62,449 nt of DNA from a virus. The number at the start of each line of letters is the position of its first letter. The stretch's first letter is position 1. The stretch lies in IMG/VR virus record IMGVR_UViG_3300006923_000022, positions 1-62,449 of that record; one strand, written 5' to 3'. The notes beneath the pieces are model-generated. The model did no database searches, was not told the DNA's origin, and saw nothing but the letters and a program-made list of their open reading frames with translations. Of this stretch, positions 1 through 62,449 are shown piece after piece. A program made the position numbers and the translations under genes.

Positions 1-2
1 AA

Positions 3-419
3 ATGAGTTTTGAACAAGATTTCTTTTCACAAAGATTAATAAAAGATATAACAGTGAAGGTTCCATTGGAGATCGGTGGTAACGGATACAAAACAATAAC
101 AGAAGATGACTTAAAAGATGCAGTCAATTATGATTTAAAATCAGTCCTTCTCACTAGTAAGGGAGAACGCTTTGATAAAAACTTTGGTGTTGGTGTGAGA
201 TCTTATCTGTTTGAGAACTTCGGATCGGCCAAAATGAATTCGCTACAGCCAAGCATTGTCCGACAGATATCTAAGTATATGCCTTGGTTATCTCAGTTTA
301 ATGTACAAACCCATTCAGATCTTGAGCGACAAGTGTTTTATGTTGATATAAAGTATAAAATAAATGAGGCAAATGTAGCAGGTCATTTTAACTTATCGGT
401 TGAACTTTCTAGTATATAA
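3..419 (+). CDS. 25: Baseplate wedge protein, gp25-like
   Basis: This 138-aa protein belongs to the GPW/gp25 family, a small component of the contractile-tail baseplate wedge that helps join the wedge to the tube/sheath assembly. The visible family signature is the block around residues 48-72: a Leu-Leu-Thr-x-Lys-Gly-Glu-Arg stretch followed by FDKNFGVGVRSYLFE, where family members carry a conserved PGE/GER-x-FDPxFG core. The length matches T4 gp25 (about 130 aa). The ATG lies only two bases from the window edge, so no ribosome binding site can be judged and a slightly longer protein cannot be excluded. It is followed by the gp6-like wedge gene, the order expected for a wedge operon. Confidence 0.85.
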   Translation: MSFEQDFFSQRLIKDITVKVPLEIGGNGYKTITEDDLKDAVNYDLKSVLLTSKGERFDKNFGVGVRSYLFENFGSAKMNSLQPSIVRQISKYMPWLSQFNVQTHSDLERQVFYVDIKYKINEANVAGHFNLSVELSSI

Positions 420-435
420 CATTTCTACACTTCAC

Positions 436-443
436 CTATTTAT
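436..443 (+). promoter_or_regulatory. Candidate late promoter box CTATTTAT before gp6 gene
   Basis: CTATTTAT lies in the 41-nt gap between the gp25-like and gp6-like genes and ends 17 nt before the ATG at 461, with a Shine-Dalgarno-like GAGGG in between. It belongs to a recurring family of such boxes in this window. The promoter role is inferred from position and recurrence. Confidence 0.55.
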
Positions 444-460
444 TCTATGAGGGTTGCAAT

Positions 461-2260
461 ATGCCAAAAAACAAGAACGTTCCAATAAAATATACCAGTA
501 GAGATTTCAATTCCATCAAGCAAGATTTAATTGAACATGCAAAGAGGTACTATCCGGACAATTACAATGACTTCTCCGAAGCTTCTTTCGGTTCTATGGT
601 GTTTGACACCGTAGCCTATGTTGGAGATGTTTTATCATATTATTTAGATTATTCAGTAAATGAGTCTTTCCTAGATACCGCTGTTGAATTCAACAACGTA
701 AGGAAGCATGCAAGGAATTACGGTTACAAGTTTTCTGGAGCTCCTGTTTCACAAGGAGCATTGGCTTTATTCGTCCTTATTCCAGCTAACTCAGATGGAA
801 ACGGACCAGACACTAGTCTAATACCAAGACTGAAAAAGGGTGCTGAGTTTCGCACATCTGGGGGTGCAACATATACATTACTAGAGGATATAGACTTTAG
901 TGCCCCTGAGAACGACACAATAGCTGTAAAGTTCAATCAAACCACAGGTCAAACAACTCACTTTGCTATTAGAGCTTATGGCCAAGCTTCTTCTGGAAAG
1001 TCTTTTCTTGCCTCCGCTGATCTCACATCAGCCGCATTTGAGAAGTTTCGCAAAGTAAGAGTTGGAGACTCATCAATAACAGAGATTATAGATGTCGTAG
1101 ACTCTGAGGGCAATAGATTCTATGAAGTTGATTTTTTAAGCCAAGAGGTTGTGTTTATTGAGACAACAAACCCATCTGCACTGACTGATGGCGTAAGGTC
1201 TATAATGAAGCCGTATGTTACAGCCAGAAGGTTCACCGTATTCCAAGATGATACTGGGACATATTTACAATTTGGTTTCGGATCAGATAATGACGATGAT
1301 TCGGGATTAACAGACCCTTCGCAAGTAGCAGTCAAGATGCATGCTAGAAATCATATTACAAACCGAGCTATTGACCCTACAAAACTATTAGGAACAGACA
1401 AATTAGGTATTTCACCTCAAGGTACAACTTTGTCAATAACATACAAAAAGAACGACAGCACTTCAACAAATGCTCCTCCTAACTCAATAAAAGAAGTTTC
1501 TTTTTCAAAGATGACTTTTATAGATGAGCCAAGCCTCAGTTCCTCGGAAGTTTCTGAGATCAGGGCATCATTAGAAATAAACAACGAGGAGGCCATTGTA
1601 GGTTCATCGCTAGACTTTACGATTGATGAACTGAAGGTTCGTTCTAAAAACTATTTTGCAACACAAAACCGCGCTGTAACCAAAATGGATTATGAAGCTA
1701 TTTCATATAATATGCCCAAGAAGTTCGGACAGTTAAAGCGAGTTAATATCATTAACAATCCTTTTGCAACGAATAAGAAGTTAGCTATGTATGTTGTTTC
1801 AAGCGATGCGAATGATAACCTAGTCGTCACAAACACAGCAACAAAGAGAAACCTAGTTACTTGGCTGAATCAATATAGTTCCATTAACGATGTTATTGAG
1901 ATCTTTGATGCAAAAATAATAAACTTTGGTATCAAATTTGAATTTGAAACAGACAAGAGATACGACACAACATCCGTTTTGTTTGACGCAACACAGAGAA
2001 TAAAAGATAAATACGCAGAGAAGTTTTATATCGGAGAACCAATTTATATAAATGATATCTTTTCGATATTAAACAAAACACAAGGCGTTGTGGACGTTAA
2101 AAAAGTTGAGATAATAAATAAGTTCGGATCAGTATATTCAACCACTCAAGTATATATGGAAGATTTTATATCTCAAGACGCAACTTACTATAAAGCACCG
2201 AAGAACGTTGTCTTCGAGCTAAAGTACCCAGATAACGACATACAAGGACTAGCAGTATAA
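461..2260 (+). CDS. 6: Baseplate wedge protein, gp6-like (baseplate J family)
   Basis: A 599-aa protein resembling T4 gp6, the wedge component that dimerises to form the inner baseplate ring. The N-terminus (IKYTSRDFNSIKQDL, then a DFSEASFGSMVFDTVAYVGD segment with SYYLDYSVNESFL) is the characteristic opening of this family, and residues near 420-450 (KMDYEAISYNMPKKFG) match the conserved baseplate-J region where the chain re-enters its core fold. The length is close to T4 gp6 (660 aa). The ATG follows a GAGGG ribosome binding site. The stop overlaps the next start (TAATG), suggesting translational coupling with the downstream structural gene. Confidence 0.85.
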   Translation: MPKNKNVPIKYTSRDFNSIKQDLIEHAKRYYPDNYNDFSEASFGSMVFDTVAYVGDVLSYYLDYSVNESFLDTAVEFNNVRKHARNYGYKFSGAPVSQGALALFVLIPANSDGNGPDTSLIPRLKKGAEFRTSGGATYTLLEDIDFSAPENDTIAVKFNQTTGQTTHFAIRAYGQASSGKSFLASADLTSAAFEKFRKVRVGDSSITEIIDVVDSEGNRFYEVDFLSQEVVFIETTNPSALTDGVRSIMKPYVTARRFTVFQDDTGTYLQFGFGSDNDDDSGLTDPSQVAVKMHARNHITNRAIDPTKLLGTDKLGISPQGTTLSITYKKNDSTSTNAPPNSIKEVSFSKMTFIDEPSLSSSEVSEIRASLEINNEEAIVGSSLDFTIDELKVRSKNYFATQNRAVTKMDYEAISYNMPKKFGQLKRVNIINNPFATNKKLAMYVVSSDANDNLVVTNTATKRNLVTWLNQYSSINDVIEIFDAKIINFGIKFEFETDKRYDTTSVLFDATQRIKDKYAEKFYIGEPIYINDIFSILNKTQGVVDVKKVEIINKFGSVYSTTQVYMEDFISQDATYYKAPKNVVFELKYPDNDIQGLAV

Positions 2261-3786
2261 TGGCCATTAAAAAATATTTTGCATCAGCGGATACCACAAT
2301 ATCTAACGCTTTTGACCAAACCCTATTATCTTCAAACTCAGCAACAGGCTCCAACATGGGAGCTGCTGATATATTAGAGACGTTTCAAATATATGGACAA
2401 GCATCTTCTTCTTCTGGTCTCTCATCTGAGTTGTCAAGGATACTTGTGCGTTTTGATACGACAGCGATAGCATCAGATAGAAGTACGGGGGCAATACCGG
2501 CTTCCTCAAATGTATCTTTTTATTTAAAACTATATAATGCTGCTCATTCGGAAACAATACCGGAAAATTATACCATGGCCGTTCAAGCAGTTTCACAGTC
2601 TTGGCAAGAAGGTTTCGGTCTGGACATGGTAAATTATACAGATAAAACTTATGGCTTGACTGGTTCAACTTGGGCATACCGAGGAACAACAGGGGCATGG
2701 GCTGTAGCTGGAGGTAAATATCATCAAACGCCAACCTATGACGTCACAATGACCACAGGGTTAGAAAATATTGAATTGGATGTTACCACCTTGGTCGAGC
2801 AATGGTTAGTTGGTACAAAAGACAATGATGGATTTGGAATATCATTATCTAGTTCTTATGAACAAGAAACAAAATCCTACTATACTAAGAAATTCTTCGC
2901 CCGAGGTTCAGAATTTTATTTTAAAAGACCTGTTCTCGAGGCACGTTGGGATAACACGGTACAAGATGATAGAAATTCATTCTTCTTGTCCTCTTCGCTG
3001 GCTCCTGCCGAAGATAACCTTAATACCATTTATTTATACAATGTTGTGAGAGGAAGGTTACGAAATATTCCATCAATTGGAACAGATAGTATTTACGTAA
3101 GCATTTACTCCGGCTCATCTGATAATAGCGAACCAGATGATGGACCACTAGATATGGTTGCAGACGCCACACACGTTGTCTCTGCACGTCCTAAGGTGGT
3201 TACTGGGTCATACGTATCAACTGGTGTTTATGCGGCTACATTTGCATTTACGGGCTCTTCTACACTAACAAAAGTGTATGATGTTTGGTTCAGCGGAAGT
3301 GAAAACGTAACCAGCGCAGACGGAACCGGAGTAGTCCAGTTACATACAGGTACGATAAATGTAAACACGTTAAGTGCAGACATCTATAATCCATCGACGA
3401 GATATATCCTTTCTCTTTCAAATCTTCGGGAGAGTTATGGACCTACCGAGACAGCTCGCTTTAAACTTTATTCAAGACCTAGAGATTGGAGCCCCACAAT
3501 ATATACAAAGGCATCCAGTGTCCCTGAGACGACAATTATAACCAGCGCTTCATATGAGATATTTAGATCAACAGATGGTTTGAAAGTCATCCCCTTTGGA
3601 ACAGGCTCAGACTATCACACAGGTTTATCCTATAATGTAAGTGGAAACTATTTTGATTTGGATATGTCCAACTTAGAAAAAGGATACACTTATGGTATGA
3701 GATTCTCTTTCTATGATGATGCTGTTGGATCTTGGAACACCCAACCCTATGAATTTAACTTTAAAGTGAGAAATGATGAGTATTAG
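2260..3786 (+). CDS. Virion structural protein with DNRLRE-like domain
   Basis: A 508-aa predicted structural protein. Residues about 60-230 show the pattern of DNRLRE-type beta-rich domains: a leading ILVRFDTTAI strand, a SFYLKLYNA segment, SQSWQEGFG, and IELDVTTLVEQWLVG, followed by GFGISLS. The second half is rich in Ser, Thr, Tyr and Gly, typical of phage beta-structured adhesin or baseplate parts. It starts inside the stop of the gp6-like gene (TAATG) and its end overlaps the next gene by 14 nt, so it belongs to the baseplate operon. A role as a peripheral baseplate or fibre-attachment protein is inferred from position; no T4 homologue is recognisable by eye. Confidence 0.6.
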   Translation: MAIKKYFASADTTISNAFDQTLLSSNSATGSNMGAADILETFQIYGQASSSSGLSSELSRILVRFDTTAIASDRSTGAIPASSNVSFYLKLYNAAHSETIPENYTMAVQAVSQSWQEGFGLDMVNYTDKTYGLTGSTWAYRGTTGAWAVAGGKYHQTPTYDVTMTTGLENIELDVTTLVEQWLVGTKDNDGFGISLSSSYEQETKSYYTKKFFARGSEFYFKRPVLEARWDNTVQDDRNSFFLSSSLAPAEDNLNTIYLYNVVRGRLRNIPSIGTDSIYVSIYSGSSDNSEPDDGPLDMVADATHVVSARPKVVTGSYVSTGVYAATFAFTGSSTLTKVYDVWFSGSENVTSADGTGVVQLHTGTINVNTLSADIYNPSTRYILSLSNLRESYGPTETARFKLYSRPRDWSPTIYTKASSVPETTIITSASYEIFRSTDGLKVIPFGTGSDYHTGLSYNVSGNYFDLDMSNLEKGYTYGMRFSFYDDAVGSWNTQPYEFNFKVRNDEY

Positions 3787-6700
3787 TGATTTTTTCAATA
3801 AAAAGATCGTCACCCAAAGTTCTTTGGAAGAAACAACATCTTCCGTAGAATCTCCTGACCTTATAAAAGAGATCAGTAAAAAGAACCAGACATTTTTTCC
3901 AAATGTTAACTTTTCTGATCCTTCAAACTTTGTACACTTCGGTTCTGCGAAAGAATATTATGAAGGAAGTATTAAAAGAATTTACGAGTCTTATCCATAT
4001 GATGGCTCTGAAGCTGAAAAGATGGTTTTTGATAGTAAGTCTACCTATCTAGACCAATGGCTATTAGACAATAAATATCCAAAATCTACCGGATATGCCT
4101 TGTTTTCTGCTGAAGAGTGGGGCTCGGCTACTAGCACTATCGACCAATATGCTGTCCCAACAAACAAAGAATACATTTATTCAGCTGGAGGAATGCACTC
4201 AGCATCACTAACTCAGCATGAGAATCAAGATGATCCAATCGGAAACCATGCATTAAAAGATGTTTTTAATCTTGGTGTTAAATACGACGCAGATAAGAAC
4301 CGAACCATCAATTACCGAATGAAGATGGATGATGGTATTACAATTCAGTTTTGGCTTAAGAAGGATGCTTTTACTACAACAACCGACAAGGAAGTTATTC
4401 TAGATTTATGGAATGGAATTGCTGACTCTGGTTCTCATGATTATGGTAGATTAACCTTGGAGATGTCCGGTGGAGCCAGTCTAGCAACTACAGGTTCGGT
4501 TTTCTACCTAACCCTCCGTTCTGGTTCTTATGGAATTATCAATAGGGCTATTTGCGCTTCATCGTACAACGCCTCCTCTATCTCAAATGGAGTCTGGCAA
4601 CATCATACTGTAACTGTAAAAGCTGCTAACACCAACTTAGATGTGAAATATTATAATAACGGCTTGCTAAATTTGGCAAGGACATTTCCAACAACCGTTA
4701 CATTAGCAGATGTTCCTAACAACATAAATGCCTATATTGGTGCGTTGCAAACCTCTGCACAAGGAATACCATCAGCTCGTGGAGTAATGGTCGGAGCCGG
4801 TAAGCTTTCTGCTTCAATGGATGACTTTCGCTTTTGGAAAAAGACTTTAGATAATGAATACGTATATAATACTTGGTATTATCCAATCGGTGGTGGATCC
4901 AACACAGACGACTATAGAACAAACCTAGGAGTTTACTACAAGTTTAATGAAGGAATCACTGGTACGTCTTCTCTAGACAGTATGGTGTTAGATTACTCTG
5001 GACGTATCGCTAACGGCCTATGGGTAAAAGACAGTGGATACACTGGTGCTGTTTGTAGAAACACTGGTTCTGCTTTCGCATCCGCTAGTGTTCTTACTGA
5101 AGAACCCGGCGACCCGATCATAAGATCCGCCCACTCTTCAGTGCAAAGCTTGCTTATTGAAATGCAAACTAGTGGTTCTGATTACGATAGGACAAATAGC
5201 TCATATATCTATAACTCCCTTCCAGCTTGGATACGAGAAGAAGATGAGGCAAATGATAATATAAAATATCTCTATCAAATTTTGGGATCATACCTCGACA
5301 CCCTATATGTTCAGATATCTGAGATTCCGAAGTTAAAAGATAAAAATTACTTCTCGGCTTCGGCCGAACCATACCCGTTTACCGAGAGACTGTTAAATGA
5401 TCGCGGTCTTCTAACACCTAACAGTTTCGTCAATGGTGATGTGATGGAATACTTCTGGGATAGAAATAAACACGGGGTACATTATGAACAAACAATAGAG
5501 AAGACAAAAAGATTAATCTACAACAATATCTACAACAATATTGATTTCATATTGAAGTCCAAAGGTACGGAAAAATCTTTTAGAAATCTATTAAGGTGCT
5601 ATGGTATTGATGATGAATTGGTTAAGCTCAATGTCTACACAGACAACGGAAAACATTATTTAACTGATCGTTATAAGAACTCTTCTGTCAAAACAAAAGT
5701 ACTCGACTTAAACAAGGCATCGAGAGTTAATGCATCTGTTACTCAAACCTCATCTAGTATGAACGCATTGACATTCATCTCAGGTTCTGGAGCTGAGCTT
5801 AATGAAAAGTTTTCTGCTTTTTCATTTGAAGCAGGTATAACATTCCCAAAGAAACCCAGTTTTGGAGAGACTGGTTACTTTTTAGATACCTCTCTTTCAT
5901 CTTCACTATTTGGATTTCACCAAGCAGTTAGTGGAGCAAATGCTCATTATGGATGGAATACGCCGGATGATGCAAACTTGCAAGTATATGCTGTTAAAGC
6001 TGCTCTAGATTCTGAAAGGGTTAAGTTCGTAGTAACCAACACGGATGCTAGCATATATGCCGAATCAGATTATTATGAAGAAGTATACAACGCTGAAAGG
6101 TGGAACTTTCAATTATCTATAAAGCCAACTGGATATCCATTCAACGGTAGCGCCACTCACACTGCTAATCCAACATATGATGTTGAGCTATATGGAGTAA
6201 CGCATAATTTAGGAGATGTTCGAAACGAGTTTCTAATAGCAAATACTGCGACATACGCCAAAGGCGTACAGATAATGACTCAACCAAAAAGGGTTTATAT
6301 CGGAGCACATATCACAGACTTCACAGGGTCCGCTATCACTCCTTCTGATGTCCTATTTGATTCTTGCCGAGCATGGATGGATAAACTGGAAAACGAGTCT
6401 ATCAAACAACATAATTTAGATCCAATGAATTACGGTCATGATAAGATATATAATGCGACAACTCTATTCAATGTAACTATCTCTAGCTCAGTATGTATTC
6501 CGGGAGCAGATTCTCTAATCTTGCACTGGAACTTTGATCAAAATACAGCCGCAAATACAACAGGTAGTTTCTTTGTTGAAGATTTCTCAAGCGGTTCTAC
6601 ATCAAATCTATATGGCTGGGCAAGTAATATAATAGAAAGAGAGAACAAGGGTTATGGCGTTGGTTTTCCAAACAGCGATCCAAGCCCTGTCCGAAGCGAA

Positions 6701-9700
6701 TTTATTTTTGCAAGAAGAAAAGAACTTCCTGAGATATCATTTACTGATGACAATATCACTATTATGGGAGATAAACAGAAATTCTTCATCGAAGACGAAG
6801 ATACAACCGATAATGTTTTTGCCTTAGAAAAAAGTATGTATCAAGTGATGTCTGAGGAGATGTTAAGAACTTTTGCAACAATGAAGGAATATTCCAACTT
6901 GTTTTCAAAACCCGTCGATCTCTATCGATCAGAATATAAGAGGTTAAGGAAAGCTCGTGAATTGTTCTTTAATCGTGTTGAGGCCAACCCAGACCTAGAT
7001 AGGTATGTCGATTATTACAAATGGATAGACTCCTCTCTATCCTTCTTTATAGAACAATTGAAACCAGCCTCAGTTACTTTCACAAAAGGTATATCAGATG
7101 TTGTTGAGAGTCACATTTTTGAAAGACCAAAATATAATAGAAAATTTCCAACCGTTAAAACGATCCAAGCAACCCAAGGTGTTATTAAGACCATTGGAGA
7201 ATTGGAGTATAACTGGAAGTTTGGACACTCACCAGAATATAAAACAACAAATGAAAACACAAATTGTCTATGGCAGAGAGAGCGAAGAGAAAGAACAGGT
7301 GCTAATGCCACACAAAGACAGAGTATTATTGATACTATAAACACAAATGCCCAATCTTATAACGTATATCTTGGAGATAATGATAAGAACATATACTTGA
7401 GACCAACTTATGTAACAAAGAGGTTTTCAAGACCATACAAATTAGACTATGAGCTTAAAACCACTATCCATGGTGGAATTAATTATAATCAACAAAAGAA
7501 CAGGGATTTTGTTTTTAATGTGACTAGGCCCCATGGAGCAAAAACTAACTTGGGCATACCCGTCAATGTATTCACAGTAGGTGCCGGAACAGGCCAAGGT
7601 ATAACAAACACTAGACTTTGCTATGATGAGGAAGATCCAACTAAGGTTGTTGAATTTGAATATATAATGATAGCTGGTAAAGATTCCTCGGGGGACGGCG
7701 CCGCACCAGCAACAGCCTCTTTGGAATACGCTTATAAGGTAAAAGGACATTTAGCATCACCGTTCAAATTAATTTCCGGAAGTATATCGAAAGGTGCAAA
7801 TAAAAAAGTATATGATAACTATAAAACTGATGCTGTCATTACAAACCTACATTCTGATACGACCTATTTTGAAAATGACATCCCCATGCAGGGACCATTC
7901 ACAGAGACTTGGGTTGGTGGTCACCAATCTCGACACGTTGAGATAAACAAATATGATACCAATAAACAGCCCGGCGACGGGAATGCTCCATTAAATAATC
8001 TTGATGGCGTATATTCTAGACCTGAGGCTTGGCGATTAGTCTTTGGAGAACATACTGATGAGCTTACCAAAGACGGAGCATTTGGTTTCGTTGGAGCAGA
8101 TTATGGTGGACCATATCCGGATAATACCAGAAAGTTTGCTATTTATTATAGAGGGCTCCGCGCTAAGCGTCCCTATAATGTTGGAAACATCAGCGGCTCA
8201 GCTTATCGTTTAGGAAATTATAAAGAAAATTATGAGTACTTTAACTCTGTTGGCCGGTTGGAAAATAATACAAGACTGAAGAAAGCAGCTTCAACAGAAG
8301 ACTATCTAATTGACAGTTTATTTTTGCCAACAGATATTAAAACAATCTTACCAGCAACAACAAACCCACTAACTCTAATTGCAATAGCTCCTTCTGGGTC
8401 TGGTAATATATTCGGACAAGGAGAGAGCAATCGGTTAAATGATAATTTGGAAATGGTCATTGATGGTGTGTCTGCTACCGGTTCATTTCAAGTCACTAGT
8501 TCAACAACTTATTTACAACAATGGACAGGCTCAGTTGTCGTACAAGGTATCCCTAAAGCAGCAACACATTCATGTTTGTCTTGGACAGTTGCAACTGGTT
8601 CTTCTTTGCCAAACGGAGATATCTTACAGTTAACAGCTTCAGGTACAGACTTTGAAATTGAAATAGATAAGACAAGTGCTGCTGCTCCAACAGGAAGCTC
8701 AAATGCTACGTTATCGGTATACCCAGCCACGGTCTTCGGCTTGAATACTTATAGAAGAGCCATAAGAGCCAAAGCAACCTCAGCTGAGGTGTCGCCATAT
8801 GCTGACTATCTAAATAACAGCCAATTTGCGTCCAATAATTTCTCAGTATCCCTTTGGTTTAACAATTTAAACAATGATACCAGTTACAATACCTCCTTTT
8901 TTAATTTTTATGAAGGCTCTGATCAGCGCCACTACCTTGACATCTCCGGAAATGATTTTCTTCTTCATTATGAAAATAACGCTGGTAGTTCTGATGAATT
9001 AACTTTTGATACCAATGCAGTAACTGTATCAGGAAGCCAGTGGATGCATATAATTGCAGTATTTGAAGTTGATGATCTAACTGACAATGCCAAAGCTCCT
9101 AAGATGTTTATAAACGGAAATCCCGTGACAGCATCAGGAGCTGATTCTTACACTGCTCCCGGCGGGACACCCCCTGCTATTGACAAACTACAATTAAGAA
9201 TAGATGATTACTGTATGATACAAGACTTAACCGTTTGGAAAACCCTACTCACAGGATCAGAAGCTGCTCAAGAACTTTACAATGGAGGGGTTTGGAAAAG
9301 CCCAGCAACCCATACCAGTGCTTCTTCGATAATAGACTATTGGAAAATGGGAGAAGAATTGGATTGGGACAGGCTTCAACTAAAAACAGGAGACGAACTT
9401 GATGATTACTTACCAGCAGGTAGCAAGTATATTTCGTCAAGCTTCGGTGCTGGAGGGATATCATTTCCGATCTCCACCTCTGATGATGAACATGTTGAAC
9501 TGGTCAAGGGTTACGGAGACAGAACAAATACCGACATCTGGGACGCCTTATCAGCCTCTTTAGATGGTAAGTTTCCCGGATACGACACCTCATATATTTC
9601 TGGTTCTCAAAATGCTCATTTTTTCATGAGAGCTACAAGTTCAGGAGTTGAGACTGTTGATTATTATGCAACTGGAACTGGCTTCGCATCACCAAAAGCC

Positions 9701-12700
9701 AGCTCAGGTCAGGCCGCATTTGCATCAACACTAAAGCATGGTGATATATTTAGACCATTTCCGCAAGCAAATCTTGAGCAGGAAATACAAATTTCACACA
9801 CAACTTTTCGAGGATACGCCGGCTCAACGGGCGATGAGAATAGAGCAAATCATCGAAAAGCGTTACATTTCGACACATCTGGTACAAATGCAACAATGGC
9901 ACTAAGAAATACCAGTTATACTAATACAACAGATGCAACAGCAGTTTCTGTTTCGTTTTGGCTAAACAAGTATACTTCCACTCAAGGACACATAGTCGTA
10001 TTAGGAGAAGGTCCAGCCACCACAGACGGTATTTTCATCGACTATGAATCTGGTAAACTTAAGGTAAAAATTGGAAATGGAAGCTCTGGCGATGTTGCTT
10101 TTGATGTAACACTCGGTTTAAATGAATGGAAGCATGTCACATTAACTGCTTATAAAAATTTGGCAACAAATCCAAAATTATGGATAGACGGAGAGCCACA
10201 ATCACTAGATGCAGGATACTCCAACGTCACAACACCTTTAGGATCTACAGACCAAATAGCTATAGGAGACTTCGGAATGAGCAACGCCGCATATGAACTT
10301 CAAGGAGCTTTACAAGACTTTGTCGTTTGGAATACTCAATTAACCAATGAAGATGCTATGGTTCTTTATAATTCTGGCTCTTGGCTTGACATTTCTTCCC
10401 ATGCTTCTGCTTCTCATATTTGGGATTGGTGGACGCTTGGAGAGGAAACAAATATTGCACAAAACTCAGGCTCAGCTTTAAGTACAGGAACACCAGTGAC
10501 TTCAATATCTCCAGAAGTAGGTAGACACAGTCTAACTGTCTCTGATAATACAAAAATTGTCGTCACAGATGGTATAGTCGAAACTCTGATGTCTAACAGC
10601 TCCTTTTGGCAAGGTATATTGAACAGTTTTAACACCAGTTTAGGAGTGGACGCTCAACCAGCCGGTGGAGGAGCAGATTCCGGCATGGGTATATCTAGGG
10701 TAGATGGTACAATAACTTGGAAATCACAATACCATGGTAACCCAAAGTATACTTATGAATATGCTTTTGAAGAAACTGGTTCAACATTCGCAGTTACTCA
10801 GTTTGCATCAAACGGAACTCTTATCACAAAAAGGCATGATGGAGCAATTGGTGGACACTTTGTCCAATTTAATTCCACAGACGGAGCGGCAACAAAGTTC
10901 ATTGTTGACGAAGAGAACACAAATGCCGCTGGTAATTACGCAAAGGTTGGTAATGATTATTATATATATTCTTCCGGTAGTGATTCTACTTTCTGGACTC
11001 GACTATCCGGAGCGATCTTCACAGAATTTCCAAGCTATCAGATTTATAATTCAAGCAGCGCAACTGGTGCCACATTTTACTTAACAGGTGGTATCCTAAC
11101 AGATTTGTACACAATGGGTGTGAGTGAGAATAATAGAACAATTACTTCCGGTAGTGGTCCCCTGCATCCGGTAGGCGCAGAGGCAATATTCGGTGGCACA
11201 AGTTTCGGAGGTTTTAGTGGTTTATCTGGTGGTGTTGACCAAGTCTTCGAAAAAGGGTTGATCAATGTTATACAAAGAGAAGATGATTTCCTTACAGGTT
11301 CCACACGAAACCGAACAGTCATCACTTCCCGCTTCTCAGCACCCGGTGGAGTAGAGGTTCAAACTTATGGATATCTTGATGCTTATGCAAGAGAATATTC
11401 AGTACACAACAACTTAAACTACAGAAATTTAACAGTCAGAGGTTCAGGAAGTGGAGAGAACACTTATACTGTAGACCCCTCATTTGCGATAACCAATGAC
11501 TCTGGGGATGAATCTAGTTTTAACTTTAGTATTTCATCTCCGGGTAAGCTTTTTGTAACACCGGATACAAATAGATTTGCAATTTCATTTTGGGCAAACA
11601 ACACAAATACGTTCGGGGATGTACCAGTATTTAAATTTACCGATGGTACGTCAGGCGAAATGAGGCTAACTATTACTTTAAAATATGACCAAGAAAATTC
11701 TTATATAGTTTTATTAGCGGAGGATTTAGACTTCAGCGGCTTGGATGCTTCTTATGTATGGAGTGGCGCTGGTGCTATTGATGTTAATGGTGGCTGGAAC
11801 CATTATTTTATTGCTTTTAATCCATATGGAGGAAGCGATTCAACCCTGCATCCTTTTCTTTATATTAATGCCCAATCTTCTTCTCTCCACAGCAGCACAG
11901 TGGTTGATGGTTTGCACAACAACTTCCCAGCCGCCTATGGTTTGGATACTTGGGACGAAGAAAGTTGGAGTGACCAATACCTTAGAACTTTTGAAATTAA
12001 TACAGGATATAATTGGGCTGTTCAAGACATTGTGCTCTTTCACAATGAAGATTCCGGTGCTCCACTAAATTGGACACAAAACGATATTAACCTTTTATAT
12101 AACACTGGTTCTGGACAAACTGACTATGTGGGTCATCCAAAGTATGCTGAGATAGTTTCCGTTTATAGATTTGGCGAAGAACTAAGGCCCAATGGTTACA
12201 AAAATGGAGATTCGTTAACAAAATATCTAGATACACCTTCATTTTCACCTATACATACGGCTGGGACACATGGAAAAGCACTCGATTTAAACGCAGACTT
12301 GAACGCCGACAAATCTTCCATTGCAGCAGGTTATTATGTAAGCTCTGTCTCTGGTTTTAAATCGATGAGAGTAAACAGTCATATTAACACTAGAGACGGT
12401 TTAAGAACGCTTTACCAGCGTCCTATGGGTAGAGCTGGTGTTGATGGAAATACATCTGTTGATAGTTCAGATTATGATTATAATGCATCTTTTCACAAGG
12501 TACCGAGAAATACCGTTGTTAGAGTGGGAGACGAAATAACAACGTTTGACAAAATAGTTATGAAATTTGGTGCTGGTGGATCATCCGGTGATTGGTGGTA
12601 TTCTCAGGATCTTGACACCCGTCCCGGCGATCCTCAATGGGGAGGAACAGATTGGTTTGGCCTCACTATTGTGTTCAAATGGAGTGGGGAACAACAACCC

Positions 12701-13693
12701 TCTAGTACTTTTGCTGAGATTACGAATTTTGATTCATATGGCAGCGACAGCTCTTTCAAAATTAGAATATCTACTAGCGGTACGTCGCTCGTTATGCCCG
12801 GTGACTCAGGTGATATTAGGTATTCTGATTTTGGTTTTGCAGACGACAGCACACCAGTAGGTGAATGGATTCAAGCGTCTGTTTTCATAAAGAAGGATGG
12901 AACAGAAGAACCCATAGCTTTTGTTAATGGCAAGAAACCACCAATTGGCTCAACAGGAATTATGAATTACGTTCACCCAGCTGAACCAGCAACATTCTCT
13001 CCTAAACAATATAACATTGGAGACTACTGGACCGGTGGCTACAATTATGCATTTATTGGAGAAATATCAGAATTCTTCATTTGGAATCAAGTACCAGATT
13101 TTAAAGCCCTAAGAGATCTATACAGGAATCCCCAAAATGATATAACAGCATCGGTTGATTTATATAAACTTGATCAATATATAGCCTTGGGAGAGTATCC
13201 ACATAATCTCAACCCAGCTTTAGAGACACTGACAGATGGATGGGTTCTTAGCAACTCCGACCCAGACGATTGGACTTGGGCCGGCCCTTGGAGGCATGTC
13301 GGCGAAGTGACCGGGAAAACAACTTGGTACTGGGGAAAATCAGAAGACAATATCGATCTTTCAGGCACTTCTCTATCGGGCATGAACAGGATCACATATT
13401 ACCAGCATCCAAATACTGACAGTAGAATAACATTGGTTACTTCAAGTTTATCAACATATCAATCCACACCGGTCTTGGTAGAAAAAAGTAACAACTATAA
13501 TTACCAAACCTCGATCCCTTCTTCCGATTACAATTATTCTTGGGCAACTTCTTCACTTGGAGATAATTACTCTGTAAGAAGTGGAACTCAAAAAATATTT
13601 GGTTATTGGCCAAAAGATGGTCTAAATAAGGTTGCCGGAGTTATAGATTCAGCAATTACCTTCCCCACAGCATCAGAAATATACGGAGAATAG
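3773..13693 (+). CDS. Giant baseplate/tail protein with LamG-like repeats
   Basis: A 3306-aa virion protein, the longest in the window. The first ~120 residues (NFVHFGSAKEYYEGSIKRIY) and a second helical block at about 580-625 (YNNIDFILKSKGTEKSFRN) look like baseplate-anchoring regions. Concanavalin/LamG-like modules recur at roughly residues 185-395, 1685-1860, 2055-2225, 2600-2805 and 2960-3135. Each opens with a strand such as ITIQFWLKK, VSVSFWLNK or FAISFWANN, and several end with a Tyr/Trp-x-x-Gly-Glu-Glu motif (DYWKMGEE, DWWTLGEE, SVYRFGEE). LamG folds often bind glycans, so receptor or surface binding is plausible. Position after gp25, gp6 and a DNRLRE protein suggests it takes the place of T4 gp7/gp10-type peripheral wedge proteins, but that is inference. 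Two adjacent ATGs (3773, 3776) are possible starts. Confidence 0.7.
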   Translation: MMSISDFFNKKIVTQSSLEETTSSVESPDLIKEISKKNQTFFPNVNFSDPSNFVHFGSAKEYYEGSIKRIYESYPYDGSEAEKMVFDSKSTYLDQWLLDNKYPKSTGYALFSAEEWGSATSTIDQYAVPTNKEYIYSAGGMHSASLTQHENQDDPIGNHALKDVFNLGVKYDADKNRTINYRMKMDDGITIQFWLKKDAFTTTTDKEVILDLWNGIADSGSHDYGRLTLEMSGGASLATTGSVFYLTLRSGSYGIINRAICASSYNASSISNGVWQHHTVTVKAANTNLDVKYYNNGLLNLARTFPTTVTLADVPNNINAYIGALQTSAQGIPSARGVMVGAGKLSASMDDFRFWKKTLDNEYVYNTWYYPIGGGSNTDDYRTNLGVYYKFNEGITGTSSLDSMVLDYSGRIANGLWVKDSGYTGAVCRNTGSAFASASVLTEEPGDPIIRSAHSSVQSLLIEMQTSGSDYDRTNSSYIYNSLPAWIREEDEANDNIKYLYQILGSYLDTLYVQISEIPKLKDKNYFSASAEPYPFTERLLNDRGLLTPNSFVNGDVMEYFWDRNKHGVHYEQTIEKTKRLIYNNIYNNIDFILKSKGTEKSFRNLLRCYGIDDELVKLNVYTDNGKHYLTDRYKNSSVKTKVLDLNKASRVNASVTQTSSSMNALTFISGSGAELNEKFSAFSFEAGITFPKKPSFGETGYFLDTSLSSSLFGFHQAVSGANAHYGWNTPDDANLQVYAVKAALDSERVKFVVTNTDASIYAESDYYEEVYNAERWNFQLSIKPTGYPFNGSATHTANPTYDVELYGVTHNLGDVRNEFLIANTATYAKGVQIMTQPKRVYIGAHITDFTGSAITPSDVLFDSCRAWMDKLENESIKQHNLDPMNYGHDKIYNATTLFNVTISSSVCIPGADSLILHWNFDQNTAANTTGSFFVEDFSSGSTSNLYGWASNIIERENKGYGVGFPNSDPSPVRSEFIFARRKELPEISFTDDNITIMGDKQKFFIEDEDTTDNVFALEKSMYQVMSEEMLRTFATMKEYSNLFSKPVDLYRSEYKRLRKARELFFNRVEANPDLDRYVDYYKWIDSSLSFFIEQLKPASVTFTKGISDVVESHIFERPKYNRKFPTVKTIQATQGVIKTIGELEYNWKFGHSPEYKTTNENTNCLWQRERRERTGANATQRQSIIDTINTNAQSYNVYLGDNDKNIYLRPTYVTKRFSRPYKLDYELKTTIHGGINYNQQKNRDFVFNVTRPHGAKTNLGIPVNVFTVGAGTGQGITNTRLCYDEEDPTKVVEFEYIMIAGKDSSGDGAAPATASLEYAYKVKGHLASPFKLISGSISKGANKKVYDNYKTDAVITNLHSDTTYFENDIPMQGPFTETWVGGHQSRHVEINKYDTNKQPGDGNAPLNNLDGVYSRPEAWRLVFGEHTDELTKDGAFGFVGADYGGPYPDNTRKFAIYYRGLRAKRPYNVGNISGSAYRLGNYKENYEYFNSVGRLENNTRLKKAASTEDYLIDSLFLPTDIKTILPATTNPLTLIAIAPSGSGNIFGQGESNRLNDNLEMVIDGVSATGSFQVTSSTTYLQQWTGSVVVQGIPKAATHSCLSWTVATGSSLPNGDILQLTASGTDFEIEIDKTSAAAPTGSSNATLSVYPATVFGLNTYRRAIRAKATSAEVSPYADYLNNSQFASNNFSVSLWFNNLNNDTSYNTSFFNFYEGSDQRHYLDISGNDFLLHYENNAGSSDELTFDTNAVTVSGSQWMHIIAVFEVDDLTDNAKAPKMFINGNPVTASGADSYTAPGGTPPAIDKLQLRIDDYCMIQDLTVWKTLLTGSEAAQELYNGGVWKSPATHTSASSIIDYWKMGEELDWDRLQLKTGDELDDYLPAGSKYISSSFGAGGISFPISTSDDEHVELVKGYGDRTNTDIWDALSASLDGKFPGYDTSYISGSQNAHFFMRATSSGVETVDYYATGTGFASPKASSGQAAFASTLKHGDIFRPFPQANLEQEIQISHTTFRGYAGSTGDENRANHRKALHFDTSGTNATMALRNTSYTNTTDATAVSVSFWLNKYTSTQGHIVVLGEGPATTDGIFIDYESGKLKVKIGNGSSGDVAFDVTLGLNEWKHVTLTAYKNLATNPKLWIDGEPQSLDAGYSNVTTPLGSTDQIAIGDFGMSNAAYELQGALQDFVVWNTQLTNEDAMVLYNSGSWLDISSHASASHIWDWWTLGEETNIAQNSGSALSTGTPVTSISPEVGRHSLTVSDNTKIVVTDGIVETLMSNSSFWQGILNSFNTSLGVDAQPAGGGADSGMGISRVDGTITWKSQYHGNPKYTYEYAFEETGSTFAVTQFASNGTLITKRHDGAIGGHFVQFNSTDGAATKFIVDEENTNAAGNYAKVGNDYYIYSSGSDSTFWTRLSGAIFTEFPSYQIYNSSSATGATFYLTGGILTDLYTMGVSENNRTITSGSGPLHPVGAEAIFGGTSFGGFSGLSGGVDQVFEKGLINVIQREDDFLTGSTRNRTVITSRFSAPGGVEVQTYGYLDAYAREYSVHNNLNYRNLTVRGSGSGENTYTVDPSFAITNDSGDESSFNFSISSPGKLFVTPDTNRFAISFWANNTNTFGDVPVFKFTDGTSGEMRLTITLKYDQENSYIVLLAEDLDFSGLDASYVWSGAGAIDVNGGWNHYFIAFNPYGGSDSTLHPFLYINAQSSSLHSSTVVDGLHNNFPAAYGLDTWDEESWSDQYLRTFEINTGYNWAVQDIVLFHNEDSGAPLNWTQNDINLLYNTGSGQTDYVGHPKYAEIVSVYRFGEELRPNGYKNGDSLTKYLDTPSFSPIHTAGTHGKALDLNADLNADKSSIAAGYYVSSVSGFKSMRVNSHINTRDGLRTLYQRPMGRAGVDGNTSVDSSDYDYNASFHKVPRNTVVRVGDEITTFDKIVMKFGAGGSSGDWWYSQDLDTRPGDPQWGGTDWFGLTIVFKWSGEQQPSSTFAEITNFDSYGSDSSFKIRISTSGTSLVMPGDSGDIRYSDFGFADDSTPVGEWIQASVFIKKDGTEEPIAFVNGKKPPIGSTGIMNYVHPAEPATFSPKQYNIGDYWTGGYNYAFIGEISEFFIWNQVPDFKALRDLYRNPQNDITASVDLYKLDQYIALGEYPHNLNPALETLTDGWVLSNSDPDDWTWAGPWRHVGEVTGKTTWYWGKSEDNIDLSGTSLSGMNRITYYQHPNTDSRITLVTSSLSTYQSTPVLVEKSNNYNYQTSIPSSDYNYSWATSSLGDNYSVRSGTQKIFGYWPKDGLNKVAGVIDSAITFPTASEIYGE

Positions 13694-13694
13694 A

Positions 13695-16600
13695 ATGCCC
13701 ATAAACCTCGACTTTGTTGGACTCAACACACTAGTAAGAGAAGAAATAGATACAACTACGAATACCATTGGAAAAGCAAACACAAAGGCTATAAAAATAC
13801 CATCAACTACCACAGCAAATGTCGGTTTAAGTAATTCCTCGTTAAAAGGGTATGGAACTGGGGAAATATCTATATCCTTTTGGGCTAAAACATCAGGTCC
13901 CGGCTCTGGTGGTCCTGATATATTCAAAAGCCCTACAGCAGAATATACCCAATGCTCAATGTCTAGCGGTGATAAGATACGCCTTTATTGGCAATTTACA
14001 AGTAATTATAAATATTGGGCTTGGGATCTTTCTGAAGAAGCCCAAGCTGGCTTTGCGCATTATGTTTTTTCATGGTCAGGGTTACTAGACACAAGTCCTG
14101 TTTTATTTATTAATGGTGTTGATCAAGGAACAACAACAATCTATGGCAGTGGCGCTGGTACGAGACTTCCCATTAGCGATATTCATATAGGTGGAAACCC
14201 CGGAGATGCAGGAGACGAGATACAAGGCAATATACAAAATTTTGCTTTTTTTAACAAAAAGCTTGTGTTAGCAGAAGTAGAAGAACTTTATTCTGATGGT
14301 TTTTCTATTGATATTAGAGAAACATCGGTTGCCTCTAGTGTTATAGATTATTGGCGCTTGGGTGAAGAAGAGGAATTGTCTTCGTTTGACTTTGACGAGA
14401 AAGTAACAAATGGTTTGGAGATTTTACCAACAATTGGTCAAAACTCTTTATCTGTAGTAGAAGGTGTTTTTATTGGTAGAGGCGCTATTAAAGAGACAAG
14501 AAACAAGCAAATTCAAACAATTCCTTCAGCCCATTATTTTGTCGCCTTAAACACTCACAGAAATGGACCATATGGTCATCCAACCTTCAAGCAACTCCGA
14601 GTTTCAGAGAATCCAATAACAAGATATCAGAACAGAAACAATATTTTAACAACAGTGGATTCGGCTGGTATTGAAAGGGCTGTTATAAAAGATGGTAAAA
14701 CAATCTCTATTCACAAAGATAGATATGGTCCCTTAAAAAGTTTCGAAGAACCAGTTGTGGTTTCAAACAAGAAGCCTATATCTTCGATAGTTAATATTAA
14801 ACTAGAGCAGGACAATGAAACCATTGAGGAAAAATTGATCATATCCGCTCCGTTTACAAACGAACTTAGTTATTTCAAAAACGATGAATTGAATATTCTT
14901 AAAAATCTAACATCGGAAACCAGCGACAGTTATGAAGAATTTAAGAAAATATATAAAGTAACGAACTCTGATTCTCCAATCGTCAAGACTATCGAGAGTG
15001 TTAAATTTGAACAAATAGTCTTTCCAACCAATTTATATTCAAATAGAAGTTATACAAGACTTCGACCCAATTTTCCGTCCGACGTTTGGAGGACTGATAG
15101 ACTTTTAAGAACTGAGAATAGTGTTGATAACAAATTTGGTCATATAATTCCATCACAATCAATGTGGCCACTAGACGCAGAGGAGGACTTTTCAAGCCTA
15201 ACCCTCGCCGGAGATCCCGGTGTCTTTAGATTTTATGGACCAGCCGTGCTAACAGCCTCAACGGGCCTAGCCCTCCCTAGTGCTGCTCTAACGCACCCTC
15301 AAGCAGCAGCTTTCTATAAAGGTATTCTCTTTTATGATCGAACTGTTGCAATGGAAACCGCTGATTATGGATATTCAACAGCAATTAACGACTGGGTCGA
15401 GACTCAACTTTGGTCGAATTTTATCTTATTGCGCACTGGTGGCTCGAGTTATGGCGATCACTTGGTAAAGGCTTCACAAGTATTCTGGTCAACTATAGCA
15501 GATACTTTGTTAAATCCAATTTACGGAGGATACAGTTCCGTAGATGTCGTCGAAACCATTCGCTCTAGAAAAGGCATCTATCTATCAGATCTTGGAAACA
15601 TTAATAGTCGCGGAGCTTACAGTAGATATGTTGAACTAAAGAACATAAGAGATAACACCGCAAAACCCGCAGATGCCCCAGAGAACGAAAACTATCGAAT
15701 GCATTGGGCATCTTGTTCAATAGATTGTGGTATAACATTTTGGAATGCCCTATATAACCACCCGAGCGATTCTTATGACACTCTTTTTTACGACGTTTCA
15801 GCTTCCAACGATCTACTGACAGAAGTGGGCTCTGGGGACGTTGGTGCTCTAAATAAACAAATCTATTATTCAACATCATCTGTTAAATTGCCGGATTCTG
15901 CTTGGACAAGCTATGGTTCACCAAGACTTGTTGTTCGTCTTGGAACCAAATGGTTCAAGAATGATGGGACCGTTCATTACGGAAATACACCAGAGAACGG
16001 TGCCGTGGAATATATCTTTGATAACATATGGGGAGTAAATAATAAATTTAGTGTTAACGATAGCGGTTATCACTTAAAGCCCCACGTAGGTCGACAATCT
16101 CACTTCTATGTTTCTTTAAGTCAATCAAATATGACCGTTTTTCATAGTGGAAATGTTCAACTTGCAATAAACGGTGAGTTCATGTCCGCTAGTTTTATAA
16201 ATGATCAGTGGGGCTTTTTCAATGGGAATGGTCACGTACCTCCAAATCATCTAGAATATACTGCTTCAATGTGGACTTCTGTTGATACCGGCTCTACGAC
16301 AACGGATGTATTTTTCTTCCAAGCAGGAAACAGGTCTGATGATAGTCATTGTAATGAAATGTATTTCTCTGATATTGCAATATTCAGTGGAACATTCGCA
16401 CATAACAGTCTTGCACCTTCCGCGATGAATGATAAAGTTAAATACTTGTGTGGTGGAGTTACAGCCACTGAGACAAAGACAAATAATAATACTGGAGTCA
16501 GGTTCCAGCACTATGGATATGCAAAAATCCAAGGAAGCTTAACTGAGCTTAGTGGTCCATTTGTTTGGTATGACTTTGAAAAAACAGACATAGGAGTATC

Positions 16601-19600
16601 ATTTGATTATAGTGAAACTAGTTTTGGCCTAGCAACAGCATCAGCGACTCCAAATGTCAGTGCCTATAACTATTATGCTGTTGGTCCTGATGATATAGAT
16701 GGATACGTAGAACCAATCGCTGAATATTTGAGATTAGATAGTGGCTCTTATGGCGATTTCGTAGCGACTCCGGGTTCTAATTACAATGCTTATTTGATAG
16801 GCACATTCACCGATAGTGGCTCTTCAATGGCCCTGCCGCCGTTTGAGGCTCAACTCGCAGGAGAATCTAAAATATTTACTTCTCCTGATCCAGCCTCACC
16901 GCCAATTGGTGGCGCTTCTGGGAGAGACTCGATATCTGGTCCCGGAATCTTGCAAAATTCCTATTCACAGTTTACAAGAAATTTAGATTTAGATGCTGCT
17001 GTAACAATAGACGTTCAATTATCAGCTTCTGCTTTTTATGCTAGAAGGCATTCTTTAACTTTAGCAGATAGTGTTAGGAACCCTTTTTACTCTCAAATAT
17101 CTTCTTCGACCATTTATCCACTTACCTCCCAACACTTGTATTTAGGCTCGGCCTATTGGGATGCTCCATCACAGGCTGGATACTTCGATAGTGACGGACT
17201 TTTTATTGAAAGGGCGAAGGAGCCGTTTTATGACTCTTATGGAAAATTCGCAGAGGAGTTTAGAGGATTAGGGAAAGAATATTCAATTGTACCAGAATTT
17301 ATGATGAGTAATCACGTAGACACTTACTTAGCTAAGGGACCCTTAGATGAAAATTTAAAAATATTTGAAATGCATGGTGCTCTTGATGATGGTGATAGTT
17401 CCGAACAAAACTTTTATAAAATTTATTCAAACACTGAATTTTTAGATTTGTTTGATGTTGTCAAGCAAGATCACAAGAAATTCTTTGACCCCTATAAAAT
17501 CACTTTGCGATGCAAGGCGATTAAAAAATTCTTACCTTATAAAGGTTTTTATCCTTGTGAGAAAACAACTGATATAGCTCAACAGTTTTATTCTTCTTAT
17601 GCCGGCAACATAACTGCTACAAGTAGTCAAGGTGTTATTGTAGAGGGTGCAAACTATCCCACACAGTATTTACTAAATCCTTTGTTTGGCCCCGGAGTCT
17701 TGTTTAATACAATAAAATCAGGTATTGCCTGTGATTATCCGATTGTCAATACAACATTGGTTCCAAAAACACCAGATGATACAAACTATTACATTGATCA
17801 AGCTTTTGATACAAGAATTCCTTTTGAAGCGTTGATAGAACCAGAAAAATATCTAGCCAACGTCCCTTTGTTTTCAAACGAACCGGACCCAAAAGGTAAT
17901 GCTAAAACAGAAATAACTTGGAATGGACAAGGGGATGAGCTATATAAACTAAAGATGAACAACTTCTTATCAGAGGTTGGAAATTTCTTCTTAGTGAATG
18001 AGAATTACACAACCCTATCATCACTACCAGAGGGAGATCCAAACTTTGGAAACGCCGAAGGAGGAAAAGTCTACAGTATGAGACTAAAGATGTATAGGTC
18101 TGTTACCGGTAGTAAATCTGGTGAAGTAAGTTGGGATGGTATAAAATTTGGTATCCCACAAGACTCAGGCTCAATGGGAGAATCTTTTACCATGTATTCT
18201 CGTCCTTCTGCTTTTGGTCCACCAACTTTATTTTCGGCATCAACCTTTCAAACAACAAACTGGAATAAATATAAGAAAGACAATGCTCCTGATTTTGCAT
18301 ACTCAACTACTACCACATACACTGATGTTACAGCCTCAAGCGCTGCTGATGGTTATAATTTTCCATTTACTCCTCCATATTATCATGGTGAAGCATGGGC
18401 TGATATCACATTCGTCCCTCCCTCAGGAACAAAGAAATACTCTCTTTCTGATATTTTGAACAATTCATCTGTTGAATTCTTTAGGTTCTTTGAATCCGGA
18501 TCTATTCCTCAAAAACAACTATATTCTTCTGGAACTGTTGTTAATAACGATCAAGCTATGCAAATAGCCTCTTCAATGAATATATTTTCAAAAGGTATTT
18601 TAAGAGAAGACTTTACTGGTGGAACATTGGTAGAGACAGAAATAGCTAATAAATATCGCTGGGTTATACAATCTAAGTTTGAAACACCAACTCTAAATTT
18701 TAATCACCACTCACATGATACTATTACAATGCCGAGTGTCGCGACTAGTTCTGTTCCAATTGGGATGTGGCACCAATATGGAAAAATACCTCAAAGTACA
18801 AATGAAGGAATATTTGTCCAGATAGAAAATATCCCCAAAACTTGGACAGAAGCTGCAATGAGGTGCGATTACGACACTACTGGTTCTTTATTAAATTTAT
18901 GTGGTTTCTCTGCTGATCCGATTAGAATAGGAGATATTAAACAAACAAAAATTATTCAAGAAGCTGTCGTGGCCATTCCCTTTGTCAGGAGAAACGGAAA
19001 GAACAAATTTTTTATTCTTAATGAAGATGACGTTAAGAACTCAATAGCAGGCAAAAAACAGTTAGTTGGGAAAACCGTCAACACTTTGGTCGAACAACTT
19101 CAAAATTATGTCTTTCCTCCGCCATTTGATTTCGTTAATTTCCCAGATGTGAAGGCAGTCGCTATGTACGTGTTTGAATTTTCACACACCTTATCCAAAC
19201 AAGATCTTGCAGACATATGGCAAAATCTCCCACCAGACATCGGAGTTACCCATGAAGAAGCTGTTTCTGAAATATCGCATGAACTATTTTCGCAAGAATT
19301 TCTAGGTTCCGGTGCAATCGTCGATCAGAATGATAAGTTAGAGAAATTCACAAATTTGAGTATTTTACCATCTGATATTAGATGGATGGTGTTTAAAGTT
19401 AAGAAAAGAGCTACTAATAACTATCTTGAAAAGATGTTTGAAAGAAATGACTCTGGTACAGCTACATCTGGGAATGATATCTCGGCTGGGGTAACAGGTA
19501 AAAAACAAAAAATTGGTTATAACTGGCCTTACGATTTCTTTTCTTTAGTGGAACTAATTAAGTTAGACGCATCGGTTGAGTTTGGAAAGATTGATAGAGA

Positions 19601-19661
19601 GAAATCAATACAATTGGATCAAACATTTTTAGAACCCGTGTTAATAAAAGATGAAGAATAA
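13695..19661 (+). CDS. Second giant tail/baseplate protein with N-terminal LamG-like module
   Basis: A 1988-aa protein starting one base after the previous stop. Residues about 50-215 form a LamG-like module (EISISFWAKTSG, then HYVFSWSGL, ending in VIDYWRLGEEEE) closely resembling modules of the preceding giant protein, so the two share building blocks. The middle (about 420-1100) is a long Tyr/Ser/Asp-rich region without a recognised domain. The C-terminal ~750 residues include a helical, charged section (FDVVKQDHKKFFDPYKITLRC near 1255-1275) and several conserved-looking blocks such as IPFVRRNGKNKFF near 1760. Its stop overlaps the next start (TAATG). A baseplate or tail-fibre-network role is inferred from context only. 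Confidence 0.65.
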   Translation: MPINLDFVGLNTLVREEIDTTTNTIGKANTKAIKIPSTTTANVGLSNSSLKGYGTGEISISFWAKTSGPGSGGPDIFKSPTAEYTQCSMSSGDKIRLYWQFTSNYKYWAWDLSEEAQAGFAHYVFSWSGLLDTSPVLFINGVDQGTTTIYGSGAGTRLPISDIHIGGNPGDAGDEIQGNIQNFAFFNKKLVLAEVEELYSDGFSIDIRETSVASSVIDYWRLGEEEELSSFDFDEKVTNGLEILPTIGQNSLSVVEGVFIGRGAIKETRNKQIQTIPSAHYFVALNTHRNGPYGHPTFKQLRVSENPITRYQNRNNILTTVDSAGIERAVIKDGKTISIHKDRYGPLKSFEEPVVVSNKKPISSIVNIKLEQDNETIEEKLIISAPFTNELSYFKNDELNILKNLTSETSDSYEEFKKIYKVTNSDSPIVKTIESVKFEQIVFPTNLYSNRSYTRLRPNFPSDVWRTDRLLRTENSVDNKFGHIIPSQSMWPLDAEEDFSSLTLAGDPGVFRFYGPAVLTASTGLALPSAALTHPQAAAFYKGILFYDRTVAMETADYGYSTAINDWVETQLWSNFILLRTGGSSYGDHLVKASQVFWSTIADTLLNPIYGGYSSVDVVETIRSRKGIYLSDLGNINSRGAYSRYVELKNIRDNTAKPADAPENENYRMHWASCSIDCGITFWNALYNHPSDSYDTLFYDVSASNDLLTEVGSGDVGALNKQIYYSTSSVKLPDSAWTSYGSPRLVVRLGTKWFKNDGTVHYGNTPENGAVEYIFDNIWGVNNKFSVNDSGYHLKPHVGRQSHFYVSLSQSNMTVFHSGNVQLAINGEFMSASFINDQWGFFNGNGHVPPNHLEYTASMWTSVDTGSTTTDVFFFQAGNRSDDSHCNEMYFSDIAIFSGTFAHNSLAPSAMNDKVKYLCGGVTATETKTNNNTGVRFQHYGYAKIQGSLTELSGPFVWYDFEKTDIGVSFDYSETSFGLATASATPNVSAYNYYAVGPDDIDGYVEPIAEYLRLDSGSYGDFVATPGSNYNAYLIGTFTDSGSSMALPPFEAQLAGESKIFTSPDPASPPIGGASGRDSISGPGILQNSYSQFTRNLDLDAAVTIDVQLSASAFYARRHSLTLADSVRNPFYSQISSSTIYPLTSQHLYLGSAYWDAPSQAGYFDSDGLFIERAKEPFYDSYGKFAEEFRGLGKEYSIVPEFMMSNHVDTYLAKGPLDENLKIFEMHGALDDGDSSEQNFYKIYSNTEFLDLFDVVKQDHKKFFDPYKITLRCKAIKKFLPYKGFYPCEKTTDIAQQFYSSYAGNITATSSQGVIVEGANYPTQYLLNPLFGPGVLFNTIKSGIACDYPIVNTTLVPKTPDDTNYYIDQAFDTRIPFEALIEPEKYLANVPLFSNEPDPKGNAKTEITWNGQGDELYKLKMNNFLSEVGNFFLVNENYTTLSSLPEGDPNFGNAEGGKVYSMRLKMYRSVTGSKSGEVSWDGIKFGIPQDSGSMGESFTMYSRPSAFGPPTLFSASTFQTTNWNKYKKDNAPDFAYSTTTTYTDVTASSAADGYNFPFTPPYYHGEAWADITFVPPSGTKKYSLSDILNNSSVEFFRFFESGSIPQKQLYSSGTVVNNDQAMQIASSMNIFSKGILREDFTGGTLVETEIANKYRWVIQSKFETPTLNFNHHSHDTITMPSVATSSVPIGMWHQYGKIPQSTNEGIFVQIENIPKTWTEAAMRCDYDTTGSLLNLCGFSADPIRIGDIKQTKIIQEAVVAIPFVRRNGKNKFFILNEDDVKNSIAGKKQLVGKTVNTLVEQLQNYVFPPPFDFVNFPDVKAVAMYVFEFSHTLSKQDLADIWQNLPPDIGVTHEEAVSEISHELFSQEFLGSGAIVDQNDKLEKFTNLSILPSDIRWMVFKVKKRATNNYLEKMFERNDSGTATSGNDISAGVTGKKQKIGYNWPYDFFSLVELIKLDASVEFGKIDREKSIQLDQTFLEPVLIKDEE

Positions 19662-20695
19662 TGCCATATTTTGATAAGAAAGAAGATGTATTAGATATTA
19701 AACTTACACCCTATGGTAGACATTTGATGTCTAAGGGGAAGCTTATGCCCAAATATTACGCTTTTTTAGACGATGACGTGATTTATGATTCACGCCACGT
19801 CAATGACACAGAAACAAATTCAGAAATAAAGACAAGAATAATTGACGAGACACCATCTCTCAAACCAATGTACACATTCAATTCTCTTGAGGCTGAAATA
19901 GACGAAACAGAAACATTCAACCTCGGATCGGCCAAGATAGAAATATCAGCTTATTCTAATGAGTATTTTAATAACTTCCGACCAGTAAGCGATACGAATA
20001 CAAAGTTTCTTCAGAATACGCTCGGTACGTCCAAACAAGGGGTGTTTAGTGCTCCTCGGTGGGATATAACCTTGATTGATGGAGACATCAACTCAGCAGT
20101 CAACCACACGTCTTCTATACCCAATTCCACAGGCATCTCTTCACCATCAGCATCTGTATTATTTATTCCACAAATAGAGTGTGATATCACATATAATGTT
20201 CAAGTTAAAAATACAGCCGACGAACCTCCAGCAGATTCCTCAAATTTAGATATCCAAATATTTGATGATGGTACTTATCTAGATGTTGAAGAAGAGCAGA
20301 TCCTCGCTGATATTCTCGAGAAGCACGGTTTTATCCATGATGACTCATTTGAGATTGAAGTTTTCAAATATGAGGACGGAAGTACTACAAACTTTAGACC
20401 TTTGAAGTTTATCAACAAATTGATCGCCAAGGATTACAGAATAGATAAGGATATATTTATCGAAGATCCAACACAAACCTCTTTAGAACCAGATGTTGAA
20501 ACAGTAGAATACTATTTTGATCTAAGGGTTGACGAGGAAATTCCAAAAGAAGATCTCTGTGGAGCTATAAACGAATTGAAAAGTAAAGGAATATATATTA
20601 ACGACCTCGATGTAGACTGTCCAGATGTGCTATTCGACGGAATACCAGACACCGGTCTACCACCGAGTGAACCATGTGGAGAAGAATGTGATTAA
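19661..20695 (+). CDS. Virion protein with LD-x-LT-x-GR-x-LSKG N-terminal motif
   Basis: A 344-aa protein of unknown exact role. Residues about 10-28 (VLDIKLTPYGRHLMSKGK) share a pattern with the N-terminus of the protein at 26060 (ILDAVLTDHGRKVLSKGD), suggesting a common docking or folding motif. The rest is acidic and Asp/Glu-rich, with a C-terminal stretch containing four Cys residues near the end (DVDCPDVLF, CGEECD). It is coupled by TAATG to the giant protein upstream and overlaps the downstream gene by 8 nt if that gene uses its GTG start. A baseplate or tail-associated structural role is inferred from its place in the operon. Confidence 0.55.
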   Translation: MPYFDKKEDVLDIKLTPYGRHLMSKGKLMPKYYAFLDDDVIYDSRHVNDTETNSEIKTRIIDETPSLKPMYTFNSLEAEIDETETFNLGSAKIEISAYSNEYFNNFRPVSDTNTKFLQNTLGTSKQGVFSAPRWDITLIDGDINSAVNHTSSIPNSTGISSPSASVLFIPQIECDITYNVQVKNTADEPPADSSNLDIQIFDDGTYLDVEEEQILADILEKHGFIHDDSFEIEVFKYEDGSTTNFRPLKFINKLIAKDYRIDKDIFIEDPTQTSLEPDVETVEYYFDLRVDEEIPKEDLCGAINELKSKGIYINDLDVDCPDVLFDGIPDTGLPPSEPCGEECD

Positions 20696-23600
20696 TAGAG
20701 AAGCTATAGGCACCGAAGGTGTTCCAAATATTTATATTTCAAACATCTCTGTTTATGATTCATCTGAACAGGCAAATAACTCAGACACCATTGTAAAAAT
20801 GGAACTAATGTTTAACAACGGTTTGGATGATCACAAACAACCCATTTTTAATTATTCTTCCGGCAAAGCCGCTGCTACGATAACATTGATTTATATATAC
20901 AACAAGCAAGTCTTCGAAGCACTGTTGAATAGTAAGACTGAGAAGGAAAAGAAGCAGATTATAAAAGCCCAATCCGGCTTTGGAAATTTAAAGACAGAAG
21001 AAATTGCTCTTCCTCCATTAGACATAAAAAAACTGTCTATGCACGAAGTTACGCCGATTTATATAAAGAAACAATTTAAACTTGATTCTAAGAACGAAAG
21101 CTGCTATGTTATGGCAAATATCAAAAGAGGTCGTACCTTGGGACCCTCTGCTTCGGAAACTATTCTAGAAGGCAAGAATGTTGTCGAGGATTCTTTTATA
21201 CTGAAGGTTAAGGGAAAAAGTCAAATATGGACTGGTCCTGTACATGAACAGGATGGAAAATTCAAAGGAGGCTCCTTTAGAGAAAAGGCTTCTCAACCAA
21301 CCCTAATTAAAGTCAGGAGTCCAAATTATAAAACAAAGGACTTTAGAAAACTTAAAGAAAGGTCATCAAGAAGAAAACTTAAAGAAAGGTCATCAAGAAG
21401 AAAACTTAGAAAAAGGCCATCGATAGGTAGAAGTTCATCAAGAAGAAAGCAGAGTGAAAATAACTATTTTTCAGATATTAAATATTCTCCAGCAGAAAAC
21501 GGTTCACTAAATTTGTTGTTCTCTATTGACACTAGGGAAATGCTTATCAAGAAAAGCAAGTATTCTTCAATATTAAAAGACTATAACGAAGATGTGTTCA
21601 ATGCCGTATCCCAACAGATTGGCGTCAAGAACATCTCTGTTTATTTTAAAAACGTAAAACAGCCCCAAAGAGAAATCGCAACCAGCGGTGACCGAGGGGG
21701 AACAGTCTCTTCTGTTTATTATTATAGAGATTCTTCAACAACAAAGCCAATAAAATATTCTACTATTCGAGAACAAGAAGAAATTTATTCCAGTTTAGAA
21801 GAAGTAGTACTCAGTGCAAACTCAAACATTAGAACCTTTCGATGTCAAATTCATGAAAAAGAAATACAAACGGTAAAATTAGCGATAGAAATTCAAGACC
21901 CTTTTGAAAAGTATTTGAACAAGTTGATGTACGAAGCCAAGAAATCCAACAGTATCGTCAAGAAATATTCATCTATGCTACGAAAAAGAGATACTTTTGA
22001 TCGTTCAACTGGGCGGTTTAAAGAACGAGTCCTAGCAGACAAATATGATGACGCTTTAGAACTTTGGTATCGCCCTGTTGAAACTTATATGAAAATTAAC
22101 ATTTTGACTCGTAAGATGAGTAGTGCACAAATAAGACAAGAGACCATTAAGGCTTTTGAAAAAATGGCTCCGAGAAGTTGTACTCCGGAATCAATTGATT
22201 TATTTGTGAATGAATTTTCCAAAACCCTATCCCTTTTTATATCAAAATATTCCTTGAGAACTGGACAAAGGGGTCTGTCTCGTCGATCTGGTAGAAGATC
22301 ACCAACACCGAGACGCGATACTTTTGAAAAGAAATACAATATAAATTACAAGTTTAACAAAAGAATTTTATCTTATTTAAGCACAACAGACACCTTAGGG
22401 CAAGTACCTATTTATACAAAAACACAGTTTGCCGCAGCCATAGAGGCTGAACGTGCCAAATTTATGAACACCTCGAACAGGTATAGCTCAGATACAGCTC
22501 GAGCTCCTTTAGAGGCTATACGAGGGGCGAACAGTGAAGAATATGAGAATTTTAACCTTAGTCCAAATAAATTACACAACTTATCGAATATTATGAACTT
22601 TTCTGATATTTCTTTGCTGGACGAAGAACACTTAAGTGAGTTTTATAAATCAAATCTTCTAGATTCTATTGATTTAAATTCTCTATTTGGTAAAAATATC
22701 TCGGTCCGGTTCTATGAAGAAGAAGAAAACATAGCAGATACTGAGCTAGCCTTGGGCCAATCTTCTCCATTTCAGGCTGCCGATAACATATATCGGAGAC
22801 AAACTAGGACCACGTCCCTATCCAAAAAAGCTATGAGAGCCCTAGGAAGACAGAGCAATACATCTTATGGTTTGTTTAACAGATTGGACGTCACAACTCC
22901 AAAGAATTTTTTGTCAAGTAAGATCCAAACTACAGCCGAGAAAATACCATTTCAGCACAAATTCTTTTCAAACTCAGAAACCATGGGTTCTCTATTTTCC
23001 TCTACTCAAGAATTTTTAAACAACAGACCATTGACAAAAGATTTGGCCTTTTTTAATATACAGAAAATTTTATTCCATGCAGGATATAAAGCAGATTCAA
23101 GCGGAACTTTGATAATCGGAATGCCTATAAGGAAACAGATAGGTAAGCAACAGTTTGATAAATTATCGCAACCAACCCTTTGTGAACTCGTAAGTTACGA
23201 AGATCCATCACTATTAAATAGAAAAAATTCTTTTAAAAATTATGCAAAAGGGAATACATTCTTTGTGATAGTTCCTGATGGGTATAACTTCGCCAAAACG
23301 ACAAGGGCCATGGTTCAGCCCTTTTCATCAGTGCTTAAGAGTGCTTATGGAAAATATATCTCCACAACGATATATGAAACAAAATATTTAAGAAATAACA
23401 TAAACACAGAAACCAGAGAAAGAAAGAGTCGTATCCCAAAGAGACAAAAGAAAGAGAAGTCTGCCTTGGCGACAGAAGCGTCCGAACGCAGAAGAAAAGC
23501 GGTGAGGAAGAGACGGAAAAGAGGGCGAAAGAAGTATGAACGTAATGAAGAAAAACTAAAAAAGATGATCAGCAAAACGGTAACTCCAGATAATAAAACT

Positions 23601-23897
23601 GCTGATCAATTGATTCAAACCAAGGAAACTCCAAAGAAATCTAGACTAACTACAGAGGAAACTGAGCCTTCAAGCCATAGAGGAAAATCAGTATCCAAGA
23701 GGAGTCGACGAGCACGTCGCCAAGCCATGGAAGCCGAACGCAAAGAGCTTGAAGCATTGGAAGCAAAGCAAAGAGCAGAAGCCGCATGGGCAAAACGCAT
23801 GGCCGAAGAAGCAAAGAAAAAAGCAGAAGCAGAGGCAAAGAAATCTAAATCATCATCAAGAAGATCAAGAAGATCAAGAAGAGACCGGAAGAAATGA
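20688..23897 (+). CDS. Large virion protein with Arg/Ser repeats and a polybasic coiled C-terminus
   Basis: A predicted 1069-aa protein of unknown function. I place the start at GTG 20688 because it has GGAGAAGA immediately upstream; the upstream ATG at 20625 lacks a ribosome binding site and would overlap the preceding gene by 71 nt. Residues about 215-260 contain tandem KLKERSSRR repeats. The last ~170 residues are extremely basic: RKRRKRGRKKYERNEEK, then an Ala/Glu/Lys/Arg-rich coiled coil, then a terminal SSRRSRRSRRDRKK. Such a charge pattern suggests binding to nucleic acid or an acidic partner, but its place among baseplate genes argues for a virion component. Its stop overlaps the next start as ATGA. 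Confidence 0.6.
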   Translation: MINREAIGTEGVPNIYISNISVYDSSEQANNSDTIVKMELMFNNGLDDHKQPIFNYSSGKAAATITLIYIYNKQVFEALLNSKTEKEKKQIIKAQSGFGNLKTEEIALPPLDIKKLSMHEVTPIYIKKQFKLDSKNESCYVMANIKRGRTLGPSASETILEGKNVVEDSFILKVKGKSQIWTGPVHEQDGKFKGGSFREKASQPTLIKVRSPNYKTKDFRKLKERSSRRKLKERSSRRKLRKRPSIGRSSSRRKQSENNYFSDIKYSPAENGSLNLLFSIDTREMLIKKSKYSSILKDYNEDVFNAVSQQIGVKNISVYFKNVKQPQREIATSGDRGGTVSSVYYYRDSSTTKPIKYSTIREQEEIYSSLEEVVLSANSNIRTFRCQIHEKEIQTVKLAIEIQDPFEKYLNKLMYEAKKSNSIVKKYSSMLRKRDTFDRSTGRFKERVLADKYDDALELWYRPVETYMKINILTRKMSSAQIRQETIKAFEKMAPRSCTPESIDLFVNEFSKTLSLFISKYSLRTGQRGLSRRSGRRSPTPRRDTFEKKYNINYKFNKRILSYLSTTDTLGQVPIYTKTQFAAAIEAERAKFMNTSNRYSSDTARAPLEAIRGANSEEYENFNLSPNKLHNLSNIMNFSDISLLDEEHLSEFYKSNLLDSIDLNSLFGKNISVRFYEEEENIADTELALGQSSPFQAADNIYRRQTRTTSLSKKAMRALGRQSNTSYGLFNRLDVTTPKNFLSSKIQTTAEKIPFQHKFFSNSETMGSLFSSTQEFLNNRPLTKDLAFFNIQKILFHAGYKADSSGTLIIGMPIRKQIGKQQFDKLSQPTLCELVSYEDPSLLNRKNSFKNYAKGNTFFVIVPDGYNFAKTTRAMVQPFSSVLKSAYGKYISTTIYETKYLRNNINTETRERKSRIPKRQKKEKSALATEASERRRKAVRKRRKRGRKKYERNEEKLKKMISKTVTPDNKTADQLIQTKETPKKSRLTTEETEPSSHRGKSVSKRSRRARRQAMEAERKELEALEAKQRAEAAWAKRMAEEAKKKAEAEAKKSKSSSRRSRRSRRDRKK
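21345..21398 (+). repeat. Tandem 27-bp repeat encoding KLKERSSRR
   Basis: Two adjacent identical 27-bp units (21345-21371 and 21372-21398) are followed by a degenerate third copy. They are in frame and encode the nine-residue unit KLKERSSRR. Near-identity at DNA level suggests recent slippage or unequal recombination rather than ancient duplication. Confidence 0.85.
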
Positions 23898-26020
23898 CTA
23901 CTAAAACAATATATATTATCAAGGGGCATGTGTTACATATCCCCGACAGTGGGCTGCTTAACTCAGATCTAAATAATCAAACGGTGACTTACGAAGTGCG
24001 ACCAAACTTTAATTATTTGGCCGCGAATTACAACGATAGTTATTCCTTCCTAGATGAAAGAAATATGCCTACACCATATTCTGAGATTCTTCAAAATGAA
24101 ACTCTAGAAGCTTCATACTCAATAAGCGGTTTCAATGTAATAATGGGTGGAAACATAGATGCGGGACAAGAAGATTCCATCGCTGGAGCTGCCAGCCCGC
24201 GCCAAGTTTTCCTAGGAGGTGCTGGATCTATTTCATCTAGAAACAGCGTTTACCTACCAGTCTTTAATGATATCATCTTAACCAACTCATCTAAAACCTG
24301 TTTGGCCAATTCTTTGGCTCACTATTTTCCACAACATGTGGAGATAGTCGTAAGTGGTGCCCCAATTAAGAATAGTGCTATAGCATTATCATGTTTATCC
24401 GAGACCGGTGGCTTCTATAATCTGATAGCAGACTTTGTAATAAACAGACAAAACGAAGCAGAAGAAGATAAAGATCAAAATGGAAATAATTTACGACATT
24501 GGAAATTTTGGGAAACAGCAAATGCTGAGACCATTGCCCTCGAGGCAGCTGCGCTGGTGGCAGAGGAAACTTTTGATGACACGACGAATACAGACACTAT
24601 ATTGGGAAACCAGAGCCTGTGGGTACCAGATGATACGCTTGAATGTATCAATCCGATTGATATTGAAGAGATGTTGCCACTTTCTGATAGGGATCTTATT
24701 TTTGACAATATAACATCTGCTACTCAAGATTTATTCTCTTCATCTGGAATCTCTCTTTCAAAAGATCAGTTTCTTTTCTATAAAGTTGAAAAATATGACA
24801 ATGACAAACCACTTACCCCAGTCCAAACCTTCTGGGTAGCAAACACCAGCACGAGTGGCTCTAATATTAAGATAGTTGATACACAAGTGAAGGTAGGGAA
24901 AACCTATACATATAAGTGTTTCGGCTTCTACCTTTCTTTTAAAAAAACACCTATTGTTAGAGAAATTAGAATGTTTGAAGTTCCAATGTTTGAACAAAGT
25001 TGCAAAATAGAACAACCCTCTTTACCTCGTCCACAAGTATCTTTCTCAAACATAAAGAATTCAAAAGATGAAATAAAAATAATGTTGAATCTATCTTCAA
25101 ACCCTGAAAACGGAGAGTTCTACGGTTTGAATCCTTCGGAAAAGGGCGATTTCGATACGAGGCATGAAAACTATGATATCACAAAAGAAAAAGATAAATT
25201 TGTCTACGAGACAGACTTAGGGCGGTATCAAATATATAAGATGACCGAACAGCCTCAAATGGGTGAGACAAACGACCCATATACTAATATAATTGAGAAC
25301 TCAATAACAGGGTCTGTTGAGGGAGACTTTGGCGGAACAGCAGCGCATTTTATTGATAAGATACGACCATTCAAGAAATACTACTATGTTTTTAGAAACG
25401 TAAACCATTATGGGCACTTTTCCAATCCTTCGCCGATTTGGGAAGTCGAGTTAACACAAGATGCAAACGAGACATTCTTAAGTTCAAAAGTTGTCGGCTT
25501 TGCTAAGCCAAACATGGACAAGTTCTTGTTGTCTAAAACTATGATGCGAATGTTTCAAGTGATTCCTTCGCCGGCACAGACGACATTTGATCCAAACTCT
25601 GTGCTTACAGTTACAGAAACAGAGACCATCAAAGACATCGATGGGAATCAGATATTCGGATATTATGATGATGATGGGAACATAATCCAAATTGGACATA
25701 AAGGAATAGAGAACACAACAGTTTATTTGGAAGGAATAGAGAACAGAATTGATTTTGGCGTACTTAAAGCCAAATCGGATTTCTTATCCACAACTGATAA
25801 TAACGTCAGTTCTTTACAGCCTTACAACTCAAATAATCCATTACCAACCCTAGGTATAGTACCAGAAAAGATATGGACAACAATAGACTCTTCCGGAAAT
25901 ACCATAGATGAAGGCAAGAGATTTAAGATTAGATTGGTGTCAAAAGATACCGGAAGAAAAATTGACTTTAATTTAAGATTTGTACTAAATAAAAATTATA
26001 ACACCAATGGACCAAATTAG
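23894..26020 (+). CDS. Virion structural protein, fibronectin-like segments
   Basis: A 708-aa protein translationally coupled to the previous gene (ATGA overlap). No family is recognised with certainty. Residues about 290-375 read like a fibronectin type III style beta-sandwich (LFYKVEKYDND... TYTYKCFGFYLSF), and a second block near 490-520 (FKKYYYVFRNVNHYGHFSNPSPIWEV) has the same flavour, with a Tyr-Tyr-x-Phe-Arg-x-x-Asn pattern. A Thr/Glu/Asp-rich section with DDDGN lies near residue 590. It ends the run of coupled genes; the next gene has its own promoter-like box. I infer a tail or baseplate structural role from context. Confidence 0.55.
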   Translation: MTTKTIYIIKGHVLHIPDSGLLNSDLNNQTVTYEVRPNFNYLAANYNDSYSFLDERNMPTPYSEILQNETLEASYSISGFNVIMGGNIDAGQEDSIAGAASPRQVFLGGAGSISSRNSVYLPVFNDIILTNSSKTCLANSLAHYFPQHVEIVVSGAPIKNSAIALSCLSETGGFYNLIADFVINRQNEAEEDKDQNGNNLRHWKFWETANAETIALEAAALVAEETFDDTTNTDTILGNQSLWVPDDTLECINPIDIEEMLPLSDRDLIFDNITSATQDLFSSSGISLSKDQFLFYKVEKYDNDKPLTPVQTFWVANTSTSGSNIKIVDTQVKVGKTYTYKCFGFYLSFKKTPIVREIRMFEVPMFEQSCKIEQPSLPRPQVSFSNIKNSKDEIKIMLNLSSNPENGEFYGLNPSEKGDFDTRHENYDITKEKDKFVYETDLGRYQIYKMTEQPQMGETNDPYTNIIENSITGSVEGDFGGTAAHFIDKIRPFKKYYYVFRNVNHYGHFSNPSPIWEVELTQDANETFLSSKVVGFAKPNMDKFLLSKTMMRMFQVIPSPAQTTFDPNSVLTVTETETIKDIDGNQIFGYYDDDGNIIQIGHKGIENTTVYLEGIENRIDFGVLKAKSDFLSTTDNNVSSLQPYNSNNPLPTLGIVPEKIWTTIDSSGNTIDEGKRFKIRLVSKDTGRKIDFNLRFVLNKNYNTNGPN

Positions 26021-26030
26021 TAGAAAAAAA

Positions 26031-26038
26031 CTACTTAC
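26031..26038 (+). promoter_or_regulatory. Candidate late promoter box variant CTACTTAC
   Basis: AACTACTTAC sits in the 39-nt gap before the gene at 26060 and ends 21 nt before its ATG, with TTAGGAG between. The same variant occurs at 59391 before the gp13-like gene. The promoter role is inferred. Confidence 0.4.
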
Positions 26039-26059
26039 TAGAGATTAGGAGCAACAAAT

Positions 26060-27007
26060 ATGGGTTTTTTAGATAACAGCGGAGATATCATTTTAGATGC
26101 AGTGTTGACCGACCACGGTCGAAAAGTACTTTCTAAAGGGGATGGCTCTTTTCAAATTGTAAAGTTTTCACTCGGAGACGAGGAAGTAGACTATGGAAAC
26201 TATGACTCATCAAACACAAACGGGTCTGCGTATTATGATTTGGAGATCCTACAGACTCCAATCCTAGAAGCATTTACTGACAATGCTATCTCTATGAAAT
26301 CAAAATTGGTTACATACGAGAACTTGGATTTGTTGTATTTACCAGTGCTCAAATTAAATGAGCAAGCGCAATCCAACAAAATGCACAGCAGTGGTTCTTT
26401 TATTGTAGCTGTTGATGGATATACTGAGAACGACAACGGTAGCTCTTCAACGCAAGACGGAATTGGATACAACTCAGCCGGAAACATAATAGATGGTATT
26501 ATCTTCGGACAAACATTAGGCGCCGGAGCATCAATTAGGGTAGACCAAGGTCTCGACACAACTGCTATTTCTTTCCAACAAAACCTTGATGCAGATATGA
26601 TTGAGTCAAGTTATACAATTCAGATTGATAATCGTTTAGGTTCTGTAGCCACAAAACAAGGTTCTGCTGTATCAGCAGATTATTTTGATGACGACAATAT
26701 AGCATATTACACAGTAACATCAGAAGATGGTGTTATATTTGCTAATAATAATAGAACAGAATCGGAAGGCACACAAGTTATTCAAGGACCTAGGGGGACA
26801 ATATTGCAATTTAAAATCAGAGCCTCTTTGGAATTAAATACAAGCACTTTCCTATTTACAGAGATAGGAAGCACATCTAGACTAGATAGTAGAGATGGAA
26901 CAGGTTCAGAAGTCTATCATATTGACACTATTGTTAGAGTGACAGGCGTAACAACAGGATATTCAATTGACCTTCCTGTTCGTTTTGTAAAATATAAAGC
27001 AACTTAA
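26060..27007 (+). CDS. Virion structural protein with LD-x-LT-x-GR-x-LSKG motif
   Basis: A 315-aa predicted structural protein. Its start (GFLDNSGDIILDAVLTDHGR, then KVLSKGDG) matches the N-terminal pattern of the gene at 19661 and is followed by IVKFSLGDEEVDYGNYD. The remainder is beta-rich with Ser, Thr, Asp and Gly (DGVIFANNNRTESEGTQ; DTIVRVTGVTTGYSIDLP). A good TTAGGAG ribosome binding site precedes the ATG. It is the first of three consecutive medium-size structural genes (26060, 27021, 28177) separated by short gaps. The exact virion location is not deducible. Confidence 0.55.
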   Translation: MGFLDNSGDIILDAVLTDHGRKVLSKGDGSFQIVKFSLGDEEVDYGNYDSSNTNGSAYYDLEILQTPILEAFTDNAISMKSKLVTYENLDLLYLPVLKLNEQAQSNKMHSSGSFIVAVDGYTENDNGSSSTQDGIGYNSAGNIIDGIIFGQTLGAGASIRVDQGLDTTAISFQQNLDADMIESSYTIQIDNRLGSVATKQGSAVSADYFDDDNIAYYTVTSEDGVIFANNNRTESEGTQVIQGPRGTILQFKIRASLELNTSTFLFTEIGSTSRLDSRDGTGSEVYHIDTIVRVTGVTTGYSIDLPVRFVKYKAT

Positions 27008-27020
27008 AGAGAGATAAAAC

Positions 27021-28151
27021 ATGGCTAATATTGGAGCATTTAAAACACTTGGAGCAAACGACGCGGTTTCGACCCGTACTCTTTTGCATGAAGCAATTCC
27101 TTTAACAGGAAGTATCGTATCAGGTACATACGCTGATGGGAATATTAAATTTCACACACATGGTATGTTTACCAGCGTGTATGATTACCCTTACCTCAGT
27201 TCATCAGCAAATCATATTTTTGATATAACTGCTGGTTTTGGTTTGAATTCCGGACTGTATAACGCGACTAACACACAATACAAAAAGAAAAAGAACATAT
27301 ATAACCAAATGGCCCAAGTGCTTGTAGGTTACGATATAACTGGCTCTATTTTGGATTTTGATGAAGACGGAAATATTCTTGCCGGTGGAACAAAACTTCA
27401 AGAAGTTTTTATCTTACCTTTCTCAAGACTTTTAGTAAAGGATGAGATCAAGAAAGGAACTTTCAATCTTGAAATGGGGATGTTACCAGCTTATTCACAA
27501 GGTGGTCAAGTCTTCGACAGAAGAATGCTAATAACAGACTTCTCTGGCTCAACTGGTTACTTTACAAACTCTCCTGCTGGGGAATACGGTATTTTATATG
27601 CAACAGCATCTACACACGGATCAACAGCAGATAATGGCTTGAATCCTCAAATGCTAGCTGCAAATCAAAGATATGCTGTTGGTTTAATATATTATCAAGC
27701 AGGAATTGCAATTATTTCTGGTTCTATTTTTAACACTGCTACCGAAGGTGGTATTTTAAGAGATAGTTATCAATCCGTTTCAATGTCTGGACCTTCAACA
27801 AACGCAGAAAGATTAAATGCTGTGTTGACCGGCTCACTTATCACAGGTTCTTGTGACAATTTTAGAAATAGAATCTACAATTTGTCCTTCAACAATACGG
27901 TTGAGCTTAACTCTACCATTTATTTCTGCCGAGCAAATCACAATGAATTTAATTATTCAACGAACCCAACATATCTTGCTGGTTCAAAGATTGCGGTTAA
28001 AGATAAAGCAACTGATGATCCTATATCTTATATTACAACTATTGGATTATATTCAGCAGCAAATGAACTTATGGCGGTTGCAAAACTCTCAGAACCACTA
28101 AAGAAGACTCCATCCCAAGAATTCACTCTAAGAGTTAGATTAGATTACTAA
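27021..28151 (+). CDS. Virion structural protein sharing a C-terminal domain with its neighbour
   Basis: A 376-aa protein without a recognised named family. The last ~90 residues (FCRANHNEFNYSTNPTY ... YITTIGLYSAANELMAVAKL, then PLKKTPSQEFTLRVRLDY) align by eye with the C-terminus of the next gene, so the two share a domain. The N-terminal half contains VLVGYDITGSILDFDEDGN and LPFSRLLVKDEIKKGTF blocks that look well structured. It follows the previous gene by 13 nt with an AGAGAG-type ribosome binding site and no promoter box of its own. A tail or baseplate role is inferred from the surrounding structural genes. Confidence 0.55.
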   Translation: MANIGAFKTLGANDAVSTRTLLHEAIPLTGSIVSGTYADGNIKFHTHGMFTSVYDYPYLSSSANHIFDITAGFGLNSGLYNATNTQYKKKKNIYNQMAQVLVGYDITGSILDFDEDGNILAGGTKLQEVFILPFSRLLVKDEIKKGTFNLEMGMLPAYSQGGQVFDRRMLITDFSGSTGYFTNSPAGEYGILYATASTHGSTADNGLNPQMLAANQRYAVGLIYYQAGIAIISGSIFNTATEGGILRDSYQSVSMSGPSTNAERLNAVLTGSLITGSCDNFRNRIYNLSFNNTVELNSTIYFCRANHNEFNYSTNPTYLAGSKIAVKDKATDDPISYITTIGLYSAANELMAVAKLSEPLKKTPSQEFTLRVRLDY

Positions 28152-28153
28152 TA

Positions 28154-28161
28154 CTATTTAT
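28154..28161 (+). promoter_or_regulatory. Candidate late promoter box CTATTTAT
   Basis: TACTATTTAT lies directly after the stop of the gene at 27021 and ends 15 nt before the ATG at 28177, with CTTGAGGT as ribosome binding site between. It is one of the exact copies of the recurring box. Confidence 0.55.
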
Positions 28162-28176
28162 TCTTGAGGTAAAAGC

Positions 28177-29595
28177 ATGGCTCTTTTTAAATTTGACGAC
28201 AACGATATATTCATAAACACATTAGAGTCTTATCCAGAATATAGCTTTTATATTGTAAGTGGAACTGTTTATATCGACAACTATCCCAATCTATCGGGGT
28301 CTCATGATAACTATACGGTGAACACTGGTATAGGTAATAAATTTGGCGGCTCTCCATCTCTCGGAGTTCCAGAAGGTTTTATATCTTTATACGAATACAA
28401 CATCAATAGACCATCAGGCTCCATTGTTTATCGTATTGATGAAACTAGGTTCAACGAAGATCATGCTCCGGACGATGGGCACAATAATTTTGGTATTGAG
28501 TCCATAAGAGTCAGCGAAACCGATGCAACTGGTTCTACAATAAGACCGTTTGTGATAAGAGACGGGTTCAAACATTCTTTGAAGACTTATGCCGATTCTT
28601 CTTATAACGTGTTGTTTGATGCTGGTGAGCTGGTTGATGGTGCTTACAAAATGTCTGCCTCTATCACACAATATAACTACACCGCTTCTGCGGTATCTAG
28701 AGTGTTCGATGGTAAAAAGAGTTTCGCATTATCAGGAGATTTGTCTGATCAAGAAGCAATCCCATTCTCAATAAGAAACACTTTGAGAAAGTATCAATTC
28801 CGTTCTCCACATATGAAACTTATAACAGCAGCGCCTTTACCAGCAAGAGACCTTCGCTTGGTTGAGTGTGTACTTACCAACATCCCTTCTATATTTTACG
28901 GGAAGAAGATAAAGCCCGGATCCGTTGAGCTAAACTACTATGTAACTGGTACACTTGTTGGAACACTTAAGGATAGTGCGTACAACGGAGAACTAAAACA
29001 GACATACCAAATATATGATACAGCTCGCTCAGGCTCAGTCCAAGGTATCGTCTTATATAACGAGGGCCTTATAATCTTGACCGGTTCTCATCAATTAGGG
29101 GAGGACAATAGTATCGATTACGTTGATCACGATGGGATATCAACCGGAAATACCCTAAACAAATGGACACACTTCGGTTCAGGTTTGCATCCACCATCTC
29201 ACACCCCAACCATACCAGCAACTTTAGGAATACGCCCAGCGTTTGAAATAAAATATCAAGGCGTATCAAACAAAGAAACGCTGTTGATGATGAGTTACGC
29301 TCGACAAGGTGAGCTAAACTGGTCTAATAACCCGACGTTTGTTGATCAGACCAGCCCATACCTAGGAGTATACACAACAAGTTCATATAAATATACTGAG
29401 GAGGATGTGTTATTGGCAAACGTCACAGACACTCAATTTGCAGATTATACACCAGAACAGAAGAAAGAGACTTACATAACGAAAGTAGCTATCTATGACG
29501 AGCTGAAGAATCTCATAGGAGTGGCAACTTTGGCCAATCCAGTCCGTAAGACAGAGGATAGAAAATACACTTTCAAATTAAAAATTGATTTATAA
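28177..29595 (+). CDS. Virion structural protein, paralogous C-terminus with preceding gene
   Basis: A 472-aa predicted virion protein. The final ~100 residues (MMSYARQGELNWSNNPTF ... YITKVAIYDELKNLIGVATL, then PVRKTEDRKYTFKLKIDL) align with the C-terminus of the 27021 protein, including the shared N-x-S-x-NPT, YIT and (P-x-x)KT landmarks. The N-terminal part holds FISLYEYNINRPSGSIVYRI and RPFVIRDGFKHSLKTY blocks. It closes the left-hand structural region; immediately after it comes a strong sigma70-type promoter for the resolvase gene. The function in the virion is unknown. Confidence 0.55.
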   Translation: MALFKFDDNDIFINTLESYPEYSFYIVSGTVYIDNYPNLSGSHDNYTVNTGIGNKFGGSPSLGVPEGFISLYEYNINRPSGSIVYRIDETRFNEDHAPDDGHNNFGIESIRVSETDATGSTIRPFVIRDGFKHSLKTYADSSYNVLFDAGELVDGAYKMSASITQYNYTASAVSRVFDGKKSFALSGDLSDQEAIPFSIRNTLRKYQFRSPHMKLITAAPLPARDLRLVECVLTNIPSIFYGKKIKPGSVELNYYVTGTLVGTLKDSAYNGELKQTYQIYDTARSGSVQGIVLYNEGLIILTGSHQLGEDNSIDYVDHDGISTGNTLNKWTHFGSGLHPPSHTPTIPATLGIRPAFEIKYQGVSNKETLLMMSYARQGELNWSNNPTFVDQTSPYLGVYTTSSYKYTEEDVLLANVTDTQFADYTPEQKKETYITKVAIYDELKNLIGVATLANPVRKTEDRKYTFKLKIDL

Positions 29596-29596
29596 T

Positions 29597-29625
29597 TTGA
29601 CAAACCCTCAACCATATGTTATAAT
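29597..29625 (+). promoter_or_regulatory. Sigma70-type promoter for ruvC-like gene
   Basis: TTGACA (29597-29602), a 17-nt spacer and TATAAT (29620-29625), preceded by TG, give a full-consensus extended -10 promoter. The ATG of the resolvase gene is at 29631, only five bases past the -10 element, so transcription would begin at or next to the start codon. Confidence 0.85.
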
Positions 29626-29630
29626 AGAAT

Positions 29631-30143
29631 ATGATCTTAGGAATAGACATTAGTACAAGCAAGATAGGAATATCTATAATTGATTATGATGAAAATTTAA
29701 TCTTATCTGAATTGATAAAGATGAAGTCCTCAGACTCACTTGAAGTCAGAGCTAAGATCTTTGATAAGAAAATGATTGAAATAAGGGGGAACTATGAGAT
29801 CAAACACATATTCATCGAGCAGCCATTCATGGCATTCTCGGGAGGCAAAACGACAGCAGTTACTATGGCAAAGTTGCAACGCTTTAATGGTATGTGTTGT
29901 TATGCCGTCTATGATTTATATGGCTTTTCTGCATCGCTCATACAAGCTAATAAAGCGAGAGGACTCGTCGAACTTAAAATCAAAAGGGGTGACAACACGA
30001 AGCTCAAGGTTATTGAATGGGTTAGCGAAAAGTATCCAAAAGATTTTATAGTAGAGTATACAAGACACGGTAATCCAAAACCCGGAACCGATGACAAAGC
30101 CGACGCAATCGTTATTGCAAATGCTGGATTAAAAACTATTTAG
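29631..30143 (+). CDS. ruvC: RuvC-like Holliday junction resolvase
   Basis: A 170-aa RNase H-fold nuclease of the RuvC type, expected to resolve branched DNA during phage recombination and before packaging, taking the role T4 gives to endonuclease VII (gp49). Catalytic acidic residues are visible: Asp6 in the opening LGIDIST strand, Glu63 in HIFIEQPF, and the C-terminal pair Asp155/Asp158 in TDDKADAIVIA. Length matches RuvC (about 170 aa). No Shine-Dalgarno precedes the ATG, and the promoter abuts it, so the message is probably leaderless. The stop codon lies within a candidate late promoter box for the next gene. Confidence 0.85.
   Translation: MILGIDISTSKIGISIIDYDENLILSELIKMKSSDSLEVRAKIFDKKMIEIRGNYEIKHIFIEQPFMAFSGGKTTAVTMAKLQRFNGMCCYAVYDLYGFSASLIQANKARGLVELKIKRGDNTKLKVIEWVSEKYPKDFIVEYTRHGNPKPGTDDKADAIVIANAGLKTI
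30136..30143 (+). promoter_or_regulatory. Candidate late promoter box CTATTTAG at the resolvase stop
   Basis: AACTATTTAG overlaps the final codons and stop of the resolvase gene and ends exactly 17 nt before the ATG at 30161, the commonest spacing for this box. It would give the next gene a separate late promoter. Confidence 0.5.
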
Positions 30144-30160
30144 TCCAAGAGGTGTTTGGA

Positions 30161-30925
30161 ATGCATGAAGATAAATGGCAAAGATTTTTATTAAGAGAAC
30201 AATTGCTAAAAGATGAAGAGTATGTTCGTAATGTCTTAGGTGAAGCATGTGTTGGTAACAATGAACTGATGCTACAGGAACAACTCCTTTTAGAATCTTT
30301 TTTTGAAAAAGTTAAAGGACTTGCTGGTAAGGGAAAAAGTACATTTTCTGTTATATCTAAAATATATAAAGATCCTTCAAAAATAAGGATGTTTTCTGGC
30401 TTTATTGATGACAATATAATCAGACCAGCGTTTAAAAGTATTAAAGAAAAAATTGAAAAAATTCAAGATCTTATAAAAAAACAGAAAGACGATATGTTTG
30501 TTAAACCTTTATATTCATTGTTGGAAATTTTTAACGACCGTGTGAATAAAACATATAATTCAATCAAAGCCGTTGCAGAACCTTGGAAAAAAACGATGGT
30601 GGCAATGGCTTTCGCCGCAGCACTGGGTTATTTGAAAGAAAAGATATTCGACATGATACCTATTACCAAGACCTTGGAAGATATTTTTAATTTTTTTAAA
30701 GACGAGGTTGTTGGCTTTTTAAAGGATAAGCTTGGAGAACAGTTTGTAGATGCTACTATTGGTGTGTTAAGTGGTGGAGTTACTACATTTATATCTTGGG
30801 TTACTAAGATAGTAGGAAATGTTTCTTTTATGTACGATATTTTAGAACCAGCAATTGAGCCGTTTCTAAAGGGAGCGATATCTTTATCCAAATTCGAAGA
30901 AGTATACAAGAAACCAATTTATTAA
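30161..30925 (+). CDS. Hypothetical helical, partly hydrophobic protein; possible packaged protein
   Basis: A 254-aa protein with no recognised family. I choose ATG 30161 because AAGAGG lies eight bases upstream; a GTG nine bases earlier overlaps that site. The N-terminus (HEDKWQRFLLREQLL) resembles the W-R-K-F-L leader of the GNAT-like protein at 43282, and L-R-E at residues 11-13 fits a gp21-type cleavage pattern. The rest is mostly helical with hydrophobic stretches at about 150-165 (TMVAMAFAAALGYL) and 200-230, which could insert in membranes. It carries a late-type box although it sits between two genes with early-type promoters. A packaged (internal) protein is a reasonable inference, not shown. 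Confidence 0.5.
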   Translation: MHEDKWQRFLLREQLLKDEEYVRNVLGEACVGNNELMLQEQLLLESFFEKVKGLAGKGKSTFSVISKIYKDPSKIRMFSGFIDDNIIRPAFKSIKEKIEKIQDLIKKQKDDMFVKPLYSLLEIFNDRVNKTYNSIKAVAEPWKKTMVAMAFAAALGYLKEKIFDMIPITKTLEDIFNFFKDEVVGFLKDKLGEQFVDATIGVLSGGVTTFISWVTKIVGNVSFMYDILEPAIEPFLKGAISLSKFEEVYKKPIY

Positions 30926-30933
30926 TTTTTTTC

Positions 30934-30961
30934 TTGACAAACTTTAGAAACGTGTTATACT
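30934..30961 (+). promoter_or_regulatory. Sigma70-type promoter for primase gene
   Basis: TTGACA (30934-30939), a 16-nt spacer and TATACT (30956-30961) preceded by TGT form an extended -10 promoter. The ATG at 30981 follows with a strong CGGAGGA ribosome binding site, giving a short leader. Confidence 0.8.
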
Positions 30962-30980
30962 AAAATCATCGGAGGATAAC

Positions 30981-31916
30981 ATGGAAGAGAAACGAAAGAT
31001 CGTTTCCGATATACTTGGAGGGTATAATCGGAGAGGAAATGAACACCTATATTCATGCCCATATTGTAATCACCACAAGAGAAAGATGTCCGTCAACTTC
31101 TCACAAGGTGTGTTCAAATGTTGGGTTTGCGATACAAGAGGTAAGAACATCTATAGGATTGTTCGCAAGTTTGGTAACTACAACCAAAGACAAAAGTGGC
31201 TTGAACTTGAGGGTCGCTTAGACCTTACAGAGTTTGATAAACTTTTCAACGAAATAAACGAGATAGAAATCGAACAGGTGATCGACTTACCAGAAGAGAT
31301 GATATCTCTTTGCAACAAGCACCTTCCGAGATCATCACAAAAGCCTTTAGACTATTTGCGAGACCGAGGAATATCCATGGAGCAGATAAAGCTTTGGAAA
31401 ATAGGCTACTGCCCAGAGGGAAGGTACGGAGGCCGTATTATTATCCCATCGTTCAATATGAACGGAGACGTCAATTATTTTATTGCACGTTCGTATGTAG
31501 GTCATAGAAGAAAATACCTCAACCCTTTGGCTTCCAAGGATATTATATTCAATGAACTTATCATTGATTGGGATGAACCTGTCGTTCTTGTTGAGGGAGT
31601 GTTTGATGCTCTCGTTGCAGGAACGCAAGCCATCCCTATCCTCGGCTCCACTTTAAGGACGAACTCTCGCCTGTTCCAAGCCCTTTCTATCAATGACACA
31701 CCAGTATACCTAGGACTTGACGCAGACGCTGAAAAGAAGGCTTCTTGGATGATTAAAAGCATGTTACAGTATGACATGGAGATCTATAGGATAGATACAT
31801 CAGCAGTTGAGGATATTGGCTCAATGTCCGAGAGACAGTTCTATAATGCCTTCCAAAATGCCGAACCGATAGAATCCGATTTCTATTTCTTTGAGCGAAT
31901 GATTAGCAGGATATAA
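30981..31916 (+). CDS. 61: DNA primase, gp61-like (CHC2 zinc and Toprim domains)
   Basis: A 311-aa primase that would make RNA primers for lagging-strand synthesis with the phage helicase. The zinc-binding domain has Cys26-x2-Cys29 (SCPYC) and Cys47-x2-Cys50 (CWVC). The Toprim core is visible as VLVEGVFDAL (Glu205) and GLDADAEKK (Asp247, Asp249). Length is close to T4 gp61 (342 aa). It has its own consensus promoter and a strong ribosome binding site, as expected for an early gene. Its helicase partner is not in this window. Confidence 0.85.
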   Translation: MEEKRKIVSDILGGYNRRGNEHLYSCPYCNHHKRKMSVNFSQGVFKCWVCDTRGKNIYRIVRKFGNYNQRQKWLELEGRLDLTEFDKLFNEINEIEIEQVIDLPEEMISLCNKHLPRSSQKPLDYLRDRGISMEQIKLWKIGYCPEGRYGGRIIIPSFNMNGDVNYFIARSYVGHRRKYLNPLASKDIIFNELIIDWDEPVVLVEGVFDALVAGTQAIPILGSTLRTNSRLFQALSINDTPVYLGLDADAEKKASWMIKSMLQYDMEIYRIDTSAVEDIGSMSERQFYNAFQNAEPIESDFYFFERMISRI

Positions 31917-31917
31917 A

Positions 31918-31925
31918 CTATTTAT
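31918..31925 (+). promoter_or_regulatory. Candidate late promoter box CTATTTAT
   Basis: AACTATTTAT begins two bases after the primase stop and ends 17 nt before the ATG at 31943. It gives a late-type signal to a small gene lying between two early-type genes. Confidence 0.6.
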
Positions 31926-31942
31926 ATCAACGAGGATTTATC

Positions 31943-32257
31943 ATGAAATTAACAAACGAACAATTAAAGCAAATTATCAAGGAAGAGATTCAAGAAATTC
32001 TCTCCGAGTCAGATTGGGATCCAACCCGTATGACAAAGAAAGAAAAGGATGTATTGAGAGGTCCCAAACCAACATCGTCGTATGAAAACCCAAATCCCGG
32101 AATGACACTACACAGCATGCAGGCAAAGATATACATCAATGCTCTGGATGAGTTGAGCCCAGAAGATGGACCACTTACTGCTGATCAGGGAACAATAGAT
32201 GCTATCTTGAAAATAAGACCTGACCTAGAAGGTCGAGTCGTTTTAAAGGAAATATAA
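31943..32257 (+). CDS. Small protein with shared QIIKEE leader (copy 1)
   Basis: A 104-aa protein whose first 19 residues, MKLTNEQLKQIIKEEIQEI, are nearly identical to those of three other small proteins (35797, 37267, 38122). The rest (WDPTRMTKKEKDVLRGP, then LDELSPEDGPLTADQGTID) is unrelated to the payloads of the other three and matches no family I know. The leader is an amphipathic helix with I-K-E at residues 12-14, compatible with a gp21-type prohead protease site. I infer a capsid-targeted internal protein. It has a GAGGA ribosome binding site and its own late-type box. Confidence 0.6.
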   Translation: MKLTNEQLKQIIKEEIQEILSESDWDPTRMTKKEKDVLRGPKPTSSYENPNPGMTLHSMQAKIYINALDELSPEDGPLTADQGTIDAILKIRPDLEGRVVLKEI

Positions 32258-32265
32258 AAAATAAT

Positions 32266-32294
32266 TTGACAGATCTTCCGCAATGTGTTATAAT
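32266..32294 (+). promoter_or_regulatory. Sigma70-type promoter for SbcD-SbcC fusion gene
   Basis: TTGACA (32266-32271), a 17-nt spacer and TATAAT (32289-32294) preceded by TGT give a perfect extended -10 promoter. This also fixes the gene start: an upstream in-frame ATG at 32283 would lie before the -10 box, so the ATG at 32322 with ACGGAGGA is the real start. Confidence 0.85.
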
Positions 32295-32321
32295 GATAAC
32301 ATAAGTAATCACGGAGGATAT

Positions 32322-35300
32322 ATGACTTATAAGATCGCACATTTTGCGGATACACATATTCGTAATCTTAAATACCACGAAGAGTATCGTTTTGTTTTCA
32401 AACAAATGTACAAGAAACTTCGAGACCAAAAAGTTGACATGATCGTTCATTGCGGTGACCTCGCTCACACAAAGACCCAACTGTCACCAGAATACTTTGC
32501 TATGGCAGCGGAGTTTCTCAAGAACTTGGCAGACATAGCACCAACCTATGTTATATTAGGAAATCATGATGGAAACCTTAGAAACTCTGGAAGAGAAGAT
32601 GCTATCACGCCGATAGCAGAAGCACTAGATCATCCGAACCTGCATCTCTTAAAAGACTCAGGAAACCACCGAGTCGATGCTGGTCTGTCGTTTAACGTGC
32701 TTTCTATCTTTGATAGAGAGAACTGGGAACATCCAGATAGCAACGGTATCAATATCGCTCTATATCATGGAGCTGTTATGGGTTCAACAACTGGAACTGG
32801 CTGGGCTATGGAACACGGAGACGATGATATCTCTGTATTCAAAGGTCATGACTTTGCTATGCTTGGAGACATTCATAAACCACAGATACTAGACCCAGAA
32901 GGTCGTGTACAGTATGCTGGCTCAACGATTCAACAAAACTTCTCAGAAGGATCTCGCAAGGGATATAAACTATGGTGCATCGACTCAGAAGAGAAATTTA
33001 ATGTACAACACGTCACATTCGTCTCTCCTCGTCCGTTTATGACCATCGACTTGAACAAGACGGGTGAGATACCCGAACACTATCATATACCCCGTGGTGC
33101 AAGGCTCAGGCTTATTTCTCGCACCAACTTGCCATCAACAAAGATACGCAAGGTTACTGATTTAGCCCGTTCTAAATATAATCCGACCTCTGTTACCTTT
33201 GTCGACAAAAGCACATCAGAATTCACATCCTCGCTCGGAGAAACGCAAAGAATGGAGAACCTTCGAGATCTTTCGGTCCAAGAACGTTGGATTCGAGAAT
33301 ATTTAAAAGAATATGAGTTAGATGAAGAGATAATGCAAGAAGTACTCGATTTAAACTCTAAATATAATAAGGAAGCAGAAAAGAATGAAGAAGTCAGAAG
33401 AAACGTCACATGGAGTATTAAAGAGATGCAGTTTGAAAATCTTTTCAATTATGGATCGGGTAATAACGTGGATTTTACAAAGCTCTCTGGAATTGTTGGC
33501 ATATTTGGCAGGAACTACAGTGGCAAATCTTCTATTATTGATTCTGCTTTGTATGGCCTTTTCAATACAACCTCCAAGGGCGAAAGAAAAAACGTCCACA
33601 TCGTCAATCAAAACAAGAGCAAAGCATGTATACAAATGGTCATTGAAGCAGATGGCCAAGAATATCAAATATGTCGGAATCTTAATAAATCTAGTAAGAC
33701 CGTCAAAGGAAAGTCCGTCATTAGTGCCTCTGGGGATCTTGATTTTCACAATATCACTACCGATAGTTCTTGCAATGGCGATTCTATAAAAGATAGTGAT
33801 AAAAACATTCGTAAAGTCTTTGGCTCTATTGATGACTTTATGATCACATCTATGGCTTCTCAAATGGATTCGTTATCGTTTATCAAAGAAGGATCAACGA
33901 AACGCAAGGAGATTCTTGCAAAGTTTCTTGATCTCGAACTCTTTGATCAAAAATTCAAATTGGCAAAGAAGGATTCGTCGGAGATAAATGCTCTTATTCG
34001 AAGATTCAAAAACAAAGAGTTAGCAAAACATTTGATTATAAAGCAGGAAACCATTGAGGAGATATATGACGATATCGACAGACAAACAGATCTCTGCAAG
34101 AAACATACCAAACGATATGAAGAACTCAAAACAGAACTGAATCAGATAGAACAAGATATCTCATCTATTCCAACAGAGATAGTTGATATACATGAGATAG
34201 AAGATATGATTGCCCAAAGACATGACGACCTTGCTAGAGCGAAAGAGATGTTTGTTTTATATGAAGCAACAATAGAAAAGAATAAGGAAATCGCCAATGA
34301 ATTGGTGACTCATATATCTTCTCTATCTCATGAGAGGCTGGAGGCTTTAGAACTATCTTGGAAAGACCATAAGAAAAAATATGGTGAAAACCAACAAGCA
34401 CTAAGTGCCCTCGCTGCAAAACAAAAGAATGCATCAAAGAAGATAAAGATGTTGGATAATCATGAATATGATCCCGATTGCTCGTTCTGTTGTGATAACA
34501 AATTCGTAAAGGATGCTAATAAGGCAAGAGATCTATTGCCATCTATCCAAGCAGAAATGGATGCTCTATCGATAACAGGTGAAGAACTACAAGAAAAGAT
34601 GGATTTCTTAGATATTAATTCTATCCATGCTGATCTTGAGAAGCATGAGAAGCTCACAAAGAGAAAGAACGTTCTTCTCTCCGAGGCCAAAAACTTAGAG
34701 ATAAAAGCAGAGTCTTTGGTATCAAAGGTTTCTTTATATAAAAACGAACTTACTTCTCTCAAAGAAAAGCAGGAAGAGTATGAGAATAACAAGCATGCCA
34801 TTGAGAACCTTTCTTCTTTGACAAGATCAAAGTATGCTGTGAGGACCAAAATGCTTGAGGCCAAAGGAAGAAAAGATAAGTGCGACAAGAAGGTTCAAGA
34901 CTGCCTTGTTGAACTAGGTTCAGTTAAACATGCCATGAAGGTAATACGCTCAGAGAAAGCCGAACAGGATGCACTAGAAGCAGAATGGATTGCTTATGAC
35001 CTCTTCATGAGATGTATGCATACAAATGGCATTGCTTATGAAGTTATCAAGCAAAAACTTCCTATTATCAACGAAGAGATCCAAAAGTGCCTTTCCACCA
35101 TTGTCGACTTTGAAATTAACTTTGAGGAAGACGGAAGAAATCTTAATATTAGTATAAGACATCCTAAATATGAGTCTCGACCAATCTCTATGGGTTCCGG
35201 TGCGGAAAAGACAATAGCAGCGATGGCGATTAGATTAGCTTTGATTTCTATTACGAATTTGCCAAAAAGCACACTATTTATAATGGATGAACCAGCTACT

Positions 35301-35465
35301 GCTCTTGACCAAGAACATATGGAAGGTTTCATTAGACTTTTGGAGATGATTAAAACAAAATTCAAAACTATTCTTCTAATATCACACTTAGATGTTCTTA
35401 AGGACTGTGTTGATACAACAATCGATATCCAAAAGCACAATGGTTATGCCAAAGTAAATGTCTAG
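32322..35465 (+). CDS. Single-chain Mre11-Rad50 (SbcD-SbcC, gp47-gp46) fusion nuclease
   Basis: A 1047-aa protein that joins the two recombination nuclease subunits normally encoded separately (T4 genes 47 and 46). Residues 1-~340 are the Mre11/SbcD phosphodiesterase: Asp10/His12 (ADTH), Asp46 (CGDLAH), Asn81-His82-Asp83 (GNHDG), an LYHGAV block near 150 and GDIHKPQ near 185. From ~375 the Rad50/SbcC ATPase begins: Walker A GRNYSGKS at 396-403, long coiled coils, a zinc hook Cys720-x2-Cys723, the ABC signature MGSGAEKT at 957-964 and Walker B LFIMDEP at 985-991. All catalytic motifs are present and the frame is open throughout. It should process DNA ends for recombination-dependent replication. 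Confidence 0.9.
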   Translation: MTYKIAHFADTHIRNLKYHEEYRFVFKQMYKKLRDQKVDMIVHCGDLAHTKTQLSPEYFAMAAEFLKNLADIAPTYVILGNHDGNLRNSGREDAITPIAEALDHPNLHLLKDSGNHRVDAGLSFNVLSIFDRENWEHPDSNGINIALYHGAVMGSTTGTGWAMEHGDDDISVFKGHDFAMLGDIHKPQILDPEGRVQYAGSTIQQNFSEGSRKGYKLWCIDSEEKFNVQHVTFVSPRPFMTIDLNKTGEIPEHYHIPRGARLRLISRTNLPSTKIRKVTDLARSKYNPTSVTFVDKSTSEFTSSLGETQRMENLRDLSVQERWIREYLKEYELDEEIMQEVLDLNSKYNKEAEKNEEVRRNVTWSIKEMQFENLFNYGSGNNVDFTKLSGIVGIFGRNYSGKSSIIDSALYGLFNTTSKGERKNVHIVNQNKSKACIQMVIEADGQEYQICRNLNKSSKTVKGKSVISASGDLDFHNITTDSSCNGDSIKDSDKNIRKVFGSIDDFMITSMASQMDSLSFIKEGSTKRKEILAKFLDLELFDQKFKLAKKDSSEINALIRRFKNKELAKHLIIKQETIEEIYDDIDRQTDLCKKHTKRYEELKTELNQIEQDISSIPTEIVDIHEIEDMIAQRHDDLARAKEMFVLYEATIEKNKEIANELVTHISSLSHERLEALELSWKDHKKKYGENQQALSALAAKQKNASKKIKMLDNHEYDPDCSFCCDNKFVKDANKARDLLPSIQAEMDALSITGEELQEKMDFLDINSIHADLEKHEKLTKRKNVLLSEAKNLEIKAESLVSKVSLYKNELTSLKEKQEEYENNKHAIENLSSLTRSKYAVRTKMLEAKGRKDKCDKKVQDCLVELGSVKHAMKVIRSEKAEQDALEAEWIAYDLFMRCMHTNGIAYEVIKQKLPIINEEIQKCLSTIVDFEINFEEDGRNLNISIRHPKYESRPISMGSGAEKTIAAMAIRLALISITNLPKSTLFIMDEPATALDQEHMEGFIRLLEMIKTKFKTILLISHLDVLKDCVDTTIDIQKHNGYAKVNV

Positions 35466-35476
35466 GAGGATAAGAT

Positions 35477-35800
35477 GTGGAAAAGGAAGAGTTCTTACAA
35501 AAAGTGGAGCAATACATGATAGAACAGAAAAATAAGTTACAAGACGCCAAAGAAGATATTCAAGAGAAAGTTGAAAAACTTGATCTTAAAAAGAAACTTT
35601 ATTTGGGTAATCCTAAAAAGGGCATGCTAGATGCTCTTCAAGAAAAAATGATTTCAAGAAAACTTCTTGTTTTCGTTTGTGCTACGGCACTTTTAGCATC
35701 AGCACAGTTAGATCCTGAGACTTGGGGAATGATTGCTATGATGTATATCGGTGGACAAACCGCCGTTGATTTTGCAAAAATGTGGAGACATGGACAATGA
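35477..35800 (+). CDS. Holin-like small membrane protein
   Basis: A 107-aa protein. The first ~58 residues are charged and helical (QKVEQYMIEQKNKLQDAK, EKVEKLDLKKK). Two hydrophobic segments follow at about 62-76 (KLLVFVCATALLASA) and 83-100 (WGMIAMMYIGGQTAVDFA). The layout resembles small phage membrane proteins of the holin type, and it heads a cassette of other membrane-associated small genes. The start is GTG 35477, six bases after TAGGAGGA; an ATG two bases earlier opens a frame that stops quickly. The stop overlaps the next start as ATGA. The lysis role is an inference. Confidence 0.45.
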   Translation: MEKEEFLQKVEQYMIEQKNKLQDAKEDIQEKVEKLDLKKKLYLGNPKKGMLDALQEKMISRKLLVFVCATALLASAQLDPETWGMIAMMYIGGQTAVDFAKMWRHGQ

Positions 35801-36162
35801 AAATTACAAAACAACAATTAAAACAAATAATCAAAGAAGAACTAGAAGCCATTCAAGAGAATGGTGAAGCATACCATCAGGGGTCTCAAGCAAGACAATC
35901 GCTTGATACTCAAGATACTTTGGACAAGGTACCAATGCAGGACCATGCAGAATACCAGTTGGTGGCACAAAATATGATGCAAGCCACAGAACACATGCAA
36001 CAGCTTGAAAAGGCTTTTGATATGGGAGATAATGAAGTGAGCAGAGAGATGCTCGGAGCTGCAATGACTGCTGTTCGCAAAGCTCAAAAAGCTTTCACCG
36101 AATTTATCGAAGGTTATATTAATGCTGATCAGAACCCTGATTATTGGGCACCTGACTATTAA
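35797..36162 (+). CDS. Small protein with shared QIIKEE leader (copy 2)
   Basis: A 121-aa protein opening with MKITKQQLKQIIKEELEAI, the shared leader. I choose ATG 35797 (ATGA overlap with the previous stop, GGAG nine bases upstream) over an upstream in-frame GTG at 35782, because the leader then starts at residue 1 as in its three relatives. The payload is Gln/Met/Ala-rich and helical (QLVAQNMMQATEHMQQLEKA, then AAMTAVRKAQKAFTEFIEGY) and resembles nothing I recognise. It is translationally coupled to the holin-like gene. A capsid-targeted internal protein is inferred from the leader. Confidence 0.6.
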   Translation: MKITKQQLKQIIKEELEAIQENGEAYHQGSQARQSLDTQDTLDKVPMQDHAEYQLVAQNMMQATEHMQQLEKAFDMGDNEVSREMLGAAMTAVRKAQKAFTEFIEGYINADQNPDYWAPDY

Positions 36163-36172
36163 GGAAGAATAA

Positions 36173-36508
36173 ATGATTTGGTGGAGCAAAATAATTGCTT
36201 GGATGAAAGCCCATTGGAACTGGTTGGCTCTGTTGGTCCTTGCTGGTGTTGCTTATTTCCTAGGAAAAAAAGACTCAGCTAACTTGCTAGCTCATGCAAC
36301 TATTGCTAAAGACCAATATAAAAAGGATGCAGAGGCGATAGAGAAAGCAGCCAAAGCTAAAACCAAGCGAGACGATAAGATCGACAATAGAAAAGAAGAG
36401 ATTAAAAAAGCTTTGATCGAAGAAAAAGAAAGAAAGTTGAGACTTGTCACTCAAGAAGAAATAGACGCCGATGAAGTGTTTGTAAACATGGGAATAGACA
36501 AAAGATGA
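36173..36508 (+). CDS. Spanin-like membrane-anchored coiled-coil protein
   Basis: A 111-aa protein with an N-terminal membrane anchor at about residues 14-30 (HWNWLALLVLAGVAYFL) followed by a highly charged coiled coil (KKDAEAIEKAAKAKTKRD, then RKEEIKKALIEEKERKLR). One TM segment plus a periplasmic-type coiled coil is the architecture of phage i-spanins (Rz), which link the inner membrane to an outer-membrane partner during lysis of Gram-negative hosts. An AAGGAAG ribosome binding site precedes the ATG. The stop overlaps the next start (ATGA), as is common for Rz/Rz1 pairs. The call rests on architecture and position only. Confidence 0.45.
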   Translation: MIWWSKIIAWMKAHWNWLALLVLAGVAYFLGKKDSANLLAHATIAKDQYKKDAEAIEKAAKAKTKRDDKIDNRKEEIKKALIEEKERKLRLVTQEEIDADEVFVNMGIDKR

Positions 36509-36900
36509 TTCTATTATTACTATCATCGCTAGCATGGGGCAACCTCCCTGAATATACCTATATAGAAGAGGGAGAACTTGCCCCATTTTCAGGAAGGCTA
36601 TTCAACGATGCAGCAGCGGACATATTAGCCGAGCAAATCGAAATGGGGCCAAGAGAGTGTCAGATAAACTTGGAATACCAGTTAGGTCTGCAAGAAGCAG
36701 AGAAGCAACAAGAGATTTTAAAACTTAAAAGTTCTCACAAATTTGAGATCCAAATCCTCGAAGCCGAAGTACAAGCAAAGAAAGAAAGGATTAAGAATTT
36801 AGAAGAATTAAAAACTCCACCAAAAAAACAATTTTGGTTCACTTTGGGACTAATTACTGGAGTAGGAACTACGATAGCAATAGCGAAGGCGGTTGAATGA
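36505..36900 (+). CDS. Secreted/membrane protein with signal peptide and C-terminal TM segment
   Basis: A 131-aa protein beginning with a short signal-like hydrophobic segment (ILLLLSSLAWG), then an acidic region with APFSGRLFNDAAADILAEQ, a coiled-coil stretch (EAEKQQEILKLKSSHKFEIQ and beyond) and a C-terminal hydrophobic segment at about 111-128 (FWFTLGLITGVGTTIAIA). The P-F-S-G-R-L-x-N-D-A-A block looks like a conserved family signature but I cannot name the family. No lipobox cysteine is visible, so it is not a standard o-spanin. Coupling to the spanin-like gene suggests a partner role in envelope disruption. ATGA overlaps exist on both sides. Confidence 0.4.
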   Translation: MILLLLSSLAWGNLPEYTYIEEGELAPFSGRLFNDAAADILAEQIEMGPRECQINLEYQLGLQEAEKQQEILKLKSSHKFEIQILEAEVQAKKERIKNLEELKTPPKKQFWFTLGLITGVGTTIAIAKAVE

Positions 36901-37283
36901 AAAAGAAAGATCCAAACTATGCCGTAAAAGTTGAGAAAGAGATAGCAAAAAAGTACGGAGAAAAAACTGTTCAACACCCAAAAAGCCAATGGACTGACGA
37001 AAAAGAACGAGAATATGTCAAACAATTAAAAGATCTTTACAAAAGAAGAAACGAAGAAGAACAAGAACACGTTGAAGTTAATGGAGTTTTTGTTTCAAAT
37101 AAACTATTTACAAAAGAAACCAAACGCTCTTGTCCCGTTTGTAATACATACTCCTTCAAATCTAATGATGATGTTTATATGTCAAAGTTTGAGTGTTGCG
37201 AAAAATGTTATATCCAATGGGTTGAAGATCGCGAAGAACGATGGCTTAAAGGATGGAGACCTAGTAATGAAAATAACAAATGA
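36897..37283 (+). CDS. Small zinc-binding protein
   Basis: A 128-aa basic, charged protein. Cys79-x2-Cys82 (CPVC) and Cys100/101-Cys104 (CCEKC), 18 residues apart, form a likely zinc ribbon. The N-terminal ~60 residues are Lys/Glu-rich and helical (KVEKEIAKKYGEKT; EKEREYVKQLKDLYKRR). The end is Trp-rich (WVEDREERWLKGWRP). It starts within the stop of the previous gene (ATGA) and overlaps the next by 17 nt. Zinc ribbons of this size often mediate protein or nucleic-acid contacts, but no specific role can be assigned. Confidence 0.5.
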   Translation: MKKKDPNYAVKVEKEIAKKYGEKTVQHPKSQWTDEKEREYVKQLKDLYKRRNEEEQEHVEVNGVFVSNKLFTKETKRSCPVCNTYSFKSNDDVYMSKFECCEKCYIQWVEDREERWLKGWRPSNENNK

Positions 37284-37578
37284 ACAATTAAAGCAAATTA
37301 TTAAAGAAGAACTAGAGGCAGTTGTGGATGAAGGAATACAGACCTTAGCTACCGCGCCTCTGGACCAACCAGATCCAAACGATCATCTATTCAAACTAAT
37401 GGATCAAGTTACCGACATAGCTCTTGAAAAAATTGGTAAGCGTCAAGATCAAGAAGCTGAAGCTGAAATATCACCTTTATCTAATGAAGTTGTTACTTCT
37501 ATGGTAAACATTGAAGCTATGGCTGATGAAGTAATTCAAAGATACAAACAAGGTTATAAAGGAGAAACTTATGAGTAG
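37267..37578 (+). CDS. Small protein with shared QIIKEE leader (copy 3)
   Basis: A 103-aa protein opening with MKITNEQLKQIIKEELEAV. The start is ATG 37267, eight bases after GGAG; a long upstream extension of the frame from 37072 is only the out-of-frame shadow of the zinc-binding gene. The acidic, helical payload (HLFKLMDQVTDIALEKIG, then ISPLSNEVVTSMVNIEAMAD) is unrelated to those of the other leader proteins. The DNA encoding the leader is very similar to that at 35797, indicating duplication or exchange of the 5' module. It overlaps the next gene by 8 nt. Confidence 0.6.
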   Translation: MKITNEQLKQIIKEELEAVVDEGIQTLATAPLDQPDPNDHLFKLMDQVTDIALEKIGKRQDQEAEAEISPLSNEVVTSMVNIEAMADEVIQRYKQGYKGETYE

Positions 37579-38125
37579 TACAACACTAGAAATTATACAA
37601 GGCCTTTCACAAGCAGCTGCAAATGCTTATGACGGAGCCCACGATGAACGTTTCGTCCGACCGGGTGAAAGTGTTAGCATGGGAATGAAAAGAGAAAACG
37701 GATGCCCACTGAATGACTCTAGAGTCGTTGATGGTTTTTTTGTTAAGTTTTATGGAAACAGGATGTGTCTCTCTTATCAATCAGATGTTCTACTTAAGGA
37801 TGTCTACGCAAATAACTTTGCCGGAGATATTGATCGTCAAATGAATGAGATCAAGAAGTTCCTTCAAAAGGAATATAAAAAGGTTACTGGGAATTCTGTT
37901 ACTCTTACGAAGGATGGAGAAGCGAATGTCCTTGTACAATCCACATCTAGGGTTCGTTCTTTTTGTAATGCCAAACAGCACTATAAGATATCGGGTATTA
38001 AAGAACTCCCACAACTTGAGGCAAGCATTGAAGACTCAAGAAAAATTACACGAAAGTTTTTAGATCAGTTCTCAAACAAACGTCCGAGTAATGACACACG
38101 CAAAAAAGGAGCGAATCAGAAATGA
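37571..38125 (+). CDS. Hypothetical protein
   Basis: A 184-aa protein I do not recognise. It begins SSTTLEIIQGLSQAAANAYD, contains a central mixed region (VVDGFFVKFYGNRMCLSYQS; DRQMNEIKKFLQKEYKKV) and ends in a basic, disordered tail (QFSNKRPSNDTRKKGANQK). It overlaps both neighbours by a few bases and sits between two leader-type genes just upstream of the terminase, so a virion or head-assembly role is possible. No small terminase subunit has been identified nearby and this could be considered as a candidate, but nothing in the sequence shows it. Confidence 0.45.
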   Translation: MSSTTLEIIQGLSQAAANAYDGAHDERFVRPGESVSMGMKRENGCPLNDSRVVDGFFVKFYGNRMCLSYQSDVLLKDVYANNFAGDIDRQMNEIKKFLQKEYKKVTGNSVTLTKDGEANVLVQSTSRVRSFCNAKQHYKISGIKELPQLEASIEDSRKITRKFLDQFSNKRPSNDTRKKGANQK

Positions 38126-38349
38126 AAATATCAAAAGAAAGATTGACTCAAATTATTAAAGAAGAAATGGATGCTGTTTATTCTCAAGCAGCAGAATATG
38201 CCGATGAAGGCATTGAAGGCTCGGAAGAACTTGAGGAAGTATATGATCTCGAAGAACTCAAAGCGGGTTTAGAATTGGCTGTGAAGCTTAGAAATAGAGA
38301 AGTGATCATGATGATCCACAAGGCTATCTCTCTTTTGCCAAAGCAATAG
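38122..38349 (+). CDS. Small protein with shared QIIKEE leader (copy 4)
   Basis: A 75-aa protein opening with MKISKERLTQIIKEEMDAV, the most divergent of the four leaders. The payload is acidic, with an Ala/Glu-rich helix and a C-terminal helix (KAGLELAVKLRNREVIMMIH). It starts in the stop of the previous gene (ATGA) and lies six bases upstream of the terminase gene. I infer capsid targeting from the leader. Its smallness means that after removal of the leader only about 60 residues would remain. Confidence 0.55.
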   Translation: MKISKERLTQIIKEEMDAVYSQAAEYADEGIEGSEELEEVYDLEELKAGLELAVKLRNREVIMMIHKAISLLPKQ

Positions 38350-38355
38350 GAGCAC

Positions 38356-39939
38356 ATGACTCTCAAGTTATCAAAGAAAGAGATTATAAAAGAGATCGTC
38401 AAGTCCGGAAAAGATCCTGTATATTTTATAAATAACTATTGCAGAATCTCTCATCCACTTCGCGGTCTTATTCCATTTAACACGTATCCATATCAAGATG
38501 AACTTGTCAATGACTTTAATGATTATCGTTTCACCGTCATATTAAAAGCAAGACAGCTGGGCATTTCTACAATCTCTGCTGCTTATGCTGTTTGGTTTAT
38601 GCTGTTCCACAAGGAAAAGAATATTCTTGTAATGGCGACAAAGTTCACAACAGCAGCTAACTTGGTCAAAAAGGTAAAACAAGTGATGAAGAACCTTCCG
38701 CCATGGATGCAGGTTGCAAAGATCACAATCGATAACCGAAACTCGTTTGAACTCTCGAATGGTTCCACGATCAAAGCAGTCGGAACATCAGCAGACGCTG
38801 GTCGTTCGGAAGCTCTATCTTTGCTCATTATAGACGAGGCAGCACACGTTGAAGGGCTTGATGACCTCTGGGCAGGTCTTTACCCTACTCTATCAACAGG
38901 TGGTCGCTGTATCGCTTTGTCGACCCCTATGGGTGTTGGAAACTGGTTCCACAGAACCTATACTGATGCTGAGAACGGAGACAACGAGTTCCACCCTGTT
39001 TCTCTTCGTTGGGACGTTCACCCCGAGCGGGATAAGGCTTGGTTCGAGAAAGAAACAAAAAATATGTCTCGGAGACAAATAGCACAAGAGCTTGAGTGTA
39101 ACTTCAACACATCTGGAGAAACAGTCATTCACCCAGACGATATCTCTTGGATACATCAGCAAATTTGTGAACCAGAGTATAGAACGGGTTGGGATAGAAA
39201 CATGTGGATATGGGAGAAGTACCAAGAAGGTGTTCCTTATCTTCTCGTAGCAGACGTTGCTCGTGGAGATGGAGCCGATAGTTCCGTATTTCATATTATG
39301 AGAACAGATACGATGGAAGCCGTTGCTGAGTATCAAGGCAAGCCGACACTCGATCATTTCGCTCGCATCTTAAACGATGCAGGGAAAGAGTATGGAGGTT
39401 GTCTCTTGGTTGTTGAGAATATCGGTATTGGAATCTCTGTTTGCGAGAAGCTCAGAGACCTTGAGTATCCTAACTTATATTATTCAATAAAAGGAACTCA
39501 TGAATATGTTGATGCTTTAACAGGAGAATATAATTCAAATGCTGTTATGGGTTTTACCACGTCAACAAAAACAAGACCCCTGATCGTCGCAAAACTTGAA
39601 GAATATATTAGAAACAAACTTGTCAAACCAAAATCTCAACGGCTATTCTCGGAGACAAAAACTTTTATTTGGAATAATGGAAAACCTCAAGCGATGAGAA
39701 GCTATCATGATGACTTGATAATGTCTCTCGCAATTGCATGTTGGGTTCGAGACACAGCGTTAGAAGTGTCCGAAAAAGAGATATTATATAAGAAGGCGAT
39801 GGTAGATGCCATGTATTCAACGGGTAAAACTATCAACACAGCAATCCCGGGTATGAAAGAGTATAGCAAAGAATTTGAAAAGAAGTATGAAGAAGAGATA
39901 GGTATCGCTAGAGAATTCGCTTGGATTTTCAAGGGATGA
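38356..39939 (+). CDS. 17: Terminase large subunit, gp17-like
   Basis: A 527-aa DNA-packaging motor and nuclease. The ATPase has the terminase-type Walker A KARQLGIS at residues 64-71, Walker B LLIIDEAAH (Asp160, Glu161) and a coupling motif ALSTPMG near 190. The RNase H-like nuclease shows Asp300 (VADVARGDG), Glu354 (VVENIG) and the Asp452/Asp453 pair (SYHDDLIMS). T4 gp17 is somewhat longer (610 aa). AGGAG precedes the ATG. No promoter box lies directly upstream, so it appears to be read from the small-gene cassette. The small terminase subunit is not identified. Confidence 0.93.
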   Translation: MTLKLSKKEIIKEIVKSGKDPVYFINNYCRISHPLRGLIPFNTYPYQDELVNDFNDYRFTVILKARQLGISTISAAYAVWFMLFHKEKNILVMATKFTTAANLVKKVKQVMKNLPPWMQVAKITIDNRNSFELSNGSTIKAVGTSADAGRSEALSLLIIDEAAHVEGLDDLWAGLYPTLSTGGRCIALSTPMGVGNWFHRTYTDAENGDNEFHPVSLRWDVHPERDKAWFEKETKNMSRRQIAQELECNFNTSGETVIHPDDISWIHQQICEPEYRTGWDRNMWIWEKYQEGVPYLLVADVARGDGADSSVFHIMRTDTMEAVAEYQGKPTLDHFARILNDAGKEYGGCLLVVENIGIGISVCEKLRDLEYPNLYYSIKGTHEYVDALTGEYNSNAVMGFTTSTKTRPLIVAKLEEYIRNKLVKPKSQRLFSETKTFIWNNGKPQAMRSYHDDLIMSLAIACWVRDTALEVSEKEILYKKAMVDAMYSTGKTINTAIPGMKEYSKEFEKKYEEEIGIAREFAWIFKG

Positions 39940-39940
39940 C

Positions 39941-39969
39941 TTGACAAAGTCCTTACTTTATGGTATAAT
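39941..39969 (+). promoter_or_regulatory. Sigma70-type promoter before portal gene
   Basis: TTGACA (39941-39946), a 17-nt spacer and TATAAT (39964-39969) preceded by TG make a full-consensus promoter directly after the terminase stop. It is followed five bases later by a candidate late box, so the portal gene seems to have both signal types. Confidence 0.8.
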
Positions 39970-39973
39970 ATAA

Positions 39974-39981
39974 CTATTTAC
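39974..39981 (+). promoter_or_regulatory. Candidate late promoter box CTATTTAC before portal gene
   Basis: AACTATTTAC ends 17 nt before the ATG at 39999, the commonest spacing of this box family, and lies just downstream of a perfect sigma70-type promoter. Confidence 0.5.
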
Positions 39982-39998
39982 TACAAAAAGGTTAACTT

Positions 39999-41894
39999 AT
40001 GGCAAAATATAATAAAAAGTCGCCCTATAATCCACAATCGGATTTGTTTAAGGCACTAACCAGATTATTTTCTGGTCCTATCACGCAAAGAAGAACACAA
40101 ACTGGTAGGCAACTTAAAAGAAGAGATTTGGATATGTTTGCTAATCGCTTCAAATCAGCCTCTGGTAAGCAATTTAAAAAGTGGGAACATAATCCGATAA
40201 ACAACATCACCATGAACATGATCACTAATCGTAATAGATCCGAGAGATATGTTGATTTTGATGAAATGGAATACGTCCCAGAGATTGCCTCATCACTAGA
40301 TATCTATGCTGATGAGATGACAACACACACAGACATTCGTCCCATGTTGAGAATCAAGTGCGCTAACGAAGAAATTAAACATATTTTACAAAATTTATAT
40401 CATAATATCTTAAACATAGAACACAATTTGTTTGGCTGGGCTAGAACAATGTGTAAGTATGGAGACTTCTTTCTATATCTAGATATTGACGAGCAGTTAG
40501 GAATTCGAGCAGCTATTGGACTTCCTCCGCAAGAAATTGAAAGGCTGGAAGGAGAGGATCAAACTAATCCTAATTATGTTCAATACCAATGGAATACAGC
40601 TGCTCTTACGCTTGAAAACTGGCAAGTTGCTCATTTTCGCATTCTAGGGAATGACAAGCATGCTCCATATGGAACTTCTGTTCTGGAGCCTTCTCGTCGG
40701 ATTTACAGACAGCTTATCTTATTAGAAGATGCCATGATGGCTTATCGTATTGTTCGTGCCCCTGAGCGTCGTGTATTTAAGATCGATGTTGGTGGCATTC
40801 CTCCACAAGAGGTTGAACAATACATGCAGAAAGTTATGACTCAAATGAAGCGTCACCAAATTGTTGATCCAAAGACCGGTAAGGTTGATCTTCGTTATAA
40901 CCCAATGTCGGTTGAGGAAGATTTTTACATTCCGATTCGTGGAGGACAATCAAACACAGATATTATCTCTCTTCCCGGAGCCTCTTTCAATGGCGGTATT
41001 GACGATGTTAAGTACCTCCGAGATAAGTTGTTCTCCGCACTTAAGATACCACAGTCGTATCTTACCATGGGAGAAGGAGCAACAGAGGATAAAACCACAC
41101 TTGCACAGAAAGATATTCGTTTTGCTAGAACCATCCAGAGACTACAGAGAGTAGCGATTTCTGAGCTTGAAAAAGTCGGTATCATACATTTATATACTTT
41201 AGGATATAGAGAGGACGATTTGTTAGCCTTTAAATTACATCTTAATAATCCTTCAAAGATCGCAGAATTACAAGAACTCGAACATTGGAAACAGAAGTTC
41301 GATATCGCAGCATCTGCTACTGAAGGTTACTTTTCAAAACGCTGGATTGCGGAGAACCTCTTAGGAATGTCTGAAGACGAGTTCCTTCGCAATCAAAGAG
41401 AAATGTTCTTCGACAAGAAGTATACCGCTAAACTGGAAGCAGCCACCGCTGGTGGAGAAGCTGCTGAAGGTGAAGGCGGAGGCGGCGGACTTGCCGGTGG
41501 TCTCGGAGACCTCGGTGGAGCCGAAGGTGACCTCGGTGGTGACCTTGATCTCGGAGGTGAAGGCGAGGACATTGCTGGGGAAACTGGTGATGATGAAGGG
41601 GGTGATACTGATCTTCTCGCCGAACCTCCTCCCGCTAAACGTGATGATTTAATTGTAAAACCACCAACAACTAAGAAGGGCGGAGTAACAAAACACTTAA
41701 AGAACGTAGCTAGAGGTGGAGAACATGGTACGACAAAAAGAACAAAGTTTCAAGGAGCTTATGGTTATGGAAGTCTAAATACTATGTACGAACAAATGGA
41801 CAAAGACGAGGACAAGTTATTTGCTGTCTCTCGTGATGTCGAGATGTTATTAGAAGGTTTATTTAAAAAGGAGACCGAAGATGAAACACAATAA
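39999..41894 (+). CDS. 20: Portal vertex protein, gp20-like
   Basis: A 631-aa portal protein that forms the dodecameric DNA entry channel at one capsid vertex. Family features include the early ISNNI-like region (NPINNITMNMITNRNRSERY), EIASSLDIYADEMT, an NDKHAPYGTSVLEPSRRIYR block, MAYRIVRAPERRVFKIDVG and LPGASFNGGIDDVKYLRDKL. It is longer than T4 gp20 (524 aa), mainly because of a Gly/Asp/Glu-rich low-complexity segment at about residues 482-547. It starts after a double promoter and its end overlaps the next gene by 14 nt. Terminase-portal adjacency fits a packaging module. Confidence 0.93.
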   Translation: MAKYNKKSPYNPQSDLFKALTRLFSGPITQRRTQTGRQLKRRDLDMFANRFKSASGKQFKKWEHNPINNITMNMITNRNRSERYVDFDEMEYVPEIASSLDIYADEMTTHTDIRPMLRIKCANEEIKHILQNLYHNILNIEHNLFGWARTMCKYGDFFLYLDIDEQLGIRAAIGLPPQEIERLEGEDQTNPNYVQYQWNTAALTLENWQVAHFRILGNDKHAPYGTSVLEPSRRIYRQLILLEDAMMAYRIVRAPERRVFKIDVGGIPPQEVEQYMQKVMTQMKRHQIVDPKTGKVDLRYNPMSVEEDFYIPIRGGQSNTDIISLPGASFNGGIDDVKYLRDKLFSALKIPQSYLTMGEGATEDKTTLAQKDIRFARTIQRLQRVAISELEKVGIIHLYTLGYREDDLLAFKLHLNNPSKIAELQELEHWKQKFDIAASATEGYFSKRWIAENLLGMSEDEFLRNQREMFFDKKYTAKLEAATAGGEAAEGEGGGGGLAGGLGDLGGAEGDLGGDLDLGGEGEDIAGETGDDEGGDTDLLAEPPPAKRDDLIVKPPTTKKGGVTKHLKNVARGGEHGTTKRTKFQGAYGYGSLNTMYEQMDKDEDKLFAVSRDVEMLLEGLFKKETEDETQ

Positions 41895-42690
41895 GAAAAG
41901 AAATACCGCTTTTCTTTACGAATGTCTTATAAAAGAAATGACAAAGGCAATCGTACGAAAGGACGAGACCACAAAACAAACGGTGGTTGAGATTCTAAAG
42001 AACAACTTCTCAAAAGGATCTCCGTTGTATAATGACTTACAACAATATAAGCAACTGCTTGAGACCCAAAGTCTTTCCGAAGAATTTGCAACTCGGTTTA
42101 TGACCGAAGTTAGAAAGGATTGGAACGAACTCAACAGAAAGGAAATATTCAATTGCCAAACTCAACTTATCAAAGAGATGAACGAAACTATTTCTTCAAA
42201 CGTTTTTGGAAACTTTATACCCAACTATAAAAATATAGCAACAGTTGGCTCGTATTTCTATTCTAAGGGCTCCAAACCTAAGACTAGGCTGTTGATAGAG
42301 GATAGAGTAAAGACCCTTGTTGTTTCTCAACCTAGGGCCCTTAAAAGCGAAGAAATGAAAACCCTTGATAGTTTGACTTATAACACTTTCATAAATAAGT
42401 TCAATGAAACATATCAACACACACTCAGAGATGAACAGAGAGGTTTATTAACAAACTATATCACATCGTTCTCCGATAATGGCTTGGGACTCAAATCATT
42501 TATGAACGAAGAACTTGGAAGACTGAAGAGTGAGATCCAAGCACTTTCTGAATCTAACTACGGAGATAAACTCATTCAAGTTAAAGAAAAGCTTGAAAAT
42601 TTTTCAAAGCAACCAATAACAGAAAACATGGTCAAGGATGTGTTTTATATCCAAGACCTACTTGCGGAGATCAGCAAAAATGAAAGTTAA
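41881..42690 (+). CDS. Hypothetical head-region protein
   Basis: A 269-aa, mostly helical, charged protein with no recognised family. It starts KHNKKRNTAFLYECLIKEMT and continues with coiled-coil-prone segments (SLSEEFATRFMTEVRKDWNE; GRLKSEIQALSESNYGDK). It overlaps the portal gene by 14 nt and the next gene by 11 nt. In T4 the genes after portal (67, 68) encode prohead core proteins, so a prohead core or assembly role is a positional inference. Confidence 0.5.
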   Translation: MKHNKKRNTAFLYECLIKEMTKAIVRKDETTKQTVVEILKNNFSKGSPLYNDLQQYKQLLETQSLSEEFATRFMTEVRKDWNELNRKEIFNCQTQLIKEMNETISSNVFGNFIPNYKNIATVGSYFYSKGSKPKTRLLIEDRVKTLVVSQPRALKSEEMKTLDSLTYNTFINKFNETYQHTLRDEQRGLLTNYITSFSDNGLGLKSFMNEELGRLKSEIQALSESNYGDKLIQVKEKLENFSKQPITENMVKDVFYIQDLLAEISKNES

Positions 42691-43282
42691 AATACTACCA
42701 CCAGAAGATATCGTAACAATAGACATAGACAGAACCATCAACGTTAAGATTAAACCAACCATAAGTGTCGAGATCAAAAACTCAAACAAAAAGCGTATTG
42801 ATTTTAAAATGAATATGAGAAAGGCTTTAAATGGAGATCTTATGATATTTGATCACAAGGATATTGACATTATTGTAATGACTGAAAAAAAGAAGGTTGT
42901 TGCTTTTGCAAAAGATCTGATGTCTGAAGTTGTTTATGGAGCAGAGTCTAGACTTATGGAACACCTTAGACGCTCAGGAGTTATCGAATATGATTCAATT
43001 CAGGGTGGAAATGTTTACGGCTCACTAGAAGGAAAACTTCACGAAGCAACAGAGAGAGATGCATTAAAAACAGTTGTTTTCCAAATATCTGAGTGGATGA
43101 AAGATGAGCTTCCATATATTGAAGCCTCAAAGGGTCACGACGAACAGATGGAAGATGCTCTAATAAAACCAGATGGTGAAAATTCAACCGAGCTTGGAGA
43201 GATTCCGCATGAAGATGAAAAGGGTTCGATCAAGCAAAGAGGTATGTTTTCTCCATATTTCTATGGAAGGTACACTTACTAA
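42680..43282 (+). CDS. Hypothetical head-region protein
   Basis: A 200-aa protein of unknown function. I start it at ATG 42680 because GGAGA lies nine bases upstream; an in-frame ATG at 42638 lacks a ribosome binding site and would deepen the overlap with the previous gene. The N-terminus KVKILPPEDIVTIDIDRTI is beta-rich, the middle has VVYGAESRLMEHLRRSGVIE, and the C-terminus is acidic before ending in MFSPYFYGRYTY. Its stop overlaps the next start (TAATG). Position between portal and prohead protease suggests a prohead core or head-assembly role. Confidence 0.5.
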   Translation: MKVKILPPEDIVTIDIDRTINVKIKPTISVEIKNSNKKRIDFKMNMRKALNGDLMIFDHKDIDIIVMTEKKKVVAFAKDLMSEVVYGAESRLMEHLRRSGVIEYDSIQGGNVYGSLEGKLHEATERDALKTVVFQISEWMKDELPYIEASKGHDEQMEDALIKPDGENSTELGEIPHEDEKGSIKQRGMFSPYFYGRYTY

Positions 43283-44019
43283 TGAAACTTATAATGGAAA
43301 GTTGGAGGAAGTTCTTGACAGAGAGTCCTCTCTATGATTACGAACCAGAAAAATTTGGATCCTTGTCTCTTTATCATGAGGATAATGGCGACAACGGAGA
43401 ACTGGTGTTATATCACATGATGCCAACAATTGTGGACAATGGAATGTACATTGTTGGATACTTGAGTTATGATGAGACACAAGAACCTTGTATTCCAAAA
43501 ACTTATCAAATAGGCGGAGTCTATGTCGAAGAAGAGGCAAGAGGGAAAGGTTTTTCCAAAATGCTTTATGATATTATGTTTACGGTAGCAAAAGACAAGG
43601 GCTACGGTGTAACATCGGATCATTCATTTGGTACCACTGATGTTGCAAAAGAGAAAGTGTGGAATAAGATAGAGGCAGAAGATGCAGCTTACAGGAAAAG
43701 AGAGACAGATCAGGGAAACTTCAAATTTGATTACAACAACAGTACACCAGATGATCCTAACGATGATTGTGATGTTGGGGTATATGATAAACCTGAAGAG
43801 TTAGCGACTGACCATTCTTTTGAAAAAGAAGACACATCACAGAGTGAACAGACCTATAGAAATTTAATAAGAAACCACTTGCTAAATATAAGATATTTAA
43901 AGTCCGGGAAGGATATGAAATGGTTGGAAGGTCAACTATCGGACAGAGGCTCAACAGGTTTTTCAGATGCATATAGTGCAGAATTAGCAAAAGAGAAAGG
44001 TCGATATGACACTTATTAA
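43282..44019 (+). CDS. GNAT-like acetyltransferase with a prohead-targeting-type leader
   Basis: A 245-aa protein. Residues 77-131 resemble the acetyl-CoA-binding motif A of GNAT acetyltransferases: a beta strand (QIGGVYVEEEA), RGKGFS at 87-92 in place of the usual Q/R-x-x-G-x-G/A loop, and the following helix (KMLYDIMFTVAKDKGYG), then TSDHSFGTTDVAKEKVWNKI. The sixth loop position is Ser rather than Gly/Ala, so activity is uncertain. The first 15 residues, MKLIMESWRKFLTES, form an amphipathic helix ending in L12-T13-E14|S15, which fits the (L/I)-x-E|(A/G/S) site of gp21-type proteases. I infer that it is packaged in the head, comparable in concept to T4 Alt. It is coupled by TAATG. Confidence 0.5.
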   Translation: MKLIMESWRKFLTESPLYDYEPEKFGSLSLYHEDNGDNGELVLYHMMPTIVDNGMYIVGYLSYDETQEPCIPKTYQIGGVYVEEEARGKGFSKMLYDIMFTVAKDKGYGVTSDHSFGTTDVAKEKVWNKIEAEDAAYRKRETDQGNFKFDYNNSTPDDPNDDCDVGVYDKPEELATDHSFEKEDTSQSEQTYRNLIRNHLLNIRYLKSGKDMKWLEGQLSDRGSTGFSDAYSAELAKEKGRYDTY

Positions 44020-44374
44020 TATGGAGATGGATTTGTTATATTTTATTTTAACTGCTTATGGCTTAACACAGATCTTGGTTTATTCCAAGGTATTTGAAAA
44101 AGTAAGACCTGCACGAGACCAATGGGGTCTTATCGGTTATATGGCCAACTGCTCAATGTGTATGGGCTTTTGGGTTGGTATGTTTTTGTTTTTCATAAAC
44201 GGATTTACGGAACTATTTACATTTGATTATAATATAGGTAATATGTTTGTCTGTGGATGGATATCTTCTGGTACTTCTTATTTTCTTTCAATGTTGTTGA
44301 ATGATGAAGGACTAAAGGTTCAAGGAAATAAAACAACATGTAACTGTGCAACAAAACAGAGAGGTGAGTTATGA
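44006..44374 (+). CDS. Small integral membrane protein (CxxCxGFWxG motif)
   Basis: A 122-aa membrane protein with hydrophobic segments at about residues 9-26 (LLYFILTAYGLTQILVYS), 56-68 (FWVGMFLFFINGF) and 80-97 (MFVCGWISSGTSYFLSML). The NCSMCMGFWVG motif before the second segment resembles the C-x-x-C-x-G-F-W-x-G signature of DUF1360-type small membrane proteins seen in phages and bacteria. The C-terminus carries Cys-x-Cys (TTCNCATK). It overlaps the GNAT-like gene by 14 nt. A second possible start is the ATG at 44021. The function is unknown. Confidence 0.5.
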   Translation: MTLINMEMDLLYFILTAYGLTQILVYSKVFEKVRPARDQWGLIGYMANCSMCMGFWVGMFLFFINGFTELFTFDYNIGNMFVCGWISSGTSYFLSMLLNDEGLKVQGNKTTCNCATKQRGEL

Positions 44375-44424
44375 TGAAAAAATGGATGTTACAACCAGTT
44401 CGTCGTTGCTGCTCAGGTAGCTGA
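44371..44424 (+). CDS. Possible 17-aa mini-protein, translationally coupled
   Basis: A very short frame, MMKKWMLQPVRRCCSGS, starts inside the stop of the membrane-protein gene (ATGA overlap) and has GAGAGGTGAG just upstream. It is strongly basic with a Cys-Cys pair. The ribosome binding site and stop/start coupling argue that it is translated. It may act as a leader for the downstream prohead protease gene, 36 nt further on. It could also be chance; no similar peptide is known to me. Confidence 0.3.
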   Translation: MMKKWMLQPVRRCCSGS

Positions 44425-44430
44425 CTCAGG

Positions 44431-44443
44431 CGGGTGACGCCCG
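44431..44443 (+). other. Small GC-rich hairpin before prohead protease gene
   Basis: CGGG (44431-44434) and CCCG (44440-44443) flank TGACG; an alternative pairing GGCG/CGCC (44429-44432 with 44438-44441) is possible. It is the only GC-rich spot in the 86-nt gap and lies just upstream of the GGAG site of the protease gene, so it could affect translation or mark transcript processing. No T-tract follows. Confidence 0.3.
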
Positions 44444-44460
44444 TATATTTGGAGATTTAA

Positions 44461-45093
44461 ATGAGTAAACAATTATTAACAGAATTTTTTGAACTGTGTC
44501 CGAACGGACGCTGTCTTGATCTACTGAGTGAGAGACAAAAGAAAGAAGTAATCGAGAACGGTGCCGTATATCTTACCGGTCGTATTCAAACAGCAGGAAA
44601 GAAGAACGGAAACGGACGAGTTTATCCAAAGAAAGTTCTGGAGAAAGAAATAAATAACTATCAAAAAATAGTGAAAGACAGCAGAGCAACAGGCGAACTA
44701 GATCATCCTGATGATTCTGTCATCAACCTTAAGAACGTATCACATTTGATTGTTGAGTGCTGGTGGCAAGGAAATGATGTCATGGGAAAGATCAAGGTTC
44801 TTGATACTCCATCTGGTCGTATCCTTAAAGACCTTATTAATGCTGGTGTAAAACTCGGAATCTCATCCCGTGGATTAGGCTCAGTTAACGAAGACATGAG
44901 CGGACAATCAGTTGTAGCCGAAGACTTTCAGCTTATTTGTTTTGATATCGTATCAGAACCTTCAACCCCAGATGCCTATGTGTATCCGGACGAAAAACGC
45001 AACGCTCTTGGCTCCGACATGTTTAAAGTCAAGATGAGAGAAAACAAAGAAAACCAAATAGATAATCTATTTAATAAGATATTGAGGGATTAA
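44461..45093 (+). CDS. 21: Prohead core protease, gp21-like
   Basis: A 210-aa serine protease that matures the prohead by cleaving scaffold, capsid and internal proteins. Family landmarks are NGNGRVYPKKVLEKEI (residues 49-64), GELDHPDD with the likely catalytic His82, and GISSRGLGSV with the likely catalytic Ser135/Ser136. Length equals T4 gp21 (212 aa). GGAG precedes the ATG. Its presence makes the (L/I)-x-E sites in the neighbouring capsid, GNAT-like and leader proteins meaningful. It is followed directly by the next head gene. Confidence 0.9.
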   Translation: MSKQLLTEFFELCPNGRCLDLLSERQKKEVIENGAVYLTGRIQTAGKKNGNGRVYPKKVLEKEINNYQKIVKDSRATGELDHPDDSVINLKNVSHLIVECWWQGNDVMGKIKVLDTPSGRILKDLINAGVKLGISSRGLGSVNEDMSGQSVVAEDFQLICFDIVSEPSTPDAYVYPDEKRNALGSDMFKVKMRENKENQIDNLFNKILRD

Positions 45094-45510
45094 ATGAACA
45101 AGAATGAATTAAAACAAATGCTCAAACCATTGATAAAGGAGTGCATCAAAGAAGTTATTTTCGAAGACGGAACTCTTTCGTCAATTGTATCTGAAGTAGC
45201 AAGGGGAATGGGACAACAGACAATCGTTGAGACCAAACAAGTTTTTCCAACAAAACAAAAGCCACAATATGAAACAGACGATCAGGCTAAAAAAAGACTT
45301 GATGAGAAAAGAAATAAGATGATGGAAGCAATTGGCGGAGATGCATATAACGGAGTAAATCTCTTCGAAGGCACGACACCAACACCAACACCAACAAGCG
45401 ATAACAATCAGGGGCCATTGTCAGGAGTTGACCCTAATGATGCCGGTGTTGATATAACATCAGTTATGGGGAAATCAGCGGCTATATGGTCGAAAATGGC
45501 AGGTAAGTAA
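45094..45510 (+). CDS. Small prohead/virion protein
   Basis: A 138-aa protein starting immediately after the protease stop. The N-terminus NKNELKQMLKPLIKECIKE is an amphipathic helix followed by VIFEDGTLSSIVSEVA and recalls, loosely, the LKQIIKEE leader family. The middle is charged (KKRLDEKRNKMMEAIGGD) and the C-terminal half is Thr/Pro-rich and disordered (TPTPTPTSDNN) before a helical end (GKSAAIWSKMAGK). A prohead core or internal-protein role is inferred from position between protease and structural genes. Its stop overlaps the bS21 start (TAATG). Confidence 0.5.
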   Translation: MNKNELKQMLKPLIKECIKEVIFEDGTLSSIVSEVARGMGQQTIVETKQVFPTKQKPQYETDDQAKKRLDEKRNKMMEAIGGDAYNGVNLFEGTTPTPTPTSDNNQGPLSGVDPNDAGVDITSVMGKSAAIWSKMAGK

Positions 45511-45716
45511 TGGGCATAAACTATTCAGTAAAAGTCCGAAGAAAGGACAATATTGAACGTGTTATAAAGCGTTTTATAAAAAAATGTAAAAAACTTGGTA
45601 TAATTGATGAGGCGAAAGATAGACGCCACTATACCAAACCTTCGGAAAAAAGGCGACGCGCAAAAGAACGAGCCATCCGAAGACGCAAGAAAGAAGAGAG
45701 AAAACGTAGAAAATAG
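45510..45716 (+). CDS. rpsU: Phage-encoded ribosomal protein bS21
   Basis: A 68-aa, strongly basic homologue of the small-subunit protein bS21. It keeps the bS21 pattern throughout: a short beta start (INYSVKVRRKDNIERVIKRF), the helix IKKCKKLGIIDEAKDRRHY matching the RRFKRSCEKAG...RREFYEKP region, then KPSEKRRRAKERAIRRRKK. Bacterial bS21 is 55-71 aa. bS21 sits near the mRNA Shine-Dalgarno/anti-Shine-Dalgarno helix on the 30S platform, so a phage copy could replace the host protein and bias initiation towards phage messages; phage bS21 genes are known from aquatic phages. It is coupled to the preceding gene by TAATG and has no strong ribosome binding site of its own. Confidence 0.85.
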   Translation: MGINYSVKVRRKDNIERVIKRFIKKCKKLGIIDEAKDRRHYTKPSEKRRRAKERAIRRRKKEERKRRK

Positions 45717-45717
45717 A

Positions 45718-45725
45718 CTATTTAT
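45718..45725 (+). promoter_or_regulatory. Candidate late promoter box CTATTTAT
   Basis: GACTATTTAT begins two bases after the bS21 stop and ends 21 nt before the ATG at 45747, with AAGGAG between. Confidence 0.55.
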
Positions 45726-45746
45726 AGTAGTTTTTAAGGAGTTAAA

Positions 45747-46211
45747 ATGTCAGTACATAAACATACTAGTTGGGGACGCACTAGAAGTCCCAAAAATTTA
45801 GCAGGTTCACATGGAACAGCAATAACAGTTTTAGCAAACACAAATACCCTTAGAGGTATAACTGCTACAACAGTTGGTTACAACACAGAAAATCAAAGAT
45901 ACCTTCACGTATTGGTCGAAGAAACAAATGATGGTAGCGACACAAATGCCGATGCAGTTTTCATCTATGGGTATTGCCATGCATTTCAAAGATGGTTTGA
46001 GATACCAGAGACAGAAACAGGAGGACAAGGACAGAATGCTAGGAATGCACCATCAGAGATTGATCCAACAAATTCTTCTACATCCCCCGCCTTACATGTT
46101 CCGGGTTCTCGAGATTATAGAGTTTACGAAATTCATGGCATCGACAAGGTTGCTTTTGTAGCCGGTAATGCTAGTAGGATTAATGTTTTTGCCGCATGTA
46201 GCACATTTTAA
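45747..46211 (+). CDS. Small virion protein, beta-rich
   Basis: A 154-aa predicted virion protein. It starts SVHKHTSWGRTRSPKNLAGS and continues with AITVLANTNTLRGITATT and QRYLHVLVEET, an alternation typical of small beta-structured phage proteins. The C-terminal half has a disordered Gly/Asn/Ser-rich linker followed by YRVYEIHGIDKVAFVAG. AAGGAG lies upstream of the ATG. It heads the fibre-like cassette and may attach or cap one of the following fibres; I do not recognise the family. Confidence 0.5.
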   Translation: MSVHKHTSWGRTRSPKNLAGSHGTAITVLANTNTLRGITATTVGYNTENQRYLHVLVEETNDGSDTNADAVFIYGYCHAFQRWFEIPETETGGQGQNARNAPSEIDPTNSSTSPALHVPGSRDYRVYEIHGIDKVAFVAGNASRINVFAACSTF

Positions 46212-46223
46212 AGAGAGGTTTAA

Positions 46224-49200
46224 ATGGGTGAATTTGGCTGGGCATATATTAGTGGAAGCAATGCTGGTGGTATTAACGATTCTATTCAAATTAAGAAGGA
46301 TCAGGCATTCACCGGTTCTTCTAATTTTACATATAGTGTTGCATCATCAACGGTTGCGCTAACTGGTACACTGAATGTATCGGGTACTATAAATGCCAAT
46401 GCTTTTAATTTAGATGTTACTAGTAAAAATGTAACAAATCTATCAGTTACTGGGTCTTCAAAGTTTGGTGACACAGCCGATGATGTCCACCAATTTACTG
46501 GTTCAATGAAAACAGCTGGTGCTGTTTCTTCTTCTTTAGGAAATAGTGCTCTTAGTTATGCTGGTATCAATGCGACAATGACGAATACCATTTCTAGCGC
46601 CATCGTCTCAGGATCAACAATGATCACTGGTGCTGCTGGGACCTTTGCATCAACTGTATCAGGTGGTGCTGGTACATTCACAACCCTTGCTGGTACTTCT
46701 TTAGCTTTACAAAACGGAGGAGTAACAAATGCAGGCTCCATTGCCGGTGCTACAACTGGTACTTTCTCCAGTACAGTAAGTGGTGCTGCTGGTACATTCA
46801 CAACCCTTGCTGGGACCTCCTTAGCACTACAGAATGGTGGCATAACAAACGCCGGCTCTATTGCTGGTGGGACAACAATATCTGGAACTGTCGGGAACTA
46901 CACAACATTAACAGGTACTTCGTTAAATCTTCAAGCCGGTGGTATAACAAACGCCGGCGCAATTGCTGGTGCTACAACAGTATCAGGGGGTGCTGGTTCT
47001 TTTGTTGCAATCACTGGGACATCATTGAACCTCCAGACAGGAGGCATCACGAATGCTGGTGCAATCTCTGGTGTCACGACTATATCTGGCTCTTCTAATC
47101 TGCAAATAGGTGGAACAGTGTCTGGCTCTACGATGCATTTAACAGGCTTGTCTGCTGGTACTGCTACCACATCGAGTTTTCTTGCTTTAGATACAAACAA
47201 CAATATTGTTCTCACTTCATCTTCTGGCGGCACAGCAACTCAAAGCAAATTAGGTGCTGCTGAAGACGGTGACTATGCCGACGGTCTTTATACCGATTTA
47301 ACAGCAGAGACTCTAATCGGGGTACCAATTGATCGCTTTAACGAAGTACTTAAAATATTGGCACCATCCCCAGCCCCAGCAGTAAATTCTATCAACGAAG
47401 ATATCACAGATGGTATTACAGCAAAGCTATCATTTGGATCGTCTTATCCAATAACAGATTATACCTCCTCCGGTACCACAGCTGGCTTTAATGCTGTTGG
47501 TAGATCAGGCAGCTATTCAGCTGCAACATCTGGCTCTAACATAAGATTGGGAATATACGATGGAACACAAGACATAACAGGGTATATCAATCATGACACG
47601 GTTGAATCTGTTGCGAATGGGTACTTAGCTTATTCAAATGATGCGTTTGGGAATGCAAATGAAGGTACTCTGAAGCTGGAATTAAACGGAACAGTAATAC
47701 ATTCAGTTGCGTTATCTGGGTTGGCAGGGAGCGGGAACCCCTTTACGGGATCTGCTAGTTCTCTTACAAGTCAATCAGGTTTTATTAATGTGTCCCTCAC
47801 AGCTTCTTCCTATGATGGAAACAACGCAGAGTGGTATATTTTTAAACATAGGACTGCCAAATTCAAGGTTGATGCTGGCGATCAAAAAGTTGGTTGGAAC
47901 TATGCGAGAGTAATTCACAGTTTAACCATAGACAACACTACAAACTATATCGAATGGGTCAACGATCCATCAGGTGCAGTCAATGACCTATCTGTCTCAA
48001 ATGGGAGAATAGAGGAGATAGCATTGGTCGGTACCAAATACCTTTCAGGTATTAAGTACAACACAGATGCCACAGCAAAATATAAGGTCGATATTAACAA
48101 TTTATATCGAAATATATATGCTGCTAGCGGAACACCTATTTCTTTTACTGTTGCAAATAGTGCAACACCTTCCGCACAATCCGTCGCTGACATCGGAGCA
48201 TCGGAAAACAATACAAAAGTCTTAGGTGTTACCGCCTCTTTGGATTTTAATGGCTCAACCTTATTTAGTGGCTCTATCACTAGCAATACAACTGTGACTC
48301 ATCCGTTAAAGAATACAATTTCAAATCAGGGTGGCGCTACAACTGGTAATGGTTTTCTCATTGATAACAGAACATTGGCCAGTTCCGTTTGGGAAGAAAA
48401 GTTTCATGACGAGACATATAGAAAAGTATCTAGCTCGTATAACGACCAAGCTGCGACAACAAACGTCTCTTCGTATTGGAATTCTCAAACACACATGACA
48501 GGTTCCAATGTAGATGGGCACCAAGATGGTTTGCTTTTTCATAATCAAAGACTTTATAGCCCTGTTGATGGAGACATACCCCATGGAGGGAATATAGCTG
48601 CTCTTGATAATATTGCTAGTGGTAACCCAAACTATAGTGGAATAATTGGAACAAGAACATTTTATCGTGTTGTTTCAAACTCAAGCGGAGTAACAAAGAG
48701 GGACATGAAGATCGTCTCTACAAAAAGTTCAACTACATATAACAATTCATCACTCGCAGCGGCAAACCTTCATTTTTTCGTAAAGGTGCCCGGTGCCACA
48801 GGTTGGATGGACATTTCACAAAATTTTGTATATGGAAGCACATCAGATAATAATGGGGCTTTGATAGCAGGAGCGGCGAATGATGTTGATTCTGGCAACA
48901 ATGCTCATTTTGTAACATTTGGAACAGAATCTATCGCTATCGGTGAAAATGTGATGGTTAAGATCCTAGCAGACGAAAGCTGGAGTGGATACCTTTCGGA
49001 ACTTTCATTCAGTGTTGGAGCAACATCGAACACTGCTACTGAAACGGCGGCACTAGATGACATTGATGCGAACAATACTGGTGTTCCTTCTAAACTGTCC
49101 TTTGGAGCTGCAAATGGTGTAACAAATTACAGCAATGCAACAGGATCTGCTATTTCTTTAAGTGATATTAATTCAAATGGATCCTATACGGTTAGTGGAG

Positions 49201-50801
49201 ATAGAAGGGGTGTTTTCTCAACTAAACAAAATTTAGTAGGGACTCTAAACGAAGATGTTAATAGCAATGGTAAGAATTATCCAGCCAACTCCTTCAAAGA
49301 TGCATATACGGGTTCTTTGACTTTAGAAGTGAATGGGATAGATGTACATACAATCAATCTGATCTCTTCTTTAAACGAGATTTCAAGCTCTAATGGAAAC
49401 ACCAGTGGTTTTATTGTCTCATCAGTCAGTTTCAGTACGACTGTGGATAATATACCAGATTATACAAAAACTTATAGAACCGGTTCGTATTATGTCGGCC
49501 CAGCCGATCAAAACTTGGGATGGAACTATGCAAGAATAAAACACATTATTGGTGGTTCAACAACAAATACAAATTATGTACAATGGGTTATAGATACAGA
49601 TTCTAATGCCCTAGCGGCAACTTTTGTTTCTTGTTCTAATTTTGATCACTTAGATATTTATTATCAATCTGGAATTAAATACTTTGCTTCTAGACCATCT
49701 GCTTCATATTCTTATACTGCTGCTAATGTCTATAGAAATATCTATTCTAATGAAGTAAATGCTCTACAATTTCCAACAACCACAAATTGTTCGATATCTA
49801 ATATCAAAGTCACAGGAGATGGGGTCTCAACGTTTAATTCTGGTGTTTCACAGACCGGATTACCAAATCTTGACAATTCAACTGATTGTGAGCAGGACTC
49901 TATTGAAATAACAGGAACAGTTAGGTTTGATTCTCTTACATCTATTTCAGGAGCGTATGGATCTGCTGCTTTTACAAAATATGATATTTCTGTGAACTCT
50001 GCAATACATCATCCTTTGAAATCAGACTTAACTAGCTCAACACAAAGTAAAACTAGCTTTATGGTTTATTCAGGCTCTATTGGAAGTACCAATAGCACAA
50101 CAAACGAATACTTTAATACAGAAACATACAGAATTGTTTCCGGAAACTATGCAAATCAAACAGACACCACCTCCTCTGCGAATGCTTGGAATTCACAAAC
50201 TCACATGAATGCTGCTAATGCTCATGGTGATGGGGTGGTGACCATAAACGGTTACGCTATCTCTCCTTTAAAAATTGGAAACCTTGGAGATACAAGAAAC
50301 TCTGGTCAAGGAGGTTCTCTACAGGCTCCAGCCGGTAATCCAAACTATTCAAGTTTAACAAATGCAACTAGATCATTTTATCGATATTTCCAAAATACAA
50401 CAGGTCAGGCAAAGCCAACTTTTACAGTTACTTTATATGGAGATGCAAATATCATATCCAAATCAGGAGCTTTTTACACTGGTTACTTAGGTGCCAATAA
50501 GAACATAAATGTTGAATTAAAAATTCCATATGACAACAATTTCACAGGCGATGATGATACTTCTACTGCTTGGGGAGATGTTGTAAAACCTTATTCTGCT
50601 GGTGTGCAACCAACAACGGATGGCATTGGAATTTACAGCGGTGGCGGTTCTGGTTTAGATCAAACTGTTGACGGAAGTGGAGCAGCAATAGGTATACAAC
50701 TCCAAGAAAAGCAAATAAGAAATAATCAATACTACGTAGTAAAAGTTACAGCCCATAAAAATTGGACAGGTCACTTATCAAGAATTTTGATAACATATTA
50801 G
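46224..50801 (+). CDS. Large fibre-like protein with short repeats and a long internal duplication
   Basis: A 1525-aa fibre-like protein. The N-terminal ~300 residues are Gly/Ser/Thr-rich with four repeats of about 35-45 residues built around GTFTTLAGTSLALQNGG and TNAGSIAG, a pattern common in trimeric fibre shafts. From about residue 390 to the end two long units (~550 and ~580 aa) are homologous: compare WNYARVIHSL/WNYARIKHII, WNSQTHMTGSN/WNSQTHMNAAN, GNPNYSGIIGTRTFYR/GNPNYSSLTNATRSFYR and KLSFGSSYPITDY/KLSFGAANGVTNY. It probably projects from the virion and contacts the host; whether it is a head or tail fibre cannot be told. Confidence 0.7.
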   Translation: MGEFGWAYISGSNAGGINDSIQIKKDQAFTGSSNFTYSVASSTVALTGTLNVSGTINANAFNLDVTSKNVTNLSVTGSSKFGDTADDVHQFTGSMKTAGAVSSSLGNSALSYAGINATMTNTISSAIVSGSTMITGAAGTFASTVSGGAGTFTTLAGTSLALQNGGVTNAGSIAGATTGTFSSTVSGAAGTFTTLAGTSLALQNGGITNAGSIAGGTTISGTVGNYTTLTGTSLNLQAGGITNAGAIAGATTVSGGAGSFVAITGTSLNLQTGGITNAGAISGVTTISGSSNLQIGGTVSGSTMHLTGLSAGTATTSSFLALDTNNNIVLTSSSGGTATQSKLGAAEDGDYADGLYTDLTAETLIGVPIDRFNEVLKILAPSPAPAVNSINEDITDGITAKLSFGSSYPITDYTSSGTTAGFNAVGRSGSYSAATSGSNIRLGIYDGTQDITGYINHDTVESVANGYLAYSNDAFGNANEGTLKLELNGTVIHSVALSGLAGSGNPFTGSASSLTSQSGFINVSLTASSYDGNNAEWYIFKHRTAKFKVDAGDQKVGWNYARVIHSLTIDNTTNYIEWVNDPSGAVNDLSVSNGRIEEIALVGTKYLSGIKYNTDATAKYKVDINNLYRNIYAASGTPISFTVANSATPSAQSVADIGASENNTKVLGVTASLDFNGSTLFSGSITSNTTVTHPLKNTISNQGGATTGNGFLIDNRTLASSVWEEKFHDETYRKVSSSYNDQAATTNVSSYWNSQTHMTGSNVDGHQDGLLFHNQRLYSPVDGDIPHGGNIAALDNIASGNPNYSGIIGTRTFYRVVSNSSGVTKRDMKIVSTKSSTTYNNSSLAAANLHFFVKVPGATGWMDISQNFVYGSTSDNNGALIAGAANDVDSGNNAHFVTFGTESIAIGENVMVKILADESWSGYLSELSFSVGATSNTATETAALDDIDANNTGVPSKLSFGAANGVTNYSNATGSAISLSDINSNGSYTVSGDRRGVFSTKQNLVGTLNEDVNSNGKNYPANSFKDAYTGSLTLEVNGIDVHTINLISSLNEISSSNGNTSGFIVSSVSFSTTVDNIPDYTKTYRTGSYYVGPADQNLGWNYARIKHIIGGSTTNTNYVQWVIDTDSNALAATFVSCSNFDHLDIYYQSGIKYFASRPSASYSYTAANVYRNIYSNEVNALQFPTTTNCSISNIKVTGDGVSTFNSGVSQTGLPNLDNSTDCEQDSIEITGTVRFDSLTSISGAYGSAAFTKYDISVNSAIHHPLKSDLTSSTQSKTSFMVYSGSIGSTNSTTNEYFNTETYRIVSGNYANQTDTTSSANAWNSQTHMNAANAHGDGVVTINGYAISPLKIGNLGDTRNSGQGGSLQAPAGNPNYSSLTNATRSFYRYFQNTTGQAKPTFTVTLYGDANIISKSGAFYTGYLGANKNINVELKIPYDNNFTGDDDTSTAWGDVVKPYSAGVQPTTDGIGIYSGGGSGLDQTVDGSGAAIGIQLQEKQIRNNQYYVVKVTAHKNWTGHLSRILITY
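46661..47095 (+). repeat. Four imperfect tandem repeats in the fibre gene
   Basis: Units of roughly 100-125 bp encode variants of G-x-F/Y-T-T-L-x-GTSL-x-LQ-x-GG-x-TNAG-x-I-x-G. The first two copies are very similar at DNA level (shared runs such as GGTACATTCACAACCCTTGC); the third and fourth are more diverged. Such repeats can expand or contract by recombination and change fibre length. The boundaries are approximate. Confidence 0.7.
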
Positions 50802-50808
50802 GAAATAA

Positions 50809-51882
50809 ATGAGTACGGGAAAAACTAACAGAACATCAACACAATTTGCGGCTAAGAAGCTGTTGGGGAAGGCCCATACCTCCAACGTATTTTCTGACGT
50901 TAATGAATCAATTCCTTCAAATGTTTCATTACCGTATAGCACTATCTTTGCTGATGATATTCCAAATACACCCGCAACTGGTGCTTTTGCAATAAGTGGA
51001 GCTGTTGAGAAAGTTTATTTAGATGTTGTCTCTTTATCAAATACGATTTATGATGCAAACGATGCAAATGGTGGTGGAGATGAGGCCTCAACAAATGGTG
51101 CTCATGGATATTATCTTAAACTTCCTTCAAACTACGAAACAACCTCATCCAATCCACAGCGAGGAACTGGGTCTTTCACAAACAGTACACGAATTTATAA
51201 TACCAGAGGTGCACTACAACTTGTACCTCCATTAATATCAAATGCCAATCCGAACCTTTATTTCCTAAAATTATACAAAGGAACAGTTAGTGATGCCAAT
51301 GAGATAACGTCTGGCGATGCTGTAGACTGGCAGATAGATTACTACTCAGGTGTTGTTTTTATACAGGACTATAATTCTTCAACAGTTCCTGTTTCAGCTT
51401 CTGCTTATCTGTATGTTGGAGATTACCTTGATACAAAGATAACAGAAATTTCTAGTAGTGGTACCGATATAACAGTTAAGGACGAGGGTTCAAACATATC
51501 AACAGAAGCTTCTTCTTTTGATTTTGTGGGTGCTGGTGTAACTGCTACCAATTCTAGTGACAACATCACTGTTACAATTCCCGGTGGAATAAACTATGCC
51601 AGAACAGCCGTAACTTCCACAGTAACCTCATCAATCTCCTCTAGAATATTGGGAATCTCCGCTTCAGCCGCATTAGAAATTAGATTACCAGCAGCATCTG
51701 GCTATACTTCTGGGCAATACTTTGTGGTTAAGGACGAAGCAGGAAATGCAGATTCAAACAATATAACGATTCTAACGACGGGAGCAGATACTATTGATGG
51801 TCAAACATCAATTGTGTTAGAATCTCCCTATGCAGCTGTAAATATTTACAGTAATGGTTCCGACAGTTTCTTTATCTATTAG
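50809..51882 (+). CDS. Fibre-like protein with shared C-terminal domain
   Basis: A 357-aa protein. The N-terminal portion (STGKTNRTSTQFAAKKLLGK, then VSLPYSTIFADDIP) may be the attachment part; the centre includes DWQIDYYSGVVFIQDY and SASAYLYVGDYLDTKI. The last ~55 residues (QYFVVKDEAGNADSNNITI, then DTIDGQTSIVLESPYAAVNI, ending SFFIY) match the C-terminal module of the fibre at 53492 (ILIIKDALGNFGSGTVTI, TIDGQT). It starts seven bases after the preceding stop, with TAGGAAAT as ribosome binding site. A fibre or fibre-tip role is inferred. Confidence 0.55.
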   Translation: MSTGKTNRTSTQFAAKKLLGKAHTSNVFSDVNESIPSNVSLPYSTIFADDIPNTPATGAFAISGAVEKVYLDVVSLSNTIYDANDANGGGDEASTNGAHGYYLKLPSNYETTSSNPQRGTGSFTNSTRIYNTRGALQLVPPLISNANPNLYFLKLYKGTVSDANEITSGDAVDWQIDYYSGVVFIQDYNSSTVPVSASAYLYVGDYLDTKITEISSSGTDITVKDEGSNISTEASSFDFVGAGVTATNSSDNITVTIPGGINYARTAVTSTVTSSISSRILGISASAALEIRLPAASGYTSGQYFVVKDEAGNADSNNITILTTGADTIDGQTSIVLESPYAAVNIYSNGSDSFFIY

Positions 51883-51904
51883 GGTAGATACCGAATTTTA
51901 CTTA

Positions 51905-51912
51905 CTATTTAT
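51905..51912 (+). promoter_or_regulatory. Candidate late promoter box CTATTTAT
   Basis: TACTATTTAT lies 79 nt before the ATG at 51992, the largest spacing in the family. A transcript starting about six bases downstream would begin at a stable hairpin (51919-51936). Confidence 0.5.
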
Positions 51913-51918
51913 AACGAA

Positions 51919-51964
51919 ATGGGCGTTCGCGTCCATGAGTCCATATATTTTAATATGAGACTCA
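51919..51964 (+). other. Two tandem hairpins in a 5' leader
   Basis: Hairpin 1 pairs ATGGGCG (51919-51925) with CGTCCAT (51930-51936), with one G-U pair and a TTCG tetraloop. Hairpin 2 pairs TGAGTC-CATAT (51936-51946) with ATATG-A-GACTCA (51953-51964), with a six-base loop and one bulged A. They share base 51936. No T-tract follows, so these are not simple terminators; they would form the 5' leader of the fibre gene at 51992. mRNA protection or translational control is inferred. Confidence 0.55.
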
Positions 51965-51991
51965 GCTATTATATCTATGGAGGATTAAAAA

Positions 51992-53398
51992 ATGGCTTAT
52001 AAATTTAACGTGGGGACCTTTAATATTAAAGGTGCCATTGATATGAGTTCAGCTACATCTGTTGCTCATAAAGACCTATCAGTAGCAACAGCTGACCTTG
52101 CTGCTGACGCAGTTGACGGTACTAAACTTGCTGATGATGCTATTGATTCAGAACACTATACAAACGGTTCGATTGATGGAGCTCACATTGCTGATAATGC
52201 AATTGATTCACAACACTATGCAGACGTTTCAATTGATTCAGCTCACATTGCTGATAATGCAGTAACCCTTGCTAAAATGGATGGTATTGCCCGTGGTAAA
52301 ATCATTGTTGGTGATGCTGCTGGTAACCCTTCGGTTCTTGCAGCTGGAGCTGTCGGCAAAATTCTTGTTGCCGATGGTTTTGGTGACCCTTCTTGGACCA
52401 CCATGGCAGGCGATGCTACTATAAGCGGTGGTACACTAACTATTGCTGACAATGCGATTGATAGTGACCAATATGTTAATGGCTCAATCGATCTTGTTCA
52501 CATGAGCGCAGCTTCAGTTGGTACTGATCAGTACGTTACCGCTTCAGTGGTGAACGTCCACTTGGTGAATGACGGTATCACTATTTGCGGTACAGACACC
52601 TCACTCGGTGGTTCTATCGCTGCTAGTGTTATTGCTACTGCTATTGATAGTGAAGACATGGCAATTACAGGCTTGACTGACCTTGACGTCAAGTCTGCTG
52701 GTAACATTACTATTCTTGACACAGTTGGAGCTAATACTCTTACTGTTGGTGCTGCTAGCACAACTGTTTCTATCGCTGGTAATTTAGCTGTTGCTGGAAC
52801 AACCACAACAATTAATTCAACTGATCTTCTTGTTGCAGACAAAATCATTCAAGTTGCTGCTGGCGCATCCAACCAAGCCACATCTAAAGATTCAGGTCTT
52901 TTGTTCGGTTTAGGTGATGTTAATGGTGCTCGACTCCTTTATGAAGTTGATGCTGGCAACAGTAACAATCAAGAATTAGTTGCAAGACAAGGTACCGGTA
53001 CAAATAGCGCTAGTCTTATTAGCATTAAAGCTAAAGATTTTATTGGTGATGGATCAGGTTTGACTGGCATTTCTGCTGATGCTGCTAGTGCAATGAGACA
53101 TACTATGAGTAACATTACAGCTTCTAACACAATTTCTGCTGTGGGAATGGTTATTTGCAATCTTCAACCCAGTACAGCTGGTATATTGACGATTAGTGGG
53201 TCTTTCACACAAGGTGATCAGATTCTTGTTAAAGCTGGTTCGAATGTTGACACTACCGCTACTTTGACAGTTACTGGTGCTGCTGGTTATGGATATAACT
53301 TTGATGGTGCTCAAACTGCCGTATTAGAATCGCCTCGTGCAGGTTTCACTCTTGTTTATGATGGAGATGCACCTAACGCTCTATGGCACATTATGTAA
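51992..53398 (+). CDS. Tail-fibre-like protein with AIDSEHY/AHIADNA repeats
   Basis: A 468-aa fibre-like protein. It begins AYKFNVGTFNIKGAIDM, similar to the 53492 protein (AYKFSKGSQVIGDL). Residues about 45-90 repeat the unit DNAIDSQHYADVSIDSAHI, with a further copy near 150-170 (ADNAIDSDQYVNGSIDLVHM); this is a familiar repeat type in marine phage fibres. The middle has beta-rich VGANTLTVGAASTTVSIAG and DFIGDGSGLTGISADA. The C-terminus (QILVKAGSNVDTTATLTV, ending VLESPRAGFTLVYDG and WHIM) belongs to the shared C-terminal module. GGAGGA precedes the ATG. A terminator follows the gene. Confidence 0.65.
   Translation: MAYKFNVGTFNIKGAIDMSSATSVAHKDLSVATADLAADAVDGTKLADDAIDSEHYTNGSIDGAHIADNAIDSQHYADVSIDSAHIADNAVTLAKMDGIARGKIIVGDAAGNPSVLAAGAVGKILVADGFGDPSWTTMAGDATISGGTLTIADNAIDSDQYVNGSIDLVHMSAASVGTDQYVTASVVNVHLVNDGITICGTDTSLGGSIAASVIATAIDSEDMAITGLTDLDVKSAGNITILDTVGANTLTVGAASTTVSIAGNLAVAGTTTTINSTDLLVADKIIQVAAGASNQATSKDSGLLFGLGDVNGARLLYEVDAGNSNNQELVARQGTGTNSASLISIKAKDFIGDGSGLTGISADAASAMRHTMSNITASNTISAVGMVICNLQPSTAGILTISGSFTQGDQILVKAGSNVDTTATLTVTGAAGYGYNFDGAQTAVLESPRAGFTLVYDGDAPNALWHIM
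52129..52264 (+). repeat. Tandem repeats encoding AIDSEHY/AHIADNA units
   Basis: Near-identical stretches such as GCTCACATTGCTGATAATGC occur twice in succession (52180s and 52240s), encoding ADNAIDSQHY/SIDSAHIADNA units. Another related copy lies around 52443-52506. Boundaries are approximate. Confidence 0.65.
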
Positions 53399-53440
53399 TA
53401 TTTTTTACAACAAGATTATTATCTTATGTTCTCAAAAGAA

Positions 53441-53465
53441 GGTCGGGCGAAAGCTCGGCCTTTTT
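53441..53465 (+). terminator. Intrinsic terminator with GAAA tetraloop
   Basis: GGTCGGGC (53441-53448) pairs fully with GCTCGGCC (53453-53460) using two G-U pairs, around a GAAA tetraloop, and is followed by TTTTT. It ends transcription of the fibre gene at 51992. A candidate late box starts at the next base. Confidence 0.85.
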
Positions 53466-53473
53466 CTATTTAT
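53466..53473 (+). promoter_or_regulatory. Candidate late promoter box CTATTTAT
   Basis: CTATTTAT directly follows the T-tract of the terminator and ends 18 nt before the ATG at 53492, with AAAGGAG between. Confidence 0.6.
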
Positions 53474-53491
53474 TGTTAAAGGAGAAACAGC

Positions 53492-55000
53492 ATGGCTTAT
53501 AAATTTTCAAAAGGTTCACAAGTTATCGGAGACCTAAAAGCAGCAGATGATGCCGAAAGAAATACGCTGATAGATTTTGGAGAGGACCAAATAGAATTCC
53601 AAACAGGTGGTTCGACAAGATTGAAAGTAGATAATCAAGGAGTAGAAGTTACAGGTTCTATTCATGTTGCTACCGGTGGTACCATAAGAATCGGCAGTAG
53701 TTCAATCAATCAAAATGAACTAAGCAGAATTAGTTTGTCAGAAAATATTAATTCGAATGGTGATGCCTTTCTTTTGCTTGACTCCTACGGAGGATTTACC
53801 ATTGAAGATTCTGACAATTCTAGTGCATCTATGGTGTTTAGTAATCCAAATGTCAGCAACAACGCCTCCTTAAAAATAAGAAAATCATTTTCAGAACAAG
53901 ATTCTATTGAACTACATGCTTCAAGTGGATTATCATTGGATGGTGGTTCAACGTTTATAACATCTGCTGAAATCAATGTTCTAGATTCTGTAACTGCTGG
54001 AACAGCAGCTGCTTCTAAGGCAGTTGTTGCGGATTCAAATATTGATATCACAGGAATCAACACAGGTTCATTTGGAAAGATTATCACTTCAAAGCTTTCT
54101 TCTAGTTCTGGTACAATGGAATTACAAACAGGTGGTTCAACAAGACTCAAGATTGAAAATGATGTTATAACCACAACCACTGCATTGCATATAAGTGCTT
54201 CCGTAACAGCGGGCTTAAGGATATCAAAAAATGACGCAAATTATAGAGAAATACAATTTGAAAATGATGGTTCAGAAGCCGGCTTCATACAAATTAATTC
54301 CTCAGAACACTTTGTTATTGGTAATCAAACCAATGGAAAAAGTCTCGGTTTCTTTACTACCGGTGGTGATGGTACTGCTGAAAGAGTGAGAATAGGATCA
54401 GGCGGTTATGTTGGAATTGGAACAGCTTCGCCATCAAGGGAACTACATGTTTCAGGGTCTGATGGCAGAATAAGAGTTGAAGGAAATGCCGGCAATCATC
54501 CGGGTTATGAGTGGGCCGAGGCAGGAACTAGAAAATGGATAGTATATAACGACCCATCTGATGATAAGCTTGTGTTTAAAACAGACAGTACTGATAGAAT
54601 GGTGATAGAACAGGACGGAAAGGTCGGCATCGGTACGACATCTCCTAGCTATACACTAGATGTCAGTGGCTCAACAAGGAGCGCTGGTGCTGTATATAAG
54701 AACACAACTGTTGTAGATTCTTTTCCATACACAGTTACGGCAAGCGATTATATATTGCTGGTAAAAGGATCAGGTGCTAGAACAATAAACTTTCCAGCCA
54801 AAGCCGCTGAACTAGGCAGAATATTAATAATCAAAGATGCTCTCGGCAATTTTGGTTCCGGCACTGTTACAATAGATCCAAACGGTAGTGAAACGATTGA
54901 CGGGCAAACGACTAAGCCAATGGCTGTCAACTGGAAATCGATGACTTACGTTTGCGGTCCGGATGAATGGCACAGGGTCTCTGAATTTACAGCGAATTAA
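53492..55000 (+). CDS. Tail-fibre-like protein with GIGT-x-SP repeats
   Basis: A 502-aa fibre-like protein. It starts AYKFSKGSQVIGDLKAAD, resembling the protein at 51992, and contains IEFQTGGSTRLKVDNQGVEV and a repeat of the same type near residue 210 (MELQTGGSTRLKIEND). Residues about 305-400 carry VGIGTASPSRELHVSG and VGIGTTSPSYTLDVSG, the G-I-G-T-x-(S/T)P-x-x-x-L-x-V-x-G repeat frequent in phage fibre shafts. The C-terminus (ILIIKDALGNFGSGTVTI, then ETIDGQTTK, ending in WHRVSEF) is the shared module. AAAGGAG precedes the ATG. No terminator hairpin is clear after it. Confidence 0.65.
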   Translation: MAYKFSKGSQVIGDLKAADDAERNTLIDFGEDQIEFQTGGSTRLKVDNQGVEVTGSIHVATGGTIRIGSSSINQNELSRISLSENINSNGDAFLLLDSYGGFTIEDSDNSSASMVFSNPNVSNNASLKIRKSFSEQDSIELHASSGLSLDGGSTFITSAEINVLDSVTAGTAAASKAVVADSNIDITGINTGSFGKIITSKLSSSSGTMELQTGGSTRLKIENDVITTTTALHISASVTAGLRISKNDANYREIQFENDGSEAGFIQINSSEHFVIGNQTNGKSLGFFTTGGDGTAERVRIGSGGYVGIGTASPSRELHVSGSDGRIRVEGNAGNHPGYEWAEAGTRKWIVYNDPSDDKLVFKTDSTDRMVIEQDGKVGIGTTSPSYTLDVSGSTRSAGAVYKNTTVVDSFPYTVTASDYILLVKGSGARTINFPAKAAELGRILIIKDALGNFGSGTVTIDPNGSETIDGQTTKPMAVNWKSMTYVCGPDEWHRVSEFTAN

Positions 55001-55039
55001 TAAAAAATTATTCTTTCAAACAAGCACCATTACTCTCTC

Positions 55040-55068
55040 TTGACAATAGAATGTTCTTTTCTTATTCA
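55040..55068 (+). promoter_or_regulatory. Possible sigma70-type promoter before scaffold gene
   Basis: TTGACA (55040-55045), a 17-nt spacer and a weaker TATTCA (55063-55068) lie in the 112-nt gap before the scaffold gene, just upstream of a late-type box. The -10 is poor, so this is less certain than the other sigma70-type promoters. Confidence 0.4.
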
Positions 55069-55073
55069 TTAAA

Positions 55074-55081
55074 CTATTTAT
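55074..55081 (+). promoter_or_regulatory. Candidate late promoter box CTATTTAT before scaffold gene
   Basis: AACTATTTAT ends 31 nt before the ATG at 55113. A perfect 12-bp palindrome, ATAAACGTTTAT (55087-55098), follows five bases later, close to the expected transcript start. The rest of the 55001-55112 gap holds nothing else I can name. Confidence 0.55.
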
Positions 55082-55112
55082 TGTTGATAAACGTTTATTA
55101 GGAGATGTATTA

Positions 55113-56192
55113 ATGTCATCAATGTTAGAACAAGCAATCGTAGACGCTCAGGCGTTGCGTGAAGCAGCATTAAAAAATGCTGAACAATCTGTAATTGAGA
55201 AATACGCACCAGAAATTAAAGCTGCTGTTGAATCTCTATTAGAAGGTAAGGAAGTCATCGAGGAACAGATCGCTGATGAGGCTGCTGCTGTAGGTGGTGC
55301 TGCTCAATTTGATATACCTTATGCTTCTGATCCCGGGATGGGAACTGGAGAACAAGTCGAGATGGAATTAGAATTTGAATTTAACCCAGAAGACTTCAAA
55401 TTGGATCTTGAAAGTATTAAAGATCAAGCTCAGGCTGACCCATCATCTGCTGGTGAGACAACTGAAACAACCGCTGACCTTGCTGGTGAGTTAGGTTTGG
55501 GTGGAGATGAGGTTATTGCTGAACCTGCCACAGAAGATGCTGGTGGACTCGAGGGGCTCTTGGAAGAATCCCAAAACGATGAAGATCAAATGATTGCAGA
55601 ACTTCTTGCACTCCTAGAAGAAACAGATGAAGAGGAAGTTATCGACGAAGCTCTTACTGTTGATGTTGGAGCCGAGAAGCATGGTTGGATAACAACCGAC
55701 GATGCAACGAGAAAATACGACCAAGAATTAGAATTGGCAAAACGCCAATCAGACGAATATAAAGATAGTGCCGAGCAAATGACCGGAGAGCTAGAAGGCT
55801 TGAAGAATTCATTGGCAACTTATCAAACAAATCAAGACAAGCTTCACAAAGTTATCACAGATATAACAGACAAGCTTGAAGAAGCATTGATTAGCAATGC
55901 CCGTTTACTATATACAAATAAAGTTTTAAGCGATGCCTCCTTGAATGAGCGACAAAAGTCAAAAATTGTCGAAGTCATCGTTAAGGCAGAAACAATAAAG
56001 GAAGCCAAGTCTTTGTACGAGACCCTTAAAGAAGCTACAGTGGGAGCAACCAAAAAGTCTCCACAATCACTTAGTGAGTCCGTAAATCGAAGATCCAATC
56101 TTTCCCACGTTATGCCACGCCGCAAGCAAGAGACTTTAAATGAAAATCATTCTTTCTCTGAGAGAATGAAAAAGCTTGCTGGTCTAGACTAA
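55113..56192 (+). CDS. 22: Prohead core scaffolding protein, gp22-like
   Basis: A 359-aa scaffold protein expected to fill the prohead and be degraded by the gp21-like protease. It starts SSMLEQAIVDAQALREAALK, has a long acidic, Ala/Glu/Asp-rich centre and an extended coiled coil (EGLKNSLATYQTNQDKLHKV; SNARLLYTNKVLSDASLNER), and ends SFSERMKKLAGLD. The composition and the position immediately before the capsid gene match T4 gp22 (269 aa), though this one is longer. AGGAG precedes the ATG. Confidence 0.8.
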   Translation: MSSMLEQAIVDAQALREAALKNAEQSVIEKYAPEIKAAVESLLEGKEVIEEQIADEAAAVGGAAQFDIPYASDPGMGTGEQVEMELEFEFNPEDFKLDLESIKDQAQADPSSAGETTETTADLAGELGLGGDEVIAEPATEDAGGLEGLLEESQNDEDQMIAELLALLEETDEEEVIDEALTVDVGAEKHGWITTDDATRKYDQELELAKRQSDEYKDSAEQMTGELEGLKNSLATYQTNQDKLHKVITDITDKLEEALISNARLLYTNKVLSDASLNERQKSKIVEVIVKAETIKEAKSLYETLKEATVGATKKSPQSLSESVNRRSNLSHVMPRRKQETLNENHSFSERMKKLAGLD

Positions 56193-56218
56193 AAAATACA
56201 ATTAAGGAGGTATAAAAA

Positions 56219-58033
56219 ATGTCTATAATTGAAAAATTAACAGAAGGCATCGTCAACCGTGATATGAAAGCGGAAGGTAGTGCACTTCTAAACAAGTGGT
56301 CCTCAACTGGACTTCTTGAGGGTCTTGAGACCCAACATAAAAAGGCGACAATGGCTCGTCTTTTGGAAAACCAAGCAAAAGAACTTCTTCGAGAGTCTTC
56401 TAGCATGGCTGCTGGTGACGTTGAAGGTTTTGCTGCTGTTGCTTTCCCTATCGTTCGTCGTGTATTCGCCGGACTTATTGCAAATGATCTTGTAAGTGTT
56501 CAACCGATGTCTTTGCCATCTGGCTTGATCTTCTTCTTAGATTTCAAATTCTCACCAGATGCTGGTGGAACTACTGCTGTAATGCCTCGTATGGGTAATG
56601 CTGCTGAAGGTTCTATCTATGGTACTGATAAGTTAGGTTCAGGAATCATTGATGGTGTTAATCTTGTTGATGCTGGTGGAAAAGAAGATTTTAGTGGTCC
56701 CGGTCGTGGAGGATCTGTAGGTTATGCTTATGCATCTCCAAGCGGCTCTATTGCTGCTGTTGCTACTGGTGACGGTCGCGCACTCGTCTTTGATCTAGAT
56801 GGTGCTGTAACGGACGCAAACAAGAAAATCATTAAGTTTGATCCTGATCTTTTAACTATTGATGATAGTACTTATAAAATTGTCGTTGTAGATCTTAAAA
56901 CCTCAGCATTTACTTGTTCCACTGGTGATGTTGATTATGACAATCTATCTGCATTCCAGTTTGACGTTACTGACTTAGCTACAGATATTACTGCTGTTTC
57001 TAATTCAGCTACAATGAAGCAAATCCGTCGTTTGACTGATAAGGTTACTACTGCTGAGTCTTTGAATGGTCAAGGCGAATCAGTTCGTTTTATCTTCTCA
57101 ATTGAGACCGGCGGAGCCGCTGTCGCTGTTCAAGCTGCTTTGGCTAACGCCACCAACGCTGCTCATATTACAGTTCCTATCAAGGATCAATATGACAACG
57201 TTGGCGCAACCTCGGTTGGTGCCATTGTTGGTGATTTATTTGCACTTGAAGGGTTAGCAGAAATCCCAGAAATCGACATCAGTGTTGATTCAACTGCGAT
57301 CACAGCCCAGACCAAGAAGCTTAAAGCTAAATGGACACCTGAGTTGGGTCAAGATTTGAATGCTTACCATAATATTGATGCTGAAGTTGAATTGACTTCT
57401 ATTCTTTCTGAGCAAATTGCTCTTGAGATTGACCGTGAGATCCTTGCTGACCTTGTAAATGGCGCAACTGCTGCCACTTACTACTGGGCTCGTTCTCCCG
57501 GACTATTTGTAAACAGAGAAACTGGTACTGAAATTGGTGCAACTTCTGCTGCTCCTGACTTTACCGGAACTGTTTCTGAATGGTATGAGACTCTTATTGA
57601 AACTATCAATGACGTTTCTGCTCAAATCCACAGAAAGACACTTCGTGGCGGAGCTAACTATGTAGTTTGTTCTCCTGAAGGTGCTAATATCCTTGAGTTC
57701 ACCTCTGGATTCCGTGCTAACGTAACTGCTGACGCTGATAAAGGTGACATTGGTGCTGTTAAGGCCGGAAGTCTTTCTCGCAAGTTCGACGTTATCGTTG
57801 ACCCTTACTTCCCTCGTAACTTAATGCTCGTTGGACGTAAAGGTGGTTCTTTCTTAGAATCAGGTTACGTATATGCACCTTATGTGCCTCTACAAGTAAC
57901 TCCAACTATCTTCGGACCAGAAGACTTTGTTCCTCGTAAAGGTGTAATGACTCGTTATGCTAAGAAGATGGTACGTCCTGACATGTACGGTCTTGTTATC
58001 ATTCGTGGTCTCCTTGGCGAATCTGGAGCTTAG
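56219..58033 (+). CDS. 23: Major capsid protein, gp23-like
   Basis: A 604-aa capsid protein. The N-terminal ~59 residues form a removable segment; L57-R58-E59|S60 (ELLRESSSM) matches the gp21-type cleavage rule, near the position used by T4 gp23 (after residue 65). Downstream come FAAVAFPIVRRVFAGLIAND and VSVQPMSLPSGLIFFLDF, characteristic gp23 blocks, plus ALEIDREILADLVNGA and PEGANILEFTSGFRANV near the end. Arg is encoded mostly by CGT here, whereas the fibre and giant genes favour AGA, consistent with selection for high expression. A strong AAGGAGGT ribosome binding site precedes the ATG and a terminator follows. Confidence 0.92.
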   Translation: MSIIEKLTEGIVNRDMKAEGSALLNKWSSTGLLEGLETQHKKATMARLLENQAKELLRESSSMAAGDVEGFAAVAFPIVRRVFAGLIANDLVSVQPMSLPSGLIFFLDFKFSPDAGGTTAVMPRMGNAAEGSIYGTDKLGSGIIDGVNLVDAGGKEDFSGPGRGGSVGYAYASPSGSIAAVATGDGRALVFDLDGAVTDANKKIIKFDPDLLTIDDSTYKIVVVDLKTSAFTCSTGDVDYDNLSAFQFDVTDLATDITAVSNSATMKQIRRLTDKVTTAESLNGQGESVRFIFSIETGGAAVAVQAALANATNAAHITVPIKDQYDNVGATSVGAIVGDLFALEGLAEIPEIDISVDSTAITAQTKKLKAKWTPELGQDLNAYHNIDAEVELTSILSEQIALEIDREILADLVNGATAATYYWARSPGLFVNRETGTEIGATSAAPDFTGTVSEWYETLIETINDVSAQIHRKTLRGGANYVVCSPEGANILEFTSGFRANVTADADKGDIGAVKAGSLSRKFDVIVDPYFPRNLMLVGRKGGSFLESGYVYAPYVPLQVTPTIFGPEDFVPRKGVMTRYAKKMVRPDMYGLVIIRGLLGESGA

Positions 58034-58070
58034 TCCTTGACTGAGTAAGAAGATAACCTTAAAATGAAAT

Positions 58071-58098
58071 GCCCCTTATCTTCGGATTTGGGGCTTTT
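58071..58098 (+). terminator. Intrinsic terminator after major capsid gene
   Basis: GCCCC (58071-58075) pairs with GGGGC (58090-58094); an inner ATC/GAT closes a TTCG tetraloop; TTTT follows. It lies 38 nt after the capsid stop. Confidence 0.8.
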
Positions 58099-58130
58099 CT
58101 ATTTCTAGATACTAATTACTACGACTTGAA

Positions 58131-58202
58131 TTCTGGTCTCCTTTGAGCGAGGCCCCTGCTCACTGTCTCTACCGGAATGGGGCTGGTAGAAACTGACCAG
58201 AA
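58131..58202 (+). ncRNA. Candidate structured RNA: three-way junction with complementary loops
   Basis: Four pairings fit in 72 nt. Stem A: TTCTGGTC (58131-58138) with GACCAGAA (58195-58202), 8 bp. Hairpin B: TGAGC (58144-58148) with GCTCA (58158-58162), 9-nt loop. Hairpin C: TCTACC (58168-58173) with GGTAGA (58185-58190), 11-nt loop. The loops of B (GCCCC, 58152-58156) and C (GGGGC, 58179-58183) are complementary and could kiss, plus one G-U pair. It lies between the capsid terminator and the gene at 58237. Topology recalls riboswitches with two kissing arms, but no known conserved core is visible. A tRNA is excluded. It could also act as DNA. Confidence 0.5.
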
Positions 58203-58236
58203 AACGGGTCCATAATTATAAAAAAGGAGAAATATT

Positions 58237-58686
58237 ATGGGAAATCGAAGAATGGGCTTAGGCCGAATGGAAAAACTGTTAGAAACAGTAGATAGAGATT
58301 TAGATCTCACAAACTCAACATTGACAGCGCCAAGCATCTCAGGTGCCGCAGCTTTGTCTTTAGGCACAGAAGCCATTACTGCTGCTGGAGCTGCTAGTAT
58401 AACTGTACCAGTATCTCTTGTTACGTCAGATGGTGACACAATGGCTGTTACATTGGCTAATGGTACAACTGTTGGGCAGCTTAAATACTTTGTAAGCTTA
58501 CATGCTACAAACGCGTTTCAAGTAACTCCAGCTACAACAGCTGGGAGTTATAATACTTTTACTCTGACCAACATTGGTGAAACAGTGACTTGTATTTGGA
58601 CTGCTTCTGGTTGGGCATTACTCAGCAGATCAAGCGGTGCCGCAGAAGCTGTTAATTCAATTGCTGCTGCTCCTCTCGTGCAATAG
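58237..58686 (+). CDS. Small virion protein with fibre-type C-terminal module
   Basis: A 149-aa protein beginning GNRRMGLGRMEKLLETVDRD, a basic start followed by a short coiled coil, then a Ser/Ala/Thr-rich linker and a beta-rich C-terminal domain (GQLKYFVSLHATNAFQV, then CIWTASGWALLSR). The C-terminal domain resembles the end modules of the fibre-like proteins at 50809-53492. It lies just after the capsid gene, so a capsid decoration or head-fibre role is plausible. AAAGGAG precedes the ATG. The leader contains the structured element at 58131-58202. Confidence 0.5.
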   Translation: MGNRRMGLGRMEKLLETVDRDLDLTNSTLTAPSISGAAALSLGTEAITAAGAASITVPVSLVTSDGDTMAVTLANGTTVGQLKYFVSLHATNAFQVTPATTAGSYNTFTLTNIGETVTCIWTASGWALLSRSSGAAEAVNSIAAAPLVQ

Positions 58687-58712
58687 TAAAGAGTTTCAAA
58701 AGAATACCACAC

Positions 58713-58750
58713 AAACCTCCTTCCTTTTGGTTGGGGGTTTTCTTTTTTTT
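58713..58750 (+). terminator. Intrinsic terminator
   Basis: AAACCTCC (58713-58720) pairs with GGGGGTTT (58733-58740), with one T-G pair, around a 12-nt loop; TTTTCTTTTTTTT-type T-rich sequence follows to 58750. It closes the transcript of the gene at 58237. Confidence 0.75.
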
Positions 58751-58755
58751 AAAAA

Positions 58756-58763
58756 CTATTTAA
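58756..58763 (+). promoter_or_regulatory. Candidate late promoter box CTATTTAA
   Basis: AACTATTTAA begins five bases after the terminator T-tract and ends exactly 17 nt before the ATG at 58781. Confidence 0.5.
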
Positions 58764-58780
58764 TAAACCAAGGAGACAAA

Positions 58781-58912
58781 ATGAAAGAACAAAGAATCCA
58801 AGTTTTAGAACAACAAGTCCGAGACCTTCAAGAACAACAAAAGAATCTTTTAGAATACATAAAAGAGTTAGCATTAACCATTACAGAAACCAGAGTGGAC
58901 AAAAGCGATTAA
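58781..58912 (+). CDS. 43-aa coiled-coil protein
   Basis: A short protein, almost entirely one helix with heptad-like spacing (RIQVLEQQVRDLQEQQKNLL, then EYIKELALTI). The start is ATG 58781, preceded by AAGGAGA at ideal distance and by a terminator plus late-type box; a longer version of this frame from 58637 would run through the terminator and the previous gene and is not credible. It may oligomerise as a small structural or assembly factor. The function is unknown. Confidence 0.6.
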   Translation: MKEQRIQVLEQQVRDLQEQQKNLLEYIKELALTITETRVDKSD

Positions 58913-58917
58913 TGATA

Positions 58918-58925
58918 CTATTTAG
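58918..58925 (+). promoter_or_regulatory. Candidate late promoter box CTATTTAG
   Basis: TACTATTTAG lies five bases after the stop of the 43-aa gene and ends 23 nt before the ATG at 58949, with AAGGAGA between. Confidence 0.45.
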
Positions 58926-58948
58926 TATAATATCACAAGGAGACAAAT

Positions 58949-59323
58949 ATGTCAAGCAAAGTTAAATTTATAAGCAGAGCCCGTAAGGCAAAGCTATTAC
59001 AACAACTTTCACAGGTTCAAGAAGGAACTCCCGAAGCAAAAGCAATAAGAGAACAACTTGGCGCCCATGCTCCTATTGATCCAATCGAAGAAGCCAAAAA
59101 GAAAGCTGCTGCCGAAGCCGTTATCAAAGCCGCTCAAGACGCAGCTCGAAAAGCTCAACAAGAAGCCGAAGCTAAACGAAAAGCACAGGCCGAAGCTAAG
59201 CGTAAAGCCGAAGAAGCCGCTCGCAAGAAAAAAGCAGAAGCTGCTGCTAAACGAAAAGCTGAAGCTGCTAAAAAGAAAGCCAAAGACACTAAGAAAAAAG
59301 TAGATTCTCCTAAAGAAAACTAA
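58949..59323 (+). CDS. Lys/Ala-rich helical protein (TolA-like composition)
   Basis: A 124-aa protein. Residues 1-45 are mixed (SSKVKFISRARKAKLLQQLS), and from about 50 to the end it is nearly all Lys, Ala, Glu and Arg (EEAKKKAAAEAVIKAAQDAA, later KRKAEEAARKKKAEAAAKRK), predicting a long single helix or coiled coil with strong net positive charge. It sits between capsid and neck genes with its own late-type box and is followed by a terminator. A DNA-contacting internal protein or an assembly factor is possible; composition alone cannot decide. Confidence 0.55.
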   Translation: MSSKVKFISRARKAKLLQQLSQVQEGTPEAKAIREQLGAHAPIDPIEEAKKKAAAEAVIKAAQDAARKAQQEAEAKRKAQAEAKRKAEEAARKKKAEAAAKRKAEAAKKKAKDTKKKVDSPKEN

Positions 59324-59350
59324 TTACTAATATTATATTAGTCCTCCGTT

Positions 59351-59377
59351 GCCCCTTGCATATGCTTGGGGCTTTTT
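59351..59377 (+). terminator. Intrinsic terminator
   Basis: GCCCC (59351-59355) pairs with GGGGC (59368-59372) around a 12-nt loop that contains the palindrome GCATATGC; TTTTT follows. It ends the transcript of the Lys/Ala-rich gene. Confidence 0.8.
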
Positions 59378-59390
59378 CTTTAAGGCAAAA

Positions 59391-59398
59391 CTACTTAC
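59391..59398 (+). promoter_or_regulatory. Candidate late promoter box variant CTACTTAC
   Basis: AACTACTTAC follows the terminator by 13 nt and ends 21 nt before the ATG at 59420. It is the same variant as at 26031. Confidence 0.4.
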
Positions 59399-59419
59399 AA
59401 TAGAACGGAGATACAATGA

Positions 59420-60691
59420 ATGTCATTACCAACTTTAACACCAACATCAACAACAACAGCAATAGTTTTACCAAAAACAGCTAGCTTTAATGGGTCCACT
59501 GCTGCGCTTTCGGAAGTTACAGATGCATGCCCCATAGGCGCCTACTCTGGTTCTGTTGCTTTTGTCACAGGAGCAGTAGCTCAAGTTGCTTTTGTATATA
59601 AAAGACTTGGCGGAGATATATTAGATGTCGAGATAACAAGTGGAAGTGTGTTTGCTGCTTATGAAGAGTCATGTCTTGAATATTCTTATATCATAAATAT
59701 GCACCAAACCAAGAATGTAATCGGCTCTGCTCTTGGTTCAACGACTGGTTCGTTCAACCATCGAGGCGAAATAACAGACGGTCCTCAAGATTATGCATTA
59801 AAGTATCCTAAGTTCTCATTTGAGGCGGCTTTTCGCATTGGTGATACGTTTGCCACCGAGGCTGGAATAGGCGGCACACAGACCGTTTATAGTGCCTCCA
59901 TAGATATCGTAAGTGATAAACAAGATTATGACCTTCAAAGTGTTGTATCTTCATCGGCAAATGACAGTAGTTCACCTTTCTATAATAAAATGGTCGGGAA
60001 CCCAAGAGTTAAAATAAGACAGATGTATTATGTTTCCCCTCAACAAATGTGGAGATTCTATGGATACTACGGTGGCTTAAATGTTGTTGGCGATATGCAC
60101 ACCTACGGTCAATATGCTGATGATTCAACATTTCAGGTTATCCCAGCTTGGCAAAACAAGTTGCAAGCGATGTCTTATGAAGATCACCTCTATACAAGAA
60201 CCTCTCATTATTCATATGAGATAATCGATAATCAACTTAGGTTGTTTCCGATTCCAAGTTCAGTATCTCCGGAAAAATTCTGGTTTAAATTTACAATTGA
60301 AGATGGAGAAATTTGGACTGATGATAATAATATGGGATTAGATGGTGTAAACAACATGAATACAATCCCTTTTGAGAATCTTCCATACGAAAAAATTAAC
60401 TCCATCGGTAAACAGTGGATTAGAAGATATGCTTTGGCCTTATCTAAGGAAATTCTTGGTCAAGTTAGAGGAAAGTTCGGTGGTAATATTCCAATTCCCG
60501 GAGACAATATCAGTTTGAACGCTTCGGACTTGTTGGCTCAAGCAAAAGAAGAGAAACAAGGGCTAAAAGAAGAGCTCCAGAAACAATTGGATGAAATAAC
60601 CTATAGTAAGCTTATAGAAACCGATGCGGCTATGACCGAAAAGGCAAAAGACATCATCTCGGATGCACCTCTCAAGATATTCGTAGGATAA
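59420..60691 (+). CDS. 13: Neck protein, gp13-like
   Basis: A 423-aa protein I assign to the gp13-type head completion/neck group, which with gp14 closes the filled head and receives the tail. The N-terminal half includes EYSYIINMHQTKNVIGSAL and GEITDGPQDYALKYPKFSF; the C-terminal part has KINSIGKQWIRRYALALSKE and LGQVRGKFGGNIPIPGD, followed by a helical tail with a coiled segment. Position directly before gp14- and gp15-like genes is the T4 order. Of two nearby ATGs, 59420 opens this frame; the one at 59416 gives only a 22-aa frame. It is longer than T4 gp13 (309 aa). Confidence 0.7.
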   Translation: MSLPTLTPTSTTTAIVLPKTASFNGSTAALSEVTDACPIGAYSGSVAFVTGAVAQVAFVYKRLGGDILDVEITSGSVFAAYEESCLEYSYIINMHQTKNVIGSALGSTTGSFNHRGEITDGPQDYALKYPKFSFEAAFRIGDTFATEAGIGGTQTVYSASIDIVSDKQDYDLQSVVSSSANDSSSPFYNKMVGNPRVKIRQMYYVSPQQMWRFYGYYGGLNVVGDMHTYGQYADDSTFQVIPAWQNKLQAMSYEDHLYTRTSHYSYEIIDNQLRLFPIPSSVSPEKFWFKFTIEDGEIWTDDNNMGLDGVNNMNTIPFENLPYEKINSIGKQWIRRYALALSKEILGQVRGKFGGNIPIPGDNISLNASDLLAQAKEEKQGLKEELQKQLDEITYSKLIETDAAMTEKAKDIISDAPLKIFVG

Positions 60692-60695
60692 ATAA

Positions 60696-61187
60696 ATGGC
60701 CGATAATAAATGGAAAAAACCAGATGCACCACCACCTCCGATGTTCCTTGGAGAGAAGGAAAAGAATCTTGTAAAGCAAGTTAATGATGAGATTATCGAA
60801 CGGGTCGCTGGTCAACAGTTGCTCTATTTCCCAATTGACATCCAGCACACTAATTTTCACCCATTATATGGAGAAGCAATCGAGAAAACGTTCCTTCCAC
60901 CTATAAGAGTGTATGCTCGAGTGGAATATGGAGGAGTCGAGACCAATTTCCTCGAGAACATGGCTCTCGATAAGAAGACCGGCTTAAAGGTTATGTTTCA
61001 CAAGCGACGTTTAACCGAAGATCAAGACCTATTTATTAGAGAGGGAGACTTTGTAAAGTATGGAAAGATATTTTACGAGATAGTCAAAACAAATGAACCA
61101 AAACACTTGTTTGGACAAGCAGACGTTCAGTTTGAAGTCATAGCAGAGTGTATTAGAGCACGAGATGGAGTATTTAATGCCGAGTAA
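60696..61187 (+). CDS. 14: Neck protein, gp14-like
   Basis: A 163-aa protein starting four bases after the gp13-like stop. It has a Pro-rich start (KKPDAPPPPMFLGEKEKNLV) and a core with ERVAGQQLLYFPID, then HPLYGEAIEKTFLPPIRVYA and GDFVKYGKIFYEIVK, a pattern shared by neck/head-closure proteins of T4-like phages. It would act with gp13 at the head-tail joint. It is shorter than T4 gp14 (256 aa). It overlaps the gp15-like gene by 11 nt. Confidence 0.65.
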   Translation: MADNKWKKPDAPPPPMFLGEKEKNLVKQVNDEIIERVAGQQLLYFPIDIQHTNFHPLYGEAIEKTFLPPIRVYARVEYGGVETNFLENMALDKKTGLKVMFHKRRLTEDQDLFIREGDFVKYGKIFYEIVKTNEPKHLFGQADVQFEVIAECIRARDGVFNAE

Positions 61188-62019
61188 CGATGAATATATA
61201 CACTTTCAAGCCTCAACAATCGAGACAATAGACACTGGGTTGTTCGAATGGGTTGATGGTGATTTAGATGTACACACAAGGACCAATAGAGGAATTTACA
61301 AAGTTCCCGTATTGTGGCTTGGTACTGAAAGGGTTTGGCAAATTAAAAAAGACGCAAGAATCAGAGATAAAGTTGGAAAACTGATACTTCCTTTGATAAC
61401 AATAAACCGCTCATCGATGACAAAAGACCCGAACTTCAAAGGAGCTTATCAAGCGAACGTATTAGAAGTTGATGATTACAAAGGAGGATCTGTTCCTGTT
61501 GATTCTAGAATAAATCAAGATAAAACTCAAAACTTTCAATCCTCTATAGTTCAACAAGACAGTAAGAACAAACAACAAACAGGAAAGGTTGACGAAAATA
61601 ATCAAATTATTTACGAAACATATAACTCTCCAATACCTGTTTATGTTACTATGGTCTATTCGATCACTTTGAGGACAGAGTATCAGCAACAAATGAACGA
61701 TTTGATGCAACCGTTCATAACAAGAACTGGTCAAATAAATTCTTTTATATTTCAAAAAGATGGCCATAGATACGAAGCGTTCATCCAACAAGATTTTTCT
61801 ATGAACAATAATGCTGCAAACATCGGTGAAGACGAAAGAATGTTTGAGACAAAAATTGATATAAAAGTACTTGGTCACCTCAACGGAGAGGGATATTCTA
61901 GAAAGAAACCAGACCTTGCTAGGAGGGAAAACCAAGTAAAAGTTAGAATCACAGGAGAGCGTAGAATTATTGGAGACCAAATCCCTTGGAAAAAGAAAGA
62001 CAAGGATTACAGAGATTAG
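61177..62019 (+). CDS. 15: Tail sheath stabiliser/completion protein, gp15-like
   Basis: A 280-aa protein matching T4 gp15 (272 aa), which caps the sheath and tube and joins the tail to the neck. By-eye parallels are KVPVLWLGTERVWQIKK with the VPITYASKEHF region, LILPLITINRSSMTKDPNFK with the ILPRINLHLVDFSYNAPFK region, and SPIPVYVTMVYSITLRTEYQ with the SPIKMIYELSIFTRYED region. I start at ATG 61177, six bases after TGGAG; an in-frame ATG at 61165 has a poorer site. A short terminator-like hairpin begins at its last base. Confidence 0.75.
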   Translation: MPSNDEYIHFQASTIETIDTGLFEWVDGDLDVHTRTNRGIYKVPVLWLGTERVWQIKKDARIRDKVGKLILPLITINRSSMTKDPNFKGAYQANVLEVDDYKGGSVPVDSRINQDKTQNFQSSIVQQDSKNKQQTGKVDENNQIIYETYNSPIPVYVTMVYSITLRTEYQQQMNDLMQPFITRTGQINSFIFQKDGHRYEAFIQQDFSMNNNAANIGEDERMFETKIDIKVLGHLNGEGYSRKKPDLARRENQVKVRITGERRIIGDQIPWKKKDKDYRD

Positions 62020-62034
62020 AGCGTTTGCGCTTTT
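62019..62034 (+). terminator. Small terminator-like hairpin
   Basis: AGCG (62020-62023) pairs with CGCT (62028-62031) around TTTG, with a T-run from 62031 to 62034. The stem is short, so termination may be partial. A late-type box follows. Confidence 0.5.
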
Positions 62035-62040
62035 ATCTTA

Positions 62041-62048
62041 CTATTTAT
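62041..62048 (+). promoter_or_regulatory. Candidate late promoter box CTATTTAT before sheath gene
   Basis: TACTATTTAT ends 33 nt before the sheath ATG at 62082, with AAGGAGA between. It follows the small terminator-like hairpin. Confidence 0.55.
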
Positions 62049-62081
62049 AAGAGATAAATGTATTAATAAGGAGATATTTTA

Positions 62082-62449
62082 ATGCCTAGAAAATTTGATT
62101 TTGTTTCACCCGGTGTATTGATAAGTGAAATTGACGAGAGTCGCATACCAGATGTTGTATCTGATGATGTCGGACCTTTGATAATTGGAAGAGCTCTATC
62201 AGGCCCCGCAATGAAACCAATTAAGGTTAAAACACTTGATGACTTTAATACCATCTTCGGAAAAGGAATTTCCGGTAAAGGTGGACAAGACAATGACGTA
62301 TGGAGAGATGGAAATAGTTTGGGACCAACTTATGGTGTCTATGCTGCTCAGGCTCACCTTGCTTCACAAACAACACCTGTTACTTTTGTAAGACTTCTTG
62401 GAGAAGCTGATGCTTCTGCTGATTCTAACGCTGAATCTGCTGGATGGTC
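62082..62449 (+). CDS. 18: Tail sheath protein, gp18-like (5' part, cut by window edge)
   Basis: The first 122 codons of a contractile tail sheath gene; the remainder lies outside the window. The opening PRKFDFVSPGVLISEIDESR is the standard sheath start (a SPGVxxxExD core), followed by VGPLIIGRALSGPAMKPIKV and DDFNTIFGKG, which match the conserved first domain of gp18-type sheaths, then AAQAHLASQTTPVTFVRLLG. AAGGAGA precedes the ATG. It is the expected neighbour of the gp15-like gene and confirms contractile-tail morphology. Confidence 0.9.
   Translation, partial: MPRKFDFVSPGVLISEIDESRIPDVVSDDVGPLIIGRALSGPAMKPIKVKTLDDFNTIFGKGISGKGGQDNDVWRDGNSLGPTYGVYAAQAHLASQTTPVTFVRLLGEADASADSNAESAGW

Follow-up and report, generated by a model that had tools for sequence, protein, structure and literature searches.

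Proteins that carry Mre11 and Rad50 in a single chain were described in 2011 by Yoshida, Claverie and Ogata, who reported such fusions in Mimivirus, phage, plasmids, bacteria and eukaryotes and found them abundant among aquatic viral metagenome sequences (PMC3175470). Besides Mimivirus R555, 12 further cases were presented, the phage example being that of Bacillus phage 0305phi8-36. Matches were also found on 249 GOS scaffolds, many of which held phage genes such as primases, and the authors suggested that some of the GOS fusions stem from phages and not from large eukaryotic viruses; the scaffolds of that study were all short, and the fusion was confirmed in a few of the metagenome sequences (PMC3175470). 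In phage T4, the Rad50 and Mre11 counterparts gp46 and gp47 have a role in recombination (PMC3016280). That T4-type phages encode the two subunits separately, as stated in a preliminary description of the locus analyzed here, was seen for T4 gp47/gp46, RaK2 and HTVC008M. No later paper on phage Mre11-Rad50 (MR) fusions was found beyond the 2011 study in a search that covered the subscription literature in part. The novelty of the fusion that the preliminary description implied thus has to be given up, since Mimivirus and many aquatic metagenome scaffolds, most of them resembling phage, were already known to carry it (PMC3175470). Annotation often hides the architecture under names such as 'AAA domain containing protein' or 'DNA repair', which is one reason why it can look new. 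The fusion is very common in aquatic viruses: the proposed search of phage genomes for the same architecture, carried out as a profile scan of IMG/VR, yielded at least 555 relatives among the 600 pattern matches listed. Among plasmids, one weak partial match was the sole relative found.

The window, which is the whole analyzed stretch of 62,449 nucleotides from IMG/VR virus record IMGVR_UViG_3300006923_000022, contains a full-length phage member of the R555-type fusions, with an Mre11-like nuclease followed by a Rad50-like ATPase in one uninterrupted frame. This stop-free frame codes for 1047 amino acids on the plus strand (Table 1), and both domain sets are complete, as initially claimed. The order is Mre11 nuclease, capping domain, Rad50-binding helix-loop-helix, a linker of about 8 residues and a Rad50 ATPase with a short coiled coil and a CxxC hook. 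Pfam recognizes Metallophos (calcineurin-like phosphoesterase; 3.6e-12, residues 4-121) and AAA_23 (Rad50-type AAA domain; 1.7e-10, residues 370-613), and PHROGs assigns residues 275-1045 to the SbcC-like phrog_77 (1.6e-58). The motifs of the preliminary description were all confirmed at the positions it gives, and nearly all motif residues are invariant in 49 aligned relatives. The Mre11 half has D10/H12, D46, N81-H82-D83, H149 and GDIH at 182-185; of the metal-motif set of Mre11/SbcD (DxH, GDxxD/H, GNHD/E, H, GHxH), D10, H12, D46, N81, H82, H149 and H185 are conserved. The Rad50/SbcC set of Walker A, signature, Walker B and a coiled coil with CxxC hook is likewise present, with Walker A GRNYSGKS at 396-403, C720-x-x-C723, MGSGAEKT at 957-964, Walker B LFIMDE at 985-990, a D-loop from 994 and H1022 as the H-switch. 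The zinc-hook cysteines are found in 49/49 (C723) and 48/49 (C720) relatives. The sole departure from the textbook motif pattern is Asp183, which occupies the position of P. furiosus Mre11 His206, the first His of GHxH, and is nearly invariant to invariant in alignments of relatives. The same replacement occurs in Mimivirus R555 (PMC3175470). Because an Asp stands in place of the canonical His metal ligand, the nuclease chemistry of the fused protein is not guaranteed, despite the invariance of this Asp across the family.

Table 1. Features of the fused gene and its surroundings, in window coordinates (aa, residues of the fused protein).
Feature	Position	Strand	Basis
RuvC-like Holliday junction resolvase gene, with a perfect promoter of its own at 29597	29631..30143	+	phrog_159, 6.7e-17
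DNA primase gene, just upstream of the MR gene	30981..31916	+	phrog_47, 2.4e-40
Sigma70-type promoter TTGACA-N17-TATAAT, TG before the -10 element	32266..32294	+	Exact match; recurs in relatives
Ribosome binding site GGAGG, 4 nt before ATG	32313..32317	+	Sequence
Fused Mre11-Rad50 gene, 1047 aa plus stop	32322..35465	+	Frame, Pfam, relatives
Mre11 nuclease and capping domains (aa 1-296)	32322..33209	+	Metallophos match; structural match to S. aureus SbcD 7dog
Presumed two-helix Rad50-binding helix-loop-helix of Mre11 (aa 317-354)	33270..33383	+	AlphaFold helices 317-327 and 335-354; block pLDDT 78-92
Linker from the helix-loop-helix to the first Rad50 strand (aa 355-362)	33384..33407	+	Secondary structure of the model; R360 and N361 invariant
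Rad50 ATPase N-lobe with Walker A (33507-33530) and start of coiled coil (aa 363-560)	33408..34001	+	AAA_23; structural match to SbcC/Rad50 heads, Z about 30
Zinc-hook CxxC (aa 720-723), flanked on both sides by coiled coils	34479..34490	+	Conservation; helices 539-713 and 727-899
Rad50 ATPase C-lobe: signature MGSGAEKT (35190-35213), Walker B (35274-35291), D-loop, H-switch	35019..35462	+	Alignment; structural match

An AlphaFold model built with a 53-row alignment of the collected loci reached a mean pLDDT of 81.8 and a pTM of 0.53. The nuclease and capping domains are visible in it. Its two helices within residues 317-354, which by known Mre11 anatomy we take to be the Rad50-binding helix-loop-helix, are followed by 8 residues without regular structure and by the first Rad50 strand at 363. 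The Mre11 half matches S. aureus SbcD 7dog with a Z of 24.5 over residues 2-295 (Z about 24 for S. aureus and E. coli SbcD), and the Rad50 half matches SbcC/Rad50 heads, including E. coli SbcC, with Z about 28-31. When viral structure models were searched, DNA repair exonucleases of giant viruses, among them Tupanvirus, Harvfovirus and Yasminevirus, gave the best full-length matches, in keeping with the R555 family; the closest giant-virus model is about 22% identical to the window protein. As the pTM is modest, the placing of the domains in the model is no evidence of binding in cis. For the T. maritima complex, a gap of about 28 A between the chains was reported, which 9-12 residues were estimated to span (PMC3175470); the linker of the window protein, with about 8 residues, equals the lower limit of this estimate or falls slightly short of it.

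A fused frame of this kind could in principle arise from a sequencing or assembly error that erases the stop and start between adjacent genes, and one such case exists. The 1009-aa 'recombination exonuclease' annotated in Listeria phage LMTA-57 (L085) differs from the split genes of LP-124 (L091) by one deleted A in an A run at the junction, and it retains the intergenic stretch as well as the GGAGG and ATG of the second gene; judged by its sequence, it is likely a frameshift, very recent, or a sequencing error. A false or very recent fusion would look like that of LMTA-57, in contrast to the window gene. Neither an intergenic remnant nor a conserved start was found at its Mre11/Rad50 junction. 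The IMG/VR contig L002 agrees with the window over 13,141 bp at 99.95% identity, with 6 mismatches (3 differences falling inside the MR gene) and no gaps. From the locus set of IMG/VR and genome contigs, 127 entries carried the whole frame, and once 10 contigs that had been fetched twice were removed, the whole protein was present as one frame in 113 IMG/VR contigs (L002 included; 44-100% identity) and 4 MAG contigs (30-44% identity), with no split version of the gene among them. A further 32 loci are truncated at a contig end, and L096 runs into masked bases. At the junction, R360, N361 and W364 are invariant across 53 sequences, while codon changes among close relatives are mostly silent (4 silent and 2 not in L003; 11 and 3 in L007). 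With L002 concordant and every complete relative in a single frame, the fusion is not an artefact, the missed stop or frameshift raised in the preliminary description was not encountered, and the chance of such an error is practically negligible. More than 100 complete frames from virus contigs, with their neighbors and promoter, make the fusion the standard form of this lineage. An interruption was seen in the homolog of a huge phage (L081, LR756508.1), where about 1 kb (about 3572-4590 of L081), encoding a frame that resembles a zinc finger plus endonuclease, lies inside or just after the GDIHK metal-binding motif. The insert may represent an intron that carries a homing endonuclease; Rfam searches of the window and of this interrupted homolog gave nothing above threshold, intron included.

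The same relatives bear on whether a separate Rad50 subunit is also made from the fused gene by internal initiation near residue 338 or 369. The in-frame ATG at 33333 is preceded by GATGAAGAGATA, a weak Shine-Dalgarno-like stretch, but M338 is present in 33/49 and M369 in 27/49 relatives, both being replaced in many, and the AlphaFold model places M338 within the second of the two helix-loop-helix helices. No internal start is conserved, and an internal restart yielding free Rad50 was rejected as very improbable. At the 5' end of the gene, the perfect promoter and ribosome binding site noted at the outset were confirmed (Table 1). Exact TTGACA-17-TATAAT sites occur three times in the window, compared with 0.04 expected in shuffles, at 29597-29625, 32266-32294 and 39941-39969, directly before the resolvase, MR and portal genes, respectively. 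Among relatives, 32 of the 110 loci with enough upstream sequence, a count that takes in close relatives and is thus not one of independent cases, have 11 or 12 of the 12 consensus positions within 150 bases 5' of the MR gene; nearly all of these matches begin 48-67 nt before it, and shuffled upstream regions reach an average best score of 8.3. Translation of the MR gene is unlikely to start at an in-frame upstream ATG at 32283, as this codon sits between the two promoter elements.

The window carries virion genes of T4-like families, namely terminase, portal, prohead protease, major head protein and baseplate. The baseplate wedge gene is followed by two very long frames, of 3306 aa (3773-13693) and 1988 aa (13695-19661), and no tRNA genes were found in the window. 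Three small proteins (31943-32257, 35797-36162 and 37267-37578) that otherwise look unrelated open with a near-identical tag, MK[IL]T-x-x-QLKQIIKEE, and similar tags were seen in the relatives L019 (10474) and L135 (3411, 3677); this could be a shared sorting tag, e.g. into the phage head. Fused MR genes also occur on short contigs binned as Acidiferrobacteraceae, Flavobacteriales, an archaeon and Nitrosopelagicus (L092-L095), which are most likely phage contigs within bacterial or archaeal bins. The window and 10 large relatives, together 11 virus contigs that measure 58-204 kb and may be incomplete genomes, show one AAA_23 match each, always in the fused gene, and no second, separate Rad50 copy was found; the extra metallophosphoesterases of 3 of these contigs are separate frames of 233-258 aa. 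RecA-family genes are present in 4 of these 10 relatives and in Microcystis phage Mel-JY01, and none was seen in the window, itself a genome fragment.

Taken together, the gene is read, with a probability of roughly 0.9, as encoding a single-chain Mre11-Rad50 enzyme (SbcCD, T4 gp47/gp46), which would process DNA ends for recombination and recombination-dependent replication in a marine phage whose virion genes are T4-like. The ratio of Mre11 to Rad50 is 1:1, since both reside in a single chain. Two fused chains would probably pair into the usual M2R2 assembly, each Mre11 part holding the coiled-coil base of the Rad50 of its own chain through the helix-loop-helix, across the linker of about 8 residues. 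Binding and hydrolysis of ATP by the paired Rad50 heads would control when DNA ends reach the metal-dependent nuclease, while the zinc hook would serve to bridge DNA. In the phage, the fused enzyme most likely acts on DNA ends, presumably for their resection, in recombination and recombination-dependent replication, as T4 does. The protein might instead serve mainly as a host-takeover nuclease that degrades host DNA, given that the T4 record has gp46/gp47 also required for host-DNA degradation, which may be an added role; however, its neighbors are a resolvase and a primase, and large relatives show no other MR copy, which is what one would expect of a core replication-recombination enzyme, so this alternative appears unlikely. 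By analogy with T4, the resolvase and primase neighbors, the single MR copy and RecA in relatives support, without proving, a recombination role. At about 1050 aa, a single-chain MR enzyme would also be convenient for structural and biochemical work, since one gene would suffice as the construct.

Regarding the origin of the fusion, trees of the Mre11 part, the Rad50 part and both all separate the 19 sampled fused rows from the 8 split pairs by a supported branch, with long branches meeting. As the trees hold few split rows and lack R555 and the eukaryotic and plasmid fusions, a single origin is compatible with them and not demonstrated by them; several fusion events were argued for in 2011 (PMC3175470). 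It is a tentative and rather doubtful idea that the fused form represents one ancient lineage common to aquatic phages and giant viruses, whose linker of about 8 residues would compel the MR complex to form in cis and might restrict how far Mre11 can swing from its resting to its cutting position.

Compared with known systems, the window protein shares the architecture of the Mimivirus R555 type, with Mre11 N-terminal and Rad50 C-terminal in one chain, the capping and helix-loop-helix regions retained, a short linker, and Asp for the first His of GHxH. Its gene adjoins a primase gene, as do some aquatic metagenome members of this type next to phage primase genes. In contrast to R555 (1351 aa), the chain has 1047 aa, mostly through a shorter coiled coil, and whereas Mimivirus is a giant amoebal virus, the window belongs to a phage with T4-like virion genes. 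Mel-JY01 provides a distant relative in a named cyanophage: WWT39521.1 is fused, has 1066 aa, is 30.6% identical over its whole length and lies just downstream of a primase gene, while its annotation reads 'AAA domain containing protein' and makes no mention of a fusion. T4 gp47/gp46 shares the domains, the motifs and the short coiled coil, and the virion genes of the window are T4-like as well; however, the T4 proteins come from two genes with small genes between them, an arrangement that the window gene does not have, and in the tree they stand on a branch separate from the fused lineage. E. coli SbcCD, finally, shares the fold of both halves but is encoded by separate genes, has a much longer coiled coil and is remote in sequence.
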